Part shown: piece after piece, positions 1 to 31,890 of the stretch | Numbering within the stretch: the first letter of the stretch is position 1 | Layout: each line of letters opens with the position of its first letter | DNA from: a virus | Length of the DNA: 31,890 nucleotides | Strand: one strand, 5' to 3' | IMG/VR virus record: IMGVR_UViG_3300029999_000020 | Location: 1 to 31,890 of that record | Notes under the pieces: generated by a model | Database searches by the model: none | What the model saw: the letters and a program-made list of their open reading frames with translations, nothing else | What the model was told of the DNA's origin: nothing | Position numbers and translations under genes: made by a program

Positions 1-6
1 CTAGCT

Positions 7-477
7 TCACGCTTCCTCCTGCGTCTCTGTGCGGCGATCTGACGCCTTCTCAAGGCGGTCCCTCATGACCACACCACGAAGTTCTCCCCAGGGCACAGCG
101 TCGCTCCCAGGGCCGCGCAGGGGCCTCCAGGACGGGTGCGAGTAGCTGGGGTGCATGTACCCGAGGACCGTGTACCCGGCGTCGAACAGGTCGGCCGCCT
201 GGTCCGGGTCCGGCTCCACCACCAGCTCCACGTTGTAGCCGTACGAGAAGCGCAGGGTGTCTACCAGGTTGTCGTGCGGGGATGACCCCTCGTCTACCAG
301 CATGTCGTACTCAATGCCCTGCTCCTTCAGCCAGTCGGCCGCATTATTGCCGACCAGCACGACGTTAAACACGCTAGCCAACGCACTAAACATCATAATG
401 CCGGGCTTGATTGGGTCGTTTCCCACGATCTTGCGCAGGACACCATTGATCATGATGACACAGGTCGGCTGGCTCAT
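7..477 (-). CDS. Conserved phage protein, possible degenerate HAD-like fold
   Basis: 156-residue protein. The start is set by a perfect ATGA overlap with the stop of the upstream nucleotidyltransferase-like gene; a longer reading frame exists but would run through that gene. The order of elements (short hydrophobic strand ending INGVL, a helix, a strand VVLVGN, then a helix with WLKEQGI, and later a strand ending in VLGYMHPSYSHP) recalls the HAD phosphatase layout, but the first strand lacks the DxD nucleophile motif. If the fold is right, it is probably catalytically dead or altered. The Tyr/His/Pro/Trp-rich C-terminal part (PSYSHPSWRP) looks conserved rather than low complexity. Function unknown; the HAD idea is an inference. 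Confidence 0.7.
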   Translation of the reverse strand: MSQPTCVIMINGVLRKIVGNDPIKPGIMMFSALASVFNVVLVGNNAADWLKEQGIEYDMLVDEGSSPHDNLVDTLRFSYGYNVELVVEPDPDQAADLFDAGYTVLGYMHPSYSHPSWRPLRGPGSDAVPWGELRGVVMRDRLEKASDRRTETQEEA

Positions 478-1376
478 GGCCGGTTCCAATACGACTGCAT
501 CGCCCGGCGGATAGCCTCGTCGGCCGGGACGATGGGCTGACCGTACAACCTGGTCTCCTCTTCCTTGTGCGCCTCGCTGCCTACCTGCGTCAGCTCGTGC
601 AGCTTCTGGATAGCACCCGTCTCCTTGGCCCTCTGCCATCTCATGTTGGCGTAGTCACCGTAGCCCTTGCCCTGCGCGGAAAAGGCTGCCCGCCTGCCAG
701 TATGGATATCGTCAAAGAGAGCGGTCGCCTGGCCGACCACCAGGTGCAGCCTGGCCCCGGCGTCGTGGTAACCGGGAGTGCCCGGCTGGCTGCCGTTAAA
801 TTGGTCTAGTAGCTTATTGTAACGGTCGGAGAGAGCGGTAGCTGTCCGTGCATCATTGTCGGCCGCATCAAACCAGGACTGAGGATACTGGGAACGAGGG
901 TCGGCTGGCACCTCTGGTGGGCGCACGGTCCACTCGTCGTCCGTAACGGAGTAGGCGGCGTAAGGGTGAATAGACTCGATACTAGTCCCAGTGCCAGGAT
1001 TAAAGAAGTAAGTCGCTGTGTAAGTTGAGCCGCCAAACTTGATATTCTCTTCACCGGGCCAGACATCCTTCTTCAGTGCCTCATTGATACCGGCGGACAA
1101 TGCCGACTCGGGCAGCCCCTTGTACTGCGGATTGTTACTGGCCAGCCTGGTCATGTCCACGCCGAACAGGACGTCAAGGTCACCGTTGCCGTACTGGTTG
1201 GTGATGCCACTGCCTGCTAGCCAGATGTGCAGCCAGTACTGGGTGCCCTTGAAGCCCTGCTTTGTGAACCAGTCAGTCAAGGTGCCGATAATGTGCGACC
1301 GCACCGCTGGCTTCAGGTGGTCCCCATCGAAAAGAGCCGGGTCCAGTGTGTCACTCGGGGATGAGAAGTATGGCAT
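474..1376 (-). CDS. Nucleotidyltransferase-fold protein
   Basis: 300 residues. Residues 53-71 carry the nucleotidyltransferase signature: Gly55-Ser56, then Asp66 and Asp68 in GDLDVLFGVD, i.e. G-S-x9-D-x-D, the metal-binding arrangement of the Pol-beta-type superfamily. The N-terminal third (paired helices before the GS motif) and the region after it fit a minimal catalytic domain; the C-terminal half is helical, ends in a charged tail and has no domain I recognise. Such enzymes transfer a nucleotide to a nucleic acid, protein or small molecule; the target cannot be told here. It lies downstream of the lysis genes and overlaps the next gene by ATGA. Confident as a gene, fairly confident of the fold, no claim about substrate. 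Confidence 0.75.
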   Translation of the reverse strand: MPYFSSPSDTLDPALFDGDHLKPAVRSHIIGTLTDWFTKQGFKGTQYWLHIWLAGSGITNQYGNGDLDVLFGVDMTRLASNNPQYKGLPESALSAGINEALKKDVWPGEENIKFGGSTYTATYFFNPGTGTSIESIHPYAAYSVTDDEWTVRPPEVPADPRSQYPQSWFDAADNDARTATALSDRYNKLLDQFNGSQPGTPGYHDAGARLHLVVGQATALFDDIHTGRRAAFSAQGKGYGDYANMRWQRAKETGAIQKLHELTQVGSEAHKEEETRLYGQPIVPADEAIRRAMQSYWNRP

Positions 1377-1385
1377 ATGACTAGT

Positions 1386-1748
1386 TTACCGGTGAGGGAA
1401 ACCATTTTGTTTGGCCAGCGCCGCGCGCTCCTCAGGCGTGAGCTGGCGCTGCTGCTGCTGCTGACCCATCTGCATCAGGTTGCCAAGCACCTGCTGGGTG
1501 GTGAGCATCGCGACCTCGGTGTTGTCGGTGTCGGAGATGACGTTGGCGCACATCCCTTTCACCTCATCGCGCGTCGGCGGGCGCACCACCTTCAGCGGGA
1601 GGTCCGTGTCGTGGTGCATCACGGTCGTGCCATCCGGCAGCCGGAACACGAGGAAGGCGGTGTCCACGGCGATAGGCTCCTGCTCCTTGCCACTGTCCGG
1701 CTGTGCTGCCTTGGCGGGCTCCCCATCGGGACCTAACAGATTAGGCAT
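1386..1748 (-). CDS. Hypothetical protein with glutamine run
   Basis: 120 residues, ATG start with GGAG nine bases upstream. The middle (about residues 30-75) looks like a small beta-rich domain: FLVFRLPDG, then a histidine pair in VMHHDTDLP. The C-terminal part has a run of glutamines (QQQQQRQ) before a charged tail (TPEERAALAKQ). It overlaps the upstream membrane protein gene by 8 bases. No family recognised; position next to the lysis genes suggests late expression. Confidence 0.7.
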   Translation of the reverse strand: MPNLLGPDGEPAKAAQPDSGKEQEPIAVDTAFLVFRLPDGTTVMHHDTDLPLKVVRPPTRDEVKGMCANVISDTDNTEVAMLTTQQVLGNLMQMGQQQQQRQLTPEERAALAKQNGFPHR

Positions 1749-2046
1749 CGACTTTCACTCCTTCTTTGGGTGCGAATTGACGTTCGGCGTCCTGGAATGC
1801 GGCGCGGGTCATCGGGCCCAGCTCACCATTGGTGTACAGATTGTAGTTGGCATCGACGGCCCAGGCACGCACCAGGGCCTTGCCATCGGCCATCGCGCGG
1901 TCGTACTCACTGGCCGCCACCAGCTCCATGTCCTTGACCCGCTCGCGCGCTGCATCACGCTCGTTGACCATCTTGACGGACAGTACCCATAGCAGCACGA
2001 CAGCGATGAACAGAAGCACCGCCACTATGCCTAGTCCGATTAACAC
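1741..2046 (-). CDS. Small membrane protein with one N-terminal TM segment
   Basis: 101 residues, GTG start preceded by AGGAGG at 4-base spacing. Residues 2-25 form a single strongly hydrophobic segment (LIGLGIVAVLLFIAVVLLWV), followed by a charged, probably coiled-coil stretch (VKMVNERDAARERVKDME) and a soluble C-terminal region. With holin and endolysin just upstream, a lysis role such as an i-spanin-like or holin-associated factor is possible, but nothing diagnostic is visible. Confidence 0.7.
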   Translation of the reverse strand: MLIGLGIVAVLLFIAVVLLWVLSVKMVNERDAARERVKDMELVAASEYDRAMADGKALVRAWAVDANYNLYTNGELGPMTRAAFQDAERQFAPKEGVKVDA

Positions 2047-2054
2047 GTGTCCTC

Positions 2055-2597
2055 CTAGTAGTTGTTAGGGAGATTGTATTTGTATCGCTCGCTGTATGCC
2101 TTGGTCTGCCGGATGGACTTGTACGGGCAGTAGTCACACAGATAGGTGGTGGTGGGTGCCCGGGAGAGACCCAGGTCCTTCCTCTCGGCCTTGGTGTCCG
2201 GCACCAGTGCCTTGGACTCACTGTGGTAGTCCGAGCAGTCCGTGGTCCTGTTGTGAGCCTGCCAGCACTTGAAGGCATCGTCCTCGAAGGTGGCCTTCAC
2301 GTCGTACAGTGTCTGGCCGAGACCCTCACCGCCACCGGGCCAGCCGGTAATGGTGGGGATGTCTGCGAGGAGGTTGGCACGGTACTGGGGGTCATCCCAC
2401 AGCGTCTTGTCAATGCCAGCGAGGGTAGCAGGTGCGTGCGGCCTGCCGTCCGTGAACTGATGCTCAGCCACGCGGAACTCTAATGGCTCCTTGCACGCAC
2501 GGTGATTGCAATTCGTATCAGTACCGCACCAGGGTAGTTCCTGCACGCTGTTGCAGTGCCCGCAGATTAACAGCCTGATGAATTCCTTCTCAGCCAC
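2055..2597 (-). CDS. Hypothetical cysteine-rich, probably zinc-binding protein
   Basis: 180 residues, GTG start with GGAG eight bases upstream. An N-terminal CxxC (CGHC, residues 12-15) is followed by two further Cys near residues 24-35 (WCGTDTNCNHRAC), and a C-terminal CDYCPYKS gives a second CxxC. The spacing suggests two separate zinc-binding knuckles joined by a domain with no recognised motif. It lies between the holin gene and a membrane protein gene. Function unknown. Confidence 0.65.
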   Translation of the reverse strand: MAEKEFIRLLICGHCNSVQELPWCGTDTNCNHRACKEPLEFRVAEHQFTDGRPHAPATLAGIDKTLWDDPQYRANLLADIPTITGWPGGGEGLGQTLYDVKATFEDDAFKCWQAHNRTTDCSDYHSESKALVPDTKAERKDLGLSRAPTTTYLCDYCPYKSIRQTKAYSERYKYNLPNNY

Positions 2598-2625
2598 GAC
2601 TCATGCTCCGATTCATAGCTACATT

Positions 2626-2883
2626 TTACAGGGTCTTGGTCACATCTTCAACCTCGGGAACCACTGTCTCAATCTCAGCGAGCAGCTTGGGGTCATGCTT
2701 GGTCATGTAGGCGACGAACCACCCGACGACAAAGGGAACGATGCCAACGATCAGCACCTGCTCCTCGGCAGTGAGCTGCTTATGGAAGACGAAGTGAACC
2801 AGGAGATAGGACACGACGAGGATGACACCGCCGGACAGGGAGCCGTAGGCGACCTTGCGCACTGGCTTCAGGTTAGGGTTCAC
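2626..2883 (-). CDS. Holin
   Basis: 85 residues from a GTG that overlaps the endolysin stop as TAGTG (one shared base). A longer frame exists upstream but lies inside the lysin gene. The sequence has a short basic N-terminus, a first hydrophobic segment at about residues 15-34, a turn with HKQLTAEEQ, a second hydrophobic segment at about 44-62, and a charged C-terminal tail (EIETVVPEVEDV). This two-helix plan of under 100 residues, directly downstream of an endolysin, is typical of actinophage holins that open the cytoplasmic membrane. Confidence 0.85.
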   Translation of the reverse strand: MNPNLKPVRKVAYGSLSGGVILVVSYLLVHFVFHKQLTAEEQVLIVGIVPFVVGWFVAYMTKHDPKLLAEIETVVPEVEDVTKTL

Positions 2884-3629
2884 TAGCCCACGTTCCCGCC
2901 GAGAGAGCCCCAGGCCCAGACCCCACCACCAGGCTGGCGGACGACTACGCACGGGACACCGGACGTATTGACATAGGAAATACACACCTTCCCCTGCGGG
3001 TCGATGACCATAGCCACGCCGCTCTGCACATTCGTATTCGGGACAGCCTGCCACTTGTTCTTGGTGTCCGGTCCCTGGTAGTAGAGGACACCATCGGAAC
3101 CGCGCACTGCATAGTAGATTGCGCCGTTCCAGTACGCGATACCGGGAGTCATGTCGTCTCCATTACTAGAGGGTGCCGGGGCACCGCCAAAGAAGTCATC
3201 TTCCAGCAGGGAAGTGTCGTAGTAATTGTTGCTGGCATACTGGGTGCCGTCCGCAGTCTGCGAGGTATAGCACGTTGACGGGCTGCATATGTGCGCGACA
3301 CCAGTGTAGTGCGCAGTCCACAGCTTGTAACTCGACCGGAGAATGCCGCCCGAGGCCAGCGCGCTAACAAGAGCGTCGGCATTGCTCACGCTCGTGTAGT
3401 ACATAGCGTAGCGGACACTGGCGGCCTGGGAGTTGGTAGCGTCCCCGGGCTCGACGTCTAAGCAGGTGCCCGCGCCCCCCGCGAAGACACTGATGCCAAG
3501 GACGTGTGCATTGGGGAAGCGTGCCTGTATCTCAGCGACGTTGGCGTAATTACCATTGGTGTACCCGGCGTAGTAGCTGGCACCGGACGGAAGGTCGGGC
3601 ACCGTCACAGCATCGTACATCGTCAGCAT
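2883..3629 (-). CDS. Endolysin: GH25-like/DUF1906-like glycoside hydrolase with C-terminal repeat domain
   Basis: 248 residues from the ATG giving MLTMYDAV; the upstream stop lies one base before it and a GAGG/GGGG stretch serves as ribosome site. Residues 1-145 look like a TIM-barrel glycosidase: a strand ending YYAGYTNG, then CLDVEPGDA with Asp58 and Glu60 in the place of the catalytic acids, LWTAHYTG, and GTQYASNNYYDTS resembling the end of GH25-type barrels. After a Pro/Ser linker (about 150-160), residues 161-248 hold short repeats (AYWNGAIYYAVRGSDGVLYY, VCISYV, VWAWGSLGG) like a beta-propeller or lectin-type wall-binding module. Predicted to cleave peptidoglycan glycan chains at lysis, with the holin gene overlapping its stop. 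Confidence 0.85.
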   Translation of the reverse strand: MLTMYDAVTVPDLPSGASYYAGYTNGNYANVAEIQARFPNAHVLGISVFAGGAGTCLDVEPGDATNSQAASVRYAMYYTSVSNADALVSALASGGILRSSYKLWTAHYTGVAHICSPSTCYTSQTADGTQYASNNYYDTSLLEDDFFGGAPAPSSNGDDMTPGIAYWNGAIYYAVRGSDGVLYYQGPDTKNKWQAVPNTNVQSGVAMVIDPQGKVCISYVNTSGVPCVVVRQPGGGVWAWGSLGGNVG

Positions 3630-3630
3630 A

Positions 3631-3882
3631 TTAGTACCCCAGGTCCTCTGGGTCCTTGGTCGGCACGGTGTAAGGAGTCGTGACCTCCATGCCATTGCTG
3701 CCGGGGATTGCCTTAGTGGGGGCCTCAGTGATGCCGTACCCCTTCACACTGAGCTGCTTGCGGGCATCCCAGAAGCCCTCTTCGACCAGGCCGCCACGAT
3801 TCTGGACAACCTTCTTATAGGTGCCGTCAGTTGCGCCCTCATCCAGTTCACGAATCACTGACCGGGTAACAGGTAACGCCAT
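3631..3882 (-). CDS. Hypothetical protein upstream of endolysin
   Basis: 83 residues, ATG start with AAGGG upstream. A charged N-terminal helix (SVIRELDEG) is followed by GLVEEGFWDARKQLSVKGYGI and a Pro/Thr-rich tail. No TM segment, signal or known motif. It ends one base before the endolysin start, so the two are probably translationally coupled. Function unknown. Confidence 0.65.
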   Translation of the reverse strand: MALPVTRSVIRELDEGATDGTYKKVVQNRGGLVEEGFWDARKQLSVKGYGITEAPTKAIPGSNGMEVTTPYTVPTKDPEDLGY

Positions 3883-3900
3883 TATCTTTTCCCTTCGTCC

Positions 3901-4923
3901 TTAACCATTATACTGCTTATCGTACTCATCACGACTCAACCCGGAGTCTTCCACCTTATGCTTGTTATGCACCCAGGAAACTGCCTGCGCCTGGTGCGGC
4001 ATCATACCCATCTCATCCGCAGCAATCTGATGGCCCTCTTCGATCTTCCCGTACCTGGCCTTGCCACCAAGACCACGGTTAACGCCCCAGCCTAACGTGC
4101 GCCCGACACCAATGTCATGTGACCGTCCGTCAATAGTGGCTCGCCGGGAATGCTTCGGGTCACGGATGTTCTGGTAATACGCACCGGTCTTGACTTCCAT
4201 CGGCAGCACCTGCTCGGCTGTCTTCTCTCCACCAAGCAACTCGTGCGCCTGCCCAATAGAAGCGACAGAGGACACGTGCTTCAGCATTGTCCCCGCAACA
4301 TGCGGCTGCGCGCGAGCGGTGTCCGCCGCTGTATTGGCGACAGCACTAGCGTGCTCGTGCGCGGCAGTAACCTCCGCCATCACCGCAGGCGAACCCAAGC
4401 CCTTCTTATCAGCGTTCTTCGCAGCGGCGACTGCTCCCTGTGTCTTCGACACAACAGCAGAGGTAGCATTAGCCTGGTTTACATGGCGCATGTCACTGCT
4501 ATTAATGTCCCAGGCTGCGTGCGAAGCAGGCACACTCTTCTCGTAGGTCATACCAGCGTGACTAGGTGACACCACGGCCAGCGCTCCCGCGCCACGGTCG
4601 GCTGCCTGTTGGCGCTCGCCCTTCGACATATTGTGGAACGCATCCAGCTCTGCCCCGCGCAGCCTCTGCCGTCCTGGCCGCTGCACGCCCTCCTTGTAAC
4701 CTTGCGCGCCCTCAATAGGCTTGCCCGGATCGATGTGTGAGCCAATACGCACGGCATCACGATGGCTGCGGTCATACCACTGACCACCAGAGCGACGCTC
4801 ACTAGGATTAGCCTCCTGCACCTCGGACTTCACTCGGTTAGCAACAGCCCTGGCACTCGTTGCCTTCGGATCAATCGGCTTAAAGCCCGACGAGTTGGAC
4901 GGATTCTCCTGTGTCCTAGCCAC
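3901..4923 (-). CDS. Alanine/histidine-rich phage protein with conserved C-terminal domain
   Basis: 340 residues, GTG start preceded by AGGAG, in an 8-base GTGGCTAG overlap with the gene before it. Residues 1-110 are charged and probably disordered. About 150-240 are helical and Ala-rich (MAEVTAAHEHASAVANTAAD). The C-terminal part has a pattern I associate with a phage family of unknown function (possibly DUF7178-like): KTGAYYQNIRDP, then a TIDGRSHDIGVG strand, then ARYGKIEEGHQIAADE and a final QAVSWVH. Being upstream of the lysis genes and downstream of the ADP-ribosyltransferase, it may be a late or virion-associated protein; that is inference. Confidence 0.7.
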   Translation of the reverse strand: MARTQENPSNSSGFKPIDPKATSARAVANRVKSEVQEANPSERRSGGQWYDRSHRDAVRIGSHIDPGKPIEGAQGYKEGVQRPGRQRLRGAELDAFHNMSKGERQQAADRGAGALAVVSPSHAGMTYEKSVPASHAAWDINSSDMRHVNQANATSAVVSKTQGAVAAAKNADKKGLGSPAVMAEVTAAHEHASAVANTAADTARAQPHVAGTMLKHVSSVASIGQAHELLGGEKTAEQVLPMEVKTGAYYQNIRDPKHSRRATIDGRSHDIGVGRTLGWGVNRGLGGKARYGKIEEGHQIAADEMGMMPHQAQAVSWVHNKHKVEDSGLSRDEYDKQYNG

Positions 4924-5287
4924 CTAAACGCTCCTGACTGTTGCGTACACTACTCTGTACGTTACCACCACTGTTCACGTCCCACACTGTCTTACCTATC
5001 CCATCGGTATCTGCACCATTCTGCCAGGCAACATCAACAGTGGGCTGCTCGTGGGTGTTGTCAAACATGCTGACCGGGCGCACAGAGCCAGGCTTAACTG
5101 ACAACTGCCTACGAATGGCAGCCTCCGGGGTGTTGGGGTCGGCGCACGTTAAGGCCGCCGCCATCAGCTTCTCCTCGGTGCTGCCCTCGGCGAAGGCTTT
5201 CATAAACTCAGCACGGTCGGTGTCATTGTTCCACGAGTGAGTTGAGTCCATCGCGCTGTCGGGGACGCGCCACCCCTGGGCTACCAC
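4916..5287 (-). CDS. Hypothetical protein
   Basis: 123 residues. The GTG start has AGGAGG four bases upstream and overlaps the stop of the ADP-ribosyltransferase-like gene by 7 bases. Helical middle section with EFMKAFAEGSTEEKLMAAALTCAD; the C-terminal half is Asn/Gly/Thr-rich (WNNDTD near the start, NGADTDGIGKTVWDVNSGGN near the end). No motif recognised. Its tight coupling to the Arr-like gene makes it a candidate partner, without direct evidence. Confidence 0.65.
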   Translation of the reverse strand: MVAQGWRVPDSAMDSTHSWNNDTDRAEFMKAFAEGSTEEKLMAAALTCADPNTPEAAIRRQLSVKPGSVRPVSMFDNTHEQPTVDVAWQNGADTDGIGKTVWDVNSGGNVQSSVRNSQERLGG

Positions 5288-5970
5288 ATCTCCTCCTGCT
5301 TTACCTTCGGCGCGAACGGATACGCGCCCGGGTCGTAGCCCTGCTCGTCTTCCATCTCTGACCGGTAGGATTCCTTGGCGTCGGCGAACTGCACCTCATT
5401 CATGACACGCAATGGCTTCTTCGACTGGAATGCCTCGGCCGAGTCGCTGTATCCCGCGCGGGTGTCAGCGTCCTCGGCGTCAATCTGCACCGGGCCAGTT
5501 GGCTGCACCCTGTAGACATGGGGACGCGCCGAAGTACTGCCATTGTTCACCTTGTTCTCCTGCGCAACCTTTGCGGCCGAGTAAGCGTGATGAAGCTCTG
5601 TGGCGGCAAAGACGTGCTCGTGGTTCTCGTCCATGGTCTTGCCGTGCGCCGCCGCGCCACCAGTACTTTGCCCTGGGTAGTTGCCAGGCCTGCCGGGTGT
5701 GATCAGTGACCCAGGCTTCAACCGGGCGGACGTGCCGTGATACAGCTCCTCGGGTACCATCCCAGTGGCCCGGCCCTTCAGTAGCCGTTCGTCCTTCAGC
5801 TCTGGCTGAATATGCTTCGACTTAGCGTACTGCGACTGCTCCTCGGGCACCAGATGCTGCCGCTTGTCCTGATTCTGGGCGGGCGCTACCTTACGGAACA
5901 GCACACCCTGCTGGCCGGGCCCCTTAGGGTCCGGGCGCTCATCGTATGCACTGAAGACCTTGGCTACCAT
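5281..5970 (-). CDS. Arr-like (rifampin-type) ADP-ribosyltransferase domain protein
   Basis: 229 residues from ATG at 5970; an in-frame GTG at 6009 would add 13 residues and overlap the upstream gene by 29 bases, so the start is uncertain. Residues 1-70 are charged and unlike anything I know. Residues 75-193 follow the Arr rifampin ADP-ribosyltransferase pattern in order: LYHGTSARLKPGSLITPGR (76-94), EHVFAATELHHAYSAAKVA (118-136), HVYRVQPTGPVQIDAED (151-167) and KKPLRVMNEV (184-193). His78 of YHGT and Asp164 line up with the catalytic His and Asp recalled for Arr; the catalytic Tyr seems to be Phe121. Arr transfers ADP-ribose from NAD to rifampin. A phage copy may instead modify a host protein, as T4 Alt does, but the target is unknown. 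Confidence 0.75.
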   Translation of the reverse strand: MVAKVFSAYDERPDPKGPGQQGVLFRKVAPAQNQDKRQHLVPEEQSQYAKSKHIQPELKDERLLKGRATGMVPEELYHGTSARLKPGSLITPGRPGNYPGQSTGGAAAHGKTMDENHEHVFAATELHHAYSAAKVAQENKVNNGSTSARPHVYRVQPTGPVQIDAEDADTRAGYSDSAEAFQSKKPLRVMNEVQFADAKESYRSEMEDEQGYDPGAYPFAPKVKQEEMW

Positions 5971-5980
5971 GCTGTGCCCA

Positions 5981-6367
5981 TCATGACGTGCTGCTAGTTG
6001 ACGAGCCACCGTGCCGCGTGGTCTGTGTCTGCGTACCGGCCCCGCCCACTGTCACCGGGGGCGGAAGAACCGTGAACCCAACTGAAGTGCCGGCCGAAGC
6101 GCCGCCAGCAGTAGGAGCTGCTGTGGATGACTGAGCCGCGCTCGATGGTGCCGTGGTGGACACTGGCGTGGCGGCCATTGATTTACCGGGCAGCATCTTG
6201 GTGTTAGCGGGTGCCGACGTGCTAGTAGCATGTTCCACCGACGTGTTACCACCGTGCAACGCCGCCGCCGACGTACCACCGAAGGCGGCGCCAGTTAACG
6301 CAGTGACTACCGCAGCACGCTTGACAAACTTACCGAACTGCGGGTGGCTGAGAGATCCTTGACTCAT
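5981..6367 (-). CDS. Ser/Thr/Ala-rich protein with possible signal or anchor segment
   Basis: 128 residues, ATG start. A basic patch (FGKFVKR) precedes a weakly hydrophobic Ala-rich segment at about 17-37 (AAVVTALTGAAFGGTSAAAL), ending with a possible TSA-AAL type signal peptidase site. The rest is low complexity, rich in Ser, Thr, Ala and Pro, ending in a Gly/Ser/Thr tail. This is what a secreted or surface-exposed actinobacterial protein looks like, but the hydrophobic core is marginal. It lies directly upstream of the Arr-like gene. Confidence 0.6.
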   Translation of the reverse strand: MSQGSLSHPQFGKFVKRAAVVTALTGAAFGGTSAAALHGGNTSVEHATSTSAPANTKMLPGKSMAATPVSTTAPSSAAQSSTAAPTAGGASAGTSVGFTVLPPPVTVGGAGTQTQTTRHGGSSTSSTS

Positions 6368-6369
6368 GA

Positions 6370-6939
6370 TTACCAGCTCGTATCTGGGAGGTAAGGGGCC
6401 ATGACGCGGGCCACTGCGGGGTCGATACGCTCTCGGTTAGTAGCTGACTCAGGATTAACACCGTAGCGACGGTAGACCTTAGCCATCTCGGCATTGGGTG
6501 TCTCCTCGGGTGCGCGGCCATGCATATACCGTTCCACCGGGTCCATCATGGACGTGAAGCGCTGGGTCAGGATGACGTTGCCACTGCTCTGTGCCGTCAT
6601 CATCTGGTTGGTGATACCACTGTCGGGGTTGAAGTCATTGCTCCAGTAGTATGCAGTCATCGGCTGCTTGGTATCCCTGTGGATGCCACGCTGATAGGCG
6701 CGTTCACCCAGCCTGTTCCGCAGCAGTGCCTCTGCGGGGTTCCCCTTGCCCTCCTGCTTGGACTGATAGGTCCCGAGGTAGCCCGCAGGCCAATCAGCTT
6801 CGCCCAGCCTGTTGGCACCACGGCGTGCCCTATCTAAGGCACTCTGGCCGGACGGGGCAGCGGCAGGGTCGCCGCCACTCCCCACCGTGGTTATGTTCGT
6901 AGCATTCCACGGCTGGCCTACGATGCCCCAGTTTGACAT
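6370..6939 (-). CDS. Hypothetical protein
   Basis: 189 residues, ATG directly following the TAA stop of the upstream gene. The N-terminal 35 residues are Gly/Ala/Pro-rich; the rest mixes Arg-rich helical stretches (ALLRNRLGERAYQRGIHRD) with aromatic segments (AYYWSNDFNPDSGI) and a C-terminal VARVMAPYLPDTSW. No catalytic motif recognised. It belongs to a run of short coupled genes and may be structural or virion-associated; this is only positional. Confidence 0.65.
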   Translation of the reverse strand: MSNWGIVGQPWNATNITTVGSGGDPAAAPSGQSALDRARRGANRLGEADWPAGYLGTYQSKQEGKGNPAEALLRNRLGERAYQRGIHRDTKQPMTAYYWSNDFNPDSGITNQMMTAQSSGNVILTQRFTSMMDPVERYMHGRAPEETPNAEMAKVYRRYGVNPESATNRERIDPAVARVMAPYLPDTSW

Positions 6940-7170
6940 TTAGAAGGAACCTGCCCCCGCCTGCGGGTTCGGCGGCTGGCTGCCTAATGCGTTAGCGTAT
7001 TGCTGGGAGTATGCGCCGCCACCGGGGGTCACGGTCACCGGGTTGACTGCCATCTGCGCACCGTCATTGAAGTGAGCTGTCCTCGACTCGCCCACGTTCT
7101 GCTGCTGGCCGCTGCCCATGCCGCCGGCAACGCGCGCCCTGTATACGGGGCCGTCCGTGTAGGCAGACAT
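6940..7170 (-). CDS. Hypothetical Gly/Gln-rich small protein
   Basis: 76 residues, ATG in an ATGA overlap with the gene before. Composition is Gly, Gln, Asn and Pro heavy (GGMGSGQQQNVGES, then NPQAGAGSF at the end), so probably disordered. A gene rather than a shadow because its start and stop fit exactly between coupled neighbours. Function unknown. Confidence 0.6.
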   Translation of the reverse strand: MSAYTDGPVYRARVAGGMGSGQQQNVGESRTAHFNDGAQMAVNPVTVTPGGGAYSQQYANALGSQPPNPQAGAGSF

Positions 7171-7310
7171 CAGCTACCGTCCTTGCCGCCGTGGCCCTGC
7201 TTGAAGTTGTGCACCCGGTTGGCCTTGCCCTTGCGCTTCAGGCGCTCCTTCTTGCTGGCCTCTACGTCGTGGTGCTTCCGGTCCAGCTCGGACTTCTTGA
7301 CGTCGCTCAC
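7170..7310 (-). CDS. Small lysine-rich protein
   Basis: 46 residues starting at a GTG that overlaps the previous stop as GTGA; its own stop overlaps the next ATG. The start is about 45 codons inside a longer frame that would overlap its neighbour heavily. Very basic, with Lys/Arg/His clusters (KKSELDRKHHD, KKERLKRKGKANRV) and a Gly-rich end. It could bind nucleic acid, but composition is the only evidence. Confidence 0.55.
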   Translation of the reverse strand: MSDVKKSELDRKHHDVEASKKERLKRKGKANRVHNFKQGHGGKDGS

Positions 7311-7645
7311 TTCAGCGCCGGCCCTTCCGACCTCTTGCTCCACATATCGGAGACACCCGCGCGGGAGGGCACAATCTTCGTATTGCGACCGGTGTCCGCA
7401 TGGTTGGCGGCATTGGGGAAGAAGAGCGTGGTCTGCGGAGAGCACAGCGGGCCATGCACCTCGGCGTTGACCTCGGTCTGCTTACGGGGGGCTCCGGTCG
7501 GGCCATCGATGCTGATGCCACCGGGGACGCCGCCCTTGGCCTGAAGCTGCGTGTAGGGGGACCGGTTCCCCGACATGTTGACAACGGAATTGGGGATGCC
7601 CGCCGACCCCATAGGCTCGAACGAGGTGGTAGTCATGTCGCTCAT
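7307..7645 (-). CDS. Hypothetical protein
   Basis: 112 residues, ATG in an ATGA overlap with the HNH gene before it. N-terminal half is rich in Ser, Pro, Gly and Asn (SGNRSPYTQLQAKGGVPGG). The C-terminal half has PLCSPQTTLFFPNAANHADTG and a basic end. No motif recognised. Two competing reverse frames cover the same bases, but only this one has matching coupled boundaries. Confidence 0.6.
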   Translation of the reverse strand: MSDMTTTSFEPMGSAGIPNSVVNMSGNRSPYTQLQAKGGVPGGISIDGPTGAPRKQTEVNAEVHGPLCSPQTTLFFPNAANHADTGRNTKIVPSRAGVSDMWSKRSEGPALK

Positions 7646-8220
7646 TGTAAAGCTCCTTCTAACTCAACCCAAGCCCATGTCTCGTGGACTAGGACTCTTC
7701 GAATTGTAGGTACAGAGACACCGAACTCCCGCGCCCACGCCGAAGCCGAACCACGCACCACAGGGCGGGACTTAATTTCGCGCACGATAGCCTCAGTAAG
7801 CTTAGAGGCATGATGCTTGTCACCATAAGGGTGGTCATACCTATTATGACAGGACCGACAGAGACTAACGTAACTCAGCGGGTCGTACGGGTCGTTGTCA
7901 TGAATCTGGGCCCAGTCATACTTGGTTGCGGTGCAATCACGCACCCCTAGCTCGCGGTTGTAACAACTAGATGCCCTGCCCCTCACCTGAAGCACACGAT
8001 GATGCGCTGCATCATAGCCAGCGCCGTCACCCTTCCAGCTAGGGTGGTCCTCACCTTGAGGTAGGTGGGACGCTACGCATGAGTGCGAACAGTTACGCTG
8101 CTGCGCATACATCCACGTAGGCTTGCCGCAGCTTTCGCAGGGTCGCTCAGTGTACTTTGTATAGCTTTTGTCACGACGAACCAGCGGGTCCTTGGTTGGG
8201 TAGAGCTTGTCTGCATCCAT
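7642..8220 (-). CDS. HNH homing-type endonuclease
   Basis: 192 residues, ATG start. The N-terminal zinc knuckle pairs CESCGKPTW with the CSHSC of RNCSHSC (about 27-50). The HNH core follows: AHHRVLQVRG supplies the first histidine, and YVSLCRSCHNRYDHP supplies the Asn/His helix with its CxxC. The C-terminal 45 residues look like a helix-turn-helix, KLTEAIVREIKSR then AWAREFGVSVPTIRRVL, as in intron- or gap-encoded homing nucleases. It sits between two small low-complexity genes and is probably a mobile element cutting phage DNA lacking it. Confidence 0.9.
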   Translation of the reverse strand: MDADKLYPTKDPLVRRDKSYTKYTERPCESCGKPTWMYAQQRNCSHSCVASHLPQGEDHPSWKGDGAGYDAAHHRVLQVRGRASSCYNRELGVRDCTATKYDWAQIHDNDPYDPLSYVSLCRSCHNRYDHPYGDKHHASKLTEAIVREIKSRPVVRGSASAWAREFGVSVPTIRRVLVHETWAWVELEGALQ

Positions 8221-8237
8221 GACCTCAGGCTACCACA

Positions 8238-8459
8238 CTAGGAAGAGAGACCGGAGTTAACCTGTTGCGTTGTCCAAGCCCACGCATTGGCCGGGGTCTT
8301 CCCGAGCGGACCATTGCCCTTGGCGTCAGAAAATACCTCCTGGCCATGCGGCTCGATGTACACACTGGCAGGAGTGGGCGCAGACTGCACCGTCCAGCCA
8401 GGCACCTGAAGGGGGTAGTCAGTACTGTCCGTGTTAACAAACACTGGCGTTGCGCTCAT
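8238..8459 (-). CDS. Hypothetical small protein
   Basis: 73 residues, read from the ATG that overlaps the previous stop as ATGA; an earlier ATG five codons upstream is less likely. Sequence contains DYPLQVPGWTVQSAP and a Trp-rich segment NAWAWTTQQ. No TM segment and no motif recognised. One of several short coupled genes between the SpoVS-like gene and the lysis region. Confidence 0.6.
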   Translation of the reverse strand: MSATPVFVNTDSTDYPLQVPGWTVQSAPTPASVYIEPHGQEVFSDAKGNGPLGKTPANAWAWTTQQVNSGLSS

Positions 8460-8746
8460 TGGTTGTTCTGCCATTTCATGTTGTTGTAGTTATCAGTAGC
8501 GATACCATTCTGCGGCTTCAGCATGCCGCCCATGGTCGCCTCGGTCTGGCCTGCACTCATCCCGTTGCCACTGCCGGTCAACTTGACATGAGCTGGGCCA
8601 CCTGAATTCATTGACGCCTGCCGTGCCAGGAACGACGTCGGGACAGCCGGGGTCAGCGTACCCGCACCATTAATTCCCTGGTTCATGGCCTCGTTACGAT
8701 TCTGCGGCTGGAAGCTACCGCCACCTGGCTCCGCTGGCATAGTCAT
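8456..8746 (-). CDS. Hypothetical Gly/Asn/Gln/Met-rich protein
   Basis: 96 residues, ATG start with GAGG upstream. Composition is dominated by Gly, Asn, Gln and Met (QPQNRNEAMNQGINGAG; MSAGQTEATMGGMLKPQNG), ending NNMKWQNNQ. Probably disordered. No homology recognised. Confidence 0.6.
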   Translation of the reverse strand: MTMPAEPGGGSFQPQNRNEAMNQGINGAGTLTPAVPTSFLARQASMNSGGPAHVKLTGSGNGMSAGQTEATMGGMLKPQNGIATDNYNNMKWQNNQ

Positions 8747-8771
8747 GACACCACCTCTATTCCATTGTAAC

Positions 8772-9047
8772 CTAGTCGGCCACGACTACTCGCAATGTCA
8801 TCCCAGTTACAACACCATCCGGCATCTTGATATCGCAGAAGCCGGGCACTAGCTGGAGGTCTATCCCACGTGGTGCACAGTACCCTCGCGCGACGGCGCA
8901 GCCTTTCACCGCCTGGCCAATGGCACCCGCACCAATGGCGCGCATCAGCACTGTCTTATTGTCGTAGACACCATGGCTGATAGCCGACGCTAACTCAGGC
9001 ACGGGCGTACGGCTGCCCACCCTCAGGATCAGTTCCTCGGCCGCCAT
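8772..9047 (-). CDS. SpoVS-like (Alba-fold) protein
   Basis: 91 residues, close to the 86 of Bacillus SpoVS, with GGGAG six bases before the ATG. The characteristic centre is present: MRAIGAGAIGQAVKGCAVARGY followed by LQLVPGFCDIKMPDG and a final TLRVVVAD strand, matching the SpoVS order of AIGAGALNQAVKA-IARGF, then IPAFTDI and a C-terminal strand. SpoVS is a small Alba-like nucleic-acid-binding protein tied to sporulation and cell-division control in Bacillus. In this phage it might bind nucleic acid or interfere with host development; neither is shown. Its start lies within the 3' end of the endonuclease VII-like gene. Confidence 0.85.
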   Translation of the reverse strand: MAAEELILRVGSRTPVPELASAISHGVYDNKTVLMRAIGAGAIGQAVKGCAVARGYCAPRGIDLQLVPGFCDIKMPDGVVTGMTLRVVVAD

Positions 9048-9498
9048 ATTGTGCTCCCGTTATTGTATCCAGGATAGCACGAGCGGGAGGCGACATCAGA
9101 TATTCATACCCGCGCAGAAAGAACTCAGGGTCATCGTGAGCAGCCCGGCCGAGCACGTTTCTATTGCAGTTAACGCAAAGGAGACCCCTAACGCATTTAC
9201 GACAGGCGTACTTAGCATCGTGACCTTCGGTGCAATGATGATCGTGGTCAACAGCTAACCTCTTCTTCTTCCCCTGTGCTCGCTGGCACAGTGCACACCT
9301 GCCACCCTGTGCCTTATAGATAGCCCAGTAGTCGGCACCGCTGATGCCCTTGGTCTCGGCAACACGCCTGTCGTGTGCAGCTAGTGCCCGCTGCTTACGT
9401 AACCCCCTGTCGCACGAGGTACAGTACTTCAAATGGGTGCGGCTCTTCGACTTCTTCCTGCCGCAGTTCTGACATACTTTGCCGGTCCACGCGCTCAA
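8995..9498 (-). CDS. Recombination endonuclease VII-like protein
   Basis: 167 residues from a TTG start; AAGGA lies six bases upstream and the previous stop is within that ribosome site. N-terminal zinc knuckles (CQNCGRKK, CTSCDR) precede the endonuclease VII core: GRCALCQRAQG, then LAVDHDHHCTEGH (DHDH carrying the catalytic His) and VRGLLCVNCNRNVLG. This is the fold of T4 gp49, which resolves Holliday junctions and branched DNA before packaging; related genes also occur as mobile elements. It lies between the DUF3310 and SpoVS-like genes, overlapping the latter by 53 bases. Confidence 0.9.
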   Translation of the reverse strand: MSAWTGKVCQNCGRKKSKSRTHLKYCTSCDRGLRKQRALAAHDRRVAETKGISGADYWAIYKAQGGRCALCQRAQGKKKRLAVDHDHHCTEGHDAKYACRKCVRGLLCVNCNRNVLGRAAHDDPEFFLRGYEYLMSPPARAILDTITGAQYGGRGTDPEGGQPYARA

Positions 9499-9507
9499 GG
9501 TGCATCC

Positions 9508-9747
9508 TTAGAACAGGGTGAGCTGACCATCTATCTGCAGGTTCTTCAGCCGGTTGATCTCACGGTGAATGTAGAAGCATGCCTTCTCTAGGTCCTCCAC
9601 CTCCTTCGCTGGGTCCTTTACACCAGCGCGCCACACGTATTTGATGGCGTTGCCACGGTTGTTGTTGAACCACTCTGTTACGTCCAGGCACTCGATGCCA
9701 TTGGGCAGGCTCGTGTAATGATGCGGATGATGGACGGAATCGCTCAC
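9508..9747 (-). CDS. DUF3310 (SaV-like) protein
   Basis: 79 residues from a GTG overlapping the HNH stop as GTGA. The DUF3310 pattern is nearly complete: VHHPHHYTSLPNGIECLDV, then RGNAIKYVWRAG, then EDLEKACFYIHREINRLK. The family is common in phages and sometimes labelled nucleotide kinase-like on weak evidence, so I give no function. The domain begins right at this GTG. The reading frame remains open upstream through the whole HNH gene to an ATG at 10128, where SDPVNH, the usual first residues of this domain, appears again. Confidence 0.85.
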   Translation of the reverse strand: MSDSVHHPHHYTSLPNGIECLDVTEWFNNNRGNAIKYVWRAGVKDPAKEVEDLEKACFYIHREINRLKNLQIDGQLTLF

Positions 9748-10028
9748 AATGGCACGTGTTCCTTCCGGTGGCAGTTCGCGCAAAGCACTTCGCATAACGC
9801 TATCTCCTGTAGTATCCGGTCCCAACTCCACGTCCCCCGGTACAGTCGCGCTACCGTAGAGGTCTTGGTTGCCGGGTCCAGATGGTGGAAGTCCAGGCAC
9901 CTCGGATCGTCTTCCCCACAACGAGCGCAACCCAGCTCGGTCTTCATTGCGTTTAGCTTTTCCTTCTTCTCGGCTCGGTACTTCCTGTGCCGGTCGTTGT
10001 AGTACCCCGGCGGTCGTACGTAGGGCAT
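9744..10028 (-). CDS. HNH endonuclease, likely insertion in a DUF3310 gene
   Basis: 94 residues from an ATG with AGGAG seven bases upstream. After a basic N-terminal region (RHRKYRAEKKEKLNAMKTEL) comes the compact HNH core: GCARCGEDDP (CxxC), CLDFHHLDPATK (His pair), and EIALCEVLCANCHRKEH (second CxxC and final His). This is the short, free-standing HNH type with a CxxC pair on each side. It ends in a GTGA overlap with the DUF3310 gene. The Shine-Dalgarno of its own suggests independent expression. Confidence 0.85.
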   Translation of the reverse strand: MPYVRPPGYYNDRHRKYRAEKKEKLNAMKTELGCARCGEDDPRCLDFHHLDPATKTSTVARLYRGTWSWDRILQEIALCEVLCANCHRKEHVPL

Positions 10029-10120
10029 CTTCTTTCTCCTGATGGTTAACCGGGTCCGAGTGGCCCTTTCCTGCGGGCACCCACTCGACCGCCCCAGCCT
10101 GGGCGGAAGCCTCTGCGTGA

Positions 10121-10996
10121 TCACTCATGCTCATACACCTTACACTTCGCGCAGCCGGTGTCTTCATCCTGGCCGTCGAACGGGCAGGCTGGCACGGGTG
10201 CCGCTCCATCAAGGGCATCCACTATCGACTGGGCCTTGTCTAACAGTGGCTCGTAGATACTGGGGGTGAGCTTGACCGTGAACTCCTTAGTCTGTTGATT
10301 ACTCTTAAACTCGTAGAGCAGCACCGCCGTGCTAAAGTCCAGCCCCATTGACCGAGCCATGTACAGGTAGATATTAGTCTGCCTGATGTGGCTGACGAAC
10401 GGGCGGCGCAGGTCCTTCCAGATACTGTCGTAGTCGTAGACACCGATGTCCTTGTAGTAGTGCTGAGCCATCAGCTTGGGCGCGTCACGACGCACTGTGC
10501 CGGGCCCGATGGTCTTTATCTCAACCAGATACCCGGGATAGCCCATCGCCCCGTCCTCGCGCCCACGGAGCCGCAGGGGGGTATCCTCCAGGGCTACCTC
10601 CTTGTACTCCCAGAGGTGGCCATAGCACTGGGTATAGTCATGCTCCTGATCGTACATCAGCGGTTCAAGTTCGTTGCCGGTTTGCTTGCCGCAACAGATG
10701 CAACGCCACACCCCCCAGAGCTTGCCGGTCTGCCGCATCCGGCGCTGCCACTTCTGCTCTACCGAGTGGCCCTCATCGAAGATAGATTCCAGCGTGAAGC
10801 TGAAGTCCTCATCGATGACCACGCCCGTTGATATCCGGTAGTAGGTAGCGCGGGGGCACCAGTCAGACCTAGCCATCTCCGACGGGTAGATGTGGTCGGT
10901 TGAATGTGAATGGTCATTGAACTCAGCGAGCGCTACCTTCTTTAGCTCCGGTAAGAGGACACCGCCCTCCTTCTTGATCTTGGCACGGTCACGCAT
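10121..10996 (-). CDS. Cas4/RecB-like PD-(D/E)XK exonuclease with Fe-S-type cysteines
   Basis: 291 residues from ATG at 10996, one base after the previous stop; an ATG at 11080 with GAGG upstream would add 28 low-complexity residues and overlap the small zinc-ribbon gene by 83 bases. Cys47 in DWCPRATYYR starts the domain, His77 follows, the nuclease core has Asp148 (GREDGAMG) and Glu159-x-Lys161 (LVEIKTI), and the C-terminus ends with Cys271, Cys282 and Cys285. One early Cys plus three late ones is the Cas4/AddB type 4Fe-4S arrangement. A CICC motif at about 99-102 may add a zinc site. Probably a DNA end-resecting nuclease feeding the RecA pathway. Confidence 0.8.
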   Translation of the reverse strand: MRDRAKIKKEGGVLLPELKKVALAEFNDHSHSTDHIYPSEMARSDWCPRATYYRISTGVVIDEDFSFTLESIFDEGHSVEQKWQRRMRQTGKLWGVWRCICCGKQTGNELEPLMYDQEHDYTQCYGHLWEYKEVALEDTPLRLRGREDGAMGYPGYLVEIKTIGPGTVRRDAPKLMAQHYYKDIGVYDYDSIWKDLRRPFVSHIRQTNIYLYMARSMGLDFSTAVLLYEFKSNQQTKEFTVKLTPSIYEPLLDKAQSIVDALDGAAPVPACPFDGQDEDTGCAKCKVYEHE

Positions 10997-10997
10997 T

Positions 10998-11126
10998 CTA
11001 CCCACGGGCTTCACGCCCGCACCCGGTGCAGTAGTAGAGGTCTTCGAGGTCGAAGTAGGCAACTTCCTCTTCACAGTCATCGCAGAACCTCAGATTCCCT
11101 TCCCAGTGCCAGTCTAATTCACTCAT
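10998..11126 (-). CDS. Small zinc-ribbon protein
   Basis: 42 residues starting at the second of two adjacent ATGs, in an ATGAGTGA overlap with the WhiB-like gene. It is a compact zinc ribbon: CDDC and CTGC separated by an acidic, aromatic stretch (EEEVAYFDLEDLYY). Two CxxC pairs about 20 residues apart are enough to bind one zinc. A role as adaptor or regulator is possible but unproven. Confidence 0.6.
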   Translation of the reverse strand: MSELDWHWEGNLRFCDDCEEEVAYFDLEDLYYCTGCGREARG

Positions 11127-11490
11127 CATCGTCATCTTCCTCTCCGTCCAGCTCGGCCCGAAGAATAGCCGGGTCGTACCACTGTGCGGGCTCACCAGGT
11201 GGGAACCAGGTCCACTCAGGGCGCGGTACTCGCCCCCCTCTGAGCGGCCATTGCTTTCGTATCGCCTTCCGGTCCAGCTCACTTGTGCCACCCCACACAC
11301 CCTCCTTGCAGTTATTAACGAGCGCGAACAGCAGGCACTGCTCACGGATAGGGCAGACACCATGCTCGTTGCAGAACTCCATCGCTGTCGGCTCGTCCTC
11401 GAACCAAGGGTCGTCACCATTGATAGCCATGCCCTTGCACTTTGCGCGGGCCCACCCGTCTGGTGCCTCCACCCTCAATTTTAAGACCAC
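11119..11490 (-). CDS. WhiB-like Fe-S transcription regulator
   Basis: 123 residues from a GTG overlapping the previous stop as TAGTG. Cys18 lies in the N-terminal ARAKCKG stretch; Cys40, Cys46 and Cys52 sit in EFCNEHGVCPIREQCLLFAL, followed by the diagnostic turn EGVWGGTSELDRKAIRK. The usual order is Cys, then CxxC-x5-C; here the middle pair is spaced C-x5-C, three residues longer than usual. The C-terminal tail is Pro/Trp-rich, then very acidic. WhiB-like proteins are specific to actinobacteria and their phages and act with the primary sigma factor, sensing redox or NO. It could switch host or phage transcription. Confidence 0.9.
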   Translation of the reverse strand: MVLKLRVEAPDGWARAKCKGMAINGDDPWFEDEPTAMEFCNEHGVCPIREQCLLFALVNNCKEGVWGGTSELDRKAIRKQWPLRGGRVPRPEWTWFPPGEPAQWYDPAILRAELDGEEDDDDE

Positions 11491-11954
11491 TAGATGCACC
11501 CGCCCGGCCGGTCGCAGCAATTGGCGACGGCCTCACGCATATCTCCTATCGTGACGCGGAGGTGCTCAATTTCATCGCGAGCTAGAGCCAGCTCTGCCTG
11601 GTCAACGAGGTAGTCATCCTCTGTAAGCACGACGTACCGCTGCCGCCTGGTGTACTGGTTACTAGGCGTCTCCATGAACTCAACGGCAAATACCATCCGG
11701 CGGCCAGCCTGCGTAGCATGTATCCATGCCTTGATAAGGTCCTTTACCTTCAGGCTGTAGCTTGCCTTCTCGGTGTACTTGCATTCGATGCTACTGGTCG
11801 GAGTAGTCACGTCGTTCTTCCTCACCCATCCTGCGCCGGACTGGCTGTTGACCCTGCCACCATACCGCTCGGCCGTGTCCCGCTCCTGCTTCTGACTCCT
11901 CTTCCCTTTGCTGTGCTTACCGACAACAGGTTCACTGCGCCTAACTCTGTCCAT
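11490..11954 (-). CDS. PD-(D/E)XK endonuclease, Holliday junction resolvase-like
   Basis: 154 residues from ATG at 11954, preceded by AGGAGGAAGG. The core has Glu24 (QKQERDTAERYGGR), a GGRVNSQSGAG loop, Asp48 (RKNDVTT) and Glu57-x-Lys59 (SSIECKYTEK), then a helix YSLKVKDLIKAWIHATQAG and strand MVFAVEF. The E...GG..GS.G...D...ExK layout is that of small phage/archaeal Hjc-type resolvases. The last 40 residues are acidic, perhaps coiled coil, ending in CCDRPGGC. Overlapping the recA stop by 14 bases fits a resolvase working on RecA-made junctions. Nuclease family fairly sure; resolvase activity is inference. Confidence 0.7.
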   Translation of the reverse strand: MDRVRRSEPVVGKHSKGKRSQKQERDTAERYGGRVNSQSGAGWVRKNDVTTPTSSIECKYTEKASYSLKVKDLIKAWIHATQAGRRMVFAVEFMETPSNQYTRRQRYVVLTEDDYLVDQAELALARDEIEHLRVTIGDMREAVANCCDRPGGCI

Positions 11955-13056
11955 CAGCCGCTGCCTTCCTCCTCTTGGGTGCGGGGGCGGCACGGGCCAG
12001 GTCGTCCAGCCTGCGCGGGTCTGAACTGATTTCAAGCACCTCGGCCGCTAGCTGCTCCTGGAGTCCCTTGTCCTCGCGGATGGCTGCCTCTGTCTCGGCC
12101 CTGGACTGCCACTTCTGCCCGGCGTAATGATGCCATGAGCCACTGAGCTGGATGACACCGAAGAGGACACCCTGGGAGACGTACTCCTTGCCCAGGTCAT
12201 AGTCGCCACGATGGAAGCCGGTGGTGATGGCATTCCTGAAGTAGAAGTCCACCTCTGCCTTCTGCCTTGGCGCCGCGCTCTTATTCTTGATGGTCTCGAT
12301 GACCACCGCCTGCCCCACCTTGACCGGCTTGGGCAGACCGAAGCGCTTCTCCTCTATCCACTCAGCCCGCGCCAGCTTGGCCCGGACATAGAATGCGTAG
12401 TCCTTACCATAGCCACCAGGACTTGTCTCTGGCTTGCCGAACCGCTGGAAGGTGCCTATCTTATCCCGCCATTGGTTGACCACGATGCCAAGCATCGGCC
12501 GCTCGGTACCATCGGGACTGCGGCGCGTTGCCTTGCCTGCCTTCCTCCAGAACTTATTGAATAGCTTGGCACCGGCTGCGACGGTCGCCTCATTCATGGC
12601 GTTCTCGTCCTCCTGGTCCGGCAGCATTGCGGGATACGAATCGAGCACCAGGCAGTCGTACAACTTTGACTCGGCCGCATCCAATAGGAAGTCTAAGCCC
12701 ATCTCCATTTCCTGGGTGGGTGTGACCACCACCCGGTCATTGTCCACGCCTAGCGCGGCGGCCTGGTCGGTGTCATAGATCTCGCTGGCCAGCCAGAAGG
12801 TGGTGAAGTCCTTGTCAATGGCCTGGTTGGCAGCGATGGTCTTGAAGACCAGAGCGCTCTTGCCACTGCTCTCGTGGCCGATGATCTCTGCCCACTGGTT
12901 GCCGGGCCAGCCACCACCGAGCGCCACGTCTAACGACAGGCTGCCTGTGGTGTACCGCTTGGGCACCACGATGTCGGACGCTAAGACAACGGTGTTGGGG
13001 CCCAGCTTCTTATTGCGTTCATTCACCCACGCTTGTACTTCAGGACTTAGCGCCAC
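11941..13056 (-). CDS. recA: RecA-like recombinase
   Basis: 371 residues from a GTG with GGAG upstream. The ATPase core is plain: Walker A GHESSGKS at 60-67, catalytic Glu92 in ASEIYDTD, Walker B DCLVLDS at 134-140 and the L2-like loop with KPETSPGGYGKDYAFYVRAKL. The N-terminal oligomerisation helix is short and the C-terminus has an alanine/lysine/arginine tail. It promotes strand exchange with the Cas4-like exonuclease, the resolvase and SSB. The upstream 36-residue gene overlaps it by 10 bases, so its translation may depend on that leader gene. Confidence 0.95.
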   Translation of the reverse strand: MALSPEVQAWVNERNKKLGPNTVVLASDIVVPKRYTTGSLSLDVALGGGWPGNQWAEIIGHESSGKSALVFKTIAANQAIDKDFTTFWLASEIYDTDQAAALGVDNDRVVVTPTQEMEMGLDFLLDAAESKLYDCLVLDSYPAMLPDQEDENAMNEATVAAGAKLFNKFWRKAGKATRRSPDGTERPMLGIVVNQWRDKIGTFQRFGKPETSPGGYGKDYAFYVRAKLARAEWIEEKRFGLPKPVKVGQAVVIETIKNKSAAPRQKAEVDFYFRNAITTGFHRGDYDLGKEYVSQGVLFGVIQLSGSWHHYAGQKWQSRAETEAAIREDKGLQEQLAAEVLEISSDPRRLDDLARAAPAPKRRKAAADGQS

Positions 13057-13157
13057 TTATTCTCCAGCTCCTCCATCTTATTGAGCACATCTACGCCGTC
13101 AATGCTCTCAGGCTTATCCTTGAGCCATTCCCTCAGCTCTTCCCACGGCTCATCCAT
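13047..13157 (-). CDS. 36-residue leader gene of recA
   Basis: Short ORF with sequence beginning MDEPWEELREWLKDKP and ending MEELENKWR, acidic and amphipathic, mostly helical. It has no convincing Shine-Dalgarno, but its ATG lies seven bases after a TAAGAT box, as in leaderless actinobacterial mRNAs. It overlaps the recA GTG by 10 bases and its last codons carry the recA ribosome site (GGAG). It may couple recA translation, or be a small RecA-binding protein. Confidence 0.55.
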   Translation of the reverse strand: MDEPWEELREWLKDKPESIDGVDVLNKMEELENKWR

Positions 13158-13164
13158 AGGATGT

Positions 13165-13193
13165 ATCTTACCATTACACGTTGGGGGTGGCAA
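13165..13193 (-). promoter_or_regulatory. Candidate promoter before the recA unit
   Basis: On the minus strand TTGCCA, a 17-base spacer, then TAAGAT. The -35 matches five of six bases of TTGACA and the spacer is optimal; the -10 matches four of six. Transcription would begin about at the ATG of the 36-residue gene, giving a leaderless message. It overlaps the 3' end of the zinc-ribbon gene. Confidence 0.45.
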
Positions 13194-13581
13194 GACCAAA
13201 GTTCTTCATGCCATGAGCCTGCCGGGTGCTCTGTGCTGGTGCATTGCTGCGGGGTGACATCGCATTGCCCACCTGTCCGTCGGACATTCGCCTATCGCTG
13301 GAGTAGCCGCACAACCAGCAGTGCCCGTGGCCCTGCACGATCAGGTAGTCAGCGCCGTCGCAGTTGGGGCACAAGTCGGTCGGCTGATCCTTCACCCACT
13401 GCGGCACGTGGTTGTCGTTGTACCCCTGCTCGTAGAACTGCTGTAGCTGCTGCTGCTGTGGGCTCGCCGGGGCGGGCGGGGGGACCGCCAGGTTATGCTG
13501 CACCTGGTTGTACTGCGCGGGTGTTGAGGGTACCGTTGGGCGCGGTGTAATGCCTCGCGCCTTCTCCCAGAAGTTTGTCAT
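13174..13581 (-). CDS. Zinc-ribbon phage protein with Pro/Gln-rich region
   Basis: 135 residues from the ATG that overlaps the HNH stop as TAATG (MTNFWEKARG). Residues about 10-55 are Pro/Gln/Ala-rich with a QQQQLQQF run. A zinc ribbon follows: CPNCDGADYL and CWLCGYSS. The C-terminal third is Ser/Gly/Asn-rich. Possibly a DNA-binding accessory or replisome adaptor between polymerase and RecA genes, by position only. Confidence 0.7.
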   Translation of the reverse strand: MTNFWEKARGITPRPTVPSTPAQYNQVQHNLAVPPPAPASPQQQQLQQFYEQGYNDNHVPQWVKDQPTDLCPNCDGADYLIVQGHGHCWLCGYSSDRRMSDGQVGNAMSPRSNAPAQSTRQAHGMKNFGLATPNV

Positions 13582-14057
13582 TAGTGGCACTCCTTGTGCG
13601 GGCAGACGCCATGGTTGCTACGCCTACCGCAGTTGCAGTTATAGCATAGCACCTGAAAGCGGTCAGCATCCTCAAAGTTAGTCCTCACTAAGATTCTGAA
13701 AATCTTATCCGGGCTCACGTTTCGGCCTTCTCCATTAGGTCCAGCCAACTGACGCCTATGCTCCGCGCCATCATTATTCACATGGTCCAGCGTGAGGAAT
13801 ATGAACTCAGTCTCACCACAGCACGCACACTTACTCCCATAGTATTCGAATACCTGCTGCTTGACAGCCAGCCTATGGACCATGCCATAGTTTCTTTGCC
13901 GTTCCTGCTGGTCTGGGCGGTTTTGCACGTACTCACGCGCGTACTTGTTGTAGCAGTCCCGGCAGTACGTGCGTATCTTTACCTTCCCCTTTCGCCTGAC
14001 TTCGTAGTCGGCTATCGGCTTTGGTAAATGACATCTCGAACAGTCCTTTGTCTCCAT
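13581..14057 (-). CDS. HNH endonuclease with N-terminal zinc knuckles
   Basis: 158 residues, ATG start. Two N-terminal CxxC pairs (CSRC at 6-9 and CRDC at 32-35) precede the nuclease core: SKCACCGETE (77-80), LTLDHVNNDG with Asp91-His92, and VLCYNCNCGRR with the Asn helix. It lies between the polymerase gene and the zinc-ribbon gene, with its own promoter candidate just upstream. It is a paralogue of the plus-strand HNH protein at 25833 and probably a free-standing homing-type nuclease. It has no clear Shine-Dalgarno. Confidence 0.9.
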   Translation of the reverse strand: METKDCSRCHLPKPIADYEVRRKGKVKIRTYCRDCYNKYAREYVQNRPDQQERQRNYGMVHRLAVKQQVFEYYGSKCACCGETEFIFLTLDHVNNDGAEHRRQLAGPNGEGRNVSPDKIFRILVRTNFEDADRFQVLCYNCNCGRRSNHGVCPHKECH

Positions 14058-14070
14058 ACTTATAGCTTAC

Positions 14071-14099
14071 ATTATGTGGACACCGAAACATAAAGTCAG
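14071..14099 (-). promoter_or_regulatory. Candidate promoter before the HNH gene
   Basis: CTGACT, a 17-base spacer, CATAAT (five of six to TATAAT) on the minus strand, in the AT-rich gap between polymerase stop and HNH start. The message would have a leader of only about six bases. A promoter next to a mobile nuclease would give it expression independent of the operon. Confidence 0.4.
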
Positions 14100-16093
14100 T
14101 GACATTCACTCCATCGTTGTCCTATATTACAGTCTACGCTGAGGGGGACTTTGATTAGCTTCTGAATGTGCGGGCCGGTCATGGACTCCACCATGATAGC
14201 CCTGACCTGCTCGGCACGATCAGTGGGAGTCACCACAGTCTGCTCGTCGTGAACGCACATGCTCACGTATGCGTCCGGCACGAGCTGCCCCAACTGGTAG
14301 TCGGTATCAATCAAAGCCAGCTTCATCAGGTCAGCCGCGCCACCCTGAATCAGGAAGTTGAAGGTCTCCCTCTCGGCAGCCGCCGCCCACTTGTACTCAC
14401 TCGACAGGAGGTCCCACATCCTGCGCTTCCTACCGAGGATAGACCGGACATGCGGTGGCCTGCGGCTCCGTGCCTTCTTGAATACTGCCTTCTTGAAGGC
14501 ATAGATCTCAGGGAATTCCTTCTCATGCTTACTGAGGATGCGCTTGGCCTCGCGCTCACCGCAGTCAATCATCTCCGCGACCAGCCTCCACTGCCCGCCG
14601 TTGACGATGGTGAAGTTCATTGTCTTACCGAAATACTGACGCTCGTCCTTGGTCACGCTATCGGTGGGCTTGCCCAGGATACCGGCAGCGGTCACGATGT
14701 GCGGGTCAATGCCTGCCCAGAAACCATCGAACAGCTTGCCGTGCCCGATGAGGTGGGCGAGAATGACCAGCTCGATTTGCCCATAGTCACCGACCACCAG
14801 GCTGTACCCGTCAGGTGCGATGAATCCCCCGCGAATGGTCTCACCCCGGGGTGTGTCGGCGCGGTAAATGTTCTGCGGGTTAGGGGCCCGGCCAGAGAAG
14901 CGACCTGTCACCGTGCCATGTGGCTGGTACTCGGGGTAGATGTAGCCATCGTATATCTGCGGCGGGTGCTTCTTGTCACCCTCAATGCCCAGCCACGCGT
15001 TGACAAAGCCGGTGAGCATCCTATTGGTGTCCGCGTAGTTCAGCATCGTGCGGGCCACCGTGTTCTTCGGGTAGCTCTTCAGTGTCTCCGCATCGGTTGA
15101 CCAGCTATCAATGGTCGCCTCGTGCCCCTCGTCCACCCACTTCTTGCCGCCGGGGGTCAGCCGCCACGGGCGCAGGCCCTGGCCGCCCTCCTTCTTAGGC
15201 AGGTAGAGGACATTGCACCGCTGCCGTGGGCTGTTGATGTTGAACTGCTGACCGGCCGCCTTGTAGATGTCGCCCTCTATGCCAATCAGGTCTGTCTTCA
15301 GCTCACCGCGCAGGTTCTCCAACCTGGGTACGTCCATACGGCTCCCAGCCAGCCGCATACCGACTAAGCAGGAGATCAGGTCCTCCTCTACCCGGTTCAC
15401 CCGCTGGAGGTCCTCCTCGTCAATGAGGGGCCGCGCGTACTGGTAGAGAAGCCAGGTGTACAGCGAATCCATGTAGGAGTAGTGCGCCACCGTATCGAAC
15501 GGATGCGACTCGACACACTTGCCCACGTTCTCCGTGTCGTACTTCACCCCGAAGATACGCTCTGTCCACGTCTTCAGGCCATTGCCACGGCGCGCGGTGT
15601 TCTCATCCAGGAGCCGCATGATTGACTTGGTGTCAGCGTACGGGCCGGGCGGCACCTCGCCCCAGTACTTGGCGACACTGCCTAAGTCGAAGGTGATCTC
15701 ATGCCCTACCTTGCGAATGCCCTCGTTGAAGAACAGCGGGCGCAGGATATCAAAGGCCCTGCCTATCTCCATCTGGATTGGCGGGGGCTCGTACACCGGC
15801 ACCCGGAACATCTTGACAGTGCCGTTCTTATCGGTGCGTGGTTCCTTGCCCTGACCAATGACCTTGGTACCTATCGGATGGCCGAGGGGTATAACTGCGG
15901 TCATACCGTGGGTGGCCATAGACAGCCAGGTCACCCTGTTTAACGCAGGGACGCCACGGGTGTTAGGGTACTCGTCATTGTCCACGCTCTCCACGTCAAA
16001 CGCGAAGGCATCATGCTGCTGGAAGTGCCCGACCACCTTGCGCAGGTGATCGGGCTCCAGCACGACCGAGCTACTGACCACGGCCAGTGTCAT
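14096..16093 (-). CDS. polA-like: Family A DNA polymerase with 3'-5' exonuclease domain
   Basis: 665 residues. The exonuclease domain has Exo I FDVES (Asp33, Glu35), Exo II GHEITFDL (His131, Asp136) and Exo III YSYMDSLYT (Asp209). The polymerase domain has TVTGRFSGRAPNPQNI (about 394-409), motif A GDYGQIELVILAHL (Asp436, Glu441), motif B RQYFGKTMNFTIVNGG (Lys490, Phe494) and motif C CVHDEQ (His615-Glu617). No 5'-3' exonuclease domain. Against E. coli Pol I, the arginine in QIELR is Val443 and the motif B tyrosine of the YG pair is Asn498, which is unusual. Likely the replicative polymerase. It overlaps the upstream gene by 23 bases. Confidence 0.95.
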   Translation of the reverse strand: MTLAVVSSSVVLEPDHLRKVVGHFQQHDAFAFDVESVDNDEYPNTRGVPALNRVTWLSMATHGMTAVIPLGHPIGTKVIGQGKEPRTDKNGTVKMFRVPVYEPPPIQMEIGRAFDILRPLFFNEGIRKVGHEITFDLGSVAKYWGEVPPGPYADTKSIMRLLDENTARRGNGLKTWTERIFGVKYDTENVGKCVESHPFDTVAHYSYMDSLYTWLLYQYARPLIDEEDLQRVNRVEEDLISCLVGMRLAGSRMDVPRLENLRGELKTDLIGIEGDIYKAAGQQFNINSPRQRCNVLYLPKKEGGQGLRPWRLTPGGKKWVDEGHEATIDSWSTDAETLKSYPKNTVARTMLNYADTNRMLTGFVNAWLGIEGDKKHPPQIYDGYIYPEYQPHGTVTGRFSGRAPNPQNIYRADTPRGETIRGGFIAPDGYSLVVGDYGQIELVILAHLIGHGKLFDGFWAGIDPHIVTAAGILGKPTDSVTKDERQYFGKTMNFTIVNGGQWRLVAEMIDCGEREAKRILSKHEKEFPEIYAFKKAVFKKARSRRPPHVRSILGRKRRMWDLLSSEYKWAAAAERETFNFLIQGGAADLMKLALIDTDYQLGQLVPDAYVSMCVHDEQTVVTPTDRAEQVRAIMVESMTGPHIQKLIKVPLSVDCNIGQRWSECH

Positions 16094-16421
16094 TCAATGC
16101 TTCATCGAAGGTAATCAGCGGACTATCCTCATCGTAGGACAGCCTTTGTGATCCTTCCTCTACCACAGTCCTGCGGACCTTGATCTTCCCTTCTACGAAG
16201 TCTTTTCCTTTCTGGTTAATCCGCAGGTGATTCCTATCTAGACGCTCAGCGAAATCCCAGAGAAGTACCTTGAATGTATTCTCCCCACGCTGGCCGCCGT
16301 CTACAGGATTAGCGACCTGAGTGTTGTTGTGAACCGATCCTCCTGGATTCTGTTGATCTAACTTGTACAGTCGCTCCAGTTCCTCGGCCATCCTATTCCT
16401 GAAGTGCCTCCGGTACGTCAT
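16071..16421 (-). CDS. Hypothetical basic/acidic protein
   Basis: 116 residues, ATG in an ATGA overlap with the 50-residue gene before it. Starts with a basic helix (YRRHFRNRMAEELERLYKL), then NTFKVLLWDFAERLDRNHL and a C-terminal segment with strong charge alternation. No motif recognised. Its overlap with the polymerase gene suggests coupled expression with the replication machinery. Confidence 0.65.
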   Translation of the reverse strand: MTYRRHFRNRMAEELERLYKLDQQNPGGSVHNNTQVANPVDGGQRGENTFKVLLWDFAERLDRNHLRINQKGKDFVEGKIKVRRTVVEEGSQRLSYDEDSPLITFDEALNDTGRGQ

Positions 16422-16570
16422 TCGCTTTCTCCTTCGATCATTTGCTGATGCGCTTTCTCTAGCGCCTGCTCGTAGTCCTCAGCCTCCACGTATATCTCGT
16501 GGCGCTGCTTGTTCTGGTCCAGCCATACGAACGGGCCGAACCTATCTGTTGGCTGCATCGGGGTAGCCAC
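16418..16570 (-). CDS. 50-residue hypothetical protein
   Basis: GTG start overlapping the SSB stop as TAGTG, and stop overlapping the next ATG as ATGA, so both ends fit precisely. Sequence has RFGPFVWLDQNKQRHEIYVEA followed by a helix EDYEQALEKAHQQMIEGE. A small alpha/beta protein without known motif. Too short for simple ORF listings, but its exact coupling makes it believable. Confidence 0.6.
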   Translation of the reverse strand: MATPMQPTDRFGPFVWLDQNKQRHEIYVEAEDYEQALEKAHQQMIEGESE

Positions 16571-17376
16571 TAGTCCTCCAGGTCCTCCGCTATGTCGCGC
16601 AGCTCCTTGCGGGTGCTCAGCTTTAAGACGGCCTCGGAGGTGAACACATGCTCACGCAGCTCGTCCAGCTCCTCGTCGGTCAGCGGGTCTACGCCGTCGT
16701 CCTCCAGGTCACGCGCCCGGATAGGGTCGATGTGGTAGGCATTGATCTTGTTCTTGCCCTTCTTCTTGCTGACCTCGAAGTACAGGTCGGTCCTGTCGAT
16801 GGGAGAGTTACGCTCACTGTCCGCGTAGTCCTCGATGATGTCGATGATGCTGGGGGTGGCCCGCCACCACTTGTTGGCGGCGTTGCCCTTGTCATCGATG
16901 ACGGCGAGGTTGAACAGCGCACGCTCGGCGGGCTTGTCCCCGATGTCATCGCAGAGCGGGCAGTCCTCCTCTAGGCACCAGTGGCTGGCCCGGTTGCCGC
17001 TGCCGATGAGTGCCTTGATGAAGTGCTCCATCAGGTTGTCGAAGGGCTCGGGCTGGAGGAAGTGGATCAGGTAGGTAGTGTCCTCGTCCACGCGGAACTC
17101 GTCCCCGGTGTACCGCTTCTTCTTGTTCTCCTTCGCCCCGGCCCAGCCACGGTTGGCTGCGCGCCCCCCACGCGGCTCTGTGCTGGCCGCTGAGCGCCTC
17201 TTAGCGGGGCGGCGGGTGGTCGTAGGGGTCTCCTCTTCCTCGTCCTTAGCGGGCCGCCTAGAGCGTCGCGTGGTGGTCGTCTCCTCCTGCTCGTCCGGGT
17301 AGTCGCCGTCGTCCGCTACGCCCTCGGCGTCGGGGTCGATTGGTGCGGTGCGGTGCCTGGTTAACTGTCGGGCCAT
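16570..17376 (-). CDS. gp32-like single-stranded DNA-binding protein
   Basis: 268 residues. The first 85 are low complexity, alternating Glu/Asp/Thr blocks with Arg/Lys blocks (RRSRRPAKDEEEE, TTTRRPAKRRS). The core begins near YTGDEFRVDEDTTYLIHFL and contains HWCLEEDCPLC, a His-x-Cys-x4-Cys-x2-Cys zinc site like that of T4 gp32, then a beta-rich section with NKWWRATPS, LYFEVSKKKGKNKIN. The C-terminus is acidic (DIAEDLED), as in SSBs that recruit partners. Predicted to coat ssDNA at the fork. The reversed charge layout of the N-terminus is not usual for gp32. Confidence 0.8.
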   Translation of the reverse strand: MARQLTRHRTAPIDPDAEGVADDGDYPDEQEETTTTRRSRRPAKDEEEETPTTTRRPAKRRSAASTEPRGGRAANRGWAGAKENKKKRYTGDEFRVDEDTTYLIHFLQPEPFDNLMEHFIKALIGSGNRASHWCLEEDCPLCDDIGDKPAERALFNLAVIDDKGNAANKWWRATPSIIDIIEDYADSERNSPIDRTDLYFEVSKKKGKNKINAYHIDPIRARDLEDDGVDPLTDEELDELREHVFTSEAVLKLSTRKELRDIAEDLED

Positions 17377-17379
17377 GAC

Positions 17380-17604
17380 TTACTTCTTCCAGTAGGCTAG
17401 GTGTGTCTCTTGGTCTTCGGGTACGGCTGCCTCTGCGGCGGCCAGGTCTGCGGCCAGCGCGTCGTCAAGTGTGCGGTCTGCCTGGTCTAATGCGGTTTCG
17501 ATCCTGACGCCATCCGGGATGTCTAGCTCTACGGCGGCCGACACGATGATGTGCTCGTAGTTGCCGACGTTCACCCGGTGCTCCCGGCTCCGCTTGATAA
17601 TCAC
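17380..17604 (-). CDS. Hypothetical small acidic protein
   Basis: 74 residues, GTG in a GTGA overlap with the MerR-type gene, AGGAGG four bases upstream. A basic start (IIKRSREHRVNVGNYEHIIV) reads as two beta strands, followed by an Ala/Asp-rich helix (LDDALAADLAAAEAAVPED) and THLAYWKK. Seems a conserved phage-type protein; function unknown. Confidence 0.65.
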   Translation of the reverse strand: MIIKRSREHRVNVGNYEHIIVSAAVELDIPDGVRIETALDQADRTLDDALAADLAAAEAAVPEDQETHLAYWKK

Positions 17605-17999
17605 TGGTCCTCCTTGAACAGTTCATAGGCACGTTCGGTGAAGTTGGTGTGACGAACGGCCTTCCACGTCTCGTCTAGGATTCCTTCCTCGGCCGCGATC
17701 CTGCGCAGGCCTGCTATCTGCTCGCGGGTGTACAGGCGGACCTGGCCGCCGAGTACCCGGGCGTGCGCGGGGTCGGCCACGTCCGGCTGCGGAATGACAC
17801 CCTTTGACTCCCACTTCCTGATGGTCACCGGACTGCGGTTCAAGGCACGGGCCAGACTGCCGATGGAGTAGAAGTCAGTGGCGACACCGCGATAGTTCAG
17901 TGTCTTATACGGCTCACCGAGCAAGGCGTCTAGGTAAGTGGCCCCGGCGGGCGGTGCATCGTAGTCCACCAGCGGCTGCTTGCTGCCTGGGTAGGTCAT
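17601..17999 (-). CDS. MerR-type helix-turn-helix protein
   Basis: 132 residues from the ATG overlapping the previous stop as ATGA. A MerR-like winged helix is visible at about 45-110: DFYSIGSLARALNRSPVTIRKWESKGVIP, a linker and VRLYTREQIAGLRRIAAEEGIL. Only one copy of the DNA-binding unit and no long dimerisation helix or effector-binding domain, so it acts as a short phage regulator or as a DNA-binding accessory of replication. It sits between SNF2 helicase-linked and SSB genes. Confidence 0.75.
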   Translation of the reverse strand: MTYPGSKQPLVDYDAPPAGATYLDALLGEPYKTLNYRGVATDFYSIGSLARALNRSPVTIRKWESKGVIPQPDVADPAHARVLGGQVRLYTREQIAGLRRIAAEEGILDETWKAVRHTNFTERAYELFKEDQ

Positions 18000-18463
18000 T
18001 CCGGCATCTCCAAGGGCCACAGTGAGTAGTTGGGCTCACCCTCCACCAGCAACGCGTCAAGCTGGTCGTCCGTGATGAGGCCCATCTGGTTGGCGACATA
18101 GAAGGCGTCCTGGTGAATCTCGAATACATACTCACCATACTCCTCCTCTTTCCAGCCCAGCTTCTTGGCCAATTCGATAGCCGCCATCCAGTCGAAGGTG
18201 ATGGGCTGCTGCTTACGCAGCTCCATGCCGTAGTACTTCTCGCCCTCCACCTCAATGGGCTCCGACAGGCGGTACTCGATGTTGCCGGTGATCTCGTTGC
18301 CGTTTTCATCGGCACGAACGATGCCATGGTCCCGTACGTACTCGCGCAGGTCATCACCCACCACCTTCTTCTTGGCCTTCGCCGCCTTCTCGTCCGCACG
18401 GCGGAACAGGTAGGTGTGCATCCACTGGATGACCGGCGCCGGGCGCCTTCTCTTAGCTGGCAT
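17996..18463 (-). CDS. Hypothetical protein next to SNF2 helicase
   Basis: 155 residues, ATG start. A basic beginning (PAKRRRPAPVIQ) leads to mixed alpha/beta sequence with IEVEGEKYYGMELRKQQPITFDW, LAKKLGWKEEEYGEYVFEIHQDAF and an acidic end. It overlaps the helicase stop by 11 bases, implying coupled expression. No family recognised. Confidence 0.65.
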   Translation of the reverse strand: MPAKRRRPAPVIQWMHTYLFRRADEKAAKAKKKVVGDDLREYVRDHGIVRADENGNEITGNIEYRLSEPIEVEGEKYYGMELRKQQPITFDWMAAIELAKKLGWKEEEYGEYVFEIHQDAFYVANQMGLITDDQLDALLVEGEPNYSLWPLEMPE

Positions 18464-20021
18464 GGTCCCCTCCGAGGTCCTCGCCCAGTATAGTCTTCTC
18501 TAAATAGTGCGTCAAGCTCTCGACTGAGTTGTCTATGCGCCCCATCCTATCGGCGCCTCGGCCATCCACTATGGCGGCATTAACCTTGCGCTTGTGCTCC
18601 TGCTGGTCAAGCATGCGCTCCTCGATGGTGCCACTTACGTACATCGTATGGATGTAGACCTGCTTAAACTCGTTGGACAGCCGGACGTGCCTGCCGTTTA
18701 TCTGGTCGGCGGTGCCCGCGCTCCATGGGTTGTCGAAGTTGATGAGGTGCCGGGCCATGTTCATGTCGCACCCGTAGGCACCGGCCCATGAGCTGAGGAA
18801 CAGGTTGGGCCCCAACGGGTTAGCGAAGTTGACCACCGCCTCGGCCTTCTGTATCGCATTCATCTGCCCGTGGTACAGCACTGCCTCGTGGCCCTGAAGG
18901 ATGGCCTGTAGATAGGGCAGGCCGGTGCGGTACTTCGTGTAGACGAGGCACTTATTACCGTAGCCGATGATAGCGTCTACCTTCTCCTTCAGCAGCTCAG
19001 CCTTCGGGGTATCAAACACATCGTCAAGCAGGCCCTGCTGCCACACCTCGTAGGCGTACTTCGACCCCTTCCCGTTCTTCTCATACCGCATGGCCGACTC
19101 GATTACCAGGTCCGGGTGGTTGAGCAGCATCTCCATGCACATATGAATGGACATCAGCCTGCCATCAGGTGAGTTGGCACCCTCGCCGTGGTAGTGCGCG
19201 AACAGGTTGAAGTCACCGGACAGATGGGACGCCTTCAGACCGTGGTAAAGGTCAAGGCCCATCTGCATGTACGCCTCGCGCAGCGGGCCCTCCAGTGGCA
19301 CCGCCCACTCGTCCTGCTCCACGCTGGGCAGGTAGGGGCGCACGTCCTCGTCGTCCCTGGACTTACGGGAGACGGCCACCTTCAGCCGGTCGTGCAGTAC
19401 GGGAAGGTTCTTATAGCCCTTGACGATATCGGTACCACGGCGGCGCCGGATGTAGCTCTGGTCAAACAGGTCCCACCTACCGAGAACGGATGAGTCTACC
19501 CACTGCATGATAGAGTAGATCTCCTCGGGCTTGCCATTCTCCATCGGCGTACCAGTCAGACCGAGCCGGTACCTCGCCTTGAGTAAACGCTTAGTGTCCT
19601 TCGTGCGCTTCGCCTTAAAAGTCTTGATGGCAGTGACCTCATCCAGCACCACCATTTCCTTACTAATAGCCCGCACATAACGAGAATCACTAGTAACATT
19701 CGGGTACCCAATCACTACGTAGTCGGTGTCCTTGGTGATGGACTGGTACTGCGCCTTGCGCTGCGCTGCCGTGCCGTCAATGACTCGCTGGTCTGCGCCG
19801 TCCGTGAACTGCGCCAGCCGCTCGGCCCACTGGTACTTAAGGGATGGCGGGCAGACGATGAGGCACAGGCTGATGTCACCACAGCCAAGCAGCTCCTCGG
19901 CACAGGCGATGGCGATGGGGGTCTTACCCAGGCCCATGTCGAATGACACCAGCAGACTGCCCCTGCTGAGGAACGCGTCCACTGGTGCATTCTGGAATGG
20001 CTTAAGTTCACCAGTTAGCAA
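18453..20021 (-). CDS. SNF2-family (SF2) DNA helicase
   Basis: 522 residues from a TTG with GGAG eight bases upstream, overlapping the preceding stop by 7 bases. Motif I DMGLGKT (28-34), Ia LIVCPPSLKYQW, motif II VVLDEVTAIK (127-130 reads DEVT where DEAH is usual), motif III GLTGTPMENG, motif V LFLSSWAGAYGCDMN and motif VI DQINGRHVRLSN, all in order. Such ATPases move on double-stranded DNA and remodel branched or protein-bound DNA. Close to SSB, primase and polymerase genes, so a replication-recombination role is likely. No chromatin is meant. Confidence 0.9.
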   Translation of the reverse strand: MLTGELKPFQNAPVDAFLSRGSLLVSFDMGLGKTPIAIACAEELLGCGDISLCLIVCPPSLKYQWAERLAQFTDGADQRVIDGTAAQRKAQYQSITKDTDYVVIGYPNVTSDSRYVRAISKEMVVLDEVTAIKTFKAKRTKDTKRLLKARYRLGLTGTPMENGKPEEIYSIMQWVDSSVLGRWDLFDQSYIRRRRGTDIVKGYKNLPVLHDRLKVAVSRKSRDDEDVRPYLPSVEQDEWAVPLEGPLREAYMQMGLDLYHGLKASHLSGDFNLFAHYHGEGANSPDGRLMSIHMCMEMLLNHPDLVIESAMRYEKNGKGSKYAYEVWQQGLLDDVFDTPKAELLKEKVDAIIGYGNKCLVYTKYRTGLPYLQAILQGHEAVLYHGQMNAIQKAEAVVNFANPLGPNLFLSSWAGAYGCDMNMARHLINFDNPWSAGTADQINGRHVRLSNEFKQVYIHTMYVSGTIEERMLDQQEHKRKVNAAIVDGRGADRMGRIDNSVESLTHYLEKTILGEDLGGDHAS

Positions 20022-20269
20022 CGGTGGTACTCCACGACCAGCTCGTACCCCTGGACCGCCTCTATCAACTGGTCGTACTTATCCAGGGCAGCCTCCGTGC
20101 CGCCAGCCGTCCAGGGAGTCAGCCAGATGACGTGCTCTCCCTTGTCCACGGGGTACAGGCCGGTAGCGCTGCCGACCCACTGGTAGTCACTCTGCTTGCG
20201 GTCGGTCAAGTTTAGCCAGGTGCAGAACTGCGTGTAGTTGGCCGCTATCACTAACGTCTTGTCACTCAT
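20015..20269 (-). CDS. Hypothetical small protein before SNF2 helicase
   Basis: 84 residues starting at an ATG that overlaps the HNH stop as TGATG (MSDKTLVIAANYTQFCTWL). A strand VIAANYTQFCTWLNL, then a region with GEHVIWLTPWTAG and a helix AALDKYDQLIEAVQGYELVVEY. Mixed alpha/beta, no motif recognised. The HNH gene lies directly upstream. Confidence 0.65.
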   Translation of the reverse strand: MSDKTLVIAANYTQFCTWLNLTDRKQSDYQWVGSATGLYPVDKGEHVIWLTPWTAGGTEAALDKYDQLIEAVQGYELVVEYHRC

Positions 20270-20757
20270 CAGACCATCACCAGTAAGTGCTTCCGTTGCC
20301 TCTCCCGCTGACACTGGCGGCACATGCGCCTACCATCGGGTGCAACGTACGTGTTCGCCTCATCGTACAGGTGCTTCTTAGGGCAGCGTTCCTTGCTGGA
20401 CATATTGTGTGTGCCATGCCTAACTGAGTCGCGTTGGTTGTCGCCGCGTGTCCCGTACTCAAGGTTTGTAGCGACATTATTTGTTTCGTCCCCATCTTTG
20501 TGCCGGACCTCCTGACCCGGCGGGCATGGTCCGAGGAACGCATCAGCCACGAGCTTATGCACATTCCAGGTACGCGCTTTGCCATTTGCTGATAGCGTGA
20601 CCTGAATTCGCCCATTCTTATTCAGCTTCAGCCGTCGTAGGTCTTTGAGATAGTAGCTGTACACGCGCCCAAGTGAGGACACACTGTACAGTCCCTCGTA
20701 GCCTACAACGGAAAGCCATGCCTCAGCCAAAGCGAGTCCTCCATCCTGGTGTTGCAT
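20269..20757 (-). CDS. NUMOD4-HNH homing endonuclease
   Basis: 162 residues from ATG at 20757, preceded by a G-rich stretch; a TTG at 20730 is an alternative. NUMOD4 at about 12-45 (AWLSVVGYEGLYSVSSLGRVYSY) is followed by the HNH core with VHKLVADAFLGPCPPGQEVRHKDGDETNNVATNLEYGT, where His-Lys-Asp-Gly and NVATNLEYGT mark the I-HmuI-type fold. The C-terminus has CPKKH and CRQCQRE, zinc-like pairs. It sits between the primase and a small gene, a typical spot for a mobile nuclease. Paralogue of the gene at 28069. Confidence 0.9.
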   Translation of the reverse strand: MQHQDGGLALAEAWLSVVGYEGLYSVSSLGRVYSYYLKDLRRLKLNKNGRIQVTLSANGKARTWNVHKLVADAFLGPCPPGQEVRHKDGDETNNVATNLEYGTRGDNQRDSVRHGTHNMSSKERCPKKHLYDEANTYVAPDGRRMCRQCQRERQRKHLLVMV

Positions 20758-21640
20758 TCACTACCCCCCAGTGTATCTCCTCGTCCGACATCTCACCAGG
20801 GTCCTTAGCTTTCGACTTCCCGTAGTTGAAGAACGTGACAGGCAGACGCTTCCAACGACGCAACTGCTCACATAACCTCTCCCCCGCTGCGTCATTGTCC
20901 AGCGCTACCACCAGGCTGTCGAACCTTTCTGTGATAAGGGAGAGCTGAACATCGCTAACGTGCACTCCATAGCTAGATACTCCGCTTCCGATTCCGGCAG
21001 TCCGGAGTCTAACAACATCCAGCGGAGATTCGACCAGTACAGCTCCAGCTCCAGTAGCCTCATTGATGCCGAAAAGGGTCTCTGCCTTCCTGACCCCTCG
21101 GGGATGGTTTCGTACTCGTCCATCAGTACCTTTCCTTTGCCAGCCCCACAACTCATTGGTATGCGGACTCCTTATGACCAGTATCCATGCGTCCTTATCC
21201 CACAGGACGCCGTAGGCGCACGCCGCAGCCATGCCAATGGAACGTTTAGAAAGTTCCACGAATGGCGGGGCGGTGAAGAGCGCCATCTTGGCCTCGTTCA
21301 TCTGCTGGGTGGTATCATCGTCTGTCTTCTTGTCGGGCTCCTCCGTCCGGCGCACGCCCTTGGCCGCACGTGTCTGGCACCAGAGCGCTGCCGTCTCCCG
21401 GCCGCAGGCCCACACCTCCTGGACGATGCGGATGAACTGGCCGGACTCACCGCAGGAGAAGCAGTGGTTGACGCCGGTCACCGTGTTGACGCTGAAGTTG
21501 CCGACCTTCCTGTCATCGTGATAGGGACAGAGGACCACGGCCTCCTCACCGTTCACCCGGATGTCATCGAAGCCCAGCTCAGTGAGCGCGCCCACGATGT
21601 CACTGGGCACAGGTGCCTTCCTCCGGTGCGGTCGCTTCAC
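20723..21640 (-). CDS. DnaG-like primase (zinc finger + TOPRIM)
   Basis: 305 residues, GTG start in a GTGA overlap with the gene before. Zinc-binding domain with Cys38, His41, Cys60, Cys63 (LCPYHDD, NHCFSCGESGQ). TOPRIM-like centre with Glu204 (AVLVESPLDVVRLRTAG) and Asp248-x-Asp250 (VVALDNDAAG), then KDPGEMSDEE. It lacks the large catalytic domain of bacterial DnaG, so it is a short phage-type primase that would lay RNA primers for the polymerase with the DnaB-like helicase. Its end overlaps the HNH gene by 35 bases. Confidence 0.85.
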   Translation of the reverse strand: MKRPHRRKAPVPSDIVGALTELGFDDIRVNGEEAVVLCPYHDDRKVGNFSVNTVTGVNHCFSCGESGQFIRIVQEVWACGRETAALWCQTRAAKGVRRTEEPDKKTDDDTTQQMNEAKMALFTAPPFVELSKRSIGMAAACAYGVLWDKDAWILVIRSPHTNELWGWQRKGTDGRVRNHPRGVRKAETLFGINEATGAGAVLVESPLDVVRLRTAGIGSGVSSYGVHVSDVQLSLITERFDSLVVALDNDAAGERLCEQLRRWKRLPVTFFNYGKSKAKDPGEMSDEEIHWGVVNATPGWRTRFG

Positions 21641-21843
21641 AGCACGATCACGTCATCCGGGCCGGTTGACCGGTTGATAGCCTCCACGCCCTCGGTGGTG
21701 TAGTACGCCTCGTCGCCCTCCCCGAGGTCGTCCGTTAACATCGCCAGGTACAGCTCGGCGTCCTCCTCGTCTATATCCCACGACACCAGCGTGGCGCTGT
21801 CGTCGTCCTGCAGGGTAGTGATCTGAATCCTGATGGCTGACAC
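21637..21843 (-). CDS. Small acidic protein between helicase and primase
   Basis: 68 residues starting at a GTG overlapping the helicase stop as TAGTG; its stop overlaps the primase GTG. Reads as a beta strand (AIRIQITTLQDDDSATLVSWD) followed by an acidic helix (EEDAELYLAMLTDDLGEGDE) and VEAINRSTG. Possibly a helicase-primase linker or loader by position, but no motif supports that. Confidence 0.65.
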   Translation of the reverse strand: MSAIRIQITTLQDDDSATLVSWDIDEEDAELYLAMLTDDLGEGDEAYYTTEGVEAINRSTGPDDVIVL

Positions 21844-23138
21844 TAGATACCCTCTATCTCGTAATCGGCGTCTACCTGAAAGGCACAGGTGTCCCAGTCC
21901 CACGTGCCGTGTATCGTGGGCAGATAACCTATCCGGCTGGCCGTGCAGTTGATGGTGTGCATCGAATGCTCTTCATCGATGTTAACGCCGAGCACCATCG
22001 TGCTCCACATGACCAGGCCGGTGCCGCCCATCATGGCGTCGTTATCGATGTCCTTCTTCTTGCCGGACAACTGCTTGCCGCGCACCTGCATGCTGGTGAT
22101 GATAACGAGGTTGCGCCGGGCCGCCATGAACTTCATGGCTCGCGCCAGGTTGTCGTGACCCTCCCAGTTGCCACCGGACTTGTCGGTGGTGGTGTCGGTC
22201 ATCAGGTAGAAGCCATCCACGTAAACGACATCGGGCTCGAAGCGCTCTATGTCATTCTCCAGGTCCAGGATGGTGTAGGTCCCGGTGGGCTGGACGATAT
22301 GGAATTCCTGGGGGCTGCCCAGCCGCTCGCGGGATGCAACCAGCTTCTCGGCCGCGCGCCCACCGTCATTCAGCGCGCCCCGCGCGTAGTCGTTGTAGCT
22401 GATGCCCGCGTTAAATGCGTCCAGCTTGTCGGCAATGCCAGGACGCTGCACGTCGTCACCGGCCGCGACCTCGACGGTGACGAACAGGATCTTCTTCTCC
22501 AGCTCCTGGTAAGTGGCCAGCGCAGACAGGAGGAGGCACGATGTCTTGCCCGCCTTGGGCCTGCCCAGGTAGCACACCAGGTCACCCGGCTGCCAGCCCA
22601 TGAAGCCCGCGTCTAACTCCGGTATGCCGGTGACCACACCCTGCTGTACCTTCCGGTTGATGCGCGCCTCGTAGTCCCACTCGTCACTGTCCCATACAAC
22701 GTGGACGCTGGACTCGCGTGCGTCCCGGACCTTGGCCGCCGCTCGCAGGACCTCGGCCGCCTCAGGGTACTCGCCCGCGTCCATCCGGTCTGCGAATTCC
22801 GAACCAGAGACCTCAAGGTTGACACGCAGCCTGTCCTCTTTCGCCAGGTACAGAATCTCGGCAGTAGTCATACCACTGTTGGACAGCCGGTACGCCTCGG
22901 CCGGGTACGAGTACTGAAAGTATGCGGTCGTCGGCACCGCACGCTTCTCCAGGAAGTGCCGGATGATAAACGTGTACGCCTGAAGGTCGGTCTCATTGAA
23001 GATAGCCGCCCGGCTCAGGTCATTCTCATCGGTGAGCCACTCCAGGTCGAAGCCTGCCTCAAGGAACTGCTTTAACGCAGGCTCCTTGCCGCGCAGGATG
23101 TTGCTTACTACTTCACGTCCTATGTTAATCGGTCTCAC
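21843..23138 (-). CDS. dnaB-like: DnaB-like replicative helicase
   Basis: 431 residues from a GTG at 23138, the first start in this frame. N-terminal helical domain (about 1-150), then the RecA-type ATPase: Walker A LGRPKAGKTS (192-199), FVTVEVAAG with catalytic Glu, Walker B VVYVDGFYLM and SMQVRGK sensor region, then the C-terminal IDNDAMMGGTGLVMWST section. This is the DnaB/gp4 class; it unwinds at the fork and contacts the primase. Its start overlaps a short out-of-frame ORF by 14 bases, so its translation is probably coupled to that ORF. Residue AGKT rather than GKT with upstream Pro is normal for the family. Confidence 0.9.
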   Translation of the reverse strand: MRPINIGREVVSNILRGKEPALKQFLEAGFDLEWLTDENDLSRAAIFNETDLQAYTFIIRHFLEKRAVPTTAYFQYSYPAEAYRLSNSGMTTAEILYLAKEDRLRVNLEVSGSEFADRMDAGEYPEAAEVLRAAAKVRDARESSVHVVWDSDEWDYEARINRKVQQGVVTGIPELDAGFMGWQPGDLVCYLGRPKAGKTSCLLLSALATYQELEKKILFVTVEVAAGDDVQRPGIADKLDAFNAGISYNDYARGALNDGGRAAEKLVASRERLGSPQEFHIVQPTGTYTILDLENDIERFEPDVVYVDGFYLMTDTTTDKSGGNWEGHDNLARAMKFMAARRNLVIITSMQVRGKQLSGKKKDIDNDAMMGGTGLVMWSTMVLGVNIDEEHSMHTINCTASRIGYLPTIHGTWDWDTCAFQVDADYEIEGI

Positions 23139-23218
23139 CCTTCATGAGGTATTCCCACAGCCTATCCCTGGCTACGTCCAAGTCACGTGTGACGCTTCTC
23201 GTATGGTGTCTTCTTCAT
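23125..23218 (-). pseudogene. Short ORF before dnaB, broken by a UGA and +1 shift
   Basis: An ATG at 23218 with GGAGGG six bases upstream gives MKKTPYEKRHT and then UGA. One base further on, the +1 frame continues as DLDVARDRLWEYLMKGETD and ends in a TAA overlapping the dnaB start by 14 bases. The joined 30-residue protein looks sensible (charged, helical) and has perfect boundaries, which suggests either a genuine +1 frameshift at UGA-C or a broken gene or sequencing error. The context is like RF2-type UGA C, but the upstream ACG does not offer an obvious slip. Confidence 0.45.
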
Positions 23219-23236
23219 TGCACTCCCTCCAAGGAG

Positions 23237-23275
23237 ATGGGAACGGGCCCGCCGTAGCATGGCGGACCCGTCCAT
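23237..23275 (-). terminator. Strong hairpin between genes
   Basis: Inverted repeat with arms ending GGCGGACCCGTCC and GGACGGGCCCGCC-like around a 7-base loop (11-base core with one G-U type pair plus 4 outer pairs). No T tract follows on either strand, so it may be a processing site or a U-less terminator of the type known in actinobacteria. It lies before the dnaB leader ORF. Confidence 0.4.
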
Positions 23276-23280
23276 ACTAC

Positions 23281-23844
23281 CTAGTCAGCCTCTAGCACGT
23301 CAAGGAACTCGTCTACCTCCGTCAGTATCTCGTGTGCATCCTGCACGGTCTTCCGCGCTTCATGGGCATCGGACGCATCCATCCCGGCGACGTCCAGCGC
23401 CGCCAGGTGCCGCTTCCCGCCCGCTGTGATCTGATTGCAGAACTGAGTGAGTGGTGACTCGGCTTCATCGGGCTTGGGGACTGACTGCTTCGGGAACCCA
23501 GGCCACTCCGTCTCGGGCTCGTCGTATGGCTCGCCCAACACAGCGGGCAAGGCGAAACCTTCGGCCACCGCATTGGCCCAGTACTTGTGGTACGCAGCCA
23601 CGTGACTCTTATCGGTTAGCCCGACGATGCCCCATGACGCCAGCTCCTGGAAAGTAACCTTTGCTAACTCTGGATTTCCAGAGTTACGATTACGTCCCGC
23701 TACTGTACGTCCATCCACGGTCAGCGCGTACACCAACGCCGACCGCTCCCACTCGGTGCTCGTCGTCATAGTGCCCAACGTGTTTAACTGAGACACCACC
23801 TCTTCACGGGTCGCCGGGATTAAGGTCTCTTCGGTTACTGTCAT
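23281..23844 (-). CDS. Hypothetical protein
   Basis: 187 residues, ATG directly before the upstream gene's stop, GGAGG seven bases away. Contains a helical N-terminal section (TREEVVSQLNTL), WERSALVYALTVDG, a probable HTH-like stretch FQELASWGIVGLTDKSHVAAYHKYW, a Pro/Glu-rich middle and a coiled C-terminus (AHEILTEVDEFLDVLEAD). The HTH idea is weak. It is the last gene before the hairpin and dnaB. Confidence 0.6.
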   Translation of the reverse strand: MTVTEETLIPATREEVVSQLNTLGTMTTSTEWERSALVYALTVDGRTVAGRNRNSGNPELAKVTFQELASWGIVGLTDKSHVAAYHKYWANAVAEGFALPAVLGEPYDEPETEWPGFPKQSVPKPDEAESPLTQFCNQITAGGKRHLAALDVAGMDASDAHEARKTVQDAHEILTEVDEFLDVLEAD

Positions 23845-24192
23845 CTAGATACCTCCATGCTGAGGGCAGTGACCCCTGCCCAGATACGAAAAGCCGGGAC
23901 AGCAGATGTCACCGCTGAACCAGCTCATGATGCGGTCGTACTGATCGGTGTGCCGGTCAAAGTCCGGGTCAAGTGACGCCAGGTCCTCGACCACTGTGAC
24001 CGGCGTGTAGCCGGGCTGGAAGGTTGCGCGGTCAGTGCGGCGCTCTCGCCTTGCCGCGCGGTACGTACCCAGACTATGGGTAGCTGCCTTTCGTGCCATC
24101 CTTGCATCACAGTCGGCTAACCACTGCTTTGCGGTCTCGCCCTCGTGTAACGCGTCGTCCCGGTGTAATCCAGGCGGTGGGTCTAACATCAT
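23845..24192 (-). CDS. Hypothetical protein with C-terminal CC-CPxH knuckle
   Basis: 115 residues; two ATGs in a row at 24192 and 24189, with GAAGGAGG directly ahead, so either may be used. Arg-rich middle (GTYRAARRERRTDRATF), then acidic DLASLDPDFDRHTD and a C-terminal metal-type cluster, DICCPGFSYLGRGHCPQHGG. Function unknown. The stop abuts the next gene's ATG. Confidence 0.6.
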   Translation of the reverse strand: MMLDPPPGLHRDDALHEGETAKQWLADCDARMARKAATHSLGTYRAARRERRTDRATFQPGYTPVTVVEDLASLDPDFDRHTDQYDRIMSWFSGDICCPGFSYLGRGHCPQHGGI

Positions 24193-24653
24193 CCTCCTTC
24201 GTTCATGATGCCGGACAGTCGTGCGATGGCGGCATAGTGGTCGGCCATCTCGTTGCCGGGTATGCCCTGGTGCCCTCGCACATGTGTCAATGTTACCTGA
24301 CCGGCGGCCTTGAAGGCAACACAGATGTCCTTGATCAGGTCAAGGTTCTTCAATGGCCCGCTGTTGAGGCGGCGCCATCCATTGGCCTCCCAGTCCTTAG
24401 AGCTGGTGGCACAGTTCAGGGCGTACTGGCTATCGGAACGTATCTCGTTGTGCCTGCGGGGGTACCGCTGCCGGTCCTGCGCAATGAGGTTGAGCGCCGC
24501 GAGCATGGCGGCCAGCTCCATCCGCTGGTTGGTGCTGACGGGCTCTGAGCCGGACGCTAAGAGCCTCCCGCCCCGGACCACGGCATAGCCACCGGGGCCC
24601 GGGTTGGGGTGGCAGGAGCCGTCTGTGAAGTACACCTGATGGGGCTTAGCCAC
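24189..24653 (-). CDS. rnhA-like: Ribonuclease HI
   Basis: 154 residues from the GTG that overlaps the previous stop by 8 bases; longer in-frame GTGs at 24665 and 24689 would add residues. Length equals that of E. coli RNase HI. Catalytic acids Asp11 (YFTDGSCHPNPGPGG), Glu46 (NQRMELAAM), Asp74 (IRSDSQYAL) and Asp138 (GNEMAD), with His128 in THVRGHQG. Removes RNA from RNA-DNA hybrids, so it may clear primers laid by the phage primase. It follows a gene of unknown function and precedes a small protein. Confidence 0.95.
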   Translation of the reverse strand: MAKPHQVYFTDGSCHPNPGPGGYAVVRGGRLLASGSEPVSTNQRMELAAMLAALNLIAQDRQRYPRRHNEIRSDSQYALNCATSSKDWEANGWRRLNSGPLKNLDLIKDICVAFKAAGQVTLTHVRGHQGIPGNEMADHYAAIARLSGIMNEGG

Positions 24654-25083
24654 GAGCCTGGGCACGGGCGATACTCCGTCGATTGGCACACCAGGTGAGG
24701 TGCCCGTTCATCATCTCCTTGAACCGGAGCATGCCGCAGAAGTCATCCAGTGCATGTTCGCCAGCCACATCACTTTCGTTCCAGTCCCAGTACCTCTTGA
24801 TGGCTGCCTCTACACACCAGGACCAGGACTGAACCGTCCCGCTATCATCCTTCCAGAAGGTGGCTGGCTTGCCCCGGATACCTGACTCTGCTATCCGCTT
24901 CAGCAGGTAATCATGGATGAGGAAGCGTCCTTGTGGTAGCTGGTAGCCGTTCTTATTGGCTAGCTGCTCGAAGAGCAGGGCCAGGCTCCACACCTCCCTG
25001 TCACACCCAGAGGGGCAGGTGTCCGGGTCATAGCTCTGCCTATTTCCAGGCTTAGGATTACTGTACTTATCCCACTTACTCAT
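24646..25083 (-). CDS. Hypothetical protein
   Basis: 145 residues from ATG at 25083 (GGAG six bases upstream; the ATG at 25095 adds four residues). Contains CPSGCDREVWSLALLFEQLA, a basic RFLIHDYLLKRIAESGI, and Trp-rich AAIKRYWDWNESDV, then MLRFKEMMNGHLTWCANRRSIARAQARG. Helical, with scattered Cys. No family recognised. It lies first after an AT-rich gap with a dyad. Confidence 0.65.
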   Translation of the reverse strand: MSKWDKYSNPKPGNRQSYDPDTCPSGCDREVWSLALLFEQLANKNGYQLPQGRFLIHDYLLKRIAESGIRGKPATFWKDDSGTVQSWSWCVEAAIKRYWDWNESDVAGEHALDDFCGMLRFKEMMNGHLTWCANRRSIARAQARG

Positions 25084-25105
25084 GTGAGTCTCCATCTGTC
25101 GGAGT

Positions 25106-25125
25106 TCCTATAGGATCTCTATAGG
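25106..25125. promoter_or_regulatory. CCTATAG/CTATAGG dyad
   Basis: A perfect 7-base inverted repeat, CCTATAG and CTATAGG, with five bases between. The left arm also forms a ten-base palindrome TCCTATAGGA. It lies in the AT-rich 60-bp gap upstream of the 24646 gene. A plausible operator or protein-binding site; no promoter with good spacing was found on the minus strand. Confidence 0.35.
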
Positions 25126-25155
25126 TACTTGACCTACTATGTCTCTTCTATAATT

Positions 25156-25467
25156 CTATGAGGGTTGGGGGGTCTGGGGGGAAGGGGTGAACGTAGACCC
25201 AGGCTGCACCTCCTCGATGCTGGCGATGATAGAGCTGCGCTCACCTGCGGTCATGTACTCCCTGGTGTACGTCAAGGAGTACTCCCACCGCTTCTTGCTG
25301 CACGACCAGGCAAACCAGTGGCTTGGCTGGTCCTTCTTGTTGGCCATCATCGCCAGCCAGCGCAACTCAATGAGGTACCCATCCTTGATGAGCTTCCGGT
25401 ACCTCGGCCGGAACGCCTTGTTGTCGATAAGCTCTTCGATGTCCGGCCACGGGATGGGCTCTGTCAT
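25156..25467 (-). CDS. Hypothetical protein
   Basis: 103 residues, ATG in an ATGA overlap with the first gene of the unit. Aromatic- and charge-rich: ELIDNKAFRPRYRKLIKDGY, LRWLAMMANKKDQPSHWFAWSC, EYSLTYTREYM, then a Pro/Thr/Ser tail. No motif recognised. Second gene of the long minus-strand operon. Confidence 0.6.
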   Translation of the reverse strand: MTEPIPWPDIEELIDNKAFRPRYRKLIKDGYLIELRWLAMMANKKDQPSHWFAWSCSKKRWEYSLTYTREYMTAGERSSIIASIEEVQPGSTFTPSPQTPQPS

Positions 25468-25646
25468 ATGCCTTCGTCCTCGTAGCCTGGCTTACGCATC
25501 CCAAGCCAGGCTTGGTGCACGATCTCGGTGGAACTGAGGCACTGCCAGCAGACCGTGCCCTCCCGAACCTGGGCCCACCCAAGCTCTCCGTCTCCCGCAC
25601 CGCAGCGGGCGCACACGATGTCTTCGCATGCTAGGTAGTCGTCCAT
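25464..25646 (-). CDS. Small zinc-ribbon protein, first gene of the long operon
   Basis: 60 residues from ATG at 25646, with GGAGG seven bases upstream; an earlier ATG at 25667 lies inside the predicted -10 box and is unlikely. Two CxxC pairs (CARC and CWQC) about 20 residues apart with AGDGELGWAQVREGTV between them form a zinc ribbon. Small ribbon protein of unknown function, probably early expressed because the promoter is right ahead. Confidence 0.65.
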   Translation of the reverse strand: MDDYLACEDIVCARCGAGDGELGWAQVREGTVCWQCLSSTEIVHQAWLGMRKPGYEDEGI

Positions 25647-25665
25647 GTTCATACCTCCGCGCACC

Positions 25666-25694
25666 ATACTAGGACATCAAGGGCAGAAGTTCAA
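25666..25694 (-). promoter_or_regulatory. Promoter of the long minus-strand operon
   Basis: TTGAAC, a 17-base spacer and TAGTAT on the minus strand. Both boxes match sigma70-type consensus well (five of six each, by my reading). Transcription would begin about seven bases after the -10, just before the ribosome site of the zinc-ribbon gene. Likely drives the replication block. Confidence 0.6.
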
Positions 25695-25773
25695 GGGCGC
25701 GATCTCATGCGGGTGAAACTGGGACATAGTGGACTGCGTAGAGGCATGGGCATAGTGCAACCCTGCCGATCAT

Positions 25774-25804
25774 GTTAACGTTCGTCAACTCATGGTGTAC
25801 CATG
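25774..25804 (+). promoter_or_regulatory. Plus-strand promoter covered by two dyads
   Basis: TTAACG (25775-25780), 17 bases, TACCAT (25798-25803). Two inverted repeats lie on it: GTTAACG-TT-CGTCAAC (one mismatch, 25774-25789) over the -35 and CATGGT-GT-ACCATG (perfect, 25791-25804) over the -10. Each could be an operator for a repressor or activator. The message would start near 25811 and reach the ATG at 25833 behind AAGGGGAGG. Confidence 0.5.
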
Positions 25805-25832
25805 GAGCTAGAGACAAGGGGAGGTGGGCAAC

Positions 25833-26549
25833 ATGGGCAAGGTCAACATCAAGCAGTGCATGCGGTGTCAGGTAGAGTTTAGAGGTCATAAGTTCCTGTG
25901 TGCAACCTGTGCCGAAGACTGGTTCTGGTGCCCTCGTGGAGAGCACATCGTCAGCCTGGACAACACGATCACGCGCCAGCCGTACTGCAACGACTGCTTC
26001 GCTGAGTACACCCGTGAGCGTCGCGGCCTGCCAGCCCTGGCGTGCAGCTACCCGGACTGCCCGGCCCTGTACGGTGGCCGCACCTTCCTGCGCAACCAGG
26101 AGAAGCCGATGTGCCCCGAGCACCGGAAGACGCACCGCTACTGCACGGAGTGCCTGGAGATCCATCCGATTGCCGCGTTCAACCACAGCAACGGCAACCC
26201 CAGCAAGAGCGGCGTCTGCCGCGCTCGCCGGGTAGCCTTGGATCGTCTCAGGAACCAGGAGATCAAGGAACAGGTGCTCAACTTCTACGGGCCTGGCTGT
26301 GCCTGCTGCGGCGAGGCGTTCCTCGGCTTCCTGTCGATACAGCACGTGAACGGTGACGGAGCCGACCGGCGCAGGGGTGACCGCAACGCCGACAACTACG
26401 CGCACCTGCTGTGTGAGATCAGGCAGGGCATCCGGCGGGATGACCTGGTGACGCTCTGCATGAACTGCAACCACAACGTCGGCAATGAGGTGGGGTTCAA
26501 GTGCAGCAACCCGGCGCATGCGGTTGTGGCAGGTGTTGGTGTCGTGTAG
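25833..26549 (+). CDS. Zinc-knuckle-rich HNH family protein, first gene of plus-strand island
   Basis: 238 residues, ATG eight bases after GGAGG; the GTG at 25824 lies within the ribosome site. At least four CxxC pairs precede the HNH part: CMRC at 9-12, CATC at 23-26, CNDC at 52-55 and CTEC at 104-107. The HNH region has GCACCGEA (156-159), LSIQHVNGDG and CMNCNHNVG (209-212). It resembles the 13581 HNH protein over its C-terminal half, but the Asp before the first catalytic His is Gln170, so cutting may be reduced. With operator-like dyads upstream and its own orientation, a role as a regulator or DNA-binding factor is possible. Confidence 0.8.
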   Translation: MGKVNIKQCMRCQVEFRGHKFLCATCAEDWFWCPRGEHIVSLDNTITRQPYCNDCFAEYTRERRGLPALACSYPDCPALYGGRTFLRNQEKPMCPEHRKTHRYCTECLEIHPIAAFNHSNGNPSKSGVCRARRVALDRLRNQEIKEQVLNFYGPGCACCGEAFLGFLSIQHVNGDGADRRRGDRNADNYAHLLCEIRQGIRRDDLVTLCMNCNHNVGNEVGFKCSNPAHAVVAGVGVV

Positions 26550-26589
26550 GCTCGGCTTCAAGGCATCCAACTACTACCAAGGGGGAGAC

Positions 26590-27030
26590 ATGAACAGGAA
26601 CAAGTACACGCCACGAGAGAACAACCTGATGCTAGACAAGCTGGTTCCCTGGCTGCTGGCACACCCAGGCTCGGTGCCGTCCACGCACCTGAAGACCGAG
26701 TGGTCGGCTAGCATCATCCAGGCCGAAGGTGACCAGAACCGGCACAGCCAGGTGGGATGGGAGAAGAAGTTCTCAGACGCCGTATCCTGCACGAAGGTTC
26801 CGCTCACCAGGAAGTACGGGGACAAGCCTGCCGGATCACCACGTACGCCTACGCGCGGCGCGACAGCATCGACCGTAGGTGGGGGACCGTCCACGCAAGA
26901 GATGCTGCTGGCTCGCCTGGCAGCGCCGCTGCCGAGCCTGGCCGACGCGCGCAAGGATGTCACAGTAGCGTGGCAGCTACTTGGCGACGCACTGGAGACC
27001 TACCTAGACGCACTGGAGAGGACGCGATGA
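26590..27030 (+). CDS. Hypothetical protein, possible Myb/SANT-like domain
   Basis: 146 residues, ATG behind GGGGGAG. Residues 1-60 read as a helical unit: YTPRENNLMLDKLVPWLLAHP, a linker, then WSASIIQAEG and RHSQVGWEKKFSDAV, with the aromatic spacing of Myb/SANT-type DNA-binding domains. The middle is basic and Pro/Gly/Thr-rich; the end is helical (ADARKDVTVAWQLLGDALETYL). The Myb idea is a guess. It is separated from the HNH-like gene by about 40 bases and coupled to the next gene by ATGA. Confidence 0.6.
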   Translation: MNRNKYTPRENNLMLDKLVPWLLAHPGSVPSTHLKTEWSASIIQAEGDQNRHSQVGWEKKFSDAVSCTKVPLTRKYGDKPAGSPRTPTRGATASTVGGGPSTQEMLLARLAAPLPSLADARKDVTVAWQLLGDALETYLDALERTR

Positions 27031-27440
27031 CAACAAAGTATCCACCGAAGACACAAGAGCAGTGGGCGCGGGAGCAGCGCGAGCGGGAGCAAGCGGAGAC
27101 AATCTGGTGCCGCCTCTGTGCGGCCCGGCCCGGGGAACACTGTACACTGCCGAACGGTAGACGGTATAGCGGCTATATGGGCGTGCACCAGGACCGGTGT
27201 GATGACTATAGAGACGGCATAGTCCCAGGACCACAGCCATCACGCCGAGAGCGGAATCTAGAAATCCTTATCGGGGCCATCAGGAATAGCCATGATGGCC
27301 TCAGGTCGGTGAGAAGTCGCGGTGAAGCTCGCTGGCAGAGTTTGGAAGCAGACCTAACGGGTGAGAACTTCACAACGACACGACTGGGGGGACCACTAAC
27401 TGAGGACGAGCTAGCTACTGTGTGGTTGCGGACGCGCTAA
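27027..27440 (+). CDS. Zinc-finger phage protein of the CxxC-x-PGxxC-HxxR type
   Basis: 137 residues, ATG overlapping the previous stop as ATGA. After a charged coil (QEQWAREQREREQAET) comes CRLCAARPGEHCT and MGVHQDRCDDY: CxxCxxxPGxxC followed by HxxR, a pattern common in small actinophage zinc proteins. The rest has IGAIRNSHDGLRSVRS and a C-terminal Glu/Thr-rich part. Its TAA stop overlaps the stop of the minus-strand gene by 4 bases. Function unknown, probably nucleic-acid binding. Confidence 0.65.
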   Translation: MTTKYPPKTQEQWAREQREREQAETIWCRLCAARPGEHCTLPNGRRYSGYMGVHQDRCDDYRDGIVPGPQPSRRERNLEILIGAIRNSHDGLRSVRSRGEARWQSLEADLTGENFTTTRLGGPLTEDELATVWLRTR

Positions 27441-27880
27441 GCTCTCCCTATTTGGTTTATATCGACCAAATAGCGGCCCTTGGGCCCGAACAATCCCTGG
27501 TGCTCGGGCCAGGGGTCGTAGATACGGAGCAGGCCCACTGTCCAGCTCGCCGTCCGCGCCAGCACGTCGGGCCGGGTGGCGAGCACGTTGTTGTACGGCA
27601 GCTCCTCGGCGTCCATCGCGTCGGCTATCGCGTCGGCCCACGCGCTGTCACCCAGGTAGGTGATGAGGTCTATCTTCACGCCGCCCGCGTACACCCGGTT
27701 GGTGATGACTTGGACGGCCAGCGGGTTGAGCCGCATTAACTGGAGCGCGGCAGCGTAATGGTGTTTGCCCATGAGCTTAGCGAACAGGCGCTCGTCCTTA
27801 GCGTCCAGGAATGCAACGGCGCCCTCGAACACGACAGCAACGCGCGGCACGGGCTCGTCGCTCAGGTCGTTGTCACGCAC
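27437..27880 (-). CDS. Hypothetical alpha/beta protein
   Basis: 147 residues from the GTG in an 8-base overlap (GTGCGTGA) with the gene before it, preceded by AAGGA. It has strand-helix alternation: RVAVVFEGAVAFLDAKDERLF, LNPLAVQVITNRVYAGG, KIDLITYLGDSAWADAIADAM, then TVGLLRIYDPWPEH and GPKGRYL. The alpha/beta pattern is convincing but the catalytic residues of known families are not visible. The last codons lie inside the 9-base dyad at 27448-27473. Confidence 0.65.
   Translation of the reverse strand: MRDNDLSDEPVPRVAVVFEGAVAFLDAKDERLFAKLMGKHHYAAALQLMRLNPLAVQVITNRVYAGGVKIDLITYLGDSAWADAIADAMDAEELPYNNVLATRPDVLARTASWTVGLLRIYDPWPEHQGLFGPKGRYLVDINQIGRA
27448..27473. promoter_or_regulatory. Perfect 9-base dyad at the convergent gene junction
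   Basis: CTATTTGGT and ACCAAATAG with an 8-base spacer, 8 bases past the plus-strand stop and inside the end of the minus-strand gene (encoding YLVDINQIG). The arms are AT-rich and no T run follows, so a bidirectional terminator would be weak; a protein-binding or recombination-type site is as likely. Confidence 0.4.
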
Positions 27881-28094
27881 GGATGTCCTTACCGCCCTCG
27901 GGCAGGTTCGCCGCCCGGATAGCCTTGTCATACTTCCGCCGCGCTACCTGATGGGCCGCGCGGAGCCGCGCGCACTCTTCGTGCCACTCGCGGTTGTGCT
28001 CGCAGTCTGGCAATTCCGACACCAGCTCATTGTACTTCGCCCATGCCCTATCAGCATCGGCACGCAGTTTACTGAGTTCGTCGCTGTCGCGCAC
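27873..28094 (-). CDS. Short coiled-coil protein
   Basis: 73 residues from a GTG with GGAGGAGG about ten bases upstream, inside the HNH 3' end; an ATG at 28121 is an alternative. Helical throughout: KLRADADRAWAKYNELVSEL, CEHNREWHEECARLRAAHQVARRKYDKAIRAA. The His/Cys pair in CEHNREWHEEC might bind metal. Function unknown. Its overlap with the HNH gene suggests that gene inserted at its start. Confidence 0.6.
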   Translation of the reverse strand: MRDSDELSKLRADADRAWAKYNELVSELPDCEHNREWHEECARLRAAHQVARRKYDKAIRAANLPEGGKDIRA

Positions 28095-28548
28095 GCTCGC
28101 GTCGCCTCCTCCGCTGCTCATCGGCCTTGCAGTCGTAGCACACACGGCGCACTCTCCCGTTCTTCTTCCTTCTGAGCTTCCAGTTAGAGTGCCCTTTTGG
28201 GCACGTCTCTTGGTTGGCCCAGCGATGCACCCCATGGCGCACCTGGTCATCTACGTTCTCACCACGTGTCCCATAGTGCAGATTGTCCAGGCGCGGGTTT
28301 AGTTTGTTTCCATCCTTGTGCAAGCTTTCCATGCCCTCCGGTGGCGGCCCTACGAAGGCTCGCAGCACAGCTCTGTGAACACCAATCCTTTTGACCTTGC
28401 CATTGACTGACGCACTAAAGGACGGGTATCCATCAGAGAGTGAGCACTTCAGCATCTTCTTCCGTCGAACGCTATACACACGCCCGAAGGAAGAGATCAT
28501 GTAGTAGCCAGCGTAGCCAACTAGGTCACGCCACTCTTCATTGTCCAT
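28069..28548 (-). CDS. NUMOD4-HNH homing endonuclease
   Basis: 159 residues, ATG start. NUMOD4 at 3-30 (EWRDLVGYAGYYMISSFGRVYSV) then HNH core with IGVHRAVLRAFVGPPPEGME, LHKDGNKLNPRLDNLHYGT and DDQVRHGVHRW. The C-terminus has CPKGHSN, CYDCKADEQ and an Arg-rich tail (RRRRRERARQRR), which may serve as DNA-binding. It has the same plan as the 20269 gene. An AT-rich TATATCAT box lies upstream, perhaps its own promoter. Confidence 0.9.
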   Translation of the reverse strand: MDNEEWRDLVGYAGYYMISSFGRVYSVRRKKMLKCSLSDGYPSFSASVNGKVKRIGVHRAVLRAFVGPPPEGMESLHKDGNKLNPRLDNLHYGTRGENVDDQVRHGVHRWANQETCPKGHSNWKLRRKKNGRVRRVCYDCKADEQRRRRRERARQRRTQ

Positions 28549-28593
28549 GACCTAATGATATACTGGTTTTCGTGCAGGGCTCCCTCCCCCTGC

Positions 28594-28631
28594 CCCGGCC
28601 CCGGTTGAGTCTCACGATTCCCGGGGCCGGG
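28594..28631 (-). terminator. GC-rich hairpin after the AT-hook gene
   Basis: A perfect 11-base stem, CCCGGCCCCGG and CCGGGGCCGGG with a 16-base loop, lies just after the stop at 28639. No T run follows on the minus strand, so it would be an I-shaped terminator of the kind proposed for actinobacteria. A weaker GCAGGG/CCCTGC hairpin follows at about 28574-28594. Confidence 0.45.
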
Positions 28632-28638
28632 ACTCATT

Positions 28639-29535
28639 TCAGGTGGACTCGCTATCGGACTTCGACTTGTTGCGGCTGCCGGGTGGGCGCCCTGGCCCGC
28701 GCTTCTTCTCAGGCTCGGTCGGCACCACGTGACCATTTCCGTTCGTTTCCAGAGCTTCCAGCATCAAGCTGAAGACCTTGATCCACGCCACCCGCATGGC
28801 CTCTCCAACTATCTCGCTGATCTTCTCGGCGGTGAGGGATACCTCCTGGAAAACCTGGTCAACTTGCATGGTGGGGTCGTTGCCGGCGTCCGGCTCCTGC
28901 GCCTCGCTGCGCTCCATGGGCAGGTCACTGATGACTGGCTCCCGTGGCTTACCCCTCGTGCGGCGACCGCCGGCGAAGTTCGTTGCGTCCGGGCTGTCGT
29001 TGCGCGGCGCTGTACGGGATTCTGCGGGCTCAGGAGGCTGGGGGGTACTCTCACCCTGGGTACGCCGCCTACGGCTCTTAGATTGGCTCTCAGAGCCGTG
29101 TGGGGGGTGTTCTGTGGTGTCGTCCTCGTACTGGAGGTCATCTAGGCCCGATGTGAGGTCCTTCACCGGTATGCCCGCTTCTATTGCCGCCTCCAGCACG
29201 TCGCGGCAGGGCTCGTCCCCGTTCTCTCCCCAGAGCAGGACCAGGAACACCTCGTCCCGGGCGGCGCGGTTGTCCGCGAGCGCGGTAACCATCTTGCTGA
29301 GCGGCATCGTGGTGAACCCGTCGTCGCTGGCGTCATCGTCACCGAATGTGTCCGTGATGTAGGCCGCGACGTTGCCCAGGCCCTTATGGGTCCGGGTGAT
29401 CTTGTCCGGGAGGATGAGTGTAAACTCCGTGTCCTCCGGGGTGCCGGCCCACCAGTTATCTAGCTGTGCCAGCACGTCTTCCTCGGTCACTAGGCCAGGA
29501 CCGGCGAACGCCACGGTCCACTTATTGGGCATCAT
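28639..29535 (-). CDS. AT-hook protein with Rossmann-like N-terminal domain
   Basis: 298 residues, two adjacent ATGs. N-terminal part (about 1-140) alternates strands and helices: KWTVAFAGPGLVTEEDVLAQL, TEFTLILPDKI, RDEVFLVLLWGENGDEPCRDVL, AAIEAGIPVKDLT. A long Ser/Arg/Glu-rich linker follows, then a helical section (VFQEVSLTAEKISEIVGEAM) and a C-terminal AT-hook KKRGPGRPPGSRNKSKSD, which binds AT-rich minor groove. Perhaps a DNA-organising protein. The N-terminal part may bind a nucleotide, but no P-loop is visible. Confidence 0.75.
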   Translation of the reverse strand: MMPNKWTVAFAGPGLVTEEDVLAQLDNWWAGTPEDTEFTLILPDKITRTHKGLGNVAAYITDTFGDDDASDDGFTTMPLSKMVTALADNRAARDEVFLVLLWGENGDEPCRDVLEAAIEAGIPVKDLTSGLDDLQYEDDTTEHPPHGSESQSKSRRRRTQGESTPQPPEPAESRTAPRNDSPDATNFAGGRRTRGKPREPVISDLPMERSEAQEPDAGNDPTMQVDQVFQEVSLTAEKISEIVGEAMRVAWIKVFSLMLEALETNGNGHVVPTEPEKKRGPGRPPGSRNKSKSDSEST

Positions 29536-29858
29536 AGCCTCGGGATTCTGCGGCCGACAGGGCTTGGCGCCTCACCGGGTACGCGGGTTGTTGCCCGACG
29601 GCGCACCGGGAGACGAATCTCCGGGGTCCAGGGAGACGGTGTGGCTCCGAGCAAGGTGACAAACAGGTGGAGGAAGACTACCACGCCACCACAAGCCAGA
29701 GCAAGAGTCACCCGGTGCACGGGTATGCAGAGCACTCCGTAGGCGATGCCGCCGTACGCCAGCAGGGCCAGGATGTCCGGCAGCTTGAACGGCAGGATGA
29801 ACCGCAGGCAGGTCCACAGGAAGAAGGCGGCCAATGCTCCGATGAATAGCTCCGTCAT
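29532..29858 (-). CDS. Membrane protein with two or three TM segments
   Basis: 108 residues from ATG with GGAG six bases upstream. Hydrophobic segments at about 3-20 (ELFIGALAAFFLWTCLRF), 27-46 (DILALLAYGGIAYGVLCIPV) and 49-68 (TLALACGGVVVFLHLFVTLL), followed by an Arg/Pro-rich cytoplasmic tail. ATGA overlap with the AT-hook gene. Role unknown; it follows the tail gene and could be a membrane-active phage protein. Confidence 0.7.
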   Translation of the reverse strand: MTELFIGALAAFFLWTCLRFILPFKLPDILALLAYGGIAYGVLCIPVHRVTLALACGGVVVFLHLFVTLLGATPSPWTPEIRLPVRRRATTRVPGEAPSPVGRRIPRL

Positions 29859-29895
29859 GTCGTGCTCCGTGTAGTTATTGCGAGGGCGGTGATGC

Positions 29896-31890
29896 TCACT
29901 GGCTCGGTGGTGTGTCATACAAGGGTATCGCGGGTGTAATACCGAGGGGAGTATGGTTGGTCAATATGTCAGTGATGACTTCCTGGTTTACATAGTAGTT
30001 CTCGTAATAGTACGAGCGCGACAGGTTCTGCAAGTAGCTGGAGTTGCTGGGGACGTTCGTGGTGGTCGCCGCGTTAATGGTCATCATCACGTCATCGATA
30101 TAGTGGGTGTCGTCAAAGCTGGCGGCGTTGACCTGCATGACCGCCGAAGCCCACGCCGCACCCGCTGGCACGAGTACCGAAGCGGTGACCTGCGTCCAGC
30201 CGGGCGCGGTGTCAAGGACCGCACTGCCCAGTGGTGTCGAAATCAGGGCGCCTGCCAATGTATAGAATGCGACACCAACCTGGCACTCGCGCTCGAACGC
30301 CGAAGCCAGGAACCACGCGGAGATTGGGATGACAGTCGTTGTCGGGGAGACCGCTACGCTCTGTGAGAACGCAAGCATGGTGTTGTTGTTCGCGTCTGAG
30401 ATGAGCTGCATACTAGCGTTCCCGCTGTGGGCAAGGTACGTTGATTGTGCCGCGCTGCAACCCACACCGGCCCAGCCGCTGATGCCGCCCTCGAAGGACC
30501 AGGTATTGGTGGCGGTGGTGGTGGTGGTTGTAGTGGGTGCGGTTACATTGCTGGTCTCCCACTGGTAATCCGGTGCGCCGAAGTTACCATCGAAGTACGT
30601 GCCGACATTCTCACCCTCTTCAATGAGGCAGCAGTCGGCGTTCCATGTCAAAGGAAATGCGGCGGTGGGATTGGTTGTAGATAACATGGGCGTCAGCGTC
30701 AGCACCATCGTGGATGCGGTGGCGGTGAACGTGACCTGCGCCTGCACCCACTCACCCGGTGTCAGGTCCGGTGGCACATTCCCGAACCCGGCTATCAGCG
30801 CGTCCATAGCGTACCCGGGCACGCCACCGGCATACTGTCCCGTCGTGAGAACGATGTCGGCCGTGCCGGTACCGGGGCGCACGAAGACGCTCGCGGTGTA
30901 CGTGTCCCCGACAAACAGATCGGGCACGGTGAGCAGCGCGCCATCGGCTGCCGACTGGGACACAACCTTCATGCTCCAGGCGTCCGTGGGCAGGGCGGGG
31001 GGAATGCACACCTGCGTGTTGTCCTGCACGAGCACTGTAGTGCTGGTGGTTGTCGTCCATCCGGCAAGGCTTGATTCGAAGCTCGGGTTGGTGCACAGGT
31101 TCAGCCGGGCGGGCTTAACGGTCAGGTGGATGCTTCTAGGTGTGTCGTACGCACTCGGGCCGGGTGGGACGGGGCTGGACGCAGTGCCGTTGTAATCTAG
31201 GCCATTGGTACCCACTAGCGGGAGCTGTTCCACTTGCATCAGCGTCATGTTCTGGCTGATTCCAGCGGGAACATTCACGAACTCATGCCCCATCGCCATG
31301 TACGCGGCCCTGTTCCACGCGTTAGTGCCGTCGCTAACCGGGTAGTCAACCGGTGGGTAGAAGACGGCCCAGTTGCGATTGTAATTGGCTTGCCCGGATG
31401 TCTTCAGCGCATTGTTCCAGCCAGCATATGTCATAGCCGGGTCAAGGTCTGTAGCCAGAAACAATGCGAAATCATCGAAGGCACCAGCGGGTGCGGTTAT
31501 CTGCGTCGTGATGGAGCCACCGGAGACAATCTCACTGGATGGAAGGGCCAGGTCGATAACCTCACCGTAACCGGTGGTGGTGATCGTGCCGGACATCTCG
31601 GCGCCGCTAACCAGGTTGACCGGGTACTGCACCGGCATGATGGAGGCCGATGTGTTGGGGGCACCCTCCCAGTAACACCCTGGCAATGACCCATCGATGT
31701 ACGGATGCCCCGGGGACTCGGGCTCGTACTGAACACAGTCAGCCCTGAACGTCAGGACCTGTGCTGTCGGCGTCTGCACCAGAATGTACAGTGAGGTCCC
31801 GCCTGCAATGTTCAGGCCGTTTAACTGAACCGTCTGCCACTGGTTGGTGAGGTCTATCGTCGCGGACGCCAGGACGACACCGCCCGGGTT
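29896..31890 (-). CDS. Tail protein with carbohydrate-binding-like modules (5' end outside window)
   Basis: C-terminal 664 residues of a longer protein; the frame remains open to the window edge, starting mid-domain, and the GTG at 31779 is an internal codon. Two CBM_4/9-like modules are visible: CTNPSFESSLAGWTTTTS followed by TYTASVFVRPGTG, and a second with NTWSFEGGISGWAG and SGNASMQLIS, separated by a linker with seven threonines. The modules probably bind wall or capsule sugars at the tail tip. Aromatic-rich C-terminus (SRSYYYENYYV). Likely a receptor-binding or minor tail protein. Confidence 0.8.
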   Translation of the reverse strand, partial: NPGGVVLASATIDLTNQWQTVQLNGLNIAGGTSLYILVQTPTAQVLTFRADCVQYEPESPGHPYIDGSLPGCYWEGAPNTSASIMPVQYPVNLVSGAEMSGTITTTGYGEVIDLALPSSEIVSGGSITTQITAPAGAFDDFALFLATDLDPAMTYAGWNNALKTSGQANYNRNWAVFYPPVDYPVSDGTNAWNRAAYMAMGHEFVNVPAGISQNMTLMQVEQLPLVGTNGLDYNGTASSPVPPGPSAYDTPRSIHLTVKPARLNLCTNPSFESSLAGWTTTTSTTVLVQDNTQVCIPPALPTDAWSMKVVSQSAADGALLTVPDLFVGDTYTASVFVRPGTGTADIVLTTGQYAGGVPGYAMDALIAGFGNVPPDLTPGEWVQAQVTFTATASTMVLTLTPMLSTTNPTAAFPLTWNADCCLIEEGENVGTYFDGNFGAPDYQWETSNVTAPTTTTTTTATNTWSFEGGISGWAGVGCSAAQSTYLAHSGNASMQLISDANNNTMLAFSQSVAVSPTTTVIPISAWFLASAFERECQVGVAFYTLAGALISTPLGSAVLDTAPGWTQVTASVLVPAGAAWASAVMQVNAASFDDTHYIDDVMMTINAATTTNVPSNSSYLQNLSRSYYYENYYVNQEVITDILTNHTPLGITPAIPLYDTPPSQ

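What the first reader, a model, noticed from the sequence alone, without database searches (positions are those of the whole stretch)
5281..5970. Phage-encoded Arr-like ADP-ribosyltransferase
The four Arr signature blocks appear in order, including YHGT, LKPG-x-LITPGR, HVYRVQPTGP and PLRVMNEV. Antibiotic-modifying Arr proteins are known in bacteria; a copy coupled to phage late genes suggests a host-directed modification, by analogy with T4 Alt. The presumed catalytic Tyr is Phe121, so activity or specificity may differ. There is also an uncharacterised 70-residue N-terminal extension.
Basis: partly seen in the sequence, partly recalled or inferred. Interest (0 to 1): 0.75.

Follow-up and report, generated by a model that had tools for sequence, protein, structure and literature searches.

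The report
Phage Arr-fold ADP-ribosyltransferase, probably host-directed
A soil phage related to Streptomyces phage BRock carries a gene built like the bacterial enzyme that inactivates the antibiotic rifampin, but it lacks the antibiotic-binding part, and its relatives lie beside phage head genes, so it more likely modifies a component of the infected cell.

Summary
Window 5281-5970 (minus strand, 229 aa) encodes an Arr-type ADP-ribosyltransferase domain: Pfam Arr-ms 46.9 bits (cut-off 25), and the best solved-structure match of an AlphaFold model is Arr-ms (2HW2). His78 and Asp164 match Arr-ms H19 and D84. Tyr49 is Phe121. The 70-residue N-terminal extension is predicted disordered.

It does not pass as a rifampin-inactivating Arr. 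It falls far below NCBI's equivalog cut-off (35 vs 130 bits), and the rifampin-binding loop, near-invariant in 67 bacterial homologues, is absent. It belongs to a divergent phage group. Its closest relative (54-56% identity, same Phe) comes from another BRock-like phage and lies directly upstream of scaffold and major capsid genes. More distant relatives occur in giant multidomain proteins (up to three Arr modules plus NUDIX, 2H, ParB), in two cases next to terminase.

Best reading: a phage effector that ADP-ribosylates a host target, possibly carried in the virion. Function and packaging are inferred; the window copy itself lies between replication and lysis-region genes, not among head genes. 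Solo Arr-family proteins in actinophages were already published (Iyer 2022), so this is a new variant of a known kind. The Arr-containing giant proteins appear undescribed in papers I could read.

The parts
5281..5970 (-). arr-like gene, ATG start, 229 aa (GTG 6009 gives 242 aa)
5389..5745 (-). Arr-ms (PF12120) domain
   Evidence: 45.1 bits, profile 1-97 of 99; 46.9 bits
5737..5739 (-). His78 codon (Arr-ms H19, HGT motif, end of strand 1)
5608..5610 (-). Phe121 codon (Arr-ms Y49 position)
   Evidence: also Phe in L029
5479..5481 (-). Asp164 codon (Arr-ms D84 position)
   Evidence: also Asp in L029
5746..5970 (-). N-terminal extension, about 75 residues, predicted disordered
   Evidence: no relative found among held loci
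5284..5388 (-). C-terminal helix and tail, conserved in L029
4916..5287 (-). 123-aa ORF overlapping the arr-like stop, GGAGGAG upstream of its GTG; no family
3901..4923 (-). 340-aa ORF with DUF7178, overlapping the 4916 ORF; relatives in Streptomyces phages
5981..6367 (-). 128-aa Ser/Thr/Ala-rich ORF with a hydrophobic N-terminal stretch, just upstream of the arr-like gene; no family
6370..6939 (-). homologue of BRock gp48 / Alone3 179 (upstream edge of the variable slot)
3631..3882 (-). homologue of BRock gp45 / Alone3 182 (downstream edge of the slot)
474..1376 (-). nucleotidyltransferase-like protein; the same module accompanies Arr modules in six of seven giant-protein regions

Best explanation
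The gene encodes an Arr-fold mono-ADP-ribosyltransferase that has diverged from antibiotic-inactivating Arr and serves the phage as a host-directed effector. Shown: the fold, His78 and Asp164 at the Arr catalytic positions, Phe at the Tyr position, loss of the rifampin-binding loop, and a position in a variable slot of a BRock-like genome. Inferred: it binds NAD+ between the HGT strand and the Phe121 strand (Phe can still stack on the nicotinamide), and Asp164 orients an acceptor. The acceptor is a host protein, nucleic acid or defence metabolite rather than rifamycin. The disordered N-terminus could serve delivery (possibly into the capsid, as the gene order of its closest relative suggests) or partner binding. 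The likely outcome is early take-over or counter-defence in an actinobacterial, probably Streptomyces-like, host.
For: Arr-ms HMM above cut-off. AlphaFold model with a high-confidence domain and 2HW2 as best PDB fold match, E 3.3e-8, prob 1.00, followed by the two other solved Arr structures. H78 lies in strand 1, F121 in the next strand, and D164 directly precedes a short helix, as described for Arr-ms (PMC6092378). H and D kept while the DPN..GNPT.S loop is lost; that loop is invariant or nearly so in 67 bacterial Arr. Closest relative L029: 56% aa identity over 108 codons, codon-position identity 0.66/0.71/0.34, i.e. protein-level constraint, same QID motif, Phe and tail. L029's gene lies just upstream of a scaffold-like ORF and a BRock-type major capsid gene, colinear with BRock gp148-gp144. 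Arr modules occur with NUDIX, 2H and ParB_N in proteins of about 1,000-2,070 aa, two clusters beside terminase large.
Against: No activity, target or virion proteomics. The window copy is not in the head block. L029 holds only the C-terminal half of its gene, and its upstream neighbour is off the contig. No relatives found in 50,697 phage records at tblastn sensitivity. Loss of the Tyr (to Ala) kills Arr-ms activity (PMC3138739, PMC6092378), so Phe could weaken catalysis. Tree support for grouping beyond L029 is weak.
Confidence: 0.55

Rival explanations
1. It is an antibiotic-resistance enzyme: the phage protects its host from rifamycins or related ansamycins made by soil competitors, as Iyer et al. 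2022 proposed for Arr-family proteins of actinophages.
For: Arr-ms family membership by HMM and fold; published reading for solo phage Arr proteins (PMC9503650); L005 shows that contigs filed as viral can carry canonical Arr.
Against: Rifampin-loop residues P85, N86, P93, G94, N95, P96 and S99 are all changed, Y49 is Phe, and the M[RK][DE]xL helix motif is not seen. Equivalog score 35.1 vs cut-off 130. No integration gene was recognised in the window and the kin are BRock-like phages, so a lytic life, with little time for host benefit, is more likely (inference).
Confidence: 0.15
2. It modifies a small molecule or nucleic acid used in host defence (a diffusible signal, tRNA or DNA) rather than a protein.
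For: The one known Arr substrate class is a small molecule (PMC3138739). Relatives are fused with NUDIX and 2H domains, which act on nucleotides, and with a nucleotidyltransferase-like module. Iyer et al. raise the same option.
Against: No direct evidence. Fusion partners act independently in polyvalent proteins, so they need not share a substrate.
Confidence: 0.2
3. The domain no longer catalyses transfer and works as an NAD+/ADP-ribose binder or structural protein.
For: Tyr49 replaced by Phe; changing the Tyr to Ala abolishes Arr-ms activity (PMC3138739, PMC6092378); the Tyr position is variable in phage relatives (15 Y, 6 H, 5 F of 26).
Against: His78 and Asp164 are retained, Phe is conservative, and Phe is conserved in the closest relative with its HVF and QID motifs.
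Confidence: 0.1

Closest known systems
Arr, rifampin ADP-ribosyltransferase (PF12120; Arr-ms 2HW2, Arr-2 9IBA)
   Same: Fold, HGT motif, catalytic Asp position, PTGP and P-L-R-V strands
   Different: About 27% identity to Arr-2, Phe for Tyr49, no rifampin-binding loop, 70-aa N-terminal extension, no score near the equivalog cut-off
Solo Arr-family ARTs of Gordonia, Microbacterium and PBC5 phages (Iyer et al. 2022, PMC9503650)
   Same: Phage-encoded Arr-family protein, mostly actinobacterial hosts
   Different: Those are read as antibiotic resistance; this one lacks the rifampin loop and its nearest relative lies in a head-gene cluster. Direct comparison was not possible: tblastn found no such isolate phage match
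T4 Alt and other head-packaged ARTs
   Same: Possible mode of use: an ART made with head proteins and delivered with DNA
   Different: Different ART clade by literature (R-S-E); window gene not in the head block; packaging untested
Polyvalent proteins (Iyer et al. 2017, PMC5512222)
   Same: Relatives of this Arr module sit in giant multi-enzyme phage proteins with NUDIX, 2H and ParB, some near terminase
   Different: The window protein is a solo domain; the 2017 paper's main text contains no mention of rifampin or Arr
phrog_17296 (unknown function)
   Same: Domain matches at E 3.4e-7
   Different: No function assigned

Membership tests
Arr-ms domain family (PF12120) | Profile score above curated cut-off over the full profile | tested here: met
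   46.9 bits vs 25, profile 1-97 of 99
Arr-ms domain family (PF12120) | Arr/ART fold | tested here: met
   Top PDB match 2HW2, E 3.3e-8, prob 1.00; TM-score 0.60 by Arr length, rmsd 7.7, with disordered parts in the model
Arr-ms domain family (PF12120) | Catalytic H19, Y49, D84 | tested here: inconclusive
   H and D kept, Y replaced by Phe
Rifampin ADP-ribosyltransferase (NF033144 equivalog) | Score above equivalog cut-off | tested here: not met
   35.1 vs 130 bits
Rifampin ADP-ribosyltransferase (NF033144 equivalog) | Rifampin-binding loop DPN[VL]T..K.PGNPT.S | tested here: not met
   Window reads DAEDADTRAGYSDSAEA; loop invariant or nearly so in 67 bacterial Arr
Rifampin ADP-ribosyltransferase (NF033144 equivalog) | Helix motif M[RK][DE]xL | tested here: not met
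   C-terminal helix present but motif absent; sequence SEMEDEQ, motif from PMC6092378
Rifampin ADP-ribosyltransferase (NF033144 equivalog) | ADP-ribosylates rifampin | not testable with these tools
   needs enzyme assay
Head-packaged phage ART (Alt-like use) | Gene in the head/packaging block | tested here: not met
   Window copy lies between homologues of BRock gp48 and gp45. The closest relative, L029, does lie beside scaffold and capsid genes
Head-packaged phage ART (Alt-like use) | Protein present in virions | not testable with these tools
   needs virion proteomics
Polyvalent protein | Several effector domains in one polypeptide | tested here: not met
   One recognised domain in the window protein; met by distant relatives

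The most novel reading that the evidence does not exclude
Large soil phages, at least one lineage in Streptomyces, have turned the Arr 'antibiotic-resistance' fold into a diversified arsenal of host-directed modifiers. They carry it as solo genes beside capsid genes and as up to three modules per giant polyvalent protein with NUDIX, 2H, ParB and a CD-NTase-like module. Bacterial rifampin Arr would then be one specialised branch of a conflict-enzyme family.
Probability: 0.4. Interest if true: 0.7.

Novelty: new variant of a known kind. Interest (0 to 1): 0.5.

Why it matters
Arr is known almost only as a rifamycin-resistance enzyme, and automatic annotation would count phage copies as resistance genes. 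If these copies are host-directed effectors, resistome surveys of viromes overcount. The long-standing question of what Arr does besides rifampin (endogenous target unknown in mycobacteria, PMC3138739) would gain tractable phage models.

Tried and rejected
Single-protein scans of IMG/VR with the whole protein and with the domain found no confirmed relative. tblastn of the window protein and of several relatives against isolate phages found nothing but a canonical Arr in two Acinetobacter-phage-labelled contigs. DNA megablast of window 3000-20000 and a distant search of 5740-6367: no match. L002 is a near-identical contig but ends before the gene. PADLOC: no defence family for six ORFs. Macro, NADAR or NUDIX partner in the window: none among the further ORFs scanned with Pfam; the remaining ORFs were not scanned. 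Foreign-gene idea: GC3 0.765 is like phage core genes (0.75-0.81), so no compositional sign of recent import. The N-terminal extension had no convincing match among held loci. Weak fold matches to other ART-superfamily proteins (E at or above 0.016) were treated only as superfamily kinship. The tree of about 125 columns does not resolve the phage-Arr backbone, so no origin is claimed. Rejected: the T4 Alt relation as homology, and plain rifampin resistance as the default.

Full report
What is there. On the minus strand, 5281-5970 (ATG) or 5281-6009 (GTG) is an open frame of 229 or 242 aa. Pfam gives one hit, Arr-ms, 46.9 bits against a cut-off of 25. NCBIfam's rifampin Arr equivalog reaches only 35.1 bits against 130. 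PHROG 17296 (unknown function) also matches.

Active site. Using the printed Arr-ms alignment, H19, Y49 and D84 correspond to His78, Phe121 and Asp164. In 67 bacterial homologues from GTDB genomes H19, Y49 and D84 are invariant. In 26 phage-contig domains H is nearly invariant, D is in 17, and the Tyr position is Y 15, H 6, F 5. The set of bacterial relatives was recruited with a VY.V.PTGP pattern, so it leans to canonical Arr. Published alanine changes at the three positions abolish activity (PMC3138739, PMC6092378). Phe keeps the aromatic ring, so I expect weakened or altered rather than absent catalysis; that is inference.

Rifampin site. Shin et al. 2018 list the rifampin contacts: DPN[VL], [LV]T.K[KR].P, P96, S99 and an M[RK][DE]xL helix. 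The window protein has A, E, G, S, D, S, A at P85, N86, P93, G94, N95, P96, S99, and no M[RK][DE]xL. This is the main evidence against a rifamycin substrate.

Structure. AlphaFold2 with 26 aligned sequences gives most of the domain at pLDDT 84-98, apart from the loop 102-109, and residues 1-70 at about 45-53. Foldseek ranks the three solved Arr structures first, E 3.3e-8 to 8.8e-7, probability 1.00; all others have E of 0.016 or more. His78 in strand 1, Phe121 in the next strand and Asp164 just before a short helix match the topology described for Arr-ms. Direct distances were not measurable.

The phage. The window is the whole 31,890-base IMG/VR record. DNA polymerase is 41% identical to Streptomyces phages BRock, Alone3, LuckySocke, GiJojo and pSt2308, and gene order is largely shared over the replication and following region. 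BRock and Alone3 have no PF12120 match. The arr-like gene with ORFs 5981, 4916 and 3901 (DUF7178) fills the interval between homologues of Alone3 179 and 182, where Alone3 has two small genes. Starts and stops overlap or nearly touch from 6370 down to 3901, so these genes are probably co-transcribed (inference). GC3 (0.765) is like core genes. This region lies between replication and the endolysin-bearing stretch of BRock, not in the head/tail block.

Closest relative. A pattern scan of IMG/VR found L029, whose first ORF is 54-56% identical, with HVFA, PTGPVQID.EDAD.RAGY, AFQSK and the C-terminal tail conserved. Codon-position identity 0.66/0.71/0.34 shows protein-level constraint. L029 is BRock-like: its capsid protein is 70-71% identical to BRock and Alone3, and the genes after the arr-like one are colinear with BRock gp148, gp147, gp146 and gp144, apart from an inserted HNH-type ORF. 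In BRock the portal gene directly precedes gp148, so in L029 the arr-like gene lies where portal and scaffold meet. The contig starts inside the gene, so the portal itself is not seen.

Wider family. The same scan found Arr modules in proteins of about 1,000 to 2,070 aa from records of roughly 80 to 166 kb, up to three per protein. Pfam adds NUDIX, 2H-type 2'-5' RNA ligase and ParB_N. Terminase large subunit genes are neighbours in L079 and L081. The module of window gene 474-1376 accompanies Arr in six of seven such regions, five within the same frame and one in an adjacent frame (L073). It also accompanies Arr on a Streptomyces sp. A0642 contig with a terminase 78% identical to L081's. Window 474-1376 has a GS...GDLDVLFGVD signature and weak fold similarity to CD-NTases and other nucleotidyltransferases (E 0.014, low TM), which is a lead only.

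Relation to literature. Iyer et al. 2022 already reported rifampin-ART family proteins in Gordonia and Microbacterium phages and PBC5. They read them as antibiotic resistance, while not excluding action on antiviral diffusible compounds (PMC9503650). They also place about 44% of phage ARTs in contexts suggestive of head packaging. Their 2017 polyvalent-protein paper has no mention of rifampin or Arr in its main text. So phage Arr is known, while the head-cluster context and multi-Arr polyvalent proteins appear new within the papers I could read; supplements were not readable.

Verdict. ART fold and Arr relationship: near certain. Not a rifamycin enzyme: likely (about 0.8). Host-directed effector: favoured (0.55). 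Virion delivery: plausible for L029, open for the window copy.

Noticed in passing
L077-L083 (IMG/VR records of about 80-166 kb): Giant proteins with one to three Arr modules plus NUDIX, 2H and ParB_N, two clusters beside terminase large subunit genes; possibly undescribed polyvalent proteins.
   Followed up: partly
window 474-1376: Nucleotidyltransferase-like protein conserved in all BRock-like phages, fused or adjacent to Arr modules elsewhere; weak fold similarity to CBASS CD-NTases.
   Followed up: partly
L092 9171-10300: Streptomyces sp. A0642 contig with phage terminase, the 474-type module and an Arr module in a row: an integrated or plasmid-like phage and a host pointer.
   Followed up: partly
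L006 / L008 / L057 (one 156-kb record): One phage record with two divergent Arr-like proteins, one with His at the Tyr49 position and no Asp84 equivalent.
   Followed up: no
window 20269-20757 and 28069-28548: Two paralogous ORFs, about 43% identical, looking like homing-endonuclease-type genes.
   Followed up: no
window 3901-4923: DUF7178 protein whose relatives lie near the right end of about 50-kb Streptomyces phages; function unknown.
   Followed up: no
L005 9920-10384: Canonical Arr directly upstream of a tape-measure-like ORF in a 44.9-kb contig filed as viral.
   Followed up: no
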